DNA of 64,000 nucleotides from the NCBI GenBank assembly GCA_037833965.1, contig AP031353.1, forward strand, positions 20,834,501 to 20,898,500. Direction: 5' to 3'. Each line of letters opens with the position of its first letter. Position 1 is the first letter of the stretch. The DNA is from Marchantia polymorpha subsp. ruderalis. Taxonomy: Eukaryota > Streptophyta > Marchantiopsida > Marchantiales > Marchantiaceae. The notes below the pieces were generated by a model, which saw nothing but the letters and a program-made list of their open reading frames with translations, did not search any database and had not been told where the DNA came from. The position numbers were made by a program, and so were the translations under genes. Shown piece after piece: positions 1-64,000 of the stretch.

Positions 1-2649
1 GTGCTTACAGTTCTACTAGATATTCCTTGCACGGACCCGCCTAGTGAAGTAGAACCGACCGCCCGAGAACCGTCGACAGACACACCGATGGCGGACGGAC
101 AAGCCAATGTGCGGCTACCTCAGCCGATTACTAAACATTCCTACCCGAAGTACAAAGGGAGTGGGGATGACGACGATGCAGATTCATACATCAAGTTGTT
201 CGAATCGGTGTCTATTGCCAATCGCGAGATCGCAGACGACGACCGATTAAGGATCTTTCCAAGCCTTCTGCGGAAGAAAGCGAGGAGTTGGTACAATCAC
301 GAGAGCATCGATCCGACTGGGTTGACAACATGGGCCCAGCTGAAGGAGAAGTTCCTTCGCCGCTTCCGCGAGCTCGGCTACGACAGCCGGGTTTTGACAA
401 AGTTACGTAATTTGCAGCGAGAGAAGAAGGAGAGTCTGCGTGACTACACTGAGAGATTTCTGGACCTCCTTGACAGAATACCGAAAACAGGACCAGGGTC
501 CCCTTTCTCGGTACAACAAGCTGTGGATTGGTACGTGACCGGTTTAACTCGGGAGATGGAGACTTTTTGCCGACGCAGTAAGTGCGACACTATTGAGGAT
601 GTGATTGCATCGGCAGAAGCCTTCGAAACTTCCACTCTCAACCGAAGAGGGAGAGAGAGACGGGAGTCGAAGGAGCGAAAACCGAAGGGAGGGCGAAGAC
701 GACGTAGAGGTACAACTCCGTCATCGGAGGAATCGTCTTCGGACGAGAACCGTTCCTCATCCGAAGAAGAGGAAACCTCATCGTCGGAGGAGGAGAAGAA
801 GAGGAAGAAGCATGGGTCAGCGAAGAAAAAGGGCATCCGACGAGTGACTACGGACAGAGCGCCGGGAGATATAGCTTCGAAGATGGAGACCCTTGTGAAA
901 GACTTCGCCGATCTCAAGGTTCAAGTGGTAGGCGGGCATGATCGCCGAAAATCACCCGGGAGAGTGCGAGCGAACTTATGGTGTACTACGTGCGGGGCGG
1001 TGGGACATGCAAACACCGAGTGCCTTACCACCCGTCCGTCATATCCAGTCAACGCAGTAGAGTGGGCACAACCGTACTATGGAGAGCACCCTCAGTACTA
1101 TGGAGAGGCTAGCGAAGAGACAGCCTACGCCGTCCAGTCGGTTCCTACCCCTCCTGCAGTTTCAGCAATGCAAGTCCCACGATATATTCCGGTGGATCGG
1201 GCCACTACAGTACCCGTGAGGCGGAGAGCACCTCCAGGGACGTTTGACCCACCGCCACCGCGAGCTTGTTATAATTGCGGGGAAGTTGGGCACTTCTCAC
1301 CGCAGTGTCCCCATCCAAAAAGGCGAAACGATTATGCTCCGACATGTAGTAATTGCAAGAAGATCGGGCATACTGCGCCAGAGTGTGATCAGCCGCCAGT
1401 CCCTCGGCCAGCGGTACGATTTGTGAACACTCCTGCCAAGGAGGACGTCCAAGTTAACCAGGTCGAAGTAGGTTCAGACGGGGATGACGAAGACGAAGAA
1501 TGGCCGGCTGAAGAGGTTATGTGCGCACGGGTCGAAACTCGTAGTTCCAAGAAATCGAAGGAGCAAGAGCGTGACACTCGCAAGCACGAACGAAGAACCG
1601 ACGACCGGACGGGAAAAGGGAAGGAGAAGGCATCCAGCAAGTCCGACTTGCGATCTGCTCGGAAGACTTCGGCTACGAGAGAGGCACCAGCAGTGCGCCC
1701 CCAGACAGCAGTCGAGGACGAGCCAGTGCGCCTACTGAAACGGGACTATGCTCCGGATATCCGCAACGAGGTAGCCAACCTGTTGAAGGAAGCGATCCGC
1801 ACGCAAAAGGACCCACCGCGGCCAGACTTGACATCCTCCCTTGGGGCGAAGTTGGCAGCCACCGTGGAACCTCGCAGAGCGTCGCCGACCCCGGCGACCC
1901 AACGCGCCCACTATGACTTGGTCGAAGATCTAGGGAGTCGAAAAGTGAACATCACGTTCAAGCAGCTCTTGGAGGACAATAAGACGTATCGGAGAATGTT
2001 GATGCTTTCGCTACGGCATCCGCGGAAGCCGCGCGCATCCACATCCTCTCAAGTATATCAAGTGGAGAGCGAAGACCAAGGTCCACCCGAGATCGATGTG
2101 GAAATAGCAGGATGTTGTGTACGTAGGGTGCCAATCGACTCTGGATCAGGAGTCAACATAATGACGGAGGATACAGCGAGAGCCTTGGGGTTCAGTCAAT
2201 ACGAACCCTCGAAGCGTGTGTTGAGATTAGCGGATCAGACACGGAGAATGCCTGCAGGTATGCTGCGCAATGTCAAGACAATCATCGGGGGTGCGGACTT
2301 TCGGTTGACGTATATCATCCTTCAACCGATGATGAAGCAGGGCTATGACGTTCTGCTCGGGCGACCATGGCTATATGGCGCACAAGTCAGATGTGATTGG
2401 CGAAGGCATCGCCTTAAGTTTCCCCATCCTTCGGAACCGACCAAAACCATTACGGTGCCCTGGAATAGGGTCAGACACGAAGGAGAGACCCCATCGACAA
2501 GTGCAGGTTACACATCGGGAGAGGACAGTGAGTCGACCGCGCGATCGGATTCCAGTGGTACTGAATCCGATTATTTCGTGGGTTTCGTTGCCTGCTGTTC
2601 GGTGGGAGAAGAAGAAGAGCCGGAAGCTATTCAGCCGGAAGACGAATAG
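1..2649 (+). CDS. gag-pro: Gag-protease polyprotein of element A, unit 1 (5' end cut by the window)
   Basis: Structural Gag fused to an aspartic protease. The window starts at codon 62 of the 943-codon ORF seen complete in units 2 and 3. In order: a retrotransposon Gag domain ('FPSLLRKKARSWYNHE', 'LREKFLRRFRELG'-type helices), a basic and Ser/Glu-rich low-complexity stretch, three CX2CX4HX4C zinc knuckles (CTTCGAVGHANTEC, CYNCGEVGHFSPQC, CSNCKKIGHTAPEC), a charged linker, then the protease with active-site DSGSG and the flap-side motif VLLGRPWLYG. It ends at TAG 2647-2649, in frame with the following pol. It would form virus-like particles and release pol enzymes. No frameshift or premature stop is seen. 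Confidence 0.93.
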   Translation: MLTVLLDIPCTDPPSEVEPTAREPSTDTPMADGQANVRLPQPITKHSYPKYKGSGDDDDADSYIKLFESVSIANREIADDDRLRIFPSLLRKKARSWYNHESIDPTGLTTWAQLKEKFLRRFRELGYDSRVLTKLRNLQREKKESLRDYTERFLDLLDRIPKTGPGSPFSVQQAVDWYVTGLTREMETFCRRSKCDTIEDVIASAEAFETSTLNRRGRERRESKERKPKGGRRRRRGTTPSSEESSSDENRSSSEEEETSSSEEEKKRKKHGSAKKKGIRRVTTDRAPGDIASKMETLVKDFADLKVQVVGGHDRRKSPGRVRANLWCTTCGAVGHANTECLTTRPSYPVNAVEWAQPYYGEHPQYYGEASEETAYAVQSVPTPPAVSAMQVPRYIPVDRATTVPVRRRAPPGTFDPPPPRACYNCGEVGHFSPQCPHPKRRNDYAPTCSNCKKIGHTAPECDQPPVPRPAVRFVNTPAKEDVQVNQVEVGSDGDDEDEEWPAEEVMCARVETRSSKKSKEQERDTRKHERRTDDRTGKGKEKASSKSDLRSARKTSATREAPAVRPQTAVEDEPVRLLKRDYAPDIRNEVANLLKEAIRTQKDPPRPDLTSSLGAKLAATVEPRRASPTPATQRAHYDLVEDLGSRKVNITFKQLLEDNKTYRRMLMLSLRHPRKPRASTSSQVYQVESEDQGPPEIDVEIAGCCVRRVPIDSGSGVNIMTEDTARALGFSQYEPSKRVLRLADQTRRMPAGMLRNVKTIIGGADFRLTYIILQPMMKQGYDVLLGRPWLYGAQVRCDWRRHRLKFPHPSEPTKTITVPWNRVRHEGETPSTSAGYTSGEDSESTARSDSSGTESDYFVGFVACCSVGEEEEPEAIQPEDE

Positions 2650-2655
2650 CAATTA
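2647..2655 (+). promoter_or_regulatory. Predicted stop-codon readthrough signal UAG-CAA-UUA between gag-pro and pol (unit 1)
   Basis: The gag-pro stop TAG is followed in frame by CAA TTA, matching the UAG-CAR-YYA readthrough context known from tobacco mosaic virus and from the SIRE1 plant retroelement. The pol ORF continues in the same frame with no further stop and has no ATG near its start. Suppression would give a Gag-Pol fusion at a low ratio to Gag. Confidence 0.8.
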
Positions 2656-5490
2656 ACTGTGGGACTGGGAAGGAGTGAGACGAGTCACACCGAGGGCATT
2701 GTCGACCCTAGTGACTGTCACGAAGTACAACTTAGTCCCGGCAAGCGCTTGAAGGTATCAAGCGCAGTGAGAGGAGACGAGCTAAGGAAAGTACAGGCAT
2801 TCCTTAGCCATTATGTCGACGTCTTCGCCTGGAAAATCGAAGACATGAAGGGGATACCTGCACGGTATGGGGAACACCGTATCGATTTACTGGACGACTC
2901 AGTACCCATACGACAGCGCCAGTATCGCCTCAACCCAAAATACTCCTTGCTAGTTAAAGAGGAGATAGATAAGTACTTGAGCGCTGGAATTATTTACCCT
3001 GTGCTCAGCAGCGAGTGGGTGTCGCCGATTGTTATCGTACCCAAGAAGTTGACGGGTAAGATACGAGTGTGTCAGGATTTCCGGAAGTTGAATGCAGCAA
3101 CACGCAAGGACCATCACCCGTTACCATTCACGGATGCCATTCTAGACCATGTCGCAGGACATGAATGTTATAGCTTCCTGGATGGGTTCTCAGGTTACAA
3201 TCAGGTGTCTATCCGTGAACAGGACAAGGATAAAACTACGTTCACAACCGACTGGGGAACTTACGCATACCACAAGATGCCCTTCGGTCTGTGCAACGCG
3301 CCTGCCACCTTTCAACGGATGATGACCAATATCTTTCAGGAACAACTGAGGAAGTTCCTGGAAATATTCATAGATGACTTCTGTGTCTTTGGGAAGCGGT
3401 CTGAACACCTAAGTCACTTGAAGCAGACCTTCGATAAATGTAGAGAGAGCAGTTTATCACTGCATCCCGAGAAGTGCTTTTTCTTTATGACTAGTGGGAT
3501 CTTGTTGGGTCATCGGGTCTCGGCAGACGGCATTGCGGTGGACATCGAGAAGGTCAAGGTTATACTCGAGCTTGAGCCACCCACGAATCTAAGAGAGCTG
3601 CGAGCATTCCTGGGTCATGTGGGCTACTACCGAAGATTCATACACCTGTATGCAATACTGGCGGCGGACCTGACCAAGTTGTTGAAGAAGGACGAGCCTT
3701 ATGCTTGGGGTGCGAACCAGCAGTCAGCATTTGAGACTCTTAAAGCGAAACTCACGACTGCTCCCGTACTAAGGAGTCCAGACTGGAATCGACCATTCCA
3801 TGTTTACGTTGACACCTCGGCATTCGCCATCGGTGTAGTACTGAGTCAAAAGGATGACAACAAAAAGGACTACCCGATCTACTTCGCGAGCCGACAGCTG
3901 TCTCTAGCAGAGCGGAAGTACACCACGACGGAGAGAGAAGCGTTGGGGATGGTGTACTCCTGTAAAAAGTTCCGTCACTACCTAATCTGCTACGAGTTTG
4001 TGTTCCATGTGGACCACTACGCATTGCAACACCTAGTCAAGAAAGCCGACCTATCCGGTCGGATCGCCAGGTGGGTGTTGTTACTACAAGAGTTCACCTA
4101 CACAGTCCAGACCAGGAAAGGGGTGCACCACGAAAATGCGGATTACTTGTCCCGAATATGGACCCAGCCGACAGAGGAGGAATTGGTGGACGATTTTCCA
4201 GATGAAGAGTTATTTCAGTTGTCTGCAGGACATGAGTCCCGCTATGCCGACCTGTATCGATATCTGCTAACCCTCCAGTGTCCCGAAGGCATGGATTTGG
4301 AACAGCGAACTGTCTTTATTCATAAGGCAGGCCCGTACCAACTCCAGCAGGGGGTTTTGTTCAAGAAGATGGCAGATGAGCGCTTATGCAGATGCCTGGA
4401 GGAATCAGAGGTACCAAGAATAGTGAGTGCGATGCATACAGAGGAGGCGGGTGGACACTATGCCACCAGGAACACGGTCACAAAGATCCTAAATGCGGGG
4501 TATTGGTGGCCGACCATGTTTGAGGATGTTCTCGATTACATTCGCAAGTGCGACAGTTGCCAGAGGACGGGGAGACCGACGCCTACAACACGCTGGCCCC
4601 TGACTCCCATCATGCCTCTAGCACCTTTCGAAAAGTGGGGTATTGACTTTGTAGGGCCGATACAACCAGTGACTAGAAGTACACGAAGGCGCTACATTCT
4701 GGTAGCAACGGACTACGCCACCAAAATGGTAGAGGCCAGGGCCACCAGAAGGGATGATGCTGCCACAGTGGCAGCATTCTTGTTTGAGTCGATCATCACA
4801 CGCTACGGATGTCCCTTAGAGCTAGTCAGCGACCGGGGCACGCATTTTCTGAATCAGATCATCGAAGACCTGACACGGTATTTCCACATCAAGCACCGGA
4901 AGACTACTCCATACAATCCCAAGGCAAATGGACTGACGGAGAAGTCCAATGGTCTGCTGTGTAAAATACTACTCAAGGTCACGGTGAATCACGCTCACGA
5001 CTGGGATACGAAGCTAGCAGCCGCTCTATGGGCGTACCGGACAGCTGAGAAGATTACGACCAAACAGACACCATACTTTCTGGTGTATGGGCAACACCCG
5101 ATCCTCCCGATCGAATTTGAAGTACCCACCCAACGAACGTTGGATTTGCAGAGGATGGGCGCAGAGGAGAGTCAGCTCTACAGGTTACAGGAGGTCACGC
5201 TGCTGGATGAGAGGAGACGAGACGCCGAAGATCGCACCAGGAAAATCCAGCTCCGCCGAAAGGAGAGATACGATAAAAAGATCAAACCGGTACTACTGCA
5301 GGCGGGTGATTTGGCATTGCTCTACGACAGCAGGCATGCCAGATTCCCAGGCAAACTGCACCTAAGGTGGATGGGACCTTACAGGGTTGTCGAAGTTTTC
5401 CCGAATGGATCCATCCAACTTGCGGACCTGGCCGGCGATTTGTTAGGCACCCGAGTGAACGGGTGGCGGTTGAAGAAATACCACATGTGA
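2650..5490 (+). CDS. pol: Pol of element A, unit 1: reverse transcriptase, RNase H, integrase
   Basis: Read as the C-terminal part of Gag-Pol after readthrough of TAG 2647-2649; a GTG at 2659 is only a formal start. Residues counted from 2659. Reverse transcriptase: 'MPFGLCNAPATFQR' near 207 and catalytic FIDD at 237-240 (FIDD instead of the commoner YVDD/YIDD). RNase H: D385, E425/E427 region (TEREALG), D452. Integrase: zinc-binding H593-H600-C631-C634, then catalytic D663, D725, E761 with the exact D-35-E spacing. The C-terminus has a GPY/F-like module ('RWMGPYRVVEVF') and ends NGWRLKKYHM; there is no chromodomain, which points to the Athila/Tat (OTA) side of Ty3/Gypsy. All catalytic residues are intact. 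Confidence 0.93.
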   Translation, partial: QLTVGLGRSETSHTEGIVDPSDCHEVQLSPGKRLKVSSAVRGDELRKVQAFLSHYVDVFAWKIEDMKGIPARYGEHRIDLLDDSVPIRQRQYRLNPKYSLLVKEEIDKYLSAGIIYPVLSSEWVSPIVIVPKKLTGKIRVCQDFRKLNAATRKDHHPLPFTDAILDHVAGHECYSFLDGFSGYNQVSIREQDKDKTTFTTDWGTYAYHKMPFGLCNAPATFQRMMTNIFQEQLRKFLEIFIDDFCVFGKRSEHLSHLKQTFDKCRESSLSLHPEKCFFFMTSGILLGHRVSADGIAVDIEKVKVILELEPPTNLRELRAFLGHVGYYRRFIHLYAILAADLTKLLKKDEPYAWGANQQSAFETLKAKLTTAPVLRSPDWNRPFHVYVDTSAFAIGVVLSQKDDNKKDYPIYFASRQLSLAERKYTTTEREALGMVYSCKKFRHYLICYEFVFHVDHYALQHLVKKADLSGRIARWVLLLQEFTYTVQTRKGVHHENADYLSRIWTQPTEEELVDDFPDEELFQLSAGHESRYADLYRYLLTLQCPEGMDLEQRTVFIHKAGPYQLQQGVLFKKMADERLCRCLEESEVPRIVSAMHTEEAGGHYATRNTVTKILNAGYWWPTMFEDVLDYIRKCDSCQRTGRPTPTTRWPLTPIMPLAPFEKWGIDFVGPIQPVTRSTRRRYILVATDYATKMVEARATRRDDAATVAAFLFESIITRYGCPLELVSDRGTHFLNQIIEDLTRYFHIKHRKTTPYNPKANGLTEKSNGLLCKILLKVTVNHAHDWDTKLAAALWAYRTAEKITTKQTPYFLVYGQHPILPIEFEVPTQRTLDLQRMGAEESQLYRLQEVTLLDERRRDAEDRTRKIQLRRKERYDKKIKPVLLQAGDLALLYDSRHARFPGKLHLRWMGPYRVVEVFPNGSIQLADLAGDLLGTRVNGWRLKKYHM

Positions 5491-5514
5491 GTGTTCGCGT
5501 GGGCGCTCACAATT

Positions 5515-5527
5515 GAGGAGGGGGGCA
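5515..5527 (+). other. Polypurine tract of unit 1
   Basis: GAGGAGGGGGGCA lies 25 bp after the pol stop and immediately before TGTGGTACC, the LTR start. It would prime plus-strand synthesis. Its place upstream of the U3 ORF is what puts that ORF inside the LTR. Confidence 0.85.
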
Positions 5528-6773
5528 TGTGGTACCCCACTTTTGGCAATTTTGAGGAAATTAAAACATTTTTGGAAAACTGTACCCTGGCAGCATTGTA
5601 AATAGCCTTCGGTACATCAAAACAGAGTGAATCCGGAAGATCGCGGGGATTCTCGAGGGATCTTGTAGAATCTGGGATTTGGGATGCCGCAGTAAGGACA
5701 GGCACCACCCTCCCTGCGAGCCCTGCAGTTAGGATCTCTACGGCGCGAGGCGCAAAACCCGCCTTCGGAGGTTGCGTCCGCGGCTGTAGGGAAACCCTCC
5801 CTAATTAGGTCAAACCTCGGGCGCCTTGACCAAGTTAGGATTCCGTTGGAAAGAGCTCGACGCACTGATTTCAACGAGCCCAAGAACGCTTGGAACGGAT
5901 GAGGACTTAGGGAGTTATCGCTACTGGAAGAAACGGAGGCGGTCGCCTACGGCGGAAGGAGTTCGCCACCGGCGCGAATTCCGCCTACGCGGAAGGGGGA
6001 ATCAAGTTTTGTCCTATGCGCGGACGAAGGCGTTCGCCTGTGCACAGGCGAAGTAGGGTTAGGGAAGGCGCGAAGTCCGCCTACGCACAGGCGCTTGCCT
6101 GTGCACAGGCACTTCGGCGTCGGCGGAAAATCCGCCTTGGGCCCTAGAAATGCGCCTTGTGAGGTAGAAGTGTACGGCGCCTTCCGCGCCAGCGCAGCGC
6201 CGCGTACGTCGGAAGAGCCGCCAGAGTAATCCAATCGGTACGGACCGTGCGGACGGGAAGGGTGGATGCGCTCTTGGACGGACGGAGTTGCGGCGGCGGA
6301 AGCGCCGACGAAGAGACAAGGAACGGACAGACTGGACGGAGACGGCTGACCACGGTCAACGCCTTCCGCGCCAGCGCAGCGCCGCGGACGGAATTCGCCT
6401 GCGCACAGGCGAACGCCTGTGCACAGGAGGATGTTCAAGTTCCGCGCCGGCGGAGAATCCGCCGAGGCTCCTGCCTGCGCACAGGCAGGAGTTGAACTTT
6501 TGTCCGACATGCGGACACACGCGTCAAGGCAGAGGGGGATTGGCCGAGGGGCGGTACGAACAAGTGTACCGCGCAAGGCGGAAAACTCGCCTTCGGCGCT
6601 ACGCCCCCATGTCCGCAGGGTAATACGCTCGCGGAGTTCAAATCCGCCAATTCGAGCGTGAGAGTTTAATCGACGACGGCGGAGCGTGAAGCCGCGCGTG
6701 AGAGCGAAGACCGTTCCAGCGTACAGCCGGCGCGGCCATCAAGTGAGACGTTCTTCACGACCAAGAGCCGACC
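5528..6773 (+). other. Non-coding 5' part of U3 (LTR1): shared LTR module and palindrome-rich region
   Basis: No gene seen. The first 0.3 kb is AT-richer. About 5848-5910 is a module (TTGGAAAGAGCTCG ... AACGAGCCCAAGAACG ... GGATGAGG) also found in the LTRs of B and of A2. From about 5940 the sequence is GC-rich and full of short palindromes, for example the perfect 20 bp TTCGCCTGTGCACAGGCGAA at 6033-6052, further CCTGTGCACAGG or CCTGCGCACAGG units, and many GCCTTCGGC or GGCGGA/TCCGCC pairs. I see no TATA box just upstream of the U3 ORF. Confidence 0.7.
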
Positions 6774-9700
6774 ATGACCTTCGACCGGGCGGCGGAGAAC
6801 GTCCCATTCTTGAATTCGCGATTCCAATCTCTTGTGCGCGCTGCGCGCATCCATCTGCTGGCTGCGGAACATTCTCGACGTCGTCGCACAGGAGATTTCT
6901 TGTTGATTGAGGGAGAAGTGAGTGCGCGTGATTTGGAATTGAGAGCGATTAGAGTTTGCCGAGAGAGAAAGAAGCGCGGGCAGTGCGGAAGTAGAATGAG
7001 CGGGCGAGCGAACCCCAGGAACGCAATGACGAGACCGAGCAGATTGCGGATGGTGCCACTTCGCCTACCGCAGAACGGGCTGCGCGCTTTTGAGGAGCGC
7101 TTAATAGCAAGAAAGCTCGATTTCTTGCTATGGGGATGGAATTACATCTGTGCGAATATGGTGCGCGAGTGGCTAGAGCCACAGGGACCACCCTCGCGCG
7201 GATTGCGTCCGCATGTTGACCGGTGGACAGTCCAAGATTGGGCGCAGGCGTTGGGAAGATGTGCTGGCATGCCAGGGCATCTCCTTTTCGACAGTGAGAG
7301 CATCAAGGTGACTAAGCAAGAAGAGGCGCAATTTGTGGAGCTGTTCAAGACCGGGAGGTCTACCAAGAATGGGTACAGGACCCGTGATTACAAGGATCGA
7401 TTTCGCCGGACTTTGTCCGCGGCGCTGATGCAATTACTGCAGCCGCACCGCGCCTGCTACATCACATTGTGGCAGGTCTCTTTTGTGGAGTGCGTCATCG
7501 AGGGAACTCCAATTCACTGGGCGAGCATCCTGCACAGGGTGATGCGACAGCACGCGTTTGAGGAGAAGGGGGGAACTCTAAACCATCTTTCTCCTTTCCT
7601 CATCAATTTTTATCGACAGCGGAATTGTTTGACAGCGGCGGAGCTTGAACATTTTCCGCCATTGTCCATCGACCATCCCGGGAAGTATGTGCGGGAGAAC
7701 GAGGTCGATACTGATGCAGAGGAGTCACCGACTTCTACCCCATCAAGACGGAGGGACGAAGGGAGACACACCCCTGCAGCGCGAGTGCCGCGGAAGCGGC
7801 GATGGAGGGAAGAGTCTGAAGAGGAGCAGCATCAAGAACCCTCTGCTCCCATTCGACCGCGGCCGCTGTGCGAGCCATACAGCCGGCCGAAGCAGAAGGC
7901 ACGCAGACTGGTGTTGCCAGCTGACAGTGCAGACACGGCGACAATTGCGACGGAGTTAGGAAGTGCGTCGCCAGAGAGGCATGAGGAAGCGCGGACGACC
8001 GCAGGAGCGACGGGCCACGCTGCAACCTCGACGGGAGAAAGGCCGCCTACGGGCCAAGGGCCTCCGGAGTTACCACGTGCGATGCGGACAGATGTCCCGT
8101 TTGCGCACAGACGAACCTCCGCGGACGGACGAGCCTCCGCGGACCGGCGAACACAAGTGGACGTGGATCTACGCTTACGCGTGGGAAGGAGCAGTCCGCC
8201 TGTGCACAGGCGCTCGCCTGTGCACAGGTCGCCTGTGCACAGGACACCTCCGCACGTGCCGCCTGTGCACAGGCAAGAATCACCCCCGTTCCAACGTAGG
8301 AAGGGGAAGGAGCCGACGGAAGAACCGCCTACGAGACACCGGCCCTCGGGGCCAGACCCTCCGGCGCACCACGCGCCGCAATTCGCGCCTTCGGCGCCAG
8401 GGCCTTCGAGCCGAGGAGATACGAGCAGAGAGCGTGCGGAGGCCGCACCATCGGCGGGAAGTCCGCCGATAGATGCGCCTTCGGCGGTAGGGCCTATAGG
8501 CCAAGGAACATCGGGCGTGCGGCCCCCGGCCATGTCTCCTTCGGCGATGGATGTCCGCGGCGCTACGCCTGCGGCGGACAAGGCGCCGGCAAATGCGCCT
8601 GCGCACGGGCCGGGCACAGCCCCCACGGACCGATCAAGGGAGCAGCAGACGGAGGAGCGGAGTGACTGTCCGCGGGATGAAATCTCGATGCGCGATGCGC
8701 AATCCAACCCCGCGCAGCCACCCTCCGCTCGATCGCCTTCTGCGGCGGACGACGGCGGCAGAGAGGATGCGGTAGACAATCAACAAGCGAGAGACGGGGA
8801 TGCCGCACGGGTACATTCGCCTTCCGCCTTAGACATTTTGGCGACGAGCAGCGAGGCTGCAGCCGTGCCTTCGCAGGCAGCACACGTCGACGACGTGCAG
8901 CCCCACTCGGGGCAGTCGCCGACGCAATCAATGGCGACTGAAATTCTCCACTCGGATGATGACGACGGAGGCTCCACGGAAGAAATGTCAGGAGCAGAAG
9001 ACACCGAGGAGGAGGAGGAGGAAATTGTTGGAGCGCCGGCGGCGGCGCTCTCTGAGCAGGTGATTCCGTTGCTGCGGTACTTGGATCGCAAGGTCGATAA
9101 ATACGCCGACCCACTCCAGCCGGGATCTTACATCGAGTTAGTGCGCAGGCGGACTCGCACTAAAGTCCACACCAGCAAGCTATTAGCTAGAGTGGACCAG
9201 GAGTTGAGGGACTTGAAGGAGAAGCATGCGTGCTTGTGGGGTCAGTACAAGCTTAATCAGAAATTCTACAAGCACTCCGAGAAGATGAAGGATGAAAAAC
9301 TGGGCGAGCTCACCAAGGAGCAGGTGAAGGTCAAGGAAGCACTCATCTCTGAGCAGGCCCAGAATCGGATTTTGTCAGAGGAGCTCGTGCGACAGACGCG
9401 GTTGTTGGAACAATGTCAGCTCGCACGGCAGGCGGATGAAGAATTAATCCGCAGGTTGCAGTCAGAGTGTGGCGAATTGAGAGCGCAACGTGCTGAAGCC
9501 GAATCGCAATTAGTGATACTTGAAGAGGATCGCAGGAAGGAGGCGGATCGCACGAAGGTGGAGACGGCGAGGCGAGTCGCCCACTGTCTCAAGGGCTACG
9601 CCCACTGGGAAGTGAAGGCGCAGGAGAAACTCACACTGCGTGAGTTTGAATTGCGCGCAGCCGGGTTGTTGTCAGGCGACAGTAGGAGTCGGCGGAAGGT

Positions 9701-9911
9701 AGCGAAGAAGCTCGAAGCCTTTCTGTCGAAGGCACAGGATACCATGTCCGCCCTCGAAGGGGAGGTGTCCGCGGCGTTGCAGCGGTTGGAACTGCGCAGT
9801 CGAGCGGAAGATTGGCAGGGTAGAGAGTTAGTGCGCGGCAGTCGGCCGCGCAGGAGACGTAGTACAGGTTCCGCGGAGTGTAGTGTAGCGTGGTTCCGTG
9901 CAGGCGTGTAG
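6774..9911 (+). CDS. LTR (U3)-encoded protein of unknown function, copy in LTR1
   Basis: 1045 codons, wholly inside U3. Not recognised as any named family. Residues about 85-320 form a globular-looking, conserved domain (FLLWGWN, WAQALGRCAG, RTRDYKDRFRR, WQVSFVE, GGTLNHLSP). About 320-720 is a Pro/Arg/Ser-rich low-complexity region with PVHR and PSA repeats that reflect DNA palindromes. About 725-757 is acidic (DDDD, EEEEEE). From about 758 (LSEQVIPLLRYLDRK) to about 1010 is a long Glu/Lys/Gln-rich likely coiled coil (CLKGYAHWEV, LREFELRAAG). The end is basic (RRRRSTGSAECS). No signal peptide or membrane segment is seen, so it is not envelope-like. The start is uncertain: the A2 homologue aligns well only from near the Met of 'RNAMTRP', about codon 85. 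Extra ORFs of Tat-lineage elements lie between integrase and the 3' LTR; here the polypurine tract is upstream, so the ORF is inside the LTR. Confidence 0.8.
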   Translation: MTFDRAAENVPFLNSRFQSLVRAARIHLLAAEHSRRRRTGDFLLIEGEVSARDLELRAIRVCRERKKRGQCGSRMSGRANPRNAMTRPSRLRMVPLRLPQNGLRAFEERLIARKLDFLLWGWNYICANMVREWLEPQGPPSRGLRPHVDRWTVQDWAQALGRCAGMPGHLLFDSESIKVTKQEEAQFVELFKTGRSTKNGYRTRDYKDRFRRTLSAALMQLLQPHRACYITLWQVSFVECVIEGTPIHWASILHRVMRQHAFEEKGGTLNHLSPFLINFYRQRNCLTAAELEHFPPLSIDHPGKYVRENEVDTDAEESPTSTPSRRRDEGRHTPAARVPRKRRWREESEEEQHQEPSAPIRPRPLCEPYSRPKQKARRLVLPADSADTATIATELGSASPERHEEARTTAGATGHAATSTGERPPTGQGPPELPRAMRTDVPFAHRRTSADGRASADRRTQVDVDLRLRVGRSSPPVHRRSPVHRSPVHRTPPHVPPVHRQESPPFQRRKGKEPTEEPPTRHRPSGPDPPAHHAPQFAPSAPGPSSRGDTSRERAEAAPSAGSPPIDAPSAVGPIGQGTSGVRPPAMSPSAMDVRGATPAADKAPANAPAHGPGTAPTDRSREQQTEERSDCPRDEISMRDAQSNPAQPPSARSPSAADDGGREDAVDNQQARDGDAARVHSPSALDILATSSEAAAVPSQAAHVDDVQPHSGQSPTQSMATEILHSDDDDGGSTEEMSGAEDTEEEEEEIVGAPAAALSEQVIPLLRYLDRKVDKYADPLQPGSYIELVRRRTRTKVHTSKLLARVDQELRDLKEKHACLWGQYKLNQKFYKHSEKMKDEKLGELTKEQVKVKEALISEQAQNRILSEELVRQTRLLEQCQLARQADEELIRRLQSECGELRAQRAEAESQLVILEEDRRKEADRTKVETARRVAHCLKGYAHWEVKAQEKLTLREFELRAAGLLSGDSRSRRKVAKKLEAFLSKAQDTMSALEGEVSAALQRLELRSRAEDWQGRELVRGSRPRRRRSTGSAECSVAWFRAGV

Positions 9912-9947
9912 CGTAGTGCAGTGTAGTGTTAGGTAGGACTTAGAAGG

Positions 9948-9956
9948 TATAAAATA
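9948..9956 (+). promoter_or_regulatory. LTR1 TATA box
   Basis: TATAAAATA lies 36 bp after the U3 ORF stop and is conserved in LTR2, LTR3, the solo LTR and, on the minus strand, the A3 LTR. Transcription should start some 25-35 bp downstream, near 9980, which marks the U3/R border. Confidence 0.8.
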
Positions 9957-9979
9957 GTTCCAGGCGTTTTGCCTGGGGT

Positions 9980-10700
9980 TCTTTCCCATCAGAAGTATAG
10001 ATCAGGAACCCATTTCCTTTGCGTGTTTGTGTCCTTGAGTTCTGTCACCACGCACGAGGAGTTACAACTTAGCGTTCCGCATGTTGTAGCTGAAGGCCTT
10101 CGGCCGAATGTTCAGAGCTAGTCCATTGGTTAGAGACTTGAGTAGTTCGGATCTGCACCTGCGGGTGACTGCCGATGCTCAGAGCCAGTGACTAGTTAGA
10201 TACTTGAACAGTTTCGCCCCTACACCTTCGAGTGTTTCTTTCTGATTGTACTCCTTGGGATTTTTCCCCTGAATGCCAAAGTGAAGTTTTGCTACTTCGT
10301 GTAAGCCTTGGTTGTAAATTCAGGTTACGCTGCAGCAGGTGCCTTGAGGGTAACCCCTGTAGTATTTCTGGGAATGACAAGTGCCTGAGAATTCAAACTC
10401 TTCAATAGACTGTTGTTGTGTTACTGGAATGTTTCTCAGTGAGTCCTTCAGTGCGGACCTGTGTTCTCTGCGCGTTTTGTGAGTTGAGAGTGTTGTTCAC
10501 CGCGTATGAGTGACTTCGATCCGAAGTAGGCAGTCCAAACCGGGTTTCCTACACTAGCAGCAAGCTAGTGGAAGTGTTGTAAAAGCCGGGGTTGGAAGTC
10601 ACTGCCCGCAGCTTTGCCGAGTGTGCTTGAGAGAGACTTTCCCCCTGAAATCTTGAAGTAGAGGTCCTAACGGATCTCTGGGTTGTGTTTCTGTAGTTTC

Positions 10701-10737
<37 letters not shown>

Positions 10738-10931
10738 GCTGCACTGTGCGACCTCCGAGTGCGCTCCGAGTGGACACTTGCAGTATTTCTGGGAGTGACA
10801 GTCGCCTGAGAATTCAAACTCCTCAATAGTCTGTTAAACGTGACACTTTGTACCCTGTGTGTTCCTCTGTCCCTGTGGGTTCGACCTTTCTACCACTATA
10901 TTGCAGTTTTAGCCTTTAGTGGGTTATTACA
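9980..10931 (+). other. R-U5 region of LTR1 with an internal direct repeat
   Basis: About 0.95 kb with no ORF of note (approximate left edge set by the TATA box). Two related blocks, about 10324-10415 and 10733-10837, share GTTACGCTGCA at the start, then 'AGTATTTCTGGGA' and 'GAGAATTCAAACT', and end in AATAG(A/T)CTGTT. The hairpin-like GAAGGCCTTCGGCC is at about 10093. A GT microsatellite lies between the blocks. Confidence 0.7.
10703..10734 (+). repeat. (GT)16 microsatellite in U5 of LTR1
   Basis: Sixteen GT units. LTR2 has 14 (21903-21930) and LTR3 13 (43206-43231). It accounts for the length difference between LTR1 and LTR2. Confidence 0.95.
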
Positions 10932-10953
10932 TAAGAAGCCGACAACTTCTTTT

Positions 10954-10971
10954 TGGCGCCGCTGCCGGGGA
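10954..10971 (+). other. Primer-binding site of unit 2 (tRNA-Asp type)
   Basis: TGGCGCCGCTGCCGGGGA differs at one position from the plant tRNA-Asp complement typical of Athila/Tat elements (TGGCGCCGTTGCCGGGGA). It starts 22 bp after the LTR end, a longer gap than usual. Confidence 0.8.
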
Positions 10972-11017
10972 CAGTTGCGTCAACACCGGGGTTTTTACGA
11001 GCAGCCATGCTCGGTGA

Positions 11018-13849
11018 ATGTCGACTGGGGCTAGCGGGAGCAACCTAAGTGCTAGAGCTGTCCGCAAGTTCCGACGAGATTCAGAGAAGGCCGTGGAAGA
11101 GACACGGCGTCAAAACAAGAAAACACCAAAAAGAGTACCTAAGCCTAGTTCGGCCGACATCCTTGGGGAACCTACCCCCGGCGACTCGGAACCAAACTTG
11201 GTGCTTACAGTTCTACTAGATATTCCTTGCACGGACCCGCCTAGTGAAGTAGAACCGACCGCCCGAGAACCGTCGACAGACACACCGATGGCGGACGGAC
11301 AAGCCAATGTGCGGCTACCTCAGCCGATTACTAAACATTCCTACCCGAAGTACAAAGGGAGTGGGGATGACGACGATGCAGATTCATACATCAAGTTGTT
11401 CGAATCGGTGTCTATTGCCAATCGCGAGATCGCAGACGACGACCGATTAAGGATCTTTCCAAGCCTTCTGCGGAAGAAAGCGAGGAGTTGGTACAATCAC
11501 GAGAGCATCGATCCGACTGGGTTGACAACATGGGCCCAGCTGAAGGAGAAGTTCCTTCGCCGCTTCCGCGAGCTCGGCTACGACAGCCGGGTTTTGACAA
11601 AGTTACGTAATTTGCAGCGAGAGAAGAAGGAGAGTCTGCGTGACTACACTGAGAGATTTCTGGACCTCCTTGACAGAATACCGAAAACAGGACCAGGGTC
11701 CCCTTTCTCGGTACAACAAGCTGTGGATTGGTACGTGACCGGTTTAACTCGGGAGATGGAGACTTTTTGCCGACGCAGTAAGTGCGACACTATTGAGGAT
11801 GTGATTGCATCGGCAGAAGCCTTCGAAACTTCCACTCTCAACCGAAGAGGGAGAGAGAGACGGGAGTCGAAGGAGCGAAAACCGAAGGGAGGGCGAAGAC
11901 GACGTAGAGGTACAACTCCGTCATCGGAGGAATCGTCTTCGGACGAGAACCGTTCCTCATCCGAAGAAGAGGAAACCTCATCGTCGGAGGAGGAGAAGAA
12001 GAGGAAGAAGCATGGGTCAGCGAAGAAAAAGGGCATCCGACGAGTGACTACGGACAGAGCGCCGGGAGATATAGCTTCGAAGATGGAGACCCTTGTGAAA
12101 GACTTCGCCGATCTCAAGGTTCAAGTGGTAGGCGGGCATGATCGCCGAAAATCACCCGGGAGAGTGCGAGCGAACTTATGGTGTACTACGTGCGGGGCGG
12201 TGGGACATGCAAACACCGAGTGCCTTACCACCCGTCCGTCATATCCAGTCAACGCAGTAGAGTGGGCACAACCGTACTATGGAGAGCACCCTCAGTACTA
12301 TGGAGAGGCTAGCGAAGAGACAGCCTACGCCGTCCAGTCGGTTCCTACCCCTCCTGCAGTTTCAGCAATGCAAGTCCCACGATATATTCCGGTGGATCGG
12401 GCCACTACAGTACCCGTGAGGCGGAGAGCACCTCCAGGGACGTTTGACCCACCGCCACCGCGAGCTTGTTATAATTGCGGGGAAGTTGGGCACTTCTCAC
12501 CGCAGTGTCCCCATCCAAAAAGGCGAAACGATTATGCTCCGACATGTAGTAATTGCAAGAAGATCGGGCATACTGCGCCAGAGTGTGATCAGCCGCCAGT
12601 CCCTCGGCCAGCGGTACGATTTGTGAACACTCCTGCCAAGGAGGACGTCCAAGTTAACCAGGTCGAAGTAGGTTCAGACGGGGATGACGAAGACGAAGAA
12701 TGGCCGGCTGAAGAGGTTATGTGCGCACGGGTCGAAACTCGTAGTTCCAAGAAATCGAAGGAGCAAGAGCGTGACACTCGCAAGCACGAACGAAGAACCG
12801 ACGACCGGACGGGAAAAGGGAAGGAGAAGGCATCCAGCAAGTCCGACTTGCGATCTGCTCGGAAGACTTCGGCTACGAGAGAGGCACCAGCAGTGCGCCC
12901 CCAGACAGCAGTTGAGGACGAGCCAGTGCGCCTACTGAAACGGGACTATGCTCCGGATATCCGCAACGAGGTAGCCAACCTGTTGAAGGAAGCGATCCGC
13001 ACGCAAAAGGACCCACCGCGGCCAGACTTGACATCCTCCCTTGGGGCGAAGTTGGCAGCCACCGTGGAACCTCGCAGAGCGTCGCCGACCCCGGCGACCC
13101 AACGCGCCCACTATGACTTGGTCGAAGATCTAGGGAGTCGAAAAGTGAACATCACGTTCAAGCAGCTCTTGGAGGACAATAAGACGTATCGGAGAATGTT
13201 GATGCTTTCGCTACGGCATCCGCGGAAGCCGCGCGCATCCACATCCTCTCAAGTATATCAAGTGGAGAGCGAAGACCAAGGTCCACCCGAGATCGATGTG
13301 GAAATAGCAGGATGTTGTGTACGTAGGGTGCCAATCGACTCTGGATCAGGAGTCAACATAATGACGGAGGATACAGCGAGAGCCTTGGGGTTCAGTCAAT
13401 ACGAACCCTCGAAGCGTGTGTTGAGATTAGCGGATCAGACACGGAGAATGCCTGCAGGTATGCTGCGCAATGTCAAGACAATCATCGGGGGTGCGGACTT
13501 TCGGTTGACGTATATCATCCTTCAACCGATGATGAAGCAGGGCTATGACGTTCTGCTCGGGCGACCATGGCTATATGGCGCACAAGTCAGATGTGATTGG
13601 CGAAGGCATCGCCTTAAGTTTCCCCATCCTTCGGAACCGACCAAAACCATTACGGTGCCCTGGAATAGGGTCAGACACGAAGGAGAGACCCCATCGACAA
13701 GTGCAGGTTACACATCGGGAGAGGACAGTGAGTCGACCGCGCGATCGGATTCCAGTGGTACTGAATCCGATTATTTCGTGGGTTTCGTTGCCTGCTGTTC
13801 GGTGGGAGAAGAAGAAGAGCCGGAAGCTATTCAACCGGAAGACGAATAG
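11018..13849 (+). CDS. gag-pro: Gag-protease polyprotein of element A, unit 2 (complete)
   Basis: Complete 943-codon ORF starting at ATG 11018 (MSTGASGSN), 86 bp after LTR1. Gag domain about residues 90-290, basic/Ser-Glu region about 290-370, zinc knuckles starting at C389, C484 and C510, protease catalytic D774 in DSGSG, and LLGRPWLYG near 855. It ends at TAG 13847-13849, in frame with pol, so suppression would give a fusion of about 1890 residues. Sequence differences from unit 1 are very few; one is a silent C to T at 12913. All motifs are intact, so the protein could be functional. Confidence 0.95.
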   Translation: MSTGASGSNLSARAVRKFRRDSEKAVEETRRQNKKTPKRVPKPSSADILGEPTPGDSEPNLVLTVLLDIPCTDPPSEVEPTAREPSTDTPMADGQANVRLPQPITKHSYPKYKGSGDDDDADSYIKLFESVSIANREIADDDRLRIFPSLLRKKARSWYNHESIDPTGLTTWAQLKEKFLRRFRELGYDSRVLTKLRNLQREKKESLRDYTERFLDLLDRIPKTGPGSPFSVQQAVDWYVTGLTREMETFCRRSKCDTIEDVIASAEAFETSTLNRRGRERRESKERKPKGGRRRRRGTTPSSEESSSDENRSSSEEEETSSSEEEKKRKKHGSAKKKGIRRVTTDRAPGDIASKMETLVKDFADLKVQVVGGHDRRKSPGRVRANLWCTTCGAVGHANTECLTTRPSYPVNAVEWAQPYYGEHPQYYGEASEETAYAVQSVPTPPAVSAMQVPRYIPVDRATTVPVRRRAPPGTFDPPPPRACYNCGEVGHFSPQCPHPKRRNDYAPTCSNCKKIGHTAPECDQPPVPRPAVRFVNTPAKEDVQVNQVEVGSDGDDEDEEWPAEEVMCARVETRSSKKSKEQERDTRKHERRTDDRTGKGKEKASSKSDLRSARKTSATREAPAVRPQTAVEDEPVRLLKRDYAPDIRNEVANLLKEAIRTQKDPPRPDLTSSLGAKLAATVEPRRASPTPATQRAHYDLVEDLGSRKVNITFKQLLEDNKTYRRMLMLSLRHPRKPRASTSSQVYQVESEDQGPPEIDVEIAGCCVRRVPIDSGSGVNIMTEDTARALGFSQYEPSKRVLRLADQTRRMPAGMLRNVKTIIGGADFRLTYIILQPMMKQGYDVLLGRPWLYGAQVRCDWRRHRLKFPHPSEPTKTITVPWNRVRHEGETPSTSAGYTSGEDSESTARSDSSGTESDYFVGFVACCSVGEEEEPEAIQPEDE

Positions 13850-13855
13850 CAATTA
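13847..13855 (+). promoter_or_regulatory. Predicted readthrough signal UAG-CAA-UUA (unit 2)
   Basis: Same in-frame TAG CAA TTA context as in unit 1, between intact gag-pro and pol. Confidence 0.8.
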
Positions 13856-16690
13856 ACTGTGGGACTGGGAAGGAGTGAGACGAGTCACACCGAGGGCATT
13901 GTCGACCCTAGTGACTGTCACGAAGTACAACTTAGTCCCGGCAAGCGCTTGAAGGTATCAAGCGCAGTGAGAGGAGACGAGCTAAGGAAAGTACAGGCAT
14001 TCCTTAGCCATTATGTCGACGTCTTCGCCTGGAAAATCGAAGACATGAAGGGGATACCTGCACGGTATGGGGAACACCGTATCGATTTACTGGACGACTC
14101 AGTACCCATACGACAGCGCCAGTATCGCCTCAACCCAAAATACTCCTTGCTAGTTAAAGAGGAGATAGATAAGTACTTGAGCGCTGGAATTATTTACCCT
14201 GTGCTCAGCAGCGAGTGGGTGTCGCCGATTGTTATCGTACCCAAGAAGTTGACGGGTAAGATACGAGTGTGTCAGGATTTCCGGAAGTTGAATGCAGCAA
14301 CACGCAAGGACCATCACCCGTTACCATTCACGGATGCCATTCTAGACCATGTCGCAGGACATGAATGTTATAGCTTCCTGGATGGGTTCTCAGGTTACAA
14401 TCAGGTGTCTATCCGTGAACAGGACAAGGATAAAACTACGTTCACAACCGACTGGGGAACTTACGCATACCACAAGATGCCCTTCGGTCTGTGCAACGCG
14501 CCTGCCACCTTTCAACGGATGATGACCAATATCTTTCAGGAACAACTGAGGAAGTTCCTGGAAATATTCATAGATGACTTCTGTGTCTTTGGGAAGCGGT
14601 CTGAACACCTAAGTCACTTGAAGCAGACCTTCGATAAATGTAGAGAGAGCAGTTTATCACTGCATCCCGAGAAGTGCTTTTTCTTTATGACTAGTGGGAT
14701 CTTGTTGGGTCATCGGGTCTCGGCAGACGGCATTGCGGTGGACATCGAGAAGGTCAAGGTTATACTCGAGCTTGAGCCACCCACGAATCTAAGAGAGCTG
14801 CGAGCATTCCTGGGTCATGTGGGCTACTACCGAAGATTCATACACCTGTATGCAATACTGGCGGCGGACCTGACCAAGTTGTTGAAGAAGGACGAGCCTT
14901 ATGCTTGGGGTGCGAACCAGCAGTCAGCATTTGAGACTCTTAAAGCGAAACTCACGACTGCTCCCGTACTAAGGAGTCCAGACTGGAATCGACCATTCCA
15001 TGTTTACGTTGACACCTCGGCATTCGCCATCGGTGTAGTACTGAGTCAAAAGGATGACAACAAAAAGGACTACCCGATCTACTTCGCGAGCCGACAGCTG
15101 TCTCTAGCAGAGCGGAAGTACACCACGACGGAGAGAGAAGCGTTGGGGATGGTGTACTCCTGTAAAAAGTTCCGTCACTACCTAATCTGCTACGAGTTTG
15201 TGTTCCATGTGGACCACTACGCATTGCAACACCTAGTCAAGAAAGCCGACCTATCCGGTCGGATCGCCAGGTGGGTGTTGTTACTACAAGAGTTCACCTA
15301 CACAGTCCAGACCAGGAAAGGGGTGCACCACGAAAATGCGGATTACTTGTCCCGAATATGGACCCAGCCGACAGAGGAGGAATTGGTGGACGATTTTCCA
15401 GATGAAGAGTTATTTCAGTTGTCTGCAGGACATGAGTCCCGCTATGCCGACCTGTATCGATATCTGCTAACCCTCCAGTGTCCCGAAGGCATGGATTTGG
15501 AACAGCGAACTGTCTTTATTCATAAGGCAGGCCCGTACCAACTCCAGCAGGGGGTTTTGTTCAAGAAGATGGCAGATGAGCGCTTATGCAGATGCCTGGA
15601 GGAATCAGAGGTACCAAGAATAGTGAGTGCGATGCATACAGAGGAGGCGGGTGGACACTATGCCACCAGGAACACGGTCACAAAGATCCTAAATGCGGGG
15701 TATTGGTGGCCGACCATGTTTGAGGATGTTCTCGATTACATTCGCAAGTGCGACAGTTGCCAGAGGACGGGGAGACCGACGCCTACAACACGCTGGCCCC
15801 TGACTCCCATCATGCCTCTAGCACCTTTCGAAAAGTGGGGTATTGACTTTGTAGGGCCGATACAACCAGTGACTAGAAGTACACGAAGGCGCTACATTCT
15901 GGTAGCAACGGACTACGCCACCAAAATGGTAGAGGCCAGGGCCACCAGAAGGGATGATGCTGCCACAGTGGCAGCATTCTTGTTTGAGTCGATCATCACA
16001 CGCTACGGATGTCCCTTAGAGCTAGTCAGCGACCGGGGCACGCATTTTCTGAATCAGATCATCGAAGACCTGACACGGTATTTCCACATCAAGCACCGGA
16101 AGACTACTCCATACAATCCCAAGGCAAATGGACTGACGGAGAAGTCCAATGGTCTGCTGTGTAAAATACTACTCAAGGTCACGGTGAATCACGCTCACGA
16201 CTGGGATACGAAGCTAGCAGCCGCTCTATGGGCGTACCGGACAGCTGAGAAGATTACGACCAAACAGACACCATACTTTCTGGTGTATGGGCAACACCCG
16301 ATCCTCCCGATCGAATTTGAAGTACCCACCCAACGAACGTTGGATTTGCAGAGGATGGGCGCAGAGGAGAGTCAGCTCTACAGGTTACAGGAGGTCACGC
16401 TGCTGGATGAGAGGAGACGAGACGCCGAAGATCGCACCAGGAAAATCCAGCTCCGCCGAAAGGAGAGATACGATAAAAAGATCAAACCGGTACTACTGCA
16501 GGCGGGTGATTTGGCATTGCTCTACGACAGCAGGCATGCCAGATTCCCAGGCAAACTGCACCTAAGGTGGATGGGACCTTACAGGGTTGTCGAAGTTTTC
16601 CCGAATGGATCCATCCAACTTGCGGACCTGGCCGGCGATTTGTTAGGCACCCGAGTGAACGGGTGGCGGTTGAAGAAATACCACATGTGA
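13850..16690 (+). CDS. pol: Pol of element A, unit 2: reverse transcriptase, RNase H, integrase
   Basis: 943 codons from the formal GTG at 13859, with the same protein sequence as unit 1: FIDD reverse transcriptase, RNase H with the D-E-D set, HHCC plus D-D-35-E integrase and GPY-like C-terminus without chromodomain. It is in frame with gag-pro across TAG 13847-13849. No inactivating change is seen, so with flanking LTR1 and LTR2 this is a structurally complete, potentially autonomous unit. Confidence 0.94.
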   Translation, partial: QLTVGLGRSETSHTEGIVDPSDCHEVQLSPGKRLKVSSAVRGDELRKVQAFLSHYVDVFAWKIEDMKGIPARYGEHRIDLLDDSVPIRQRQYRLNPKYSLLVKEEIDKYLSAGIIYPVLSSEWVSPIVIVPKKLTGKIRVCQDFRKLNAATRKDHHPLPFTDAILDHVAGHECYSFLDGFSGYNQVSIREQDKDKTTFTTDWGTYAYHKMPFGLCNAPATFQRMMTNIFQEQLRKFLEIFIDDFCVFGKRSEHLSHLKQTFDKCRESSLSLHPEKCFFFMTSGILLGHRVSADGIAVDIEKVKVILELEPPTNLRELRAFLGHVGYYRRFIHLYAILAADLTKLLKKDEPYAWGANQQSAFETLKAKLTTAPVLRSPDWNRPFHVYVDTSAFAIGVVLSQKDDNKKDYPIYFASRQLSLAERKYTTTEREALGMVYSCKKFRHYLICYEFVFHVDHYALQHLVKKADLSGRIARWVLLLQEFTYTVQTRKGVHHENADYLSRIWTQPTEEELVDDFPDEELFQLSAGHESRYADLYRYLLTLQCPEGMDLEQRTVFIHKAGPYQLQQGVLFKKMADERLCRCLEESEVPRIVSAMHTEEAGGHYATRNTVTKILNAGYWWPTMFEDVLDYIRKCDSCQRTGRPTPTTRWPLTPIMPLAPFEKWGIDFVGPIQPVTRSTRRRYILVATDYATKMVEARATRRDDAATVAAFLFESIITRYGCPLELVSDRGTHFLNQIIEDLTRYFHIKHRKTTPYNPKANGLTEKSNGLLCKILLKVTVNHAHDWDTKLAAALWAYRTAEKITTKQTPYFLVYGQHPILPIEFEVPTQRTLDLQRMGAEESQLYRLQEVTLLDERRRDAEDRTRKIQLRRKERYDKKIKPVLLQAGDLALLYDSRHARFPGKLHLRWMGPYRVVEVFPNGSIQLADLAGDLLGTRVNGWRLKKYHM

Positions 16691-16714
16691 GTGTTCGCGT
16701 GGGCGCTCACAATT

Positions 16715-16727
16715 GAGGAGGGGGGCA
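16715..16727 (+). other. Polypurine tract of unit 2
   Basis: GAGGAGGGGGGCA directly before the TGTGGTACC start of LTR2. Confidence 0.85.
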
Positions 16728-17973
16728 TGTGGTACCCCACTTTTGGCAATTTTGAGGAAATTAAAACATTTTTGGAAAACTGTACCCTGGCAGCATTGTA
16801 AATAGCCTTCGGTACATCAAAACAGAGTGAATCCGGAAGATCGCGGGGATTCTCGAGGGATCTTGTAGAATCTGGGATTTGGGATGCCGCAGTAAGGACA
16901 GGCACCACCCTCCCTGCGAGCCCTGCAGTTAGGATCTCTACGGCGCGAGGCGCAAAACCCGCCTTCGGAGGTTGCGTCCGCGGCTGTAGGGAAACCCTCC
17001 CTAATTAGGTCAAACCTCGGGCGCCTTGACCAAGTTAGGATTCCGTTGGAAAGAGCTCGACGCACTGATTTCAACGAGCCCAAGAACGCTTGGAACGGAT
17101 GAGGACTTAGGGAGTTATCGCTACTGGAAGAAACGGAGGCGGTCGCCTACGGCGGAAGGAGTTCGCCACCGGCGCGAATTCCGCCTACGCGGAAGGGGGA
17201 ATCAAGTTTTGTCCTATGCGCGGACGAAGGCGTTCGCCTGTGCACAGGCGAAGTAGGGTTAGGGAAGGCGCGAAGTCCGCCTACGCACAGGCGCTTGCCT
17301 GTGCACAGGCACTTCGGCGTCGGCGGAAAATCCGCCTTGGGCCCTAGAAATGCGCCTTGTGAGGTAGAAGTGTACGGCGCCTTCCGCGCCAGCGCAGCGC
17401 CGCGTACGTCGGAAGAGCCGCCAGAGTAATCCAATCGGTACGGACCGTGCGGACGGGAAGGGTGGATGCGCTCTTGGACGGACGGAGTTGCGGCGGCGGA
17501 AGCGCCGACGAAGAGACAAGGAACGGACAGACTGGACGGAGACGGCTGACCACGGTCAACGCCTTCCGCGCCAGCGCAGCGCCGCGGACGGAATTCGCCT
17601 GCGCACAGGCGAACGCCTGTGCACAGGAGGATGTTCAAGTTCCGCGCCGGCGGAGAATCCGCCGAGGCTCCTGCCTGCGCACAGGCAGGAGTTGAACTTT
17701 TGTCCGACATGCGGACACACGCGTCAAGGCAGAGGGGGATTGGCCGAGGGGCGGTACGAACAAGTGTACCGCGCAAGGCGGAAAACTCGCCTTCGGCGCT
17801 ACGCCCCCATGTCCGCAGGGTAATACGCTCGCGGAGTTCAAATCCGCCAATTCGAGCGTGAGAGTTTAATCGACGACGGCGGAGCGTGAAGCCGCGCGTG
17901 AGAGCGAAGACCGTTCCAGCGTACAGCCGGCGCGGCCATCAAGTGAGACGTTCTTCACGACCAAGAGCCGACC

Positions 17974-20900
17974 ATGACCTTCGACCGGGCGGCGGAGAAC
18001 GTCCCATTCTTGAATTCGCGATTCCAATCTCTTGTGCGCGCTGCGCGCATCCATCTGCTGGCTGCGGAACATTCTCGACGTCGTCGCACAGGAGATTTCT
18101 TGTTGATTGAGGGAGAAGTGAGTGCGCGTGATTTGGAATTGAGAGCGATTAGAGTTTGCCGAGAGAGAAAGAAGCGCGGGCAGTGCGGAAGTAGAATGAG
18201 CGGGCGAGCGAACCCCAGGAACGCAATGACGAGACCGAGCAGATTGCGGATGGTGCCACTTCGCCTACCGCAGAACGGGCTGCGCGCTTTTGAGGAGCGC
18301 TTAATAGCAAGAAAGCTCGATTTCTTGCTATGGGGATGGAATTACATCTGTGCGAATATGGTGCGCGAGTGGCTAGAGCCACAGGGACCACCCTCGCGCG
18401 GATTGCGTCCGCATGTTGACCGGTGGACAGTCCAAGATTGGGCGCAGGCGTTGGGAAGATGTGCTGGCATGCCAGGGCATCTCCTTTTCGACAGTGAGAG
18501 CATCAAGGTGACTAAGCAAGAAGAGGCGCAATTTGTGGAGCTGTTCAAGACCGGGAGGTCTACCAAGAATGGGTACAGGACCCGTGATTACAAGGATCGA
18601 TTTCGCCGGACTTTGTCCGCGGCGCTGATGCAATTACTGCAGCCGCACCGCGCCTGCTACATCACATTGTGGCAGGTCTCTTTTGTGGAGTGCGTCATCG
18701 AGGGAACTCCAATTCACTGGGCGAGCATCCTGCACAGGGTGATGCGACAGCACGCGTTTGAGGAGAAGGGGGGAACTCTAAACCATCTTTCTCCTTTCCT
18801 CATCAATTTTTATCGACAGCGGAATTGTTTGACAGCGGCGGAGCTTGAACATTTTCCGCCATTGTCCATCGACCATCCCGGGAAGTATGTGCGGGAGAAC
18901 GAGGTCGATACTGATGCAGAGGAGTCACCGACTTCTACCCCATCAAGACGGAGGGACGAAGGGAGACACACCCCTGCAGCGCGAGTGCCGCGGAAGCGGC
19001 GATGGAGGGAAGAGTCTGAAGAGGAGCAGCATCAAGAACCCTCTGCTCCCATTCGACCGCGGCCGCTGTGCGAGCCATACAGCCGGCCGAAGCAGAAGGC
19101 ACGCAGACTGGTGTTGCCAGCTGACAGTGCAGACACGGCGACAATTGCGACGGAGTTAGGAAGTGCGTCGCCAGAGAGGCATGAGGAAGCGCGGACGACC
19201 GCAGGAGCGACGGGCCACGCTGCAACCTCGACGGGAGAAAGGCCGCCTACGGGCCAAGGGCCTCCGGAGTTACCACGTGCGATGCGGACAGATGTCCCGT
19301 TTGCGCACAGACGAACCTCCGCGGACGGACGAGCCTCCGCGGACCGGCGAACACAAGTGGACGTGGATCTACGCTTACGCGTGGGAAGGAGCAGTCCGCC
19401 TGTGCACAGGCGCTCGCCTGTGCACAGGTCGCCTGTGCACAGGACACCTCCGCACGTGCCGCCTGTGCACAGGCAAGAATCACCCCCGTTCCAACGTAGG
19501 AAGGGGAAGGAGCCGACGGAAGAACCGCCTACGAGACACCGGCCCTCGGGGCCAGACCCTCCGGCGCACCACGCGCCGCAATTCGCGCCTTCGGCGCCAG
19601 GGCCTTCGAGCCGAGGAGATACGAGCAGAGAGCGTGCGGAGGCCGCACCATCGGCGGGAAGTCCGCCGATAGATGCGCCTTCGGCGGTAGGGCCTATAGG
19701 CCAAGGAACATCGGGCGTGCGGCCCCCGGCCATGTCTCCTTCGGCGATGGATGTCCGCGGCGCTACGCCTGCGGCGGACAAGGCGCCGGCAAATGCGCCT
19801 GCGCACGGGCCGGGCACAGCCCCCACGGACCGATCAAGGGAGCAGCAGACGGAGGAGCGGAGTGACTGTCCGCGGGATGAAATCTCGATGCGCGATGCGC
19901 AATCCAACCCCGCGCAGCCACCCTCCGCTCGATCGCCTTCTGCGGCGGACGACGGCGGCAGAGAGGATGCGGTAGACAATCAACAAGCGAGAGACGGGGA
20001 TGCCGCACGGGTACATTCGCCTTCCGCCTTAGACATTTTGGCGACGAGCAGCGAGGCTGCAGCCGTGCCTTCGCAGGCAGCACACGTCGACGACGTGCAG
20101 CCCCACTCGGGGCAGTCGCCGACGCAATCAATGGCGACTGAAATTCTCCACTCGGATGATGACGACGGAGGCTCCACGGAAGAAATGTCAGGAGCAGAAG
20201 ACACCGAGGAGGAGGAGGAGGAAATTGTTGGAGCGCCGGCGGCGGCGCTCTCTGAGCAGGTGATTCCGTTGCTGCGGTACTTGGATCGCAAGGTCGATAA
20301 ATACGCCGACCCACTCCAGCCGGGATCTTACATCGAGTTAGTGCGCAGGCGGACTCGCACTAAAGTCCACACCAGCAAGCTATTAGCTAGAGTGGACCAG
20401 GAGTTGAGGGACTTGAAGGAGAAGCATGCGTGCTTGTGGGGTCAGTACAAGCTTAATCAGAAATTCTACAAGCACTCCGAGAAGATGAAGGATGAAAAAC
20501 TGGGCGAGCTCACCAAGGAGCAGGTGAAGGTCAAGGAAGCACTCATCTCTGAGCAGGCCCAGAATCGGATTTTGTCAGAGGAGCTCGTGCGACAGACGCG
20601 GTTGTTGGAACAATGTCAGCTCGCACGGCAGGCGGATGAAGAATTAATCCGCAGGTTGCAGTCAGAGTGTGGCGAATTGAGAGCGCAACGTGCTGAAGCC
20701 GAATCGCAATTAGTGATACTTGAAGAGGATCGCAGGAAGGAGGCGGATCGCACGAAGGTGGAGACGGCGAGGCGAGTCGCCCACTGTCTCAAGGGCTACG
20801 CCCACTGGGAAGTGAAGGCGCAGGAGAAACTCACACTGCGTGAGTTTGAATTGCGCGCAGCCGGGTTGTTGTCAGGCGACAGTAGGAGTCGGCGGAAGGT

Positions 20901-21111
20901 AGCGAAGAAGCTCGAAGCCTTTCTGTCGAAGGCACAGGATACCATGTCCGCCCTCGAAGGGGAGGTGTCCGCGGCGTTGCAGCGGTTGGAACTGCGCAGT
21001 CGAGCGGAAGATTGGCAGGGTAGAGAGTTAGTGCGCGGCAGTCGGCCGCGCAGGAGACGTAGTACAGGTTCCGCGGAGTGTAGTGTAGCGTGGTTCCGTG
21101 CAGGCGTGTAG
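17974..21111 (+). CDS. LTR (U3)-encoded protein of unknown function, copy in LTR2
   Basis: 1045 codons with the same protein sequence as the LTR1 copy: conserved N-terminal domain, Pro/Arg-rich centre with PVHR and PSA repeats, acidic patch, long coiled coil, basic C-terminus. The stop is 36 bp before the LTR2 TATA box, so the ORF lies in U3. As part of a full-length transcript from LTR1 it would be the last ORF, after pol; how it is translated there (splicing, reinitiation or own promoter) is not visible. Confidence 0.8.
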   Translation: MTFDRAAENVPFLNSRFQSLVRAARIHLLAAEHSRRRRTGDFLLIEGEVSARDLELRAIRVCRERKKRGQCGSRMSGRANPRNAMTRPSRLRMVPLRLPQNGLRAFEERLIARKLDFLLWGWNYICANMVREWLEPQGPPSRGLRPHVDRWTVQDWAQALGRCAGMPGHLLFDSESIKVTKQEEAQFVELFKTGRSTKNGYRTRDYKDRFRRTLSAALMQLLQPHRACYITLWQVSFVECVIEGTPIHWASILHRVMRQHAFEEKGGTLNHLSPFLINFYRQRNCLTAAELEHFPPLSIDHPGKYVRENEVDTDAEESPTSTPSRRRDEGRHTPAARVPRKRRWREESEEEQHQEPSAPIRPRPLCEPYSRPKQKARRLVLPADSADTATIATELGSASPERHEEARTTAGATGHAATSTGERPPTGQGPPELPRAMRTDVPFAHRRTSADGRASADRRTQVDVDLRLRVGRSSPPVHRRSPVHRSPVHRTPPHVPPVHRQESPPFQRRKGKEPTEEPPTRHRPSGPDPPAHHAPQFAPSAPGPSSRGDTSRERAEAAPSAGSPPIDAPSAVGPIGQGTSGVRPPAMSPSAMDVRGATPAADKAPANAPAHGPGTAPTDRSREQQTEERSDCPRDEISMRDAQSNPAQPPSARSPSAADDGGREDAVDNQQARDGDAARVHSPSALDILATSSEAAAVPSQAAHVDDVQPHSGQSPTQSMATEILHSDDDDGGSTEEMSGAEDTEEEEEEIVGAPAAALSEQVIPLLRYLDRKVDKYADPLQPGSYIELVRRRTRTKVHTSKLLARVDQELRDLKEKHACLWGQYKLNQKFYKHSEKMKDEKLGELTKEQVKVKEALISEQAQNRILSEELVRQTRLLEQCQLARQADEELIRRLQSECGELRAQRAEAESQLVILEEDRRKEADRTKVETARRVAHCLKGYAHWEVKAQEKLTLREFELRAAGLLSGDSRSRRKVAKKLEAFLSKAQDTMSALEGEVSAALQRLELRSRAEDWQGRELVRGSRPRRRRSTGSAECSVAWFRAGV

Positions 21112-21147
21112 CGTAGTGCAGTGTAGTGTTAGGTAGGACTTAGAAGG

Positions 21148-21156
21148 TATAAAATA
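21148..21156 (+). promoter_or_regulatory. LTR2 TATA box
   Basis: TATAAAATA at the same LTR position as 9948 in LTR1. Confidence 0.8.
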
Positions 21157-21902
21157 GTTCCAGGCGTTTTGCCTGGGGTTCTTTCCCATCAGAAGTATAG
21201 ATCAGGAACCCATTTCCTTTGCGTGTTTGTGTCCTTGAGTTCTGTCACCATGCACGAGGAGTTACAACTTAGCGTTCCGCATGTTGTAGCTGAAGGCCTT
21301 CGGCCGAATGTTCAGAGCTAGTCCATTGGTTAGAGACTTGAGTAGTTCGGATCTGCACCTGCGGGTGACTGCCGATGCTCAGAGCCAGTGACTAGTTAGA
21401 TACTTGAACAGTTTCGCCCCTACACCTTCGAGTGTTTCTTTCTGATTGTACTCCTTGGGATTTTTCCCCTGAATGCCAAAGTGAAGTTTTGCTACTTCGT
21501 GTAAGCCTTGGTTGTAAATTCAGGTTACGCTGCAGCAGGTGCCTTGAGGGTAACCCCTGTAGTATTTCTGGGAATGACAAGTGCCTGAGAATTCAAACTC
21601 TTCAATAGACTGTTGTTGTGTTACTGGAATGTTTCTCAGTGAGTCCTTCAGTGCGGACCTGTGTTCTCTGCGCGTTTTGTGAGTTGAGAGTGTTGTTCAC
21701 CGCGTATGAGTGACTTCGATCCGAAGTAGGCAGTCCAAACCGGGTTTCCTACACTAGCAGCAAGCTAGTGGAAGTGTTGTAAAAGCCGGGGTTGGAAGTC
21801 ACTGCCCGCAGCTTTGCCGAGTGTGCTTGAGAGAGACTTTCCCCCTGAAATCTTGAAGTAGAGGTCCTAACGGATCTCTGGGTTGTGTTTCTGTAGTTTC
21901 AG

Positions 21903-21933
<31 letters not shown>

Positions 21934-22149
21934 GCTGCACTGTGCGACCTCCGAGTGCGCTCCGAGTGGACACTTGCAGTATTTCTGGGAGTGACAGTCG
22001 CCTGAGAATTCAAACTCCTCAATAGTCTGTTAAACGTGACACTTTGTACCCTGTGTGTTCCTCTGTCCCTGTGGGTTCGACCTTTCTACCACTATATTGC
22101 AGTTTTAGCCTTTAGTGGGTTATTACATAAGAAGCCGACAACTTCTTTT

Positions 22150-22167
22150 TGGCGCCGCTGCCGGGGA
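22150..22167 (+). other. Primer-binding site of unit 3 (tRNA-Asp type)
   Basis: TGGCGCCGCTGCCGGGGA, 22 bp after the end of LTR2, same as in unit 2. Confidence 0.8.
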
Positions 22168-22213
22168 CAGTTGCGTCAACACCGGGGTTTTTACGAGCAG
22201 CCATGCTCGGTGA

Positions 22214-25045
22214 ATGTCGACTGGGGCTAGCGGGAGCAACCTAAGTGCTAGAGCTGTCCGCAAGTTCCGACGAGATTCAGAGAAGGCCGTGGAAGAGACA
22301 CGGCGTCAAAACAAGAAAACACCAAAAAGAGTACCTAAGCCTAGTTCGGCCGACATCCTTGGGGAACCTACCCCCGGCGACTCGGAACCAAACTTGGTGC
22401 TTACAGTTCTACTAGATATTCCTTGCACGGACCCGCCTAGTGAAGTAGAACCGACCGCCCGAGAACCGTCGACAGACACACCGATGGCGGACGGACAAGC
22501 CAATGTGCGGCTACCTCAGCCGATTACTAAACATTCCTACCCGAAGTACAAAGGGAGTGGGGATGACGACGATGCAGATTCATACATCAAGTTGTTCGAA
22601 TCGGTGTCTATTGCCAATCGCGAGATCGCAGACGACGACCGATTAAGGATCTTTCCAAGCCTTCTGCGGAAGAAAGCGAGGAGTTGGTACAATCACGAGA
22701 GCATCGATCCGACTGGGTTGACAACATGGGCCCAGCTGAAGGAGAAGTTCCTTCGCCGCTTCCGCGAGCTCGGCTACGACAGCCGGGTTTTGACAAAGTT
22801 ACGTAATTTGCAGCGAGAGAAGAAGGAGAGTCTGCGTGACTACACTGAGAGATTTCTGGACCTCCTTGACAGAATACCGAAAACAGGACCAGGGTCCCCT
22901 TTCTCGGTACAACAAGCTGTGGATTGGTACGTGACCGGTTTAACTCGGGAGATGGAGACTTTTTGCCGACGCAGTAAGTGCGACACTATTGAGGATGTGA
23001 TTGCATCGGCAGAAGCCTTCGAAACTTCCACTCTCAACCGAAGAGGGAGAGAGAGACGGGAGTCGAAGGAGCGAAAACCGAAGGGAGGGCGAAGACGACG
23101 TAGAGGTACAACTCCGTCATCGGAGGAATCGTCTTCGGACGAGAACCGTTCCTCATCCGAAGAAGAGGAAACCTCATCGTCGGAGGAGGAGAAGAAGAGG
23201 AAGAAGCATGGGTCAGCGAAGAAAAAGGGCATCCGACGAGTGACTACGGACAGAGCGCCGGGAGATATAGCTTCGAAGATGGAGACCCTTGTGAAAGACT
23301 TCGCCGATCTCAAGGTTCAAGTGGTAGGCGGGCATGATCGCCGAAAATCACCCGGGAGAGTGCGAGCGAACTTATGGTGTACTACGTGCGGGGCGGTGGG
23401 ACATGCAAACACCGAGTGCCTTACCACCCGTCCGTCATATCCAGTCAACGCAGTAGAGTGGGCACAACCGTACTATGGAGAGCACCCTCAGTACTATGGA
23501 GAGGCTAGCGAAGAGACAGCCTACGCCGTCCAGTCGGTTCCTACCCCTCCTGCAGTTTCAGCAATGCAAGTCCCACGATATATTCCGGTGGATCGGGCCA
23601 CTACAGTACCCGTGAGGCGGAGAGCACCTCCAGGGACGTTTGACCCACCGCCACCGCGAGCTTGTTATAATTGCGGGGAAGTTGGGCACTTCTCACCGCA
23701 GTGTCCCCATCCAAAAAGGCGAAACGATTATGCTCCGACATGTAGTAATTGCAAGAAGATCGGGCATACTGCGCCAGAGTGTGATCAGCCGCCAGTCCCT
23801 CGGCCAGCGGTACGATTTGTGAACACTCCTGCCAAGGAGGACGTCCAAGTTAACCAGGTCGAAGTAGGTTCAGACGGGGATGACGAAGACGAAGAATGGC
23901 CGGCTGAAGAGGTTATGTGCGCACGGGTCGAAACTCGTAGTTCCAAGAAATCGAAGGAGCAAGAGCGTGACACTCGCAAGCACGAACGAAGAACCGACGA
24001 CCGGACGGGAAAAGGGAAGGAGAAGGCATCCAGCAAGTCCGACTTGCGATCTGCTCGGAAGACTTCGGCTACGAGAGAGGCACCAGCAGTGCGCCCCCAG
24101 ACAGCAGTTGAGGACGAGCCAGTGCGCCTACTGAAACGGGACTATGCTCCGGATATCCGCAACGAGGTAGCCAACCTGTTGAAGGAAGCGATCCGCACGC
24201 AAAAGGACCCACCGCGGCCAGACTTGACATCCTCCCTTGGGGCGAAGTTGGCAGCCACCGTGGAACCTCGCAGAGCGTCGCCGACCCCGGCGACCCAACG
24301 CGCCCACTATGACTTGGTCGAAGATCTAGGGAGTCGAAAAGTGAACATCACGTTCAAGCAGCTCTTGGAGGACAATAAGACGTATCGGAGAATGTTGATG
24401 CTTTCGCTACGGCATCCGCGGAAGCCGCGCGCATCCACATCCTCTCAAGTATATCAAGTGGAGAGCGAAGACCAAGGTCCACCCGAGATCGATGTGGAAA
24501 TAGCAGGATGTTGTGTACGTAGGGTGCCAATCGACTCTGGATCAGGAGTCAACATAATGACGGAGGATACAGCGAGAGCCTTGGGGTTCAGTCAATACGA
24601 ACCCTCGAAGCGTGTGTTGAGATTAGCGGATCAGACACGGAGAATGCCTGCAGGTATGCTGCGCAATGTCAAGACAATCATCGGGGGTGCGGACTTTCGG
24701 TTGACGTATATCATCCTTCAACCGATGATGAAGCAGGGCTATGACGTTCTGCTCGGGCGACCATGGCTATATGGCGCACAAGTCAGATGTGATTGGCGAA
24801 GGCATCGCCTTAAGTTTCCCCATCCTTCGGAACCGACCAAAACCATTACGGTGCCCTGGAATAGGGTCAGACACGAAGGAGAGACCCCATCGACAAGTGC
24901 AGGTTACACATCGGGAGAGGACAGTGAGTCGACCGCGCGATCGGATTCCAGTGGTACTGAATCCGATTATTTCGTGGGTTTCGTTGCCTGCTGTTCGGTG
25001 GGAGAAGAAGAAGAGCCGGAAGCTATTCAACCGGAAGACGAATAG
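22214..25045 (+). CDS. gag-pro: Gag-protease polyprotein of element A, unit 3 (complete)
   Basis: 943 codons with the same protein sequence as unit 2 (same three zinc knuckles and DSGSG protease). It shares with unit 2, against unit 1, the T in 'CAGTTGAGG' and the A in 'ATTCAACCGG', so units 2 and 3 are the closest pair. It ends with in-frame TAG at 25043. Confidence 0.95.
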   Translation: MSTGASGSNLSARAVRKFRRDSEKAVEETRRQNKKTPKRVPKPSSADILGEPTPGDSEPNLVLTVLLDIPCTDPPSEVEPTAREPSTDTPMADGQANVRLPQPITKHSYPKYKGSGDDDDADSYIKLFESVSIANREIADDDRLRIFPSLLRKKARSWYNHESIDPTGLTTWAQLKEKFLRRFRELGYDSRVLTKLRNLQREKKESLRDYTERFLDLLDRIPKTGPGSPFSVQQAVDWYVTGLTREMETFCRRSKCDTIEDVIASAEAFETSTLNRRGRERRESKERKPKGGRRRRRGTTPSSEESSSDENRSSSEEEETSSSEEEKKRKKHGSAKKKGIRRVTTDRAPGDIASKMETLVKDFADLKVQVVGGHDRRKSPGRVRANLWCTTCGAVGHANTECLTTRPSYPVNAVEWAQPYYGEHPQYYGEASEETAYAVQSVPTPPAVSAMQVPRYIPVDRATTVPVRRRAPPGTFDPPPPRACYNCGEVGHFSPQCPHPKRRNDYAPTCSNCKKIGHTAPECDQPPVPRPAVRFVNTPAKEDVQVNQVEVGSDGDDEDEEWPAEEVMCARVETRSSKKSKEQERDTRKHERRTDDRTGKGKEKASSKSDLRSARKTSATREAPAVRPQTAVEDEPVRLLKRDYAPDIRNEVANLLKEAIRTQKDPPRPDLTSSLGAKLAATVEPRRASPTPATQRAHYDLVEDLGSRKVNITFKQLLEDNKTYRRMLMLSLRHPRKPRASTSSQVYQVESEDQGPPEIDVEIAGCCVRRVPIDSGSGVNIMTEDTARALGFSQYEPSKRVLRLADQTRRMPAGMLRNVKTIIGGADFRLTYIILQPMMKQGYDVLLGRPWLYGAQVRCDWRRHRLKFPHPSEPTKTITVPWNRVRHEGETPSTSAGYTSGEDSESTARSDSSGTESDYFVGFVACCSVGEEEEPEAIQPEDE

Positions 25046-25051
25046 CAATTA
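25043..25051 (+). promoter_or_regulatory. Predicted readthrough signal UAG-CAA-UUA (unit 3)
   Basis: In-frame TAG CAA TTA between gag-pro and pol, as in units 1 and 2. Confidence 0.8.
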
Positions 25052-27886
25052 ACTGTGGGACTGGGAAGGAGTGAGACGAGTCACACCGAGGGCATTGTCG
25101 ACCCTAGTGACTGTCACGAAGTACAACTTAGTCCCGGCAAGCGCTTGAAGGTATCAAGCGCAGTGAGAGGAGACGAGCTAAGGAAAGTACAGGCATTCCT
25201 TAGCCATTATGTCGACGTCTTCGCCTGGAAAATCGAAGACATGAAGGGGATACCTGCACGGTATGGGGAACACCGTATCGATTTACTGGACGACTCAGTA
25301 CCCATACGACAGCGCCAGTATCGCCTCAACCCAAAATACTCCTTGCTAGTTAAAGAGGAGATAGATAAGTACTTGAGCGCTGGAATTATTTACCCTGTGC
25401 TCAGCAGCGAGTGGGTGTCGCCGATTGTTATCGTACCCAAGAAGTTGACGGGTAAGATACGAGTGTGTCAGGATTTCCGGAAGTTGAATGCAGCAACACG
25501 CAAGGACCATCACCCGTTACCATTCACGGATGCCATTCTAGACCATGTCGCAGGACATGAATGTTATAGCTTCCTGGATGGGTTCTCAGGTTACAATCAG
25601 GTGTCTATCCGTGAACAGGACAAGGATAAAACTACGTTCACAACCGACTGGGGAACTTACGCATACCACAAGATGCCCTTCGGTCTGTGCAACGCGCCTG
25701 CCACCTTTCAACGGATGATGACCAATATCTTTCAGGAACAACTGAGGAAGTTCCTGGAAATATTCATAGATGACTTCTGTGTCTTTGGGAAGCGGTCTGA
25801 ACACCTAAGTCACTTGAAGCAGACCTTCGATAAATGTAGAGAGAGCAGTTTATCACTGCATCCCGAGAAGTGCTTTTTCTTTATGACTAGTGGGATCTTG
25901 TTGGGTCATCGGGTCTCGGCAGACGGCATTGCGGTGGACATCGAGAAGGTCAAGGTTATACTCGAGCTTGAGCCACCCACGAATCTAAGAGAGCTGCGAG
26001 CATTCCTGGGTCATGTGGGCTACTACCGAAGATTCATACACCTGTATGCAATACTGGCGGCGGACCTGACCAAGTTGTTGAAGAAGGACGAGCCTTATGC
26101 TTGGGGTGCGAACCAGCAGTCAGCATTTGAGACTCTTAAAGCGAAACTCACGACTGCTCCCGTACTAAGGAGTCCAGACTGGAATCGACCATTCCATGTT
26201 TACGTTGACACCTCGGCATTCGCCATCGGTGTAGTACTGAGTCAAAAGGATGACAACAAAAAGGACTACCCGATCTACTTCGCGAGCCGACAGCTGTCTC
26301 TAGCAGAGCGGAAGTACACCACGACGGAGAGAGAAGCGTTGGGGATGGTGTACTCCTGTAAAAAGTTCCGTCACTACCTAATCTGCTACGAGTTTGTGTT
26401 CCATGTGGACCACTACGCATTGCAACACCTAGTCAAGAAAGCCGACCTATCCGGTCGGATCGCCAGGTGGGTGTTGTTACTACAAGAGTTCACCTACACA
26501 GTCCAGACCAGGAAAGGGGTGCACCACGAAAATGCGGATTACTTGTCCCGAATATGGACCCAGCCGACAGAGGAGGAATTGGTGGACGATTTTCCAGATG
26601 AAGAGTTATTTCAGTTGTCTGCAGGACATGAGTCCCGCTATGCCGACCTGTATCGATATCTGCTAACCCTCCAGTGTCCCGAAGGCATGGATTTGGAACA
26701 GCGAACTGTCTTTATTCATAAGGCAGGCCCGTACCAACTCCAGCAGGGGGTTTTGTTCAAGAAGATGGCAGATGAGCGCTTATGCAGATGCCTGGAGGAA
26801 TCAGAGGTACCAAGAATAGTGAGTGCGATGCATACAGAGGAGGCGGGTGGACACTATGCCACCAGGAACACGGTCACAAAGATCCTAAATGCGGGGTATT
26901 GGTGGCCGACCATGTTTGAGGATGTTCTCGATTACATTCGCAAGTGCGACAGTTGCCAGAGGACGGGGAGACCGACGCCTACAACACGCTGGCCCCTGAC
27001 TCCCATCATGCCTCTAGCACCTTTCGAAAAGTGGGGTATTGACTTTGTAGGGCCGATACAACCAGTGACTAGAAGTACACGAAGGCGCTACATTCTGGTA
27101 GCAACGGACTACGCCACCAAAATGGTAGAGGCCAGGGCCACCAGAAGGGATGATGCTGCCACAGTGGCAGCATTCTTGTTTGAGTCGATCATCACACGCT
27201 ACGGATGTCCCTTAGAGCTAGTCAGCGACCGGGGCACGCATTTTCTGAATCAGATCATCGAAGACCTGACACGGTATTTCCACATCAAGCACCGGAAGAC
27301 TACTCCATACAATCCCAAGGCAAATGGACTGACGGAGAAGTCCAATGGTCTGCTGTGTAAAATACTACTCAAGGTCACGGTGAATCACGCTCACGACTGG
27401 GATACGAAGCTAGCAGCCGCTCTATGGGCGTACCGGACAGCTGAGAAGATTACGACCAAACAGACACCATACTTTCTGGTGTATGGGCAACACCCGATCC
27501 TCCCGATCGAATTTGAAGTACCCACCCAACGAACGTTGGATTTGCAGAGGATGGGCGCAGAGGAGAGTCAGCTCTACAGGTTACAGGAGGTCACGCTGCT
27601 GGATGAGAGGAGACGAGACGCCGAAGATCGCACCAGGAAAATCCAGCTCCGCCGAAAGGAGAGATACGATAAAAAGATCAAACCGGTACTACTGCAGGCG
27701 GGTGATTTGGCATTGCTCTACGACAGCAGGCATGCCAGATTCCCAGGCAAACTGCACCTAAGGTGGATGGGACCTTACAGGGTTGTCGAAGTTTTCCCGA
27801 ATGGATCCATCCAACTTGCGGACCTGGCCGGCGATTTGTTAGGCACCCGAGTGAACGGGTGGCGGTTGAAGAAATACCACATGTGA
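25046..27886 (+). CDS. pol: Pol of element A, unit 3: reverse transcriptase, RNase H, integrase
   Basis: 943 codons from the formal GTG 25055, identical in protein sequence to units 1 and 2, with all catalytic residues present. It is followed by the polypurine tract at 27911-27923 and LTR3. This unit's 3' LTR is interrupted by element B, so 3'-end formation and reverse transcription of its own transcript are probably disturbed. Confidence 0.94.
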   Translation, partial: QLTVGLGRSETSHTEGIVDPSDCHEVQLSPGKRLKVSSAVRGDELRKVQAFLSHYVDVFAWKIEDMKGIPARYGEHRIDLLDDSVPIRQRQYRLNPKYSLLVKEEIDKYLSAGIIYPVLSSEWVSPIVIVPKKLTGKIRVCQDFRKLNAATRKDHHPLPFTDAILDHVAGHECYSFLDGFSGYNQVSIREQDKDKTTFTTDWGTYAYHKMPFGLCNAPATFQRMMTNIFQEQLRKFLEIFIDDFCVFGKRSEHLSHLKQTFDKCRESSLSLHPEKCFFFMTSGILLGHRVSADGIAVDIEKVKVILELEPPTNLRELRAFLGHVGYYRRFIHLYAILAADLTKLLKKDEPYAWGANQQSAFETLKAKLTTAPVLRSPDWNRPFHVYVDTSAFAIGVVLSQKDDNKKDYPIYFASRQLSLAERKYTTTEREALGMVYSCKKFRHYLICYEFVFHVDHYALQHLVKKADLSGRIARWVLLLQEFTYTVQTRKGVHHENADYLSRIWTQPTEEELVDDFPDEELFQLSAGHESRYADLYRYLLTLQCPEGMDLEQRTVFIHKAGPYQLQQGVLFKKMADERLCRCLEESEVPRIVSAMHTEEAGGHYATRNTVTKILNAGYWWPTMFEDVLDYIRKCDSCQRTGRPTPTTRWPLTPIMPLAPFEKWGIDFVGPIQPVTRSTRRRYILVATDYATKMVEARATRRDDAATVAAFLFESIITRYGCPLELVSDRGTHFLNQIIEDLTRYFHIKHRKTTPYNPKANGLTEKSNGLLCKILLKVTVNHAHDWDTKLAAALWAYRTAEKITTKQTPYFLVYGQHPILPIEFEVPTQRTLDLQRMGAEESQLYRLQEVTLLDERRRDAEDRTRKIQLRRKERYDKKIKPVLLQAGDLALLYDSRHARFPGKLHLRWMGPYRVVEVFPNGSIQLADLAGDLLGTRVNGWRLKKYHM

Positions 27887-27910
27887 GTGTTCGCGTGGGC
27901 GCTCACAATT

Positions 27911-27923
27911 GAGGAGGGGGGCA
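27911..27923 (+). other. Polypurine tract of unit 3
   Basis: GAGGAGGGGGGCA directly before the LTR3 start TGTGGTACC. Confidence 0.85.
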
Positions 27924-28276
27924 TGTGGTACCCCACTTTTGGCAATTTTGAGGAAATTAAAACATTTTTGGAAAACTGTACCCTGGCAGCATTGTAAATA
28001 GCCTTCGGTACATCAAAACAGAGTGAATCCGGAAGATCGCGGGGATTCTCGAGGGATCTTGTAGAATCTGGGATTTGGGATGCCGCAGTAAGGACAGGCA
28101 CCACCCTCCCTGCGAGCCCTGCAGTTAGGATCTCTACGGCGCGAGGCGCAAAACCCGCCTTCGGAGGTTGCGTCCGCGGCTGTAGGGAAACCCTCCCTAA
28201 TTAGGTCAAACCTCGGGCGCCTTGACCAAGTTAGGATTCCGTTGGAAAGAGCTCGACGCACTGATTTCAACGAGCC
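27924..28276 (+). repeat. LTR3 of element A, 5' part (353 bp, before the element B insertion)
   Basis: Same sequence as the start of LTR1. It ends in '...TTTCAACGAGCC', where the LTR1 equivalent (5880) continues with CAAGAACG; that continuation is found at 38384 after element B. Holds only the U3 start and half of the shared module; no gene. Confidence 0.93.
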
Positions 28277-28314
28277 AAACCTTCCCACCCTTCAGCGTTT
28301 GTAGTCCGGGTGGG

Positions 28315-28326
28315 GGTTCGAACTCC
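28315..28326 (+). other. Pol III B-box-like motif in the B LTR
   Basis: GGTTCGAACTCC fits the tRNA/SINE B-box consensus and is flanked by GGG/CCC like a T-arm. The same motif is at 36480-36491. No convincing A box is seen upstream, so this may be chance. Confidence 0.3.
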
Positions 28327-29718
28327 CATAATCTAACTTCTCTGATTGCAAGCCATGTACTCAAAGTGTATTCAGGACAATGAGATCATAAACACTTGCT
28401 CCTTCACAGACAAATTATCCAGAACTGAAAATAATAACCTTGCTGTCTACTATTTTCGCAAGAGCATCAGACAAGCTCTTTGTTACATAAAGATCTAACC
28501 CAACTCTGGGTGACTTCCTCAATACTACAGCCGCTGTGGGCTTTCCTAGATACCAGTCCCACTCCCAATTCCTACTCAGAGTTCAATGTCGACTTCTCAG
28601 CTCCCACCTTCAGACCCCACCAGATTTCTCTCTCGGATTCAACTCTCACTTTTCAAGTTCAAATTCAGATCCCGACTGTCAGATTTCAGTCTCAGATTTC
28701 ACTTCACTCACATCTCCCACTCTCAGGTCTTCCACTCAGATCTCAGCTCCCACTCACAGATTACACTTCAATCTCAGATCCCACTCTCAGGTCTTCCACT
28801 CTGATCTCATCTCCCAGGCCGAGCACACCACTTCCGTCTCCACACACGCACACCACCAGCTCTCGCACACTGGTACACTACAAGCTCTCGCACACTAGGC
28901 CGAACACACCACCAGGTCTCAGCTCCCACGCCGAACTCTCCACTTCGAAGTCCAAGGCCGAGACACCCACAGCCCGCCTGCATGCCCCACTCGCAATGAT
29001 GGATAGCTGCCTGCTCCCCCTGCGCGACTACACGCCGCCGCCGCCGCCACACCTGTACATTCTACATCCTGACCACCCGATATCCGCCGGAGGGGATCTT
29101 CTTTCGCGCACCGCCGAAGGCATCCACCCGCAGAAGACGCACGACCACACCTTTGCTTATCCATAACAGTCACTCCCGACACCCATAACTCACAGACCCT
29201 AGCTCTGTTTCACAAGTTCGTGGGCTCGTTGGAACGACCAGGTCGAGCTCTTTCCAACGAGACCCTAACTGGGTCAAACCGTTATGAATTGAGAAAGTTA
29301 TGACTGTTTTACCCTTAGCCGAAGGCACACCGCCGAAGGCCTGTTACCTGTTATCGCCGAAGGCGCCGGCACAATGTTCGCCGGTTTGATGTCTTCCGGT
29401 TTGATGTCTTCCGGTTGGATGTTTTTCGGTTGGATGTCTTCCGGTTGGATGTTGTCCTACCCTATCTGCCGCTTTCGACGCTCATAACTCAGTGACGCCT
29501 TATCCGTTTGAAGAGTTCTTGGTCTCGTTGGAACGAGCGTCGCGAGTTCTTTCCAACGAGACCCTAATCAAGTCAAACCGTTAACAAATGAAAAAGATAT
29601 GCCGAGTTTACTGTTTCGCCGATGGCCCTTGCACGATGTTCACCGGCTCGGAGCTCGCCGACCCCGAGTTCGCCGAAGGCCTGCTCGCAGTTGTCGCGAA
29701 GTCGTCCGAAGCCGGAGA

Positions 29719-29831
29719 TGTTCGCAGCCGGAGACCCCCGGTGCCGAAGACGTTCGCAGCCGGAGACGTTCGCAGCCGGAGACGTCCGGAGCCGAAGACG
29801 TTCGCAGCCGGAGACGTTCGCAACCGGACTT
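29719..29831 (+). repeat. Short tandem repeat in the B LTR
   Basis: Degenerate copies of GTTCGCAGCCGGAGAC, interspersed with GCCGAAGAC. The same block is in the other LTR at about 37884-37996. It creates spurious short ORFs on both strands. Confidence 0.8.
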
Positions 29832-30277
29832 GCCTCAACCCTTCCCATCAGTAACTTCCGACACTCACAACTCAGTGATTCCTCATCCGTTTGAAGAGTT
29901 CTTGGTCTCGTTGGAACGAGCGTTGCGAGCTCTTTCCAAGGAGACACTAACTGAGTCAAGGAGTCACACATTGAAAACGTTATGAGGGTTTCACTGTTTC
30001 GCCGAAGGCCTTTCCCCGAAGGAACTTCACCGAAGGCTCTTCGCCGGAGACCCTGCCCTGAAAGCCCCGTTCCGGACCTTTGCCTACTAGCTATTACACC
30101 AACTCCTAATCTTACCAAAACTTCCAAAAAAACTCCGAGCATAATTTTGCAAGAGCTTAAATCTAAAACTTTAACTCTCACAAGGTTAAAAAGACATGTG
30201 AGCACAATTTTGTGCTCACATCATTGGCGACCATCAGGGGAAGATTCCAGAATCCTAGCTCTGCAGGCTAGACAGCT

Positions 30278-33200
30278 TCAAATCCGGTACTGCTTGCATC
30301 TACTTCCCGCAGTGCGTGTGGGGAAAACTTCTCCATTCAACGTTTCCAACTGCACTGAGTTGTTTGGAAATACCTCACGAATCAGATAAGGCCCTAACCA
30401 TACTGCATCAAACTTTCCTGGGAACTCAAGCTTCCTACCATCCTGGAGCATCACCATCATACCTGGCCTCAGCGTCCTTTTCTTATGCTTCTTGTCAAAG
30501 GTGATTTTTCTCCTCCGTTGAATGGCCTCAATATGTTGAGCACTCATTCTCCTCCTCTCATCAAGCTCTTCTAATGTCGTCAGCCTATTCCTTAATGACT
30601 GACTGTTTGTAAGCCGTGACTGCACTGCAACTCGGAGTGATTCCACCTCGAATTCGATGGGGAGAGTGGCCTCCAATCCATACACTAACGAAAACGGCGT
30701 TGCCTGTGTTGTCACCTTGAAAGTTGTCCGATAAGCCCACAATGCTGCTGTCAGCTTGGTGTCCCAATCCCTTTTTGAGTCAACCACCGTTTTGCGAAGA
30801 ATACTCACCAGAGTCCCATTGACTCGCTCTGTCTGACCATTGGTTTGTGGATGATATGGAGTAGTTTTTCTGTGATCTATCTCAAACCTATCTGTTAATT
30901 CTTGAAACATCTCATTCAAGAAGTGCCTGCCCCTATCGCTAACCAGAATCTTGGGACATCCAAACCTTGAAATGATGTTTTCGTACATGAATGTGGCAGC
31001 ATGAGCAGCCGTATTCGTCTTCACCGCTTTTGCTTCCGCCCACTTTGTCAAGTATTCTGTCGCAACTATGATGTAAGCCATGCCTTTTGACGAATGAGGA
31101 TGAATCTCACCGATATAATCAATTCCCCATTTTTCAAAAGGTACAAGTGGCAATGAAACGTGTAGAGGCATCTCCATTCGAAGGTCATTCCTAGCATACC
31201 TCTGACAGGCATCACAGCGCTTCACATATTCATGAGAGTCCCTAAACAACCTAGGCCAGAAGTATCCCGCTCTAAGTATTTTCTGACCTGTAAGTTGGCC
31301 AGAGAAATGTCCTCCACAAGCACTGTCGTGGCAAGCCTCTAAAATTGCAGGAACCTCCACTTCTGACACACACCTTCTCAGAACACCATCAGCTCCCCTT
31401 CTAAACAATCTGTGGCCAATCACTGCAAAATGTCTACTGTTGACTCTCACCTTCCTCCTTTCCTCCTTAGTCCAATCACCTGACAACTGCTGAGTTGTCA
31501 AAAACTCTACTATTCCAGCGTACCATTCTGGCTGAGCTGTGACTACAAAAAGACTATCATCTATCAACCTATCATCTAATGGACTGGTCCCTACATCCTC
31601 CGACAACCTAGATAGATGGTCGGCCTGCAAGTGCATGCGACCAGGTTTATACTCCACCGTGTAGTCAAATTCCTCCAGCAATAAAACCCACCTGGCCAAT
31701 CTTCCACTAAGCTCCGCCTTGTTCACCAGATATTTGATTGCCATATGATCAACGAAGAATACCACTGGATTGCAGATCAGATAATGTCTAAACTTCTTGA
31801 CTGAAAAAACCATGGCCAAGCACTCCCTCTCGGTAGTAGAATAGTTCCTCTCTGCTGGATTCAACTGCCTACTGGCATAAGCGATTGGCAGGTCCTTTCC
31901 CTTCTCCCCCGTGGACTGACACAGCGCACTACCCACTGCTACACTACTTGCATCACAGAAAACGTGAAAAGGCATGCTCCAGTCAGGAGGCCTCAACACC
32001 GGATAAGTACTCAACCTGGACTTCAACTCTTCAAAAGCTTCTTGACAAGCATCTGTCCACTCAAACCTGTTCTCCTTCCTCAACAGTTGAGTAATAGGCA
32101 CTACAATCTTGGCAAAGTCAGGAATCAACTCTCTATACCACCCTACATGTCCCAATAACTTGGCTACACCCTTAGCATTCGTGGGAGTTGCCAATCCTTC
32201 AATGACTGCAATCTTATCAGGATCCGGTTCTCTTCCCTTCTCACTCACGACATAACCCAAAAGAACTCCTCTCTGAACACCTAGGAATGTCTTCTCAGGA
32301 TTCAGAGCTAGCTGCATTCTTCTACATCTAATGAGAGCTTCTCTAACACACTGCAGATGCTCACCAGCACTTGACTGAGTGCTAAAATCGTCCACAAAAA
32401 CTGTCATAGACTTGTATAACAGATCTGTGAAAATATACATCACTAACCTTTGGAATGTGGCAGGTGCATTGCACAATCCGAAAGGCATAACAACCCATAC
32501 AAAAGTTCCCCACGGAGTTGTGAAGGCTGTCTTATGAACATCCTGTACAGCTATGGAAATCTGATTGTAGCCAGCATATCCATCCATGAATGTGTACCTC
32601 GCATGACCCCCAACTTCCTCCAAAAGCAGCGTGATAAAAGGTAAAGGAAAGTGATCCTTCTCAGTACAAGCATTCAGCTTCCTATAATCCACACACACTC
32701 TAAGTTTCCCATTCTTCTTCTTGACCAAAACCATAGGAGAAACCCAATCCGTGATCTCTACAGGCTTGATGAATCCAGCTTTGAGTAATCTCTCCAATTC
32801 TGCTCGAACTAACAACTGTAACTGTGGGTTCATCCTTCTCTCCTTCTGTCTAATAGGCTTAGCTCCAGGGACCAGCGAAATCCGATGCTCCACCATTTCA
32901 CGAGGTACTCCCTTCAACTCATCATACGACCTAGCAAAGGTATCACTGAATTCGTCCACCAACTCACCATACTTCTGTATCTCATCCTCTCCTAGCTTGG
33001 AACCCATCTTCATTTGCTTCAGCTCTCCTCCTCTGATGGACACCTCCACATATTTCCAGTCTTCCTCCGCCACATGAGTTTGTTCCTCTGAGCTTTGATA
33101 CCAATCAGGAGGGACTTGAGGATAGTCCCTGACGTCTTGGCCCACCAGAATTCCGGTTGATGTAGTCTTGAAATGCAAGGGTTCCTCCAACTTCGCATTT

Positions 33201-36200
33201 TTCACAGTAGTCTCCTCCTCTTGAGTTCCATCAACATGCACCGAATCCACCTCAGTAATATCCAACTCGTCCAACCATGGAGTGAGACCTCCATGTATCC
33301 ACTCTTCCTCCATAAGAACCTCACATGGTTCTAGCAACAGATACTCTTCTTGCTGTGAACTGATCACCTCCTTCTCGAAAATTTTGTGATGAGAAATCAT
33401 CATGGCGTCACAACCTGACTCAGGATAATCTCTCAACCACTGAGCAAACTCTCCATCCTCGCTTCTGCTGTAAAAACTAGGGCCCAAGCTACCTGATCCT
33501 ACATCTAATCTATTTTTTCTGTCATTCAAATGAACCACTCCCACTAAAGTGTCATCACACTTGGCCTCGTTTTTCTCTTCTTCCTTCCCTGAAGATAACT
33601 CAGGATCCTCTCTCATCCTTCCACCTAATGACCCTATTGACACCTTGACTCTGTTATCATGAGGACCATATGTGATTGATGGCTTCAGTCCTCCCCAATC
33701 CACAATTGCATTAGCCATTCTCAACCAAGGTCTGCCCAATAGAATGGGAAAGGTGTCCCTGTTCGAATGCATCTTAATCACATGAAATGTGACAATATAC
33801 TCCTCACCACCAGTGGACAACCTGCAATCTTTAATCATCCCCACTGGTACAGCTGAAGTCTGATTGGCCATATTGATAATGAAAGGTGAGGGGCCTGTCA
33901 GATTCAAACCTAACTTTCTCATGGTGTGTTCAGGTAGGATGTTCAAACCACTACCCCCATCAACTAATACATTGGGAATCACCTTGTCTACCACTACCAC
34001 CTCTATCTCCACAGGTTTGACATCCTGACTTCCTTTTTGCAAATGAACTCTAGCAGCGACTCTAGTCTTCGTCTTTCTACTCCTTCTATGCACAGGAATG
34101 CCCTCCTTCAAAGTCTTACGAGCAATGGGAGATATTTCCAGCAGCTGACCAAAAGTAATGTCTGCCTTCAGCGAACTCAGATCTGACCACAAATTGTACT
34201 TCTCCGACTCTCTCCTTCTCTGACCTCTCATGTTCTCCCACTCTGTCACAGGAATCCCAGGTCCTTCCCACTCTCGTGATTGATTGCTTTCTGAATCTTG
34301 CGTGACAGGTGGCACCTCTGCATCATGTAGAACCTCATCTCTTTTCTCCTCTGCCCTTGTAATCCTCCTTGCTCTCCTCGCCACTCTCTCAAGATCAGAG
34401 AGATGAGGAGGCTCCTCAGATGAAGTCTCCCCTTGCTCATCTTCATTTTTCTTAGTTTGCATCTTGCGATGCACAGCTCTGGTGGTGACAGCAAGGGCCG
34501 GAGCTTCATGCATAATCACATCATCCGAATTTTTCAACTTATAAGTAATCAGGTTAGTATGTGGAGGCCACTGATTCTGCCCTTGTTCGACTATCCCCTT
34601 ACCAAGATCAGAACTACTACGTTGGACATCTCCATCATCGTTTGCAAACCTAGCATCTTGAGAGTTTGAAGAACATGGATCTGCAAAAGAAACCTGTTTT
34701 CTGTTGTCACTACGAGGTTCATCTCGTGGTTCACTCTGGATGGGAATATATCTGTTCACTGTCTGCAGTCCAACAGGTGGATTGAATGTCTGTTTGCCGT
34801 TCTCATGATCATAATACAAGTTAGAAGGTCTAAGATTGTTAGAATGCTCATTCTGCGGTCTTGCACCCCTCATATTTTCTCTCGCCTGGTAAGGACTAAC
34901 AGTAGGCTGAGGCATCCTAATAACTTTATCTGGCTGCCGACATTGGTCAGAGGGATGACTACCTCCACAATTACTACACCCATTAACCCCAACCTCAGAC
35001 CAACACTGACCTGGATAGTGCCACCTACCACAAAATGCATGTAATTCTTTTCTCTCCATGTTCTGACCAACCTGACCCCTAGGAGGTACTCTGTACCCGT
35101 TTTGACCTTGGTAATTTGGTCCTTGGCCCCTTTGGTGTTGCACAGGTGGGCCACCGCTCATTCTGTTGTCACGGTTTGGCACCACCCTACAAAATTGCCT
35201 GGTATGACCAGATTGACCACACTGGACACACCACATGCTTGATGAATGTCTACCTGACTCGACTGGAGGAGGAGGCCCTGGCTGTTGACTCCTGATCATC
35301 AAGGCCATCTGATCTGTAATATTTTGCATTTGCTTCATCATGGTCTCTTGAAAGCCCACTTGGCTAGCATTTAATCTTTTCTCTACATCTGCCAGGTTAG
35401 GATCTACAGTAGGGGCTGGCAATGCTAAAACAGGTGCTGGCTCTCTGGTCTGCGAAATTGACTCACTGAGAGAATAGGGAGCTTGACCCCTATGCCTACC
35501 TGAGTCTCCTTCAATTGCTCTTGGACGAATTGGGATGAACTGAGGAATGGATTCATCCTCCTTCCTCCACAATCTATCATAGTCCTTGTCAATATTCTCT
35601 ATCTCCCTGGCAGCCATCTTGGCCTCAGCAAGAGTTTGAGGGCTTCTCTCCAGCACCCCTCGGATGGTCCCAGATTTGAAAAAGCCTTGGATAAAAAATT
35701 GTCTCAGCGTATCGTCGTTGAGCATTGTACCCACAAAACGCGCACAAACCAGATCAAATCTTCTAATGTAAGCTGAGATTTCCTCTTCCCTTCCCTGTTT
35801 TAATGATGCCAAAGCTCTCAATGCAGAACCCTGCCCCACCTCAGGCCTAAACTCATTCAAGAACTCCCTTTGCATCTGATCCCATCCCCCAAAATGACCT
35901 TCAGAATGATCCCTATACCACTCATACGCCTCACCTTCCAGGGTAGTAGGAAACCAGACCAAAAAATACCCTGGATCTGTAATCAGAGAGCTGGCTAGCC
36001 TCTCAACATATCTTTCCATGTGCCTTGAAGGATCCTCATCCTTCGTCCCATAGAACTTAGGCAGATTGGGTGGTATGACCACAGCTGCCAAGTTCTGTGG
36101 AACCTGAATAGGCAGGCCCCTTGGCCTCACGAGTGGGTCGATGGGAGGACTAGGAGGAGGTCCTGCTCTCCCTCCATCGTCAGCCATGCTGGCAGATTCC

Positions 36201-36397
36201 TCAACCGACTTCTCACTATCAGGTTCTACAATCTCTAAACCTTCTAACAAAGACTCACCAACAGGGTCTACGTTCAGAAATATCTCAAGTTTAATTTCTT
36301 CCTCGATTTCCTTATTCTCAGGTTTCTTCCTACTGCGAACAGGTTTCTCCAGTCCTGGCTCCAGGTTTGGTTTGTGCGATCTAGTCCTATTCTGCAT
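30278..36397 (-). CDS. gag-pol: Gag-Pol polyprotein of element B (single ORF, 2039 codons)
   Basis: Gag, protease, reverse transcriptase, RNase H and integrase in one uninterrupted frame. Approximate residues: Gag domain 110-280 ('EAYEWYRDHSEG', 'FLNEFRPEVG'), zinc knuckle CVQCGQSGHTRQFC near 389 and a second Cys-rich knuckle (CSNCGGSHPSDQC), protease DGGSG with D near 813 and ILLGRPWL, a long acidic linker of about 300 residues, reverse transcriptase with VFVDDF near 1335, RNase H D near 1480, integrase HHCC near 1689-1729, catalytic D near 1759, D near 1820 and E near 1856 (D-35-E spacing). The end has 'WLGPYLIREVF' and no chromodomain. It starts 36 bp inside the 5' LTR edge. All motifs are intact, so B is likely autonomous. 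The protein is clearly different from that of element A and uses no internal stop. Confidence 0.94.
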   Translation of the reverse strand: MQNRTRSHKPNLEPGLEKPVRSRKKPENKEIEEEIKLEIFLNVDPVGESLLEGLEIVEPDSEKSVEESASMADDGGRAGPPPSPPIDPLVRPRGLPIQVPQNLAAVVIPPNLPKFYGTKDEDPSRHMERYVERLASSLITDPGYFLVWFPTTLEGEAYEWYRDHSEGHFGGWDQMQREFLNEFRPEVGQGSALRALASLKQGREEEISAYIRRFDLVCARFVGTMLNDDTLRQFFIQGFFKSGTIRGVLERSPQTLAEAKMAAREIENIDKDYDRLWRKEDESIPQFIPIRPRAIEGDSGRHRGQAPYSLSESISQTREPAPVLALPAPTVDPNLADVEKRLNASQVGFQETMMKQMQNITDQMALMIRSQQPGPPPPVESGRHSSSMWCVQCGQSGHTRQFCRVVPNRDNRMSGGPPVQHQRGQGPNYQGQNGYRVPPRGQVGQNMERKELHAFCGRWHYPGQCWSEVGVNGCSNCGGSHPSDQCRQPDKVIRMPQPTVSPYQARENMRGARPQNEHSNNLRPSNLYYDHENGKQTFNPPVGLQTVNRYIPIQSEPRDEPRSDNRKQVSFADPCSSNSQDARFANDDGDVQRSSSDLGKGIVEQGQNQWPPHTNLITYKLKNSDDVIMHEAPALAVTTRAVHRKMQTKKNEDEQGETSSEEPPHLSDLERVARRARRITRAEEKRDEVLHDAEVPPVTQDSESNQSREWEGPGIPVTEWENMRGQRRRESEKYNLWSDLSSLKADITFGQLLEISPIARKTLKEGIPVHRRSRKTKTRVAARVHLQKGSQDVKPVEIEVVVVDKVIPNVLVDGGSGLNILPEHTMRKLGLNLTGPSPFIINMANQTSAVPVGMIKDCRLSTGGEEYIVTFHVIKMHSNRDTFPILLGRPWLRMANAIVDWGGLKPSITYGPHDNRVKVSIGSLGGRMREDPELSSGKEEEKNEAKCDDTLVGVVHLNDRKNRLDVGSGSLGPSFYSRSEDGEFAQWLRDYPESGCDAMMISHHKIFEKEVISSQQEEYLLLEPCEVLMEEEWIHGGLTPWLDELDITEVDSVHVDGTQEEETTVKNAKLEEPLHFKTTSTGILVGQDVRDYPQVPPDWYQSSEEQTHVAEEDWKYVEVSIRGGELKQMKMGSKLGEDEIQKYGELVDEFSDTFARSYDELKGVPREMVEHRISLVPGAKPIRQKERRMNPQLQLLVRAELERLLKAGFIKPVEITDWVSPMVLVKKKNGKLRVCVDYRKLNACTEKDHFPLPFITLLLEEVGGHARYTFMDGYAGYNQISIAVQDVHKTAFTTPWGTFVWVVMPFGLCNAPATFQRLVMYIFTDLLYKSMTVFVDDFSTQSSAGEHLQCVREALIRCRRMQLALNPEKTFLGVQRGVLLGYVVSEKGREPDPDKIAVIEGLATPTNAKGVAKLLGHVGWYRELIPDFAKIVVPITQLLRKENRFEWTDACQEAFEELKSRLSTYPVLRPPDWSMPFHVFCDASSVAVGSALCQSTGEKGKDLPIAYASRQLNPAERNYSTTERECLAMVFSVKKFRHYLICNPVVFFVDHMAIKYLVNKAELSGRLARWVLLLEEFDYTVEYKPGRMHLQADHLSRLSEDVGTSPLDDRLIDDSLFVVTAQPEWYAGIVEFLTTQQLSGDWTKEERRKVRVNSRHFAVIGHRLFRRGADGVLRRCVSEVEVPAILEACHDSACGGHFSGQLTGQKILRAGYFWPRLFRDSHEYVKRCDACQRYARNDLRMEMPLHVSLPLVPFEKWGIDYIGEIHPHSSKGMAYIIVATEYLTKWAEAKAVKTNTAAHAATFMYENIISRFGCPKILVSDRGRHFLNEMFQELTDRFEIDHRKTTPYHPQTNGQTERVNGTLVSILRKTVVDSKRDWDTKLTAALWAYRTTFKVTTQATPFSLVYGLEATLPIEFEVESLRVAVQSRLTNSQSLRNRLTTLEELDERRRMSAQHIEAIQRRRKITFDKKHKKRTLRPGMMVMLQDGRKLEFPGKFDAVWLGPYLIREVFPNNSVQLETLNGEVFPTRTAGSRCKQYRI

Positions 36398-36410
36398 TTA
36401 CAAGATCAGG

Positions 36411-36428
36411 CTCCCGGCAGACGCACCA
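36411..36428 (-). other. Primer-binding site of element B
   Basis: Minus strand reads TGGTGCGTCTGCCGGGAG, five bases inside the 5' LTR. It starts with TGG as expected for a tRNA 3'-end complement. I cannot name the tRNA with confidence. A clear polypurine tract before the 3' LTR (30221 side) is not seen. Confidence 0.6.
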
Positions 36429-36433
36429 TTTTA

Positions 36434-38385
36434 TGTGAGCCAAACCTTCCCACCCTTCAGCGTTTGTAGTCCGGGTGGGGGTTCGAACTCCCATAATCTA
36501 ACTTCTCTGATTGCAAGCCATGTACTCAAAGTGTATTCAGGACAATGAGATCATAAACACTTGCTCCTTCACAGACAAATTATCCAGAACTGAAAATAAT
36601 AACCTTGCTGTCTACTATTTTCGCAAGAGCATCAGACAAGCTCTTTGTTACATAAAGATCTAACCCAACTCTGGGTGACTTCCTCAATACTACAGCCGCT
36701 GTGGGCTTTCCTAGATACCAGTCCCACTCCCAATTCCTACTCAGAGTTCAATGTCGACTTCTCAGCTCCCACCTTCAGACCCCACCAGATTTCTCTCTCG
36801 GATTCAACTCTCACTTTTCAAGTTCAAATTCAGATCCCGACTGTCAGATTTCAGTCTCAGATTTCACTTCACTCACATCTCCCACTCTCAGGTCTTCCAC
36901 TCAGATCTCAGCTCCCACTCACAGATTACACTTCAATCTCAGATCTCACTCTCAGGTCTTCCACTCTGATCTCATCTCCCAGGCCGAGCACACCACTTCC
37001 GTCTCCACACACGCACACCACCAGCTCTCGCACACTGGTACACTACAAGCTCTCGCACACTAGGCCGAACACACCACCAGGTCTCAGCTCCCACGCCGAA
37101 CTCTCCACTTCGAAGTCCAAGGCCGAGACACCCACAGCCCGCCTGCATGCCCCACTCGCAATGATGGATAGCTGCCTGCTCCCCCTGCGCGACTACACGC
37201 CGCCGCCGCCGCCACACCTGTACATTCTACATCCTGACCACCCGATATCCGCCGGAGGGGATCTTCTTTCGCGCACCGCCGAAGGCATCCACCCGCAGAA
37301 GACGCACGACCACACCTTTGCTTATCCATAACAGTCACTCCCGACACCCATAACTCACAGACCCTAGCTCTGTTTCACAAGTTCGTGGGCTCGTTGGAAC
37401 GACCAGGTCGAGCTCTTTCCAACGAGACCCTAACTGGGTCAAACCGTTATGAATTGAGAAAGTTATGACTGTTTTACCCTTAGCCGAAGGCACACCGCCG
37501 AAGGCCTGTTACCTGTTATCGCCGAAGGCGCCGGCACAATGTTCGCCGGTTTGATGTCTTCCGGTTTGATGTCTTCCGGTTGGATGTTTTTCGGTTGGAT
37601 GTCTTCCGGTTGGATGTTGTCCTACCCTATCTGCCGCTTTCGACGCTCATAACTCAGTGACGCCTTATCCGTTTGAAGAGTTCTTGGTCTCGTTGGAACG
37701 AGCGTCGCGAGTTCTTTCCAACGAGACCCTAATCAAGTCAAACCGTTAACAAATGAAAAAGATATGCCGAGTTTACTGTTTCGCCGATGGCCCTTGCACG
37801 ATGTTCACCGGCTCGGAGCTCGCCGACCCCGAGTTCGCCGAAGGCCTGCTCGCAGTTGTCGCGAAGTCGTCCGAAGCCGGAGATGTTCGCAGCCGGAGAC
37901 CCCCGGTGCCGAAGACGTTCGCAGCCGGAGACGTTCGCAGCCGGAGACGTCCGGAGCCGAAGACGTTCGCAGCCGGAGACGTTCGCAACCGGACTTGCCT
38001 CAACCCTTCCCATCAGTAACTTCCGACACTCACAACTCAGTGATTCCTCATCCGTTTGAAGAGTTCTTGGTCTCGTTGGAACGAGCGTTGCGAGCTCTTT
38101 CCAAGGAGACACTAACTGAGTCAAGGAGTCACACATTGAAAACGTTATGAGGGTTTCACTGTTTCGCCGAAGGCCTTTCCCCGAAGGAACTTCACCGAAG
38201 GCTCTTCGCCGGAGACCCTGCCCTGAAAGCCCCGTTCCGGACCTTTGCCTACTAGCTATTACACCAACTCCTAATCTTACCAAAACTTCCAAAAAAACTC
38301 CGAGCATAATTTTGCAAGAGCTTAAATCTAAAACTTTAACTCTCACAAGGTTAAAAAGACATGTGAGCACAATTTTGTGCTCACA
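36434..38385 (-). repeat. 5' LTR of element B (1952 bp, complete)
   Basis: Ends TGTGAG...CTCACA. The element's 5' edge (38362-38385) is a near-perfect palindrome: two 11 bp arms TGTGAGCACAA/TTGTGCTCACA around TT. Internal repeats are as in the other LTR: B-box-like motif 36480-36491, three module copies, two short tandem repeats. An antisense 228-codon ORF (36645-37331) is low-complexity and not supported as a gene. Confidence 0.92.
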
Positions 38386-39276
38386 AGAACGCTTGGAACG
38401 GATGAGGACTTAGGGAGTTATCGCTACTGGAAGAAACGGAGGCGGTCGCCTACGGCGGAAGGAGTTCGCCACCGGCGCGAATTCCGCCTACGCGGAAGGG
38501 GGAATCAAGTTTTGTTCTATGCGCGGACGAAGGCGTTCGCCTGTGCACAGGCGAAGTAGGGTTAGGGAAGGCGCGAAGTCCGCCTACGCACAGGCGCTTG
38601 CCTGTGCACAGGCACTTCGGCGTCGGCGGAAAATCCGCCTTGGGCCCTAGAAATGCGCCTTGTGAGGTAGAAGTGTACGGCGCCTTCCGCGCCAGCGCAG
38701 CGCCGCGTACGTCGGAAGAGCCGCCAGAGTAATCCAATCGGTACGGACCGTGCGGACGGGAAGGGTGGATGCGCTCTTGGACGGACGGAGTTGCGGCGGC
38801 GGAAGCGCCGACGAAGAGACAAGGAACGGACAGACTGGACGGAGACGGCTGACCACGGTCAACGCCTTCCGCGCCAGCGCAGCGCCGCGGACGGAATTCG
38901 CCTGCGCACAGGCGAACGCCTGTGCACAGGAGGATGTTCAAGTTCCGCGCCGGCGGAGAATCCGCCGAGGCTCCTGCCTGCGCACAGGCAGGAGTTGAAC
39001 TTTTGTCCGACATGCGGACACACGCGTCAAGGCAGAGGGGGATTGGCCGAGGGGCGGTACGAACAAGTGTACCGCGCAAGGCGGAAAACTCGCCTTCGGC
39101 GCTACGCCCCCATGTCCGCAGGGTAATACGCTCGCGGAGTTCAAATCCGCCAATTCGAGCGTGAGAGTTTAATCGACGACGGCGGAGCGTGAAGCCGCGC
39201 GTGAGAGCGAAGACCGTTCCAGCGTACAGCCGGCGCGGCCATCAAGTGAGACGTTCTTCACGACCAAGAGCCGACC

Positions 39277-42200
39277 ATGACCTTCGACCGGGCGGCGGAG
39301 AACGTCCCATTCTTGAATTCGCGATTCCAATCTCTTGTGCGCGCTGCGCGCATCCATCTGCTGGCTGCGGAACATTCTCGACGTCGTCGCACAGGAGATT
39401 TCTTGTTGATTGAGGAAGAAGTGAGTGCGCGTGATTTGGAATTGAGAGCGATTAGAGTTTGCCGAGAGAGAAAGAAGCGCGGGCAGTGCGGAAGTAGAAT
39501 GAGCGGGCGAGCGAACCCCAGGAACGCAATGACGAGACCGAGCAGATTGCGGATGGTGCCACTTCGCCTACCGCAGAACGGGCTGCGCGCTTTTGAGGAG
39601 CGCTTAATAGCAAGAAAGCTCGATTTCTTGCTATGGGGATGGAATTACATCTGTGCGAATATGGTGCGCGAGTGGCTAGAGCCACAGGGACCACCCTCGC
39701 GCGGATTGCGTCCGCATGTTGACCGGTGGACAGTCCAAGATTGGGCGCAGGCGTTGGGAAGATGTGCTGGCATGCCAGGGCATCTCCTTTTCGACAGTGA
39801 GAGCATCAAGGTGACTAAGCAAGAAGAGGCGCAATTTGTGGAGCTGTTCAAGACCGGGAGGTCTACCAAGAATGGGTACAGGACCCGTGATTACAAGGAT
39901 CGATTTCGCCGGACTTTGTCCGCGGCGCTGATGCAATTACTGCAGCCGCACCGCGCCTGCTACATCACATTGTGGCAGGTCTCTTTTGTGGAGTGCGTCA
40001 TCGAGGGAACTCCAATTCACTGGGCGAGCATCCTGCACAGGGTGATGCGACAGCACGCGTTTGAGGAGAAGGGGGGAACTCTAAACCATCTTTCTCCTTT
40101 CCTCATCAATTTTTATCGACAGCGGAATTGTTTGACAGCGGCGGAGCTTGAACATTTTCCGCCATTGTCCATCAACCATCCCGGGAAGTATGTGCGGGAG
40201 AACGAGGTCGATACTGATGCAGAGGAGTCACCGACTTCTACCCCATCAAGACGGAGGGACGAAGGGAGACACACCCCTGCAGCGCGAGTGCCGCGGAAGC
40301 GGCGATGGAGGGAAGAGTCTGAAGAGGAGCAGCATCAAGAACCCTCTGCTCCCATTCGACCGCGGCCGCTGTGCGAGCCATACAGCCGGCCGAAGCAGAA
40401 GGCACGCAGACTGGTGTTGCCAGCTGACAGTGCAGACACGGCGACAATTGCGACGGAGTTAGGAAGTGCGTCGCCAGAGAGGCATGAGGAAGCGCGGACG
40501 ACCGCAGGAGCGACGGGCCACGCTGCAACCTCGACGGGAGAAAGGCCGCCTACGGGCCAAGGGCCTCCGGAGTTACCACGTGCGATGCGGACAGATGTCC
40601 CGTTTGCGCACAGACGAACCTCCGCGGACGGACGAGCCTCCGCGGACCGGCGAACACAAGTGGACGTGGATCTACGCTTACGCGTGGGAAGGAGCAGTCC
40701 GCCTGTGCACAGGCGCTCGCCTGTGCACAGGTCGCCTGTGCACAGGACACCTCCGCACGTGCCGCCTGTGCACAGGCAAGAATCACCCCCGTTCCAACGT
40801 AGGAAGGGGAAGGAGCCGACGGAAGAACCGCCTACGAGACACCGGCCCTCGGGGCCAGACCCTCCGGCGCACCACGCGCCGCAATTCGCGCCTTCGGCGC
40901 CAGGGCCTTCGAGCCGAGGAGATACGAGCAGAGAGCGTGCGGAGGCCGCACCATCGGCGGGAAGTCCGCCGATAGATGCGCCTTCGGCGGTAGGGCCTAT
41001 AGGCCAAGGAACATCGGGCGTGCGGCCCCCGGCCATGTCGCCTTCGGCGATGGATGTCCGCGGCGCTACGCCTGCGGCGGACAAGGCGCCGGCAAATGCG
41101 CCTGCGCACGGGCCGGGCACAGCCCCCACGGACCGATCAAGGGAGCAGCAGACGGAGGAGCGGAGTGACTGTCCGCGGGATGAAATCTCGATGCGCGATG
41201 CGCAATCCAACCCCGCGCAGCCACCCTCCGCTCGATCGCCTTCTGCGGCGGACGACGGCGGCAGAGAGGATGCGGTAGACAATCAACAAGCGAGAGACGG
41301 GGATGCCGCACGGGTACATTCGCCTTCCGCCTTAGACATTTTGGCGACGAGCAGCGAGGCTGCAGCCGTGCCTTCGCAGGCAGCACACGTCGACGACGTG
41401 CAGCCCCACTCGGGGCAGTCGCCGACGCAATCAATGGCGACTGAAATTCTCCACTCGGATGATGACGACGGAGGCTCCACGGAAGAAATGTCAGGAGCAG
41501 AAGACACCGAGGAGGAGGAGGAGGAAATTGTTGGAGCGCCGGCGGCGGCGCTCTCTGAGCAGGTGATTCCGTTGCTGCGGTACTTGGATCGCAAGGTCGA
41601 TAAATACGCCGACCCACTCCAGCCGGGATCTTACATTGAGTTAGTGCGCAGGCGGACTCGCACTAAAGTCCACACCAGCAAGCTATTAGCTAGAGTGGAC
41701 CAGGAGTTGAGGGACTTGAAGGAGAAGCATGCGTGCTTGTGGGGTCAGTACAAGCTTAATCAGAAATTCTACAAGCACTCCGAGAAGATGAAGGATGAAA
41801 AACTGGGCGAGCTCACCAAGGAGCAGGTGAAGGTCAAGGAAGCACTCATCTCTGAGCAGGCCCAGAATCGGATTTTGTCAGAGGAGCTCGTGCGACAGAC
41901 GCGGTTGTTGGAACAATGTCAGCTCGCACGGCAGGCGGATGAAGAATTAATCCGCAGGTTGCAATCAGAGTGTGGCGAATTGAGAGCGCAACGTGCTGAA
42001 GCCGAATCGCAATTAGTGATACTTGAAGAGGATCGCAGGAAGGAGGCGGATCGCACGAAGGTGGAGACGGCGAGGCGAGTCGCCCACTGTCTCAAGGGCT
42101 ACGCCCACTGGGAAGTGAAGGCGCAGGAGAAACTCACACTGCGTGAGTTTGAATTGCGCGCAGCCGGGTTGTTGTCAGGCGATAGTAGGAGTCGGCGGAA

Positions 42201-42414
42201 GGTAGCGAAGAAGCTCGAAGCCTTTCTGTCGAAGGCACAGGATACCATGTCCGCCCTCGAAGGGGAGGTGTCCGCGGCGTTGCAGCGGTTGGGACTGCGC
42301 AGTCGAGCGGAAGATTGGCAGGGTAGAGAGTTAGTGCGCGGCAGTCGGCCGCGCAGGAGACGTAGTACAGGTTCCGCGGAGTGTAGTGTAGCGTGGTTCC
42401 GTGCAGGCGTGTAG
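39277..42414 (+). CDS. LTR (U3)-encoded protein of unknown function, copy in LTR3
   Basis: 1045 codons, open throughout. Three amino-acid differences from the LTR1 and LTR2 copies seen: Gly to Glu in 'LIEEEVSARD', Asp to Asn in 'LSINHPGKY', and Glu to Gly in 'RLGLRSRAED'; the last agrees with the solo-LTR and A2 copies and is therefore the ancestral state. Architecture is as in LTR1. Element B lies 0.9 kb upstream, so any U3 promoter for this copy would now be separated from the LTR start. Confidence 0.8.
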   Translation: MTFDRAAENVPFLNSRFQSLVRAARIHLLAAEHSRRRRTGDFLLIEEEVSARDLELRAIRVCRERKKRGQCGSRMSGRANPRNAMTRPSRLRMVPLRLPQNGLRAFEERLIARKLDFLLWGWNYICANMVREWLEPQGPPSRGLRPHVDRWTVQDWAQALGRCAGMPGHLLFDSESIKVTKQEEAQFVELFKTGRSTKNGYRTRDYKDRFRRTLSAALMQLLQPHRACYITLWQVSFVECVIEGTPIHWASILHRVMRQHAFEEKGGTLNHLSPFLINFYRQRNCLTAAELEHFPPLSINHPGKYVRENEVDTDAEESPTSTPSRRRDEGRHTPAARVPRKRRWREESEEEQHQEPSAPIRPRPLCEPYSRPKQKARRLVLPADSADTATIATELGSASPERHEEARTTAGATGHAATSTGERPPTGQGPPELPRAMRTDVPFAHRRTSADGRASADRRTQVDVDLRLRVGRSSPPVHRRSPVHRSPVHRTPPHVPPVHRQESPPFQRRKGKEPTEEPPTRHRPSGPDPPAHHAPQFAPSAPGPSSRGDTSRERAEAAPSAGSPPIDAPSAVGPIGQGTSGVRPPAMSPSAMDVRGATPAADKAPANAPAHGPGTAPTDRSREQQTEERSDCPRDEISMRDAQSNPAQPPSARSPSAADDGGREDAVDNQQARDGDAARVHSPSALDILATSSEAAAVPSQAAHVDDVQPHSGQSPTQSMATEILHSDDDDGGSTEEMSGAEDTEEEEEEIVGAPAAALSEQVIPLLRYLDRKVDKYADPLQPGSYIELVRRRTRTKVHTSKLLARVDQELRDLKEKHACLWGQYKLNQKFYKHSEKMKDEKLGELTKEQVKVKEALISEQAQNRILSEELVRQTRLLEQCQLARQADEELIRRLQSECGELRAQRAEAESQLVILEEDRRKEADRTKVETARRVAHCLKGYAHWEVKAQEKLTLREFELRAAGLLSGDSRSRRKVAKKLEAFLSKAQDTMSALEGEVSAALQRLGLRSRAEDWQGRELVRGSRPRRRRSTGSAECSVAWFRAGV

Positions 42415-42450
42415 CGTAGTGCAGTGTAGTGTTAGGTAGGACTTAGAAGG

Positions 42451-42459
42451 TATAAAATA
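42451..42459 (+). promoter_or_regulatory. LTR3 TATA box
   Basis: TATAAAATA at the same LTR position as in LTR1. Transcription from it would run into the A4 LTR remnant and A4. Confidence 0.75.
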
Positions 42460-43428
42460 GTTCCAGGCGTTTTGCCTGGGGTTCTTTCCCATCAGAAGTA
42501 TAGATCAGGAACCCATTTCCTTTGCGTGTTTGTGTCCTTGAGTTCTGTCACCACGCACGAGGAGTTACAACTTAGCGTTCCGCATGTTGTAGCTGAAGGC
42601 CTTCGGCCGAATGTTCAGAGCTAGTCCATTGGTTAGAGACTTGAGTAGTTCGGATCTGCACCTGCGGGTGACTGTCGATGCTCAGAGCCAGTGACTAGTT
42701 AGATACTTGAACAGTTTCGCCCCTACACCTTCGAGTGTTTCTTTCTGATTGTACTCCTTGGGATTTTTCCCCTGAATGCCAAAGTGAAGTTTTGCTACTT
42801 CGTGTAAGCCTTGGTTGTAAATTCAGGTTACGCTGCAGCAGGTGCCTTGAGGGTAACCCCTGTAGTATTTCTTGGAATGACAAGTGCCTGAGAATTCAAA
42901 CTCTTCAATAGACTGTTGTTGTGTTACTGGAATGTTTCTCAGTGAGTCCTTCAGTGCGGACCTGTGTTCTCTGCGCGTTTTGTGAGTTGAGAGTGTTGTT
43001 CACCGCGTATGAGTGACTTCGATCCGAAGTAGGCAGTCCAAACCGGGTTTCCTACACTAGCAGCAAGCTAGTGGAAGTGTTGTAAAAGCCGGGGTTGGAA
43101 GTCACTGCCCGCAGCTTTGCCGAGTGTGCTTGAGAGAGACTTTCCCCCTGAAATCTTGAAGTAGAGGTCCTAACGGATCTCTGGGTTGTGTTTCTGTAGT
43201 TTCAGGTGTGTGTGTGTGTGTGTGTGTGTGTTACGCTGCACTGTGCGACCTCCGAGTGCGCTCCGAGTGGACACTTGCAGTATTTCTGGGAGTGACAGTC
43301 GCCTGAGAATTCAAACTCCTCAATAGTCTGTTAAACGTGACACTTTGTACCCTGTGTGTTCCTCTGTCCCTGTGGGTTCGACCTTTCTACCACTATATTG
43401 CAGTTTTAGCCTTTAGTGGGTTATTACA

Positions 43429-44186
43429 GTGACTGCCGATGCTCAGAGCCAGTGACTAGTTAGATACTTGAACAGTTTCGCCCCTACCCCTTCGAGTGTT
43501 TCTTTCTGATTGTACTCCTTTGGGATTTTTCCCCTGAATGCCAAAGTGAAGTTTTGTTACTTCGTGTAAGCCTTGGCTGTGAATTCAGGTTACGCTGCGG
43601 CAGGTGCCTTCAGGGTAACCCCTGAAGTATTTCTGGGAATGACAAGTGCCTGAGAATTCAAACTCTTCAATAGACTGTTGTTGTGTTACTGGAATGTTTC
43701 ACAGTGAGTCCTTCAGTGCGGACCTGTGTTCTCTGCGCGTTTTGTGAGTTGAGAGTGTTGTTCACCGCGTAGGAGTGACTTCGATCCGAAGTAGGTAGTC
43801 CAAACCGGGTTTCCTACACTAGCAGCAAGCTAGTGGAAGCGTTGTAAAAGCCGGAATTGGGAGTCACTACCCGCAGCTTTGCTGAGTGTACTCTTGAGAG
43901 ACTTTCCCCCTGAAATCTTGAGTAGAGGTCCTAATGGATCTCTGGGTTGTGTTTTTTGTAGTTTCAGGTGCGTGTGTGTGTGTGTGTGTTACGCTGCACT
44001 GTGCGACCTCCGAGTGCGCTCCAAGTGGACACTTGCAGTATTTCTGGGAGTGACAGTCGCCTGAGAATTCAAACTCCTCAATAGTCTGTTAAATGTGACA
44101 CTTTGTACCCTGTGTGTTCCTCTGTCCCTGTGGGTTCGACCTTTCTACCACTATATTGCAGTTTTAGCCTTTAGTGGGTTATTACA
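43429..44186 (+). repeat. LTR remnant of A4 (3' 758 bp)
   Basis: Corresponds to LTR1 positions 10165-10931, diverged, with a short GT run (about 43976-43989). It begins GTGAC immediately after the terminal ACA of LTR3, as expected if the array inserted into the A4 LTR at that point. No gene. Confidence 0.88.
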
Positions 44187-44208
44187 TAAGAAGCCGACAA
44201 CTTCTTTT

Positions 44209-44226
44209 TGGCCCCGCTGCCGGGGA
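44209..44226 (+). other. Degenerate primer-binding site of A4
   Basis: Same site as in units 2 and 3 but with a G to C change (TGGCCCCGCTGCC...), which would weaken pairing with tRNA-Asp. Confidence 0.65.
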
Positions 44227-44272
44227 CAGTTGCGTCAACACCGAGGTTTTTACGAGCAGCCATGCTCGGTGA

Positions 44273-47107
44273 ATGTCGACTGGAGCTAGCGGGAGCAACC
44301 TAAGTGCGAGAGCTGTCCGCAGGTTCCGACGAGATTCAGAGAAGGCCGTGGAAGAGACACGGCGTCAAAACAAGAAAACACCAAAAAGAGTACCTAAGCC
44401 TAGTTCGGCCGACATCCTTGGGGAACCTACCCCCAGCGACTCGGAACCAAACTTGGTGCTTACAGTTCTACTAGATATTCCTTGCACGGACCCCCCTCGT
44501 GATTTAGAACCGACCGCCCGAGAACCGTCGACAGACACACCGATGGCGGACGGACAAGCCAATGTGCGGCTACCTCAGCCGATTACTAAACATTCCTACC
44601 CAAAGTATAAAGGGAGTGGGGATGACGACGATGCAGATTCATACATCAAGTTGTTCGAATCGGTGTCCATTGCTAATTGCGAGATCGCAGACGAAGACCG
44701 ACTAAGGATCTTTCCAAGTCTTCTGCGGAAGAAAGCGAGAAGTTGGTACAATCACGAGAGCATCGATCCGACTGGGTTGACAACATGGGCCCAGCTGAAG
44801 GAGAAGTTCCTTCGACGCTTCCGCGAGCTCGGCTACGACAGTCGGGTATTGACAAAGTTGCGTAATCTGTAGCGAGAAAAGAAGGAGAGTCTGCGTGACT
44901 ACACTGAGAGATTTCTGGACCTCCTTGACAGAATACCGAAAACAGGACCAGGGTCCCCTTTCTCGGTACAGCAAGCTGTGGATTGGTACGTGACCGGCTT
45001 AACTCGGGAGATGGAGACTTTTTGCCGACGCAGCAAGTGCGATACTATTGAGGATGTGATTGCATCGGTAGAAGCCTTCGAAACTTCCACTCTCAACCGA
45101 AGAGGGAGAGAGAGACGGGAGTCAAAGGAGCGAAAACCGAAGGGAGGGCGAAGACGACGCAGAGGTACAACTCCGTCATCGGAAGAATAGTCCTCGAACG
45201 AGAACCGTTCCTCATCCGAAGAAGAGGAAACCTCATCGTCGGAGGAAGAGAAGAAGAGGAAGAAGCATGGGGCATCGAAGAAGAAGGGCACTCGACGAGT
45301 GACTACGGACAGAGCGCCGGGAGACATAGCCTCGAAGATGGAGACCCTTGTGAAGGACTTCGCCGACCTCAAAGTTCAAGTGGTAGGCGGCCATGATCGC
45401 CGAAAATCACCCGGGAGAGTGCGAGCGAACTTGTGGTGCACTACGTGCGGAGCGGTGGGACATGCAAACACCGAGTGCCTTACCACCCGTCCGTCATATC
45501 CAGTCAACGCAGTAGAGTGGGCACAACCGTACTATGGAGAACACCCCTAGTACTATGGAGAGGCTAGCGAAGAGACAGCCTACGCCGTCCAGTCGGTTCC
45601 CATCCCTACTGCAGTTTCAGCAATGCAGGTTCCACGATATCATCCGGTGGATCGGGCCACTACGGTACCCGTGAGGCGGAGGGCACCTCCAGGGACGTTT
45701 GACCCACCGCCACCGCGAGCTTGTTATAATTGTGGGGAAGTTGGACACTTCTCACCGCAGTGCCCCCATCCAAAAAGGCGAAACGATTATGTCCCAACAT
45801 GTAGTAACTGCAAGAAGACCGGGCATACTGCGCCAGAGTGTGATCAGCCACCAGTTCCTCGGCCATCGGTACGATTTGTGACCACTCCTGCCAAGGATGA
45901 CGTCCAAGTTAACCAGGTCGAAGTAGGTTCGGACGGAAATGACGAAGACGAAGAATGGCCGGCGGAAGAGGTTATGTGCGCACGAGTCGAAACTCGTAGT
46001 TCCAAGAAATCAAAGGAAGAAGAGCGCGACACTCGCAAGCACGAACGGAGAGCCGCCGACCGGACGGGAAAAGGGAAGAAGAAGGCATCCAGCAAGTCCG
46101 ACTTGCGACCTGTACGGAAGTCTTCGGTTACGCGAGAAGCACCAGCAGTGCGCCCCCAGACAGCGGTTGAGGATGAGCCAGTACGCTTGCTGAAACGGGA
46201 CTATGCTCCGGATATCCGCAACGAGGTAACCAACTTGTTGAAGGAAGCGATCCGCACTCAAAAGGACCCACCGCGGCCAGACTTGTCACCCTCCCTTGGG
46301 GTGAAGTTGGCAGCCACTTTGGAACCTTGCAGGGCGTCGTCCCCGACCCCTGCGACCCAACGCGTCCACTATGACTTGGTCGAAGATCTCGGGAGTCGGA
46401 AAGTGAACATCACGTTCAACCAGCTCCTTGAGGACAACAAGACGTATCGAAGAATGTTGATGCTTTCGCTACGACGTCCGCGGAAGCCGCGCGCATCCAC
46501 ATCCTCTCAAGTGTATCAAGTGGCCAGCGAAGACCAAGGGCCACCAGAGATCGATGTGGAAATAGCAGGGTGTTGTGTACGCAGGGTACCAGTCGACTCT
46601 GGATCAGGAGTCAACATAATGACGGAGGACACCGCAAGAGCCTTGGGGTTTAGTCAATACGAACACTCGAGGCGTGTGTTGAGATTAGCGGATCAGACGA
46701 GGAGAATGCCTGCAGGTATGCTGCGCAATGTCAAAACCATCATCGGTGGTGCGGACTTTCGGTTGACGTATATCATCCTTCAACCGATGATGAAGCAGGG
46801 CTATGACGTTCTGCTCGGGCGACCATGGTTATATGGCGCTCAAGTCCGATGTGACTGGCGCAGGCATCGCCTTAAGTTTCCCCATCCTTCGGAGCCGACC
46901 AAGACCATTACGGTGCCCTGGAATAAGGTCCGACACGAAGGAGAGACCCCATCGACAAGTGCAGGTTACACATCGGGTGGGGACAGTGATTCGACCGCGC
47001 GATCGGATTCCAGTGGCACTGAATCCGATTATTTCGTGGGATTCGTTGCCTGCTGTTCGGTGGAAGAAGAAGAAGAGCCGGAAGCTATTCAGCCGGAGGA
47101 CGAATAG
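44273..47107 (+). pseudogene. gag-pro: Gag-protease of A4, broken by three nonsense mutations
   Basis: Reads in one frame from ATG 44273 (MSTGASGSN) to TAG 47105-47107 with no frameshift, but with three in-frame stops: TAG 44870 (CAG in intact copies), TAG 45188 (TCG in intact copies) and TAG 45548 (CAG in intact copies). It has one extra Ser codon relative to units 1-3 ('ASSPTPATQ'). Zinc knuckles 2 and 3 and the DSGSG protease are present. The terminal TAG is again followed by CAA TTA. Not functional as it stands. Confidence 0.9.
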
Positions 47108-49867
47108 CAATTAACGGTGGGACTGGGAAGGAGTGAGACGAGTCACACCGAGGGCATTGTCGACCCTAGTGACTGTCACGAAGTACAACTCAGTCCCGAC
47201 AAGTGCTTGATGGTATCAAGCACAGTGAGAGGAGACGAGCTAAGGGAGGTACATGCATTCCTTAGCCATTATGTCGACGTCTTCGCCTGGAAGATCGAAG
47301 ACATGAAGGGGATACCTGCACGGTATGGGGAACACCGTATCGATTTACTGGACGACGCAGTACCCATACGTCAGCGCCAGTATCGTCTCAACCCAAAATA
47401 CTCCTTGCTAGTTAAGGAGGAGATAGATAAGTACCTGAGCGCTGGTATTATTTACCCAGTGCTCAGCAGTGAATGGGTATCGCCGATTGTTATCGTACCC
47501 AAGAAGTTGACGGGTAAGATACGAGTGTGTCAGGATTTCCGGAAGTTGAATGCAGCAACACGCAAGGATCATCACCCGTTGCCGTTCACGGATGCCATTT
47601 TAGACCATGTCGCAGGACATGAATGCTATAGCTTCCTGGACGGGTTCTCAGGTTACAATCAGGTGTCTATCCGGGAACAGGACAAGGATAAAACTACGTT
47701 CACAACCGACTGGGGAACTTACGCATACCACAAGATGCCATTCGGTCTGTGCAACGCGCCTGCCACCTTTCAACGGATGATGACCAATATCTTTCAGGAG
47801 CAACTGAGGAAGTTCCTGGAAATATTCATAGATGACTTCTGTGTCTTTGGGAAGCGGTCTGAACACCTAAGTCCCCTGAAGCAGACCTTCGATAAATGTA
47901 GGGAGAGCAGTTTATCGCTGCACCCCGAGAAGTGCTTTTTCTTTATGACTAGTGGGATCTTGTTGGGTCATCGGGTCTCGGCAGACGGCATTGCGGTAGA
48001 CATCGAGAAGGTCAAGGTTATACTCGAGCTTGAGCCACCCACGAATCTAAGAGAGCTACGAGCATTCCTGGGTCATGTGGGCTACTACCGAAGATTCATA
48101 CACCTGTATGCAACACTGGCGGCCGACCTGACCAAGTTGTTGAAGAAGGACGAGCCTTATGCCTGGGGTGCGAGCCAGCAGTCAGCATTTGAGGCCCTTA
48201 AAGCAAAACTCACGACTGCTCCAGTGCTAAGGAGTCCAGACTGGAATCGACCATTCCATGTCTACGTCGACACATCTGCATTCGCCATCGGTGTAGTACT
48301 GAGTCAAAAGGATGACAACAAAAAGGACTACCCGATCTATTTCGCGAGCCGTCAGCTGTCCCTAGCAGAGAGGAAGTACACCACGACGGAGAGAGAAGCG
48401 TTGGGGATGGTGTACTCCTGTAAAAAGTCCCGACACTACCTAATCTGCTACGAGTTTGTGTTTCATGTGGATCACTACGCATTGCAACACCTAGTCAAGA
48501 AAGCCGACCTATCCGGTCGGATCGCCAGATGGGTGCTGTTGCTACAAGAATTCACCTACACAGTCCAGACCAGGAAAGGGGTGCACCACGAAAATGCGGA
48601 TTACTTCTCCATATTATGGACCCAGCCGACCGAGGAGGAATTGGTGGACGATTTTCCAGATGAAGAGTTGTTTCAGTTGTCTGCGGGGCATGAGTCCCGC
48701 TATGCCGACCTGTATCGATATCTGCTAACACTTCAGTGTCCCGTAGGCATGGACTTGGAACAGCGAACTGTCTTTATTCATAAGGCAGGCCCGTACCAAC
48801 TCCAGCAGGGTGTTTTGTTCAAAAAGATGGCAGATGAGCGCTTATGCAGATGCTTGGAGGAATCAGAGGTACCAAGAGTAGTGAGTGCGATGCATACAGA
48901 GGAGGCGGGTGGACACTATGCCACCCGGAACACGGTCACAAAGATTCTAAATGCGGGGTATTGGTGGCCGACCATGTTTAAGGATGTTCTCGATTACATC
49001 CGCAAATGCGATAGTTGCCAGAGGACGGGGAGACCAACGCCTACAACACGCTGGCCCCTGACCCCCATCATGCCTCTAGCACCTTTCGAAAAGTGATGCA
49101 TTGACTTTGTAGGGCCGATACAACCAGTGACTAGAAGCACACGAAGACGCTACATTCTGGTAGCAACAGACTACGCCACCAAAATGGTGGAGGCCAGGGC
49201 CACCAGAAGGGATGATGCTGCCACAGTGGCAGCCTTCTTGTTCGAGTCGATTATCACGCGCTACGGATGTCCCTTAGAGCTAGTCAGCGACCGGGGCACG
49301 CATTTTCTGAATCAGATCATCGAAGATCTGACACGGTATTTCCACATCAAGCACCGGAAGACTATTCCATACAATCCCAAGGCGAATGGATTGACGGAGA
49401 AGTCCAATGGTCTGCTGTGTAAAATACTACTCAAGGTCACGGTGAATCACGCTCACGACTGGGATACGAAGTTAGCAGCCGCTCTATGGGCGTACCGGAC
49501 AGCTGAGAAGATTACGACCAAACAGACACCATACTTTCTGGTGTATGGACAACACCCGATCCTCCCGATCGAGTTTGAAGTACCCACCCAACGAACGTTG
49601 GATTTACAGAGGATGAGCGCAGAGGAGAGTCAGCTCTACAGGCTACAGGAGGTCACGCTGTTGGATGAGAGGAGACGAGAATCCGAGGATCGCACCAGGA
49701 AAATCCAGCTCCGCCGGAAGGAGAAATACGATAAAAAGATCAAACCTGTACTCCTGCAGGCGGGTGATTTGGCATTGCTCTACGACAGCAGGCATGCCAG
49801 ATTCCCAGGCAAACTGCACCTAAGATGGATGGGACCTTACAGGGTTGTCGAAGTCTTCTCGAATGGA
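47108..49867 (+). pseudogene. pol: Pol of A4, with one stop and a truncated 3' end
   Basis: Reverse transcriptase (FIDD intact), RNase H and integrase in the same frame as gag-pro. In-frame TGA at 49094-49096 replaces the Trp of 'EKWGIDF', just before the first catalytic Asp of integrase. The frame is then open again to about 49867, where the sequence leaves pol inside the C-terminal module after 'VVEVFSNG'. Missing: the last ~30 codons, polypurine tract and 3' LTR. Confidence 0.9.
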
Positions 49868-49873
49868 CCCTTT

Positions 49874-50436
49874 TCCCGGATAGACACCTGATTGTAACCT
49901 GAGAACCCGTCCAGGAAGCTATAGCACTCATGTCCCGCGACATGGTCTAAAATGGCATCCGTGAACGGCAACGGGTGATGATCCTTGCGTGTTGCTGCAT
50001 TCAACTTCCGGAAATCCTGACACACTCGTATCTTACCTGTCAGCTTCTTTGGTACGATAACAATCGGCGACACCCACTCACTGCTGAGCACTGGGTAAAT
50101 AATACCAGCGCTCAGGTACTTATCTATCTCCTCGTTAACTAGCAAGGAGTATTTTGGGTTGAGGCGATACTGGCGCTGACGTATGGGTACTGCTTCTTCC
50201 AGTAAATCAATACGGTGTTCTCCATACCGTGCAGGTATCCCCTTCATGTCTTCGATCTTCCAGGCGAAGACGTCGACATAATGGCTAAGGAATGTCTGTA
50301 CCTCCCTTAGCTCATCTCCTTTTACCGTGCTTGATACCTTCAAGCACTTGCCGGGACTGAGTTATACTTCGTGACAGTGACTAGGGTCGACAATGCCCTC
50401 GGTGTGACTCATCTCACTCCTTCCCAGTCCTACCGT
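49874..50436 (-). pseudogene. pol: Pol fragment of A5 (N-terminal half of reverse transcriptase)
   Basis: Encodes the pol N-terminus and reverse transcriptase up to 'GYNQVSIRE', so the FIDD motif, RNase H and integrase are missing. An in-frame TAA at about 50362 (GTA CAA CTT in intact copies has become GTA TAA CTC) precedes the open part. It joins an inverted copy of pol's far end at about 49870. Confidence 0.88.
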
Positions 50437-50442
50437 TAATTG

Positions 50443-52063
50443 CTATTCGTCCTCCGGCTGAATAGCGTCCGGTTCTTCTTCCACCGAACAACAGGCAACG
50501 AATCCCACGAAATAATCGGATTCAGTGTCACTGGAATCTGATCGTGCGGCCAAATCACTGTCTACCCCCGATGTGTAACCCGCACTTGTCGAGGGGGTCT
50601 CTCCTTCATGTCGGACCTTGTTCCAGGGCACCGTGATGGTCTTGGTCGGCTCCGTAGGATGGGGAAACTTAAGGCGATGCCTACGCCAGTCACATCGTAC
50701 TTGTGCGCCATACAGCCACGGTCTCCCGAGCAGAACGTCATAGCCTTGCTTCAGCATCGGTTGAAGGATGATATAAGTCAACCGAAAGTCTGCACCACCG
50801 ATGATTGTTTTGACATTGCGTAGCATACCTACCGGCATTCTCCGCATCTGATTCGCTAACCTCAACACACGCCTCGAGGGTTCGTATTCACTGAACCCCA
50901 AGGCTCTTGCAGTGTACTCCGTCATTATGTTGACTCCTGATCCAGAGTCTACTGGTACCTTGCGTACACAACACCTTGCTATTTCCACATCGATCTCTGG
51001 TGGCCCTTGGTCTTCGCTGGCCACTTGGTACACCTGAGTGGCTTTGGTGGTGCGCGGCTTCCGCGGGCGTCGTAACGAAAGCATCAACATCCTTCGATAC
51101 GTCTTGTTGTCCTCAAGATGCTGGTTGAACATGATGTTCACTTGCCGATTCCCGAGATCTTCGACTAAGTCATAGTGGACGCGTCGGGTTGGAGACGACG
51201 CCCTGCGAGGTTCCAAAGTTGCTGCCATCTTCACACCAAAGGAGGGTGACAAGTCTTCCCGCGGTGGTTCCTTTTGGTTGCGGGTCGCTTCCTTCAACAA
51301 GTTCGTTACCTCCTCTCTGATATCCGGGGCATAGTCCCGTTTCAGCAAGCGTACTGGCTCATCCTCGACCGCTGTATGGGTGCGCACTGCTGGTGCGTCT
51401 CGCGTAATCGAAGGCTTTCGTGCAGGTCGCAAGTCGGACTTGCTAGATGCCTTCTCTTTCCCTTTTTTCGTCCGGTCGTCGGTTCTCCGTTCGTGCTTGC
51501 GTGTGTCGCGCTCTTGTTCCTTCGATTTCTTGGAACTACGAGTTTCGACTCGTGCGCACATAACTTCTTCCGCCGGCCATTCTTCGTCTTCGTCATTTCT
51601 GTCCGAACCTACTTCGACCTGGTTAACTTGGACGTCCTCCTTGGCAGGGGTGGTCACAAATCGTACCGTTGGCCGAGGAACTGGTGGCTGATCACACTCT
51701 GGCGCAGTATGCCCGGACTTCTTGCAGTTACTACATGTCGGCACATAACCGGTTTGCCTTTTGGGATGGGGGCACTGAGTGAGAAGTGTCCAACTTCTCC
51801 ACAATTATAACAAGCTCGCGGTGGCGGTGGGTCAAACGTCCCTGGAGGTGCCCTTCGCCTCACGGGTACCGTAGTGGCCCGATCTACCGGAATATACCGG
51901 GGGACCTGCATTGCTGTAACTGCAGTAGGGGCGGGGACCGACTGGACGGTGTAGGCTGTCTCTTCGCTCGCCTCTCCATAGTACTGGGGGTGTTCTCCAT
52001 AGTACGGTTGTGCCCACTCCACTGTGTTGACTGGATATGACGGACGGTTGGTAAGACACTCGG
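50443..52063 (-). pseudogene. gag-pro: Gag-protease of A5, 5'-deleted and frameshifted
   Basis: Starts within zinc knuckle 1 (only the last residues, 'ECLTNRPSYP') and runs to TAG 50445-50443, which is followed by CAA TTA as in the other copies. A one-base deletion near 51780, in 'GHFS(PQ)C' of knuckle 2, shifts the frame. Knuckle 3 and the protease DSGSG and LLGRPWLYG motifs remain. It is a different copy from A4, with its own amino-acid changes ('KKGKEKASS', 'RTHTAVEDE'). Confidence 0.87.
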
Positions 52064-52627
52064 TCGAATCCACAGGGACAGAGGAACACACAGGGTACAA
52101 AGTGTCACGTTTAACAGACTATTGAGGAGTTTGAATTCTCAGGCGACTGTCACTCCCAGAAATACTACAGGGGTTACCCTGAAGGCACCTGCTGCAGCGT
52201 AACCTGAATTTACAACCAAGGCTTACATGAAGTAGCAAAACTTCACTTTGGCATTTAGGGGAAAAATCCCGAAGGAGTACAATCAGAAACAAACACTCGA
52301 AGGTGTAGGGGCGAAACTATTCAAGTATCTAACTAGTCACTGGCTCTGAGCATCGGCAGTCACTCGCAGGTGCAGATCCGAACTACTCAAGTCTCTAACC
52401 AATGTACTAGCTCTGAACATTCGGCCGAAGGCCTTCAGCTACAAAATGCGGAACGCCAAGTGGTAGCTCCCCTTGCGTGGTGACAGACTTAAGGACACAA
52501 ACACGCAGGGAAAATGAGTTCCTGATCTGCACTTCCGAAATTGGGAAAGAACCCAAGGCAAAACGCCTTGAACTATTTTATACCTCCTAAATCCTAACTA
52601 GCACTACACTGCACTACGCTACACGCC
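52064..52627 (-). repeat. A3 LTR fragment (R-U5 and TATA part), minus strand
   Basis: Reverse complement of A LTR from near its 3' end back to just downstream of the U3 ORF. The segment between the two U5 direct repeats (about 410 bp in LTR1, with the GT run) is missing, joined at 'AGAAATACT'. TATAAAATA on the minus strand is at 52582-52574. It breaks at ACGCC (52623-52627), where the A2 solo LTR inserted. Confidence 0.87.
52623..52627. other. Target-site duplication ACGCC, left copy (A2 solo LTR)
   Basis: ACGCC directly precedes TGTAATAACCC and recurs at 62944-62948 directly after the other LTR end. Removing the insertion restores the A LTR sequence CTACACGCCTGCACGG. Confidence 0.9.
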
Positions 52628-52861
52628 TGTAATAACCCACCAAAGGCTAAAACTGCAGTATGGTGGTAAAAAGATCGAACCCACAGGGACAGAGGCAACA
52701 CACAGAGTAAAAGTGTCACGTTTAACAGACTTTTGTAGAGTTTGAATTCTAGGCGACTTTCACTCCCAGAAATACTGCAGTGCTCGACTCGGAGGCTCGA
52801 CTCGGAGGAGGAACTCAACTCGGAGGATGCTCGGAGGATGCACGGTACAGCGTGGTCACTC

Positions 52862-52862
<1 letters not shown>

Positions 52863-52894
<32 letters not shown>
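52863..52894 (+). repeat. (AC)16 microsatellite in A2 U5
   Basis: Equivalent on the opposite strand to the (GT)n run in the A LTR. Confidence 0.95.
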
Positions 52895-52896
<2 letters not shown>

Positions 52897-53384
52897 GAAA
52901 CTGGCAAAAAGCACAACTCGGAGGTCGGTCAGGGCCTCCGCTTCGGATTTCAGGAGGAAAGTGTCTCACAAGTTCACTCAGAGGTTCTGCAGGAAGTGCC
53001 TCCCACTCCGGCTTTTACTGCCCTTCCGCCAGGAACTAGCGGGGGTACCCGGACTGGACTTCTCACTTCGGAACGAAGCCTCTACGTACGCCGTGGACGT
53101 CACCCTCGACTATCACACAAAATGCAGGGAGTGCAGACCCGACTGAGAATTTACTGAAAACACGATCCAGTAACACACACACAACCTGAATTACAAACCA
53201 AGGTTTACACGAAGTAATGAAACTTCACATTGGCATTCAGGGGAAACTTCCCGTAGGAGTACAATCAGGATATGTCACTCGAAGGAGTAAGGGGGAACTG
53301 TTCAAGTATCTAACTCGCAGCCGGCTCTGAGCATCAGAAATCACCCGCAGGTGCAGATCCGCACTACTCAAGTCTCTAACCGGG

Positions 53385-53389
53385 TACTA
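53385..53389. other. Target-site duplication TACTA, left copy (A solo LTR)
   Basis: TACTA before TGTGGTACC, repeated at 58819-58823 after ATTACA. Joining the flanks gives 'CTAACCGGGTACTAGCTCTGAAC', matching the uninterrupted A3 LTR at about 52393-52415 apart from a few bases. Confidence 0.92.
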
Positions 53390-54617
53390 TGTGGTACCCC
53401 ACTTTTGGCAATTTTGAGGAAATTAAAACATTTTTGAAAAACAGTACCCTGGCAGCATTGTGAATAGCCTTCGGTACATCAAAACGGAGTGAATCCGGAA
53501 GATCGCGGGGATTCTCGAGGGATCTTGTAGAATCTGGGATTTGGGGTGCAGCAGTAGAAACAGACACCACCCTCCCTGCGAGCTCTGCAGTCAGGACCCC
53601 TACGAAGCAAGGCGCAAAACCCGGCTTCGGAGGTTGCGTCCGCGGCTGTAGGGAAACCCTCCATAATTAGTTCAACCCTCGGGCGCCTTGACCAAGTTAG
53701 GGTCCCGTTGGAAAGAGCTCGACGCACTGATTCCAACGAGCCCAAGAACGCCTGGAACGGATGAGGACTTAGGGAGTTATCATTATTGGAAGAAACGGAG
53801 GCGGTCGCCTATGGCGGAAAGAGTTCGCCACCGGCGCGAATTCCGCCTACGCGGAAGGGGGAATCAAGTTTTGTCCTATGCGCGGACGAAGGCGTTCGCC
53901 TGTGCACAGGCGAAGTAGGGTTAGGGGAGGCGCGAAGTCCGCCTACGCACAGGCGCTTCGACGTCGGCGGAAAATCCGCCTTGGGCCCTAGAAATGCGCC
54001 TTGTGAGGTAGAAAGTGTACGGCGCCTTCCGCGCCAGCGCAGCGCCGCGTACGTCGGAAGAGCCGCCAGAGTAATCAAATCGGTACGGACCATGCGGACG
54101 GAACGGGTGGATGCGCTCTTGGACGGACGGAGTTGCGGCGGCGGAAGCGCCGACGGAGAGACAAGGAACGGACAGACTGGACGAAGACGGCTGACCACGG
54201 TCAACGCCTTCCGCGCCAGCGCGACGCCGCGCACGGAATTCGCCTGCGCACAGGCGACCGCCTGTGCACAGGAGGATGTTCAAGTTCCGCGCCGGCGGAG
54301 AATCCGCCGAGGCTCCTGCCTGCGCACAGGCAGGAGTTGAACTTTTGTCCGACATGCGGACACACGCGTCAGGCAGAGGGGGATTGGCCGAGGGGCGGTA
54401 CGAACAAGTGTACCGCGCAAGGCGGAAAACTCGCCTTCGGCGCTACGCCCGCATGTCCGCGGGGTAATACGCTCGCGGAGTTCAAATCCGCCAATTCGAG
54501 CGTGAGAGTTTAATCGACGACGGCGGAGCGTGAAGCCGCGCGTGAGAGCGAAGACCGTTCCAGCGTACAGCCGGCGCGGCCATCAAGTGAGACGTTCTTC
54601 GCGAGCAAGAGCCGACC

Positions 54618-57600
54618 ATGACCTTCGACCGGGCGGCGGAGAACGTCCCATTCTTGAATTCGCGATTCCAATCTCTTGTGCGCGCTGCGCGCATCCATCT
54701 GCTGGCTGCGGAACATACTCGACGTCGTCGCACAGGAGATTTCTTGTTGATTGAGGGAGAAGTGAATGCGCGTGATTTGGAATTGAGGGCGATTAGAGTT
54801 TGCCAAGAGAGAAAGAAGCGCGGGCAGTGCGGAAGTAGAATGAGCGGGCGAGCGAACCCCAGGAACGCAATGACGAGACCGAGCAGATTGCGGATGGTGC
54901 CACTTCGCCTGCCACAGAACGGGCTGCGCGCTTTCGAGGAGCGCTTAATAGCAAGAAAGCTCGATTTCTTGCTATGGGGATGGAACTACATCTGTGCGAA
55001 TATGGTGCGCGAGTGGCTAGAGCCACAGGGACCACCCTCGCGCGGATTGCGTCCGCATGTTGATCGGTGGACAGTCCAAGATTGGGCGCAGGCGTTGGGA
55101 AGATGTGCGGGCATGCCAGGGCATCTCCTTTTCGACAGTGAGAGCATCAAGGTGACCAAGCAGGAAGAGGCGCAATTTGTGGAGCTGTTCAAGACCGGGA
55201 GGTCTACCAAGAATGGGTACAGGACCCGTGATTACAAGGATCGATTTCGCCGGACTTTGTCCGCGGCGCTGATGCAATTACTGCAGCCGCACCGCGCCTG
55301 CTACATCACATTGTGGCAGGTCTCTTTTGTGGAGTGCGTCATCGAGGGAACTCCAATTCACTGGCCGAGCATCCTGCACAGGGTGATGCGACAGCACGCG
55401 TTTGAGGAGAAGGGGGGAACTCTAAACCATCTTTATCCTTTCCTCATCAATTTTTATCGACAGCGGAATTGTTTGACAGCGGCGGAGCTTGAACATTTTC
55501 CGCCATTGTCCATCGACCATCCCGGGAAGTATGTGCGGGAGAATGAGGTCGACACTGATGCAGAGGAGTCACCGACTTCTACCCCGTCAAGACGGAGGGA
55601 CGAAGGGAGACACACTCCTGCAGCACGAGTGCCGCGGAAGCGGCGATGGAGGGAAGAGTCTGAAGAGGAGCAGCATCAAGAACCCTCTGCTCCCATTCGA
55701 CCGCGGCCGCTGTGCGAGCCATACAGCCGGCCGAAGCAGAAGGCACGCAGACTGGTGTTACCAGCCGACAGTGCAGACACGGCGACGATTGCGACGGAGA
55801 AAGGAAGTGCGTCGCCAGAGAGGCATGAGGAAGCGCGGACGACCGCAGGAGCGACGGGCCACGCTGCAACCTCGTCGGGAGAGAGGCCGCCTACGGGCCA
55901 AGGGCCTCCGGAGTTACCACGTGCGATGCGGACAGATGTTCCGTTTGCGCACGGACGAGCCTCCGCGGACGGACGAGCCTCCGCGGACCGGCGAACACAA
56001 GTGGACGTGGATCTACGCTTACGCGTGGGAAGGAGCAGTCCGCCTGTGCACAGGCGCTCACCTGTGCACAGGTCGCCTGTGCACAGGTCGCTTGTGCACA
56101 GGTCGCCTGTGCACAGGACATCTCCACACGTGCCGCCTGTGCACAGGCAAGAATCACCCCCGTTCCAACGTAGGAAGGGGAAGGAGCCGGCGGAAGAACC
56201 GCCTACGAGACACCGGCCCTCGGGGCCAGACCCTCCGGCGCACCACGCGCCGCAATTTGCGCCTTCGGCGCCAGGGCCTTCGAGCAGAGGAGATACGAGC
56301 AGGGAGCGTGCGGAGACCGCACCATCGGCGGGAAGTCCGCCGATAGATGCGCCTTCGGCGGTAGGGCCTATAGGCCAAGGAACATCGGGCGAGCGGCCCC
56401 CGGCCATGTCGCCTTCGGCGATAGATGTCCGCGGCGCTACGCCTGCGGCGGACAAGGCGCCGGCAATTGCGCCTGCGCACGGGCCGGGCACAGCCCCCAC
56501 GGACCGATCAAGGGAGCAGCAACAGACGATGGAGCGGAGTGACTGTCCGCGGGATGAAATTTCGATGCGCGATGCGCAATCAAACCCCGCGCAGCCACCC
56601 TCCGCTCGATCGCCTTCGGCGGCGGGCGACGGCGGCAGAGAGGACGCGGTAGACAACCAACAAGCGAGCGACGGGGATGCCGCACGGGTACATTCGCCTT
56701 CCGCCTTAGACATTTTGGCGACGAGCAGCGAGGCTGCAGCCGTGCCTTCGCAGGCAGCACACGTCAACGACGTGCAGCCCCACTCGGGGCAGTCGCCGAC
56801 GCAATCAATGGCGACTGAAATTCTCCACTCGGATGATTACGACGGGGGCTCCACGGAAGAAATGTCAGGAGCAGAAGACACCGAGGAGGAGGAGGAGGAG
56901 ATTGTTGGAGCGCCGGCGGCGGCGCTCTCTGAGCAGGTGATTCCGTTGCTGAGGTACTTGGATCGCAAGGTCGATAAATACGCCGACCCACTCCAGCCGG
57001 GATCTTACATCGAATTAGTGCGCAGGTGGACTCGCACTAAAGTCCACACCAGCAAGCTATTAGCTAGAGTGGACCAGGAGTTGAGGGAATTGAAGGAGAA
57101 GCATGCATGCTTGTGGGGTCAGTACAAACTTAATCAGAAATTCTACAAGCACTCCGAGAAGATGAAGGATGAGAAACTGGACGAGCTCACCAAGGAGCAG
57201 GTGAAGGTCAAGGAAGCACTCATTTCTGAGCAGGCCTTGAATCGGATTTTGTCAGAGGAGCTCGTGCGACAGACGCGGTTGTTGGAACAATGTCAGCTCG
57301 CACGGCCGGCGGATGAAGAGTTAATCCGCAGGTTACAGTCACAGTGTGGCGAATTGAGAGCGCAACGTGCTGAAGCCGAATCGCAATTAGTGATTATTGA
57401 AGAGGATCGCAGGAAGGAGGCGGATCGCACGAAGGTGGAGACGGCGAGGCGTGTCGCCCACTGTCTCAAGGGCTACGCCCACTGGGAAGTGAAGGCGCAG
57501 GAGAAACTCACACTACGTGAGTTTGAATTGCGCGCTGCCGGGTTGTTGTCAGGCGACAGTAGGAGTCGGCGGAAGGTAGCAAAGAAGCTCGATGCCTTTC

Positions 57601-57788
57601 TGTCGAAGGCACAGGATACCATGTCCGCCCTCGAAGTGGAGGTGTCCGCGGCGTTGCAGCGTTTGGGACTGCGCAGTCGAGCGGATGATTGGCAGGGTAG
57701 GGAGTTAGTGCGCGGCAGTCGGCCGCGCAGGAGACGTAGTACAGGTTCCGCGGAGTGTAGTGTAGCGTGGTTCCGTGCAGGCGTGTAG
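54618..57788 (+). CDS. LTR (U3)-encoded protein of unknown function, intact in a solo LTR
   Basis: 1056 codons, eleven more than the array copies, with the same domain order. The extra length comes mainly from the PVHR repeat: six CCTGTGCACAGG-type units (56041-56150) against four in LTR1. Many scattered substitutions are present but no stop or frameshift, although no gag-pol remains beside it. Without the internal region it could only be expressed from a promoter within or upstream of U3; none is obvious. Function unknown; the long likely coiled coil (about residues 820-1020) suggests self-association. Confidence 0.8.
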   Translation: MTFDRAAENVPFLNSRFQSLVRAARIHLLAAEHTRRRRTGDFLLIEGEVNARDLELRAIRVCQERKKRGQCGSRMSGRANPRNAMTRPSRLRMVPLRLPQNGLRAFEERLIARKLDFLLWGWNYICANMVREWLEPQGPPSRGLRPHVDRWTVQDWAQALGRCAGMPGHLLFDSESIKVTKQEEAQFVELFKTGRSTKNGYRTRDYKDRFRRTLSAALMQLLQPHRACYITLWQVSFVECVIEGTPIHWPSILHRVMRQHAFEEKGGTLNHLYPFLINFYRQRNCLTAAELEHFPPLSIDHPGKYVRENEVDTDAEESPTSTPSRRRDEGRHTPAARVPRKRRWREESEEEQHQEPSAPIRPRPLCEPYSRPKQKARRLVLPADSADTATIATEKGSASPERHEEARTTAGATGHAATSSGERPPTGQGPPELPRAMRTDVPFAHGRASADGRASADRRTQVDVDLRLRVGRSSPPVHRRSPVHRSPVHRSLVHRSPVHRTSPHVPPVHRQESPPFQRRKGKEPAEEPPTRHRPSGPDPPAHHAPQFAPSAPGPSSRGDTSRERAETAPSAGSPPIDAPSAVGPIGQGTSGERPPAMSPSAIDVRGATPAADKAPAIAPAHGPGTAPTDRSREQQQTMERSDCPRDEISMRDAQSNPAQPPSARSPSAAGDGGREDAVDNQQASDGDAARVHSPSALDILATSSEAAAVPSQAAHVNDVQPHSGQSPTQSMATEILHSDDYDGGSTEEMSGAEDTEEEEEEIVGAPAAALSEQVIPLLRYLDRKVDKYADPLQPGSYIELVRRWTRTKVHTSKLLARVDQELRELKEKHACLWGQYKLNQKFYKHSEKMKDEKLDELTKEQVKVKEALISEQALNRILSEELVRQTRLLEQCQLARPADEELIRRLQSQCGELRAQRAEAESQLVIIEEDRRKEADRTKVETARRVAHCLKGYAHWEVKAQEKLTLREFELRAAGLLSGDSRSRRKVAKKLDAFLSKAQDTMSALEVEVSAALQRLGLRSRADDWQGRELVRGSRPRRRRSTGSAECSVAWFRAGV

Positions 57789-57839
57789 CGTAGTGCAGTG
57801 TAGCGTAGTGCAGTGTAGTGCTAGGTAGGACTTAGAAGG

Positions 57840-57848
57840 TATAAAATA
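57840..57848 (+). promoter_or_regulatory. TATA box of the solo LTR
   Basis: TATAAAATA, 51 bp after the U3 ORF stop; a GTAGCGTAGTGCAGT-type repeat makes the gap longer than in LTR1. The promoter may still fire into flanking A2 sequence. Confidence 0.75.
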
Positions 57849-58818
57849 GTTCCAGGCGTTTTGCCTGGGGTTCTTTCCCATCAGAAGTGCAGATCAGGAA
57901 CCCATTTCCTTTGCGTGTTTGTGTCCTTGAGTTCTGTCACCACGCACGAGGAGTTACAACTTAGCGTTCCGCATTTTGTAGCTGAAGGCCTTCGGCCGAA
58001 TGTTCAGAGCTAGTACATTGGTTAGAGACTTGAGTAGTTCGGAACTGCACCTGCGGGTGACTGCCGATGCTTAGAGTCAGTGACTAGTTAGATACTTGAA
58101 CAGTTTCGCCCCTACACCTTCGAGTGTTTCTTTCTGATTGTACTCCTTGGGATTTTTCCCCTGAATGCCAAAGTGAAGTTTTGCTACTTCGTGTAAGCCT
58201 TGGTTGTAAATTCAGGTTACGCTGCAGCAGGTGCCTTGAGGGTAACCCCTGTAGTATTTCTGGGAATGACAAGCGCCTGAGAATTCAAACTCTTCAATAG
58301 ACTGTTGTTGTGTTACTGGAATGTTTCTCCGTGAGTCCTTCAGTGCGGACCTGTGTTCTCTGCGCGTTTTGTGAGTTGAGAGTGTTGTTCACCGCGTAGG
58401 AGTGACTTCGATCCGAAGTAGGCAGTCCAAACCGGGTTTCCTACACTAGCGGCAAGCTAGTGGGAGTGTTGTAAAAGCCGGAGTTGGAAGTCACTGCCCG
58501 CAGCTTTGCCGAGTGTGCTCGCGAGAGACTTCCCCCCCTGAAATCTTGAGTAGAGGTCCTAACGGATCTCTGGGTTGTGTTTCTGTAGTTTCAGGTGTGT
58601 GTGTGTGTGTGTGTGTGTGTTACGCTGCACTGTGCGACCTCCGAGTGCGCTCCGAGTGGACACTTGCAGTATTTCTGGGAGTGACAGTTGCCTGAGAATT
58701 CAAACTCCTCAATAGTCTGTTAAAACGTGACACTTTGTACCCTGTGTGTTCCTCTGTCCCTGTGGGTTCGACCTTTCTACCACTATATTGCAGTTTTAGC
58801 CTTTAGTGGGTTATTACA

Positions 58819-58823
58819 TACTA
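58819..58823. other. Target-site duplication TACTA, right copy (A solo LTR)
   Basis: Directly follows the LTR end ATTACA; partner of 53385-53389. Confidence 0.92.
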
Positions 58824-58993
58824 GCTCTGAACATTCAGCCGAAGGCCTTCAACTACAACATACGGTAACTTCGCTATGCTGCAGCTTCTCTACGTGGTGC
58901 CAGGACCAAAATGCACAAACACGCCAAGAAAGTGAGTTCCTGATCTGCACTTCCGAAACTGGAAGAGTCCCAAGGCAAAACGCCTTGATCTAC

Positions 58994-58999
58994 TTTATA
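58994..58999 (-). promoter_or_regulatory. A2 LTR TATA box
   Basis: Minus strand TATAAA, just downstream of the A2 U3 ORF, as in the A LTR. Confidence 0.65.
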
Positions 59000-59032
59000 C
59001 TCTCAAAAGATCCTAATTAGCACTACGCTATC

Positions 59033-61678
59033 CTAGCTACCACTCGCAGCATCTGCGCGAAACCAAACTACTCTACTGCACTCAGCAGATCCGGTGCTGC
59101 GCCTCCTGCGCGCCGGACTGCTCCGCTTACTATCTCTACCTTGCCAGTCTTCCGACCGGCTGCGTAACCCCAGGCGTCGGAGCGCTGTGGTGACTTCCGA
59201 CTGCAAGTGCGCCATAGTGTCGCGCGCACCCGACAAGAAGGTTTCTAATTTTCTCGCCACTCGCCGCCGACTCCGACTGTCACCTTCCGTCAATGCCGCC
59301 GCCCGAAGCTCGAACTCCCGGAGTGTAATCCTCTCTTGAGCTGCCACCTCCCTATGGGCGTATCCTTTTAGACAACGAGTCACCTGTGCCGCCAACTCTC
59401 CTCGCGCCCTGCAGCTGCTCTCCACCTCGGCCAGCTGCATTTCTAATCCCGCACGTTGTGCCCTCAAATCCGAGCACTCGGATTGCAAGTTGCACAACAA
59501 CTCCTCATCCTCCTTGCGGGCCCTTTGACTTTCTTCTAAGGCGCGCGTCTAGCGCGCAAGCTCGGCTGCTAGGACTTTGTTCTGTCTCCGCTCCTCCTGC
59601 AGTTCCGACTCGATCTTTGCCCGTATTAGTTCGGCATCCGCCTGACTTTTCGTCGCCGCATCCTCCCTCTGCTGCTGCAAGGCTTGGTATAGCTTCTGTG
59701 TGACCGCCAGGTGTTGTCGGAGGGCGGTGTTCCTATCCACATATACTTGGCACCTAGAGGCCCACCTTGCCACCTTGCTCCTCGTCCTTCTCCTGATAGT
59801 CTCCACATAAGACTGCGGTTTTAAAGCACTTGCGTATTTGGATGTCTTGCGATCCAGATATCGCAGGAGTGGAACTATCTGTTCGCACAGCACCCCTGTT
59901 GGCGTTTTCTGCACCGAATCCGCTTCTTGCTCTTCCGAGCTCGTCTCATCCTCAGTCTCGAGGATTTCAGTCGCCACCGAATCCCTTGGCGACTCCCTGG
60001 AACTGTGGCGCGCAGCAGCTTCCGCTGCGACTGCTGCTCCACTGCCTGCTAAAATATCCAGGGCAGTGGGAGATCCCACTGCTTGAGCCCCTGTTCCGGC
60101 TCGATCTTCGGTTTGTGAAGGGGTCGACGCCGCAGTGACTTTTGTCACTCTTGCACCGCCCGCTTCTGCTGCTTGCCCTTCCGGCGCAATCTGCGCAGAA
60201 GGTGTCCTTGTTGCGGGTGCGTCCGCCGAAGGCGTCCGCACACTCGTCGTTGGCCCCATCCGTCTCGCAGTCGGCGAATCCGGCTGACTCTCTGTTGTCC
60301 GACTCGCAGTCGGCCGACCAGCAGTTGTCCGACTGGGAGTCGGATACACCCTGCGCGTCTTGACTCCACTTGGCCTGCTTGTTGGTGGCGTTCTTCCAGA
60401 AGTGCCTTCCGCCGAAGACGACCCTCTGAGGATTGTTGGCTCGTCAGCCAAACTCTCTTCTGCTTCCGGCCTGCTATCCGGTTCAACGCGCCGTCCAGTT
60501 GGCCTTCCTTCCGCTTGTCGACCTTCAGTCATCCGACTCGCAGTCGGCCGGCTGTCAGTCCGTCCATCTCCTCCCGAAGGCCGTGGTGCCTTCTAAGCAG
60601 AGGTATCTGCCGTCTTCCCTAGGATCTGTGCTATTATCTCTTCTTGTGTGGGATTCCGCCGGGTCGGAGTTCGCCTGGTCTCCTCAGTAATAGTTGGCAT
60701 TTTGCGTGCCCTCTGTTTTGGTCGACTGTGAGGCTCGGGGGTGGGCCGACCACGAGTCGGCGCAGCTGGCACTTCCGGCTGCCTGTCCTCAGGTCTCTCA
60801 TCCCACTTCCGCTTTCGCGGAATGCGCTCACTTCGACGTTCTTCTGCTGCTCTTGCTGGAGCCGGAGCCGGAGGCGTACTGGCAGGTTCCTCGTCCGGAT
60901 CCGTGTCTACTTCGGCCTCCCTCGAATATCTACCTGGATAAGTCCGGGTCAGCTGCGGAAACCGAGTTTTCTCAGCATTCGTCAAACATCCCATCGCCCG
61001 GTAAAACACAATTAAGTAAGGCGATAGATGATTGAGGGTTCCTCCCCTCTCTTCTTGCGCATGTTGGCGCGTCACCTTCCACAGGAGCCGTGCCCAATGC
61101 ACCGGAGCTCCTGACAACACTAGCTCCACAAACTCTACCTGCCAACCATGCATGTAGGCGGTCTTGGTCGGCTGCAATATCTGCAGCAATGCCGTCGCGA
61201 CATTTCTCCGCAATCGATCCTTGTAATCCCGTGTCCGGAAACCGTTCTTGGGATGTCTGGCAACTTTGAAGAGCTCATTGTAAGAGACTTCTTCCTCCTG
61301 GGACACCTTCACGCTATCGGCCTCGAAGAGGAGATCCCCTTCCTCGCCGGCACACCTGCCCAACACCTGCGCCCAATTGCAAATGTCCCATCTCTCTGGG
61401 TGTGGGCGAAATCCGCGAGAAGGCTTGTGTCTCTCTTGCAGATACTCGCGCACCATCTCCGGACATGTCCAATTCCACCCCCATAGGAGAAAATCGAGCT
61501 TCAGCCTCAACAACACATCTTGAAATGCGCGTAGACCGATCTGCGGCATCCTGAGTGGAGAAACTCGCAGCTGGGGAACCTTCGACATTGCGTTGCCTGC
61601 ACACACAAACGTTCTCCCTTTCGCTCGCTCTCTCACACTCGCCACTGCGCGTCGGTCACTCAAGCACTGACTGCTCAC
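59033..61678 (-). pseudogene. Diverged homologue of the U3-encoded protein in the A2 LTR, two in-frame stops
   Basis: One continuous frame of about 882 codons from ATG 61678, broken only by TAG at 60595-60593 and TAG at 59551-59549; no frameshift. It is clearly homologous to the A LTR protein: N-terminal blocks FLLWGWN, LGRCAG, RTRDYKDR, RQHA.EE.GGTLNHLSP and EVDTD; the block 'PLLRYLDRK..KYA'; and the C-terminal blocks CLKGYAH.EV.AQE, LREFELRAA, GDSRSRR and RRRRSTGSAECS. The central Pro/Ser-rich part is shorter and not alignable and lacks the PVHR repeat. Conservation at both ends with a free centre is what selection on the protein would leave. The two stops indicate recent loss in this copy. 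Confidence 0.85.
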
Positions 61679-62943
61679 TCTCTCTGCGCTCGTTCAAGAT
61701 CGCTACTCACAATTCTTTCAAGGTCCGCCAAGATCCTTGCGCAACTCGTCTCCGCACTCTCTACTCTCACTGCAGGTCGCTCCGCCCTTGCGCGTAAATT
61801 TGGAACTGGAAATCGCAAAGTCAAGAATGAGAGAATGAGACTGGAGCGCAGTCTTTTCTTCTCCGATTTCAAGAACGTCCAACGTTCTTACTGGTTGCAA
61901 CGTACGCAGCCGGCTATACGGCTTAACGGTTCGCCCTTTGCATGCGCGAATTCACGTCTCCGCATTGCGCGCATTCGCATGCTTAAACGTTGAATTCTCC
62001 CGCCGCCGCCACCTTCCGGACTCGAGTCCGCTGCAGGGTATACGTCGGCCCTGTTGTCTTTTCCTAACCCGCCCTTCTCCGGAGGCGTGTCGCCGCTGGT
62101 GCGTTCATTATCCGTCGGCGCCTTGCTGGAGGCGCACATCCAGCCGGAGCGAATTACGCCGGCGCGCAGTCGTACCGCCTATTTTGTCCTTTATGCATCG
62201 TCCGTTGCTGCCGGCGCATATCCGTCAGCGCAACTCATGCCAGCGCATCCGGCCGTCAGCGCCACGTCGGAGGCGTACACCCGACCGGCGCTTTCCTTCC
62301 ATGAACAGCCGCCAAGGGCGCTTCCGACTCTGAGTTGGTTTCCTCCTATGAGCGCGTGATTCCGCCGAAGGCGCATCGCCGAGGGCGTACGGAAATCCTT
62401 TCCGGCTGTGAACCCTAGCGCGAACGGCGCATGTCCGGCTACGAGTTTTCCGACGCTCATAACTTCTCCATTCCTGATCCATCTCCGACGCTCTTGGACT
62501 CGTTAGAACGAGCGTCCCGAGTTCTTTCTAACGCAACTGCAACCAACTGGATCTACCGTGTATCCCGATTGTTATGAAGGTTTTCCCTTTCCGCGCTAGC
62601 GGCGCTTCGCCGAAGGCGCACTCATGGTCGGATGCCTTTAGAGGTCCGGGCCCTTCTCCTGACGTCTTTAGCAAAACCTCCTCCTGAGGTGTCTGCGCCG
62701 GAAGCGTAGCTTCCTTATACGCTGGAGGCGCGTGAGTAGAGACACCTCAAAAAGGAGCTTTTGCCGAAGGCGCCGAAGACGTTAGCGTTGGTACATCCGA
62801 CTACGTGATTCTTTGTGCCCTCGTGACGATCTCATCAATCCACTCTATTTAGCGTACCCTTCTCTAGCTACAAACACTGCTTTGGTACTAGTTTTCTAGA
62901 ATTGTTTAAATTCTGCAAAAAAAACAAAAAGTGTGTTACCACA
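61679..62943 (-). other. Non-coding 5' part of A2 U3
   Basis: No gene seen. On the minus strand from 62943: an AT-rich start like that of A; a stem-loop region around 62690-62755 (outer arms GGTGTCT/AGACACC); GCCTTCGGCG-type palindromes; the shared module with AACGAGTCCAAGAGCG (about 62450-62530); then GC-rich sequence up to the ORF. Confidence 0.7.
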
Positions 62944-62948
62944 ACGCC
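62944..62948. other. Target-site duplication ACGCC, right copy (A2 solo LTR)
   Basis: Directly follows the A2 LTR terminus (TTACCACA on the plus strand); partner of 52623-52627. Confidence 0.9.
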
Positions 62949-63535
62949 TGCACGGAACCATGCTACACTACACTCCGCGGAACCTGTGCTACGTCTCCTG
63001 CGCGACGGACTGCCGCGCACTAACTCCCTACCCTGCCAGTCTTCCGCTCGACTGCGCAGTCCCAACCGCTGCAACGCCGCGGACACCTCCACCTCGAGGG
63101 TGGACATGGTATCCCGCGCCTTCGACAGAAAAGCGTCTAGCTTCTTCGCTACCTTCCGCCGACTCCTGCTGTCGCCTGCCAACAACCCTGCTGCGCGAAG
63201 TTCAAACTCGCGCAGTGTTAGTTTCTCCTGCGCCGCCACTTCCCAGTGGGCGTAGCCCTTGAGACAGTGGGCGACACGCCTCGCCATCTCCTCCTTCGTG
63301 CGATCTGCCTCTCGCCTGCGATCCTCTTCAATTACCACTAACTGCGATTCGGCCTCCGCAGGCTGCGCTCTCAATTCACCACACTTTGACTGCAGCCTGC
63401 GGATTAAATCCTCATCCGCCTGCCGTGCGAGCTGACACTCCGCCAACAAACACGTCTGTCGCACGAGCTCTTCTTACAGAATCTGATTCTGAGTTTTTTC
63501 AGACATCAAATCTTGCGTGGTCTTCACCACATCCT
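62949..63535 (-). pseudogene. C-terminal fragment of the U3-encoded protein in the A3 LTR
   Basis: Minus-strand coding for the coiled-coil and C-terminal part ('CLKGYAHWEVAAQEKL', 'GDSRSRRKVAKKLD', RRRRSTGSAECS) of the A-type protein. An in-frame TAA lies near 63475 (TTG TCA in intact copies is CTG TAA). The 3' end is cut by the A2 solo LTR just before the natural stop, so the open frame runs into A2 sequence to 62868. The 5' part is lost at the junction near 63535. It is closer to the A than to the A2 version. Confidence 0.85.
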
Positions 63536-63570
63536 TGTCTGCGCCGGAAGCGTAGCTTCCGGCGCAGACA
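63536..63570. repeat. Perfect hairpin, 16 bp arms and 3 bp loop
   Basis: Arms TGTCTGCGCCGGAAGC (63536-63551) and its exact reverse complement (63555-63570) around GTA. It sits exactly at the A3/A2-like junction. The A2 copy near 62690 has only one arm intact. Confidence 0.9.
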
Positions 63571-64000
63571 CCTCCGGAGGAGATTTTGCTAAAAACATCA
63601 GAAGAACGGCACGGGCCTCTGAAAGCTTCCGACCATGAGTGCGCCTTCGGCGATGCGCCGCTAGCGCGGAAAGGGAAACCTTCCTAACGATCGGAATACA
63701 CCGTAGTTCCAATTGGTTGAAGTCACATTGGAAAGAGCTCGGGACACTCGTCCTAACGAGCCCAAAAGCGTCGGAGATGGATCAGGGACGAAGAAGTTAT
63801 GAGCGTCGGAAAACTCGTAGCCGGACATGCGCCGTTCGCGCTAGGGTTCACAGTCGGAAAGGACTCCCGTACGCCTTCGGCGATGCGCCTTCGGCGGAAT
63901 CGCGCGCTCATGGGAGGAAATCAACTCAGAGTCGGAAGCTCCTTTGGCGGCTGCGCAACGGAAGAAACGCGCCGGTCGGATCTACGCCTCCGACGTGGCG
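63536..64000 (+). repeat. A2-like LTR fragment (U3), plus strand, running off the window
   Basis: Roughly matches the reverse complement of about 62270-62720 (A2 U3), including the GCGCTAGCGCGGAAAGG run, the shared module (TTGGAAAGAGCTCG...AACGAGCCCAAAAGCG at about 63729-63770) and 'GCCTCCGACGTGGCG' at the window end. The first part of the LTR is missing at the junction with A3. No gene. Confidence 0.8.

What the first reader, a model, noticed from the sequence alone, without database searches (positions are those of the whole stretch)
5528..10931. A gene inside the LTR: 1045-codon ORF wholly in U3 of a 5.4 kb LTR
Seen: the polypurine tract (5515-5527) lies directly after pol, and the LTR it starts contains an intact ORF before the TATA box. 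The LTR ends are confirmed by a solo copy with 5 bp duplications. Known: plant Tat-lineage elements carry extra ORFs between integrase and the 3' LTR, and mouse mammary tumour virus has its sag gene in U3. Inference: here the extra gene has become part of the LTR, so every LTR and solo LTR spreads a gene copy. I know of no plant element described this way.
Basis: partly seen in the sequence, partly recalled or inferred. Interest (0 to 1): 0.92.

Follow-up and report, generated by a model that had tools for sequence, protein, structure and literature searches.

The report
Liverwort retrotransposon gene inside its LTR
A very abundant jumping gene of a liverwort (Marchantia) carries a large, selection-maintained protein gene inside its end repeats, so its copies, even leftover single repeats, usually bring along a copy of that gene; this arrangement is known from a mouse virus but I found no plant example in print.

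Summary
A Ty3/gypsy element of Marchantia polymorpha or a very close relative has 5.4-kb LTRs (5528-10931) whose U3 carries a long intact ORF upstream of the only TATA-like box. Purine tract, tRNA-Asp PBS, solo LTRs with 5-bp duplications (11 of 30 genomic loci, plus the window's) and paired LTRs fix the ends. LTR-start tags number 3154, ORF tags 2335. The gene is real: dN/dS 0.21 (median of 404 pairs), and three divergent copies (45-55% protein identity) are also solo LTRs with 5-bp duplications and the ORF inside. Correction: the protein most likely starts at 7026 (961 aa); the first 84 codons evolve near neutrally, and a Met at 7026's place is kept in all three divergent copies. Not every LTR carries it: an ORF-less LTR variant of about 3.15 kb (324 tag sites) keeps the LTR ends. 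The protein (poorly modelled N-domain, Pro-rich linker, coiled coil, no membrane span) has no recurring Pfam match, no PDB match and, at the sensitivity used, no named relative outside Marchantia. Best reading: an accessory protein made from the 3' LTR on a spliced or internal transcript, as in MMTV sag. Expression and function are inferred. New variant of a known kind.

The parts
5515..5527 (+). polypurine tract (GAGGAGGGGGG, 5515-5525) plus CA, directly before the LTR; it starts 24 nt after the pol stop (5490)
   Evidence: sequence; 1218 PPT+LTR-start joints genome-wide
5528..10931 (+). LTR of 5404 bp (TGTGG...TTACA) containing the ORF
5528..7025 (+). U3 upstream of the conserved start codon; no TATA-like box; eight ATGs before 6774 that open frames of 3 to 76 codons; five copies (up to 1 mismatch) of the palindrome CCTGTGCACAGG
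6774..7025 (+). 84 in-frame codons upstream of the conserved Met; near-neutral variant ratio (0.86), probably not part of the protein
7026..9911 (+). LTR-encoded gene, most likely a protein of 961 aa (1045 aa if read from 6774)
   Evidence: Met at this place also in three divergent copies and as first residue of six gene models; dN/dS 0.21
7026..7703 (+). conserved N-terminal domain (residues 85-310 of the 1045), variant ratio 0.118; only helices in a poor model
7704..9005 (+). Pro/Ser/Ala-rich linker, variant ratio 0.313; its PVHR repeats are encoded by the 12-nt palindrome also found in U3
9006..9821 (+). coiled-coil region, one helix of 165 residues in the model (mean pLDDT 77), variant ratio 0.229
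9948..9954 (+). only TATA-like box of the LTR, 36 nt after the ORF stop; start of R is expected just downstream (inferred)
10954..10971 (+). primer binding site, complement of the tRNA-Asp(GTC) 3' end
11018..13849 (+). gag-protease frame, 943 codons, ending in TAG followed by CAA TTA
13850..16690 (+). RT, RNase H, integrase in the same frame after one conserved TAG
16728..22127 (+). second LTR of the array with the same ORF (17974-21111)
27924..28279 (+). third LTR, first part, before the nested element
38384..43428 (+). third LTR, rest, with the ORF (39277-42414)
53390..58818 (+). solo LTR flanked by TACTA/TACTA, ORF 54618-57788 intact (1056 aa from the first ATG)

Best explanation
Shown: this is a Ty3/gypsy retrotransposon whose second-strand primer site (PPT) lies between pol and a third gene, so that the third gene is part of U3 and of both LTRs; the gene has been kept by purifying selection. 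Most simply inferred from three divergent copies with the same layout: it has been in the LTR at least since the split of Marchantia lineages whose copies now share 45-55% of the protein sequence. Inferred: the protein is an accessory factor of the element's own life cycle. The copy that works is the one in the 3' LTR, downstream of pol on the element's RNA and read from a spliced or internally started transcript (as MMTV reads sag), because the 5' copy and solo copies lie upstream of the only TATA-like box. Because both new U3s are copied from the 3' end of the RNA (established reverse-transcription logic), selection on the 3' copy alone keeps both LTR copies intact. The long coiled coil suggests a self-assembling scaffold or binding protein; no membrane span was seen, so it is not env-like.
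For: LTR ends by TSD, PPT, PBS. Three of three divergent places fetched are solo LTRs of 4898, 4570 and 4050 bp with 5-bp duplications GCACT, CTATG, ATGAT and the ORF inside. dN/dS median 0.207, range 0.108-0.396, over 404 of 435 pairs. Non-synonymous to synonymous variants per site by region: 0.118 N-domain, 0.313 linker, 0.229 coil, against 0.858 in the 84 codons before the conserved Met. 39 of 44 scored genome copies lack stops (chosen by score, so biased to intact); 4 of 5 sites taken from the LTR-start list carry an open frame of 1029 codons or more. One TATA-like box only, after the ORF. Highest 19-residue hydropathy 1.14. C-terminal rod.
Against: No RNA data could be searched, so transcription, splicing and translation are untested. 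An ORF-less LTR variant has multiplied (324 tag sites), so the gene is not needed in cis by all relatives. The N-domain model is unusable (mean pLDDT 41), so the molecular function rests on weak ground. Parts of gag-PR and pol are more constrained than the LTR ORF (0.14 and 0.07, window copies). No homologue outside Marchantia was found, which is odd for a gene needed for retrotransposition, since Riccia sorocarpa holds pol relatives at up to 76% identity.
Confidence: 0.7

Rival explanations
1. A regulatory or anti-silencing protein: made in trans from any expressed LTR, it acts on LTR DNA (for example at U3 repeats) to keep the family transcribed, which would explain why it sits in the LTR and why ORF-less elements can ride along.
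For: A 12-nt palindrome occurs 5 times in U3 before the ORF and 4 times in the coding linker of each main-family LTR (37 in the window, 0.26 expected); the ORF-less LTR keeps 3 copies of its core and has multiplied; basic patches in the protein.
Against: The palindrome core is absent from the U3 of the three divergent copies; 4 of 9 copies are inside the coding linker; no DNA-binding domain recognised.
Confidence: 0.2
2. A post-pol extra ORF of the ordinary plant (Ogre/Tat/Athila) kind that became LTR only because the element began to use an upstream PPT; the LTR location has no consequence for function.
For: Same place on the RNA (after pol, sense) as the extra ORFs of many plant elements (PMC7264820, PMC6317226, passages or part read).
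Against: No Pfam match for the ORF or the trimmed proteins; among 30 relatives 16 families turned up in one member each (best E 0.00019, an extensin-like low-complexity match) and none of the families named for plant extra ORFs did; no relic PPT between ORF and TATA-like box. This is a rival about origin and does not conflict with the anatomy.
Confidence: 0.35
3. A chance long ORF, or a decaying one, with no function.
For: U3 and ORF are GC-rich (0.59-0.60) and hold long open frames on the other strand too (209, 315 and 183 aa); the first 84 codons do look like such an extension.
Against: dN/dS 0.21, variable sites by codon position 69/71/188; start codon and domains kept in divergent copies.
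Confidence: 0.02
4. Artefact of assembly or of a local array: repeats wrongly taken for LTRs.
For: The window is part of a tandem array with an 11,200-bp period.
Against: Copies on all nine contigs (together), solo LTRs with their own 5-bp duplications, pairs with PBS and PPT.
Confidence: 0.01

Closest known systems
Mouse mammary tumour virus sag in the 3' LTR (PMC3026287, passages read)
   Same: An accessory gene lies within the LTR and lengthens it; in MMTV it is read from the 3' LTR by spliced transcripts, as is inferred here
   Different: MMTV LTR about 1.3 kb, superantigen of an animal retrovirus; here a 5.4-kb LTR, a 961-aa protein with a coiled coil, a plant Ty3/gypsy element and thousands of LTRs; no sequence comparison with sag was made
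Plant Ty3/gypsy elements with extra ORFs (Athila, Grande, RIRE2, Retand; PMC7264820 part 1 of 3 read, PMC6317226 passages read)
   Same: Extra ORF after pol in an element without chromodomain; tRNA-Asp is among the primers used by non-chromoviruses
   Different: There the ORF is in the internal region, most often between pol and the 3' LTR; here it is inside the LTR; no match to the Pfam families named for those ORFs
[not shown]
   Same: Marchantia Ty3/gypsy elements lacking the additional RNase H, as here
Rice Retrosat2, RIRE3, RIRE8 with ORF0 and LTRs of about 3 kb (PMC3485330, passages read)
   Same: Very long LTRs and an extra ORF of unknown function
   Different: ORF0 lies upstream of the gag-pol ORF; the passages seen do not place it in the LTR

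Membership tests
LTR retrotransposon, Ty3/gypsy | order gag-PR-RT-RNase H-integrase between LTRs, PBS, PPT, TSD | tested here: met
   Pfam order; PBS, PPT and 5-bp TSD
Chromovirus | chromodomain; tRNA-Met primer in most | tested here: not met
   no chromodomain hit at E up to 1; primer is tRNA-Asp
Tat (aRH-bearing) | additional RNase H domain | tested here: not met
   only the RT-linked RNase H models match
[not shown]
   no labelled reference sequences were at hand
Athila | RT phylogeny; internal extra ORF after pol, in some the Athila ORF-1 domain | tested here: inconclusive
   no room for an internal extra ORF (PPT starts 24 nt after pol); Athila ORF-1 not among the Pfam matches; no RT tree made
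LTR-encoded accessory gene (MMTV sag type arrangement) | ORF wholly within U3, present in both LTRs and kept in solo LTRs | tested here: met
LTR-encoded accessory gene (MMTV sag type arrangement) | expressed from the 3' LTR by a spliced or internal transcript | not testable with these tools
   no RNA data
Env-like third ORF | membrane-spanning segment | tested here: not met
   highest 19-residue hydropathy 1.14 in the 961-aa protein

The most novel reading that the evidence does not exclude
A lineage of plant retrotransposons has for a long time carried a trans-acting gene inside its LTR: solo LTRs become free-standing copies of that gene, and an ORF-less LTR class lives off the protein made by others, so that the LTR itself is the unit on which element-versus-element selection acts; the protein works on the LTR, for instance against silencing.
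Probability: 0.18. Interest if true: 0.9.

Novelty: new variant of a known kind. Interest (0 to 1): 0.76.

Why it matters
LTRs are mostly treated as regulatory, non-coding ends. Here thousands of LTRs, solo ones included, spread a gene under selection, in a model land plant with good genetics. It gives a place to ask what plant extra ORFs do, how a PPT shift could enlarge an LTR, and whether solo LTRs can act as genes. It also warns that repeat annotation with limits on LTR length, or gene annotation that takes such hits for host genes (AXG93 models), may misread these loci.

Tried and rejected
Pfam scans: nothing for the ORF at E up to 1 or for the trimmed proteins at E up to 10; among 30 relatives 16 families matched in one member each, best E 0.00019 (Extensin_1), taken as chance or low complexity. 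Profile search of PDB sequences: none. Search of the genome with the plant transposon family PF20167: none, but the control genomes rang nowhere either, so uninformative. Structure model of residues 80-330: mean pLDDT 41, not used for a fold search; the coiled-coil model was not searched because a long helix matches too much. A tRNA pattern with a wrong T-loop gave 0 and was corrected. A bacterial promoter scan of U3 is not informative for a plant. Literature: searches list no plant LTR-borne gene as far as titles and abstract starts tell; listed papers that hold the words 'within the LTR' (e.g. PMC12371157, PMC9122828) were not opened. The library holds open-licence papers only, so this does not prove absence in print.

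Rejected: chance ORF, assembly artefact, second PPT after the ORF, env-like protein (see rivals and membership).

Rows dropped before counts: L020 and L029 (early stops) from the 30-ORF selection tests; L013 and L022 (one LTR end not found) from the 28; 31 of 435 pairs with dS of 0.02 or less. Near-identical array copies were kept, and the window copy enters twice (as itself and as L011), so pairs are not independent. In L040 the 5-bp duplication followed by TG occurs at two places; the one at the LTR start known from homology was taken. In L041 the LTR start rests on TGTGG plus the duplication, with little further homology.

Full report
What was claimed. A 1045-codon ORF lies wholly in U3 of a 5.4-kb LTR, so the LTR itself carries a gene.

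Anatomy. The direct repeat 5528-10931 (5404 bp) recurs at 16728-22127 and, split by a nested element, at 27924-28279 plus 38384-43428, with 99.7-99.9% identity; a 95.9% copy lies alone at 53390-58818. Between repeats lie 5796 bp with a gag-protease frame and an RT-RNase H-integrase frame. The ORF 6774-9911 is inside the repeat. A purine tract ends just before 5528. The PBS at 10954-10971 is the complement of the 3' end of tRNA-Asp(GTC): the matching T-arm occurs exactly at 31 places, and the two fetched are tRNA-Asp genes by ARAGORN. The solo copy is flanked by TACTA on both sides.

Host. One relative found by protein search, a Marchantia polymorpha subsp. ruderalis protein (P0003), is present in this genome at 100% identity over residues 340-638 and 93% over 71-314, so the genome is M. 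polymorpha or a very close relative. Nine contigs, one of 5.6 Mb and eight of 24-33 Mb, fit eight autosomes and a sex chromosome (the karyotype is recalled).

Genome-wide test. Tags with up to 3 mismatches: LTR start 3154, PPT plus LTR start 1218, LTR end plus leader 1376, ORF 2335; the pattern read backwards gave 0 each time. Of 30 loci brought in by the ORF, 28 showed both LTR ends 5331-5575 bp apart: 11 solo with perfect duplications, 6 5' LTRs, 7 3' LTRs, 4 inside arrays. L027/L028 are a pair 11.2 kb apart flanked by CTGCT with 0 differences in 5391 aligned LTR bases; L015/L017 are flanked by CTTAA with 5 in 5389. These loci were found through the ORF, so I also sampled from the ends. Of 12 of the 100 listed LTR-leader joints, 10 LTRs run back into the 3' part of the ORF (about its last 110 codons were fetched), one (L047) is broken inside the LTR, and one (L052) lacks the ORF. 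Of 5 of the 100 listed LTR starts, 4 hold an open frame of 1029-1052 codons, 93-97% identical to the window's protein; one (L058) is interrupted. The listed places match the tag exactly, so they lean to young copies.

ORF-less variant. L052 belongs to an LTR of about 3.15 kb with a TGTGG start (76% identical to the window's first 100 LTR bases) and the usual end; its sequence rejoins the family 2 bases after the ORF stop. Its joint occurs at 324 places. So the gene has been lost or replaced in one successful sub-group; this is not a second PPT after the ORF, since the start corresponds to 5528.

Age of the arrangement. A relative's protein used as query gave 166 matches from 69 scored candidates. 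Three of the divergent places were fetched: L039, L040 and L041, 45-55% identical to the window protein in the aligned parts. Each is a solo LTR (4898, 4570, 4050 bp) with a 5-bp duplication and the ORF inside. These copies are old: L040 and L041 have stops in the frame, and L039 has one stop upstream of a 738-codon frame. Most simply, the gene was already in the LTR in their common ancestor; a tree was not made.

Selection. Over 30 full ORFs, 404 of 435 pairs have dS above 0.02; median dN/dS is 0.207 (0.108-0.396); variable sites by codon position are 69, 71 and 188. Window copy against window solo copy: 49 synonymous and 33 non-synonymous differences, 0.21. Non-synonymous to synonymous variants per site by region: codons 1-84, 0.858 (6 synonymous, 16 non-synonymous variants); N-domain 0.118; linker 0.313; coil 0.229. 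Yardsticks from parts of the window copies: gag-PR 0.14, pol 0.072. Copies were chosen by score, which favours intact ones; this cannot easily explain the contrast between codons 1-84 and the rest.

Start codon. A Met seven residues before the RMVPL motif (or its variants) is present in the main copy and in all three divergent copies, and is the first residue of six of the eight gene models, among P0006-P0029, in which the following motif was found. L041 has an in-frame stop after only 12 open codons upstream of it. With the near-neutral first 84 codons this puts the start at 7026 and the protein at 961 aa.

The protein. No Pfam match for the protein itself and only single, non-recurring matches among 30 relatives; no PDB sequence relative; 28 relatives by profile search, 26 of them named, all M. 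polymorpha. The search needs shared 5-residue words, so distant relatives could be missed. Pol has relatives at up to 76% identity in Riccia sorocarpa, yet no Riccia protein matched the LTR protein. The C-terminal 301 residues model as a rod with a helix of 165 residues; the N-domain model failed. No membrane span.

How it likely works. By established reverse-transcription logic both new U3s come from the 3' end of the RNA, so the ORF in the 3' LTR is the template for both. On the RNA the ORF is the third cistron, after pol. The only TATA-like box lies after the ORF, and eight ATGs lie in the 1.2 kb before 6774, so translation probably needs splicing or an internal start. MMTV reads sag from the 3' LTR by spliced transcripts (PMC3026287, passages). 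Solo copies have no TATA-like box upstream and would need a neighbour's promoter; in tandem arrays the previous unit could supply one. These steps are inferred.

Noticed in passing
13847-13855, also 2647, 25043, 47105: Gag-protease and pol are one frame split by TAG followed by CAA TTA, the tobacco-mosaic-virus type of readthrough context (motif recalled), at all four junctions in the window. The TAG is present in all 100 listed of 617 genome sites searched with that codon left free.
   Followed up: partly
window 1-28279, continuing upstream to at least G000:C4:20817630: Tandem array LTR-internal-LTR-internal-LTR with an 11,200-bp period; neighbouring LTRs L009-L012 differ by 0-1 bases; similar arrays recur, e.g. 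C2:31345293-31390029 with an 11,184-bp period.
   Followed up: partly
5528-10931 and the other LTR copies: The palindrome CCTGTGCACAGG (up to 1 mismatch) occurs 37 times in the window (0.26 expected), only in the four long LTR copies; in the ORF linker the same 12 bases encode the protein repeat PVHR.
   Followed up: partly
about 28272-38385: Nested LTR element on the minus strand with 1949-bp repeats (99.9%), a single 2039-codon gag-pol frame and pol 47% identical to the host element's; its polyprotein has no match to the LTR ORF. Its duplication was not settled.
   Followed up: partly
L052/L054 (G000:C3:18012056 to about 18015204): ORF-less LTR variant of about 3.15 kb, 324 joint sites genome-wide; candidate for dependence on the protein in trans.
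   Followed up: partly
G000:C6:7583693-7586050: Public Marchantia gene models (AXG93 series) annotate relatives of this LTR ORF as 'hypothetical proteins'; the one checked, P0003, sits in a solo LTR with an ATGAT duplication.
   Followed up: partly
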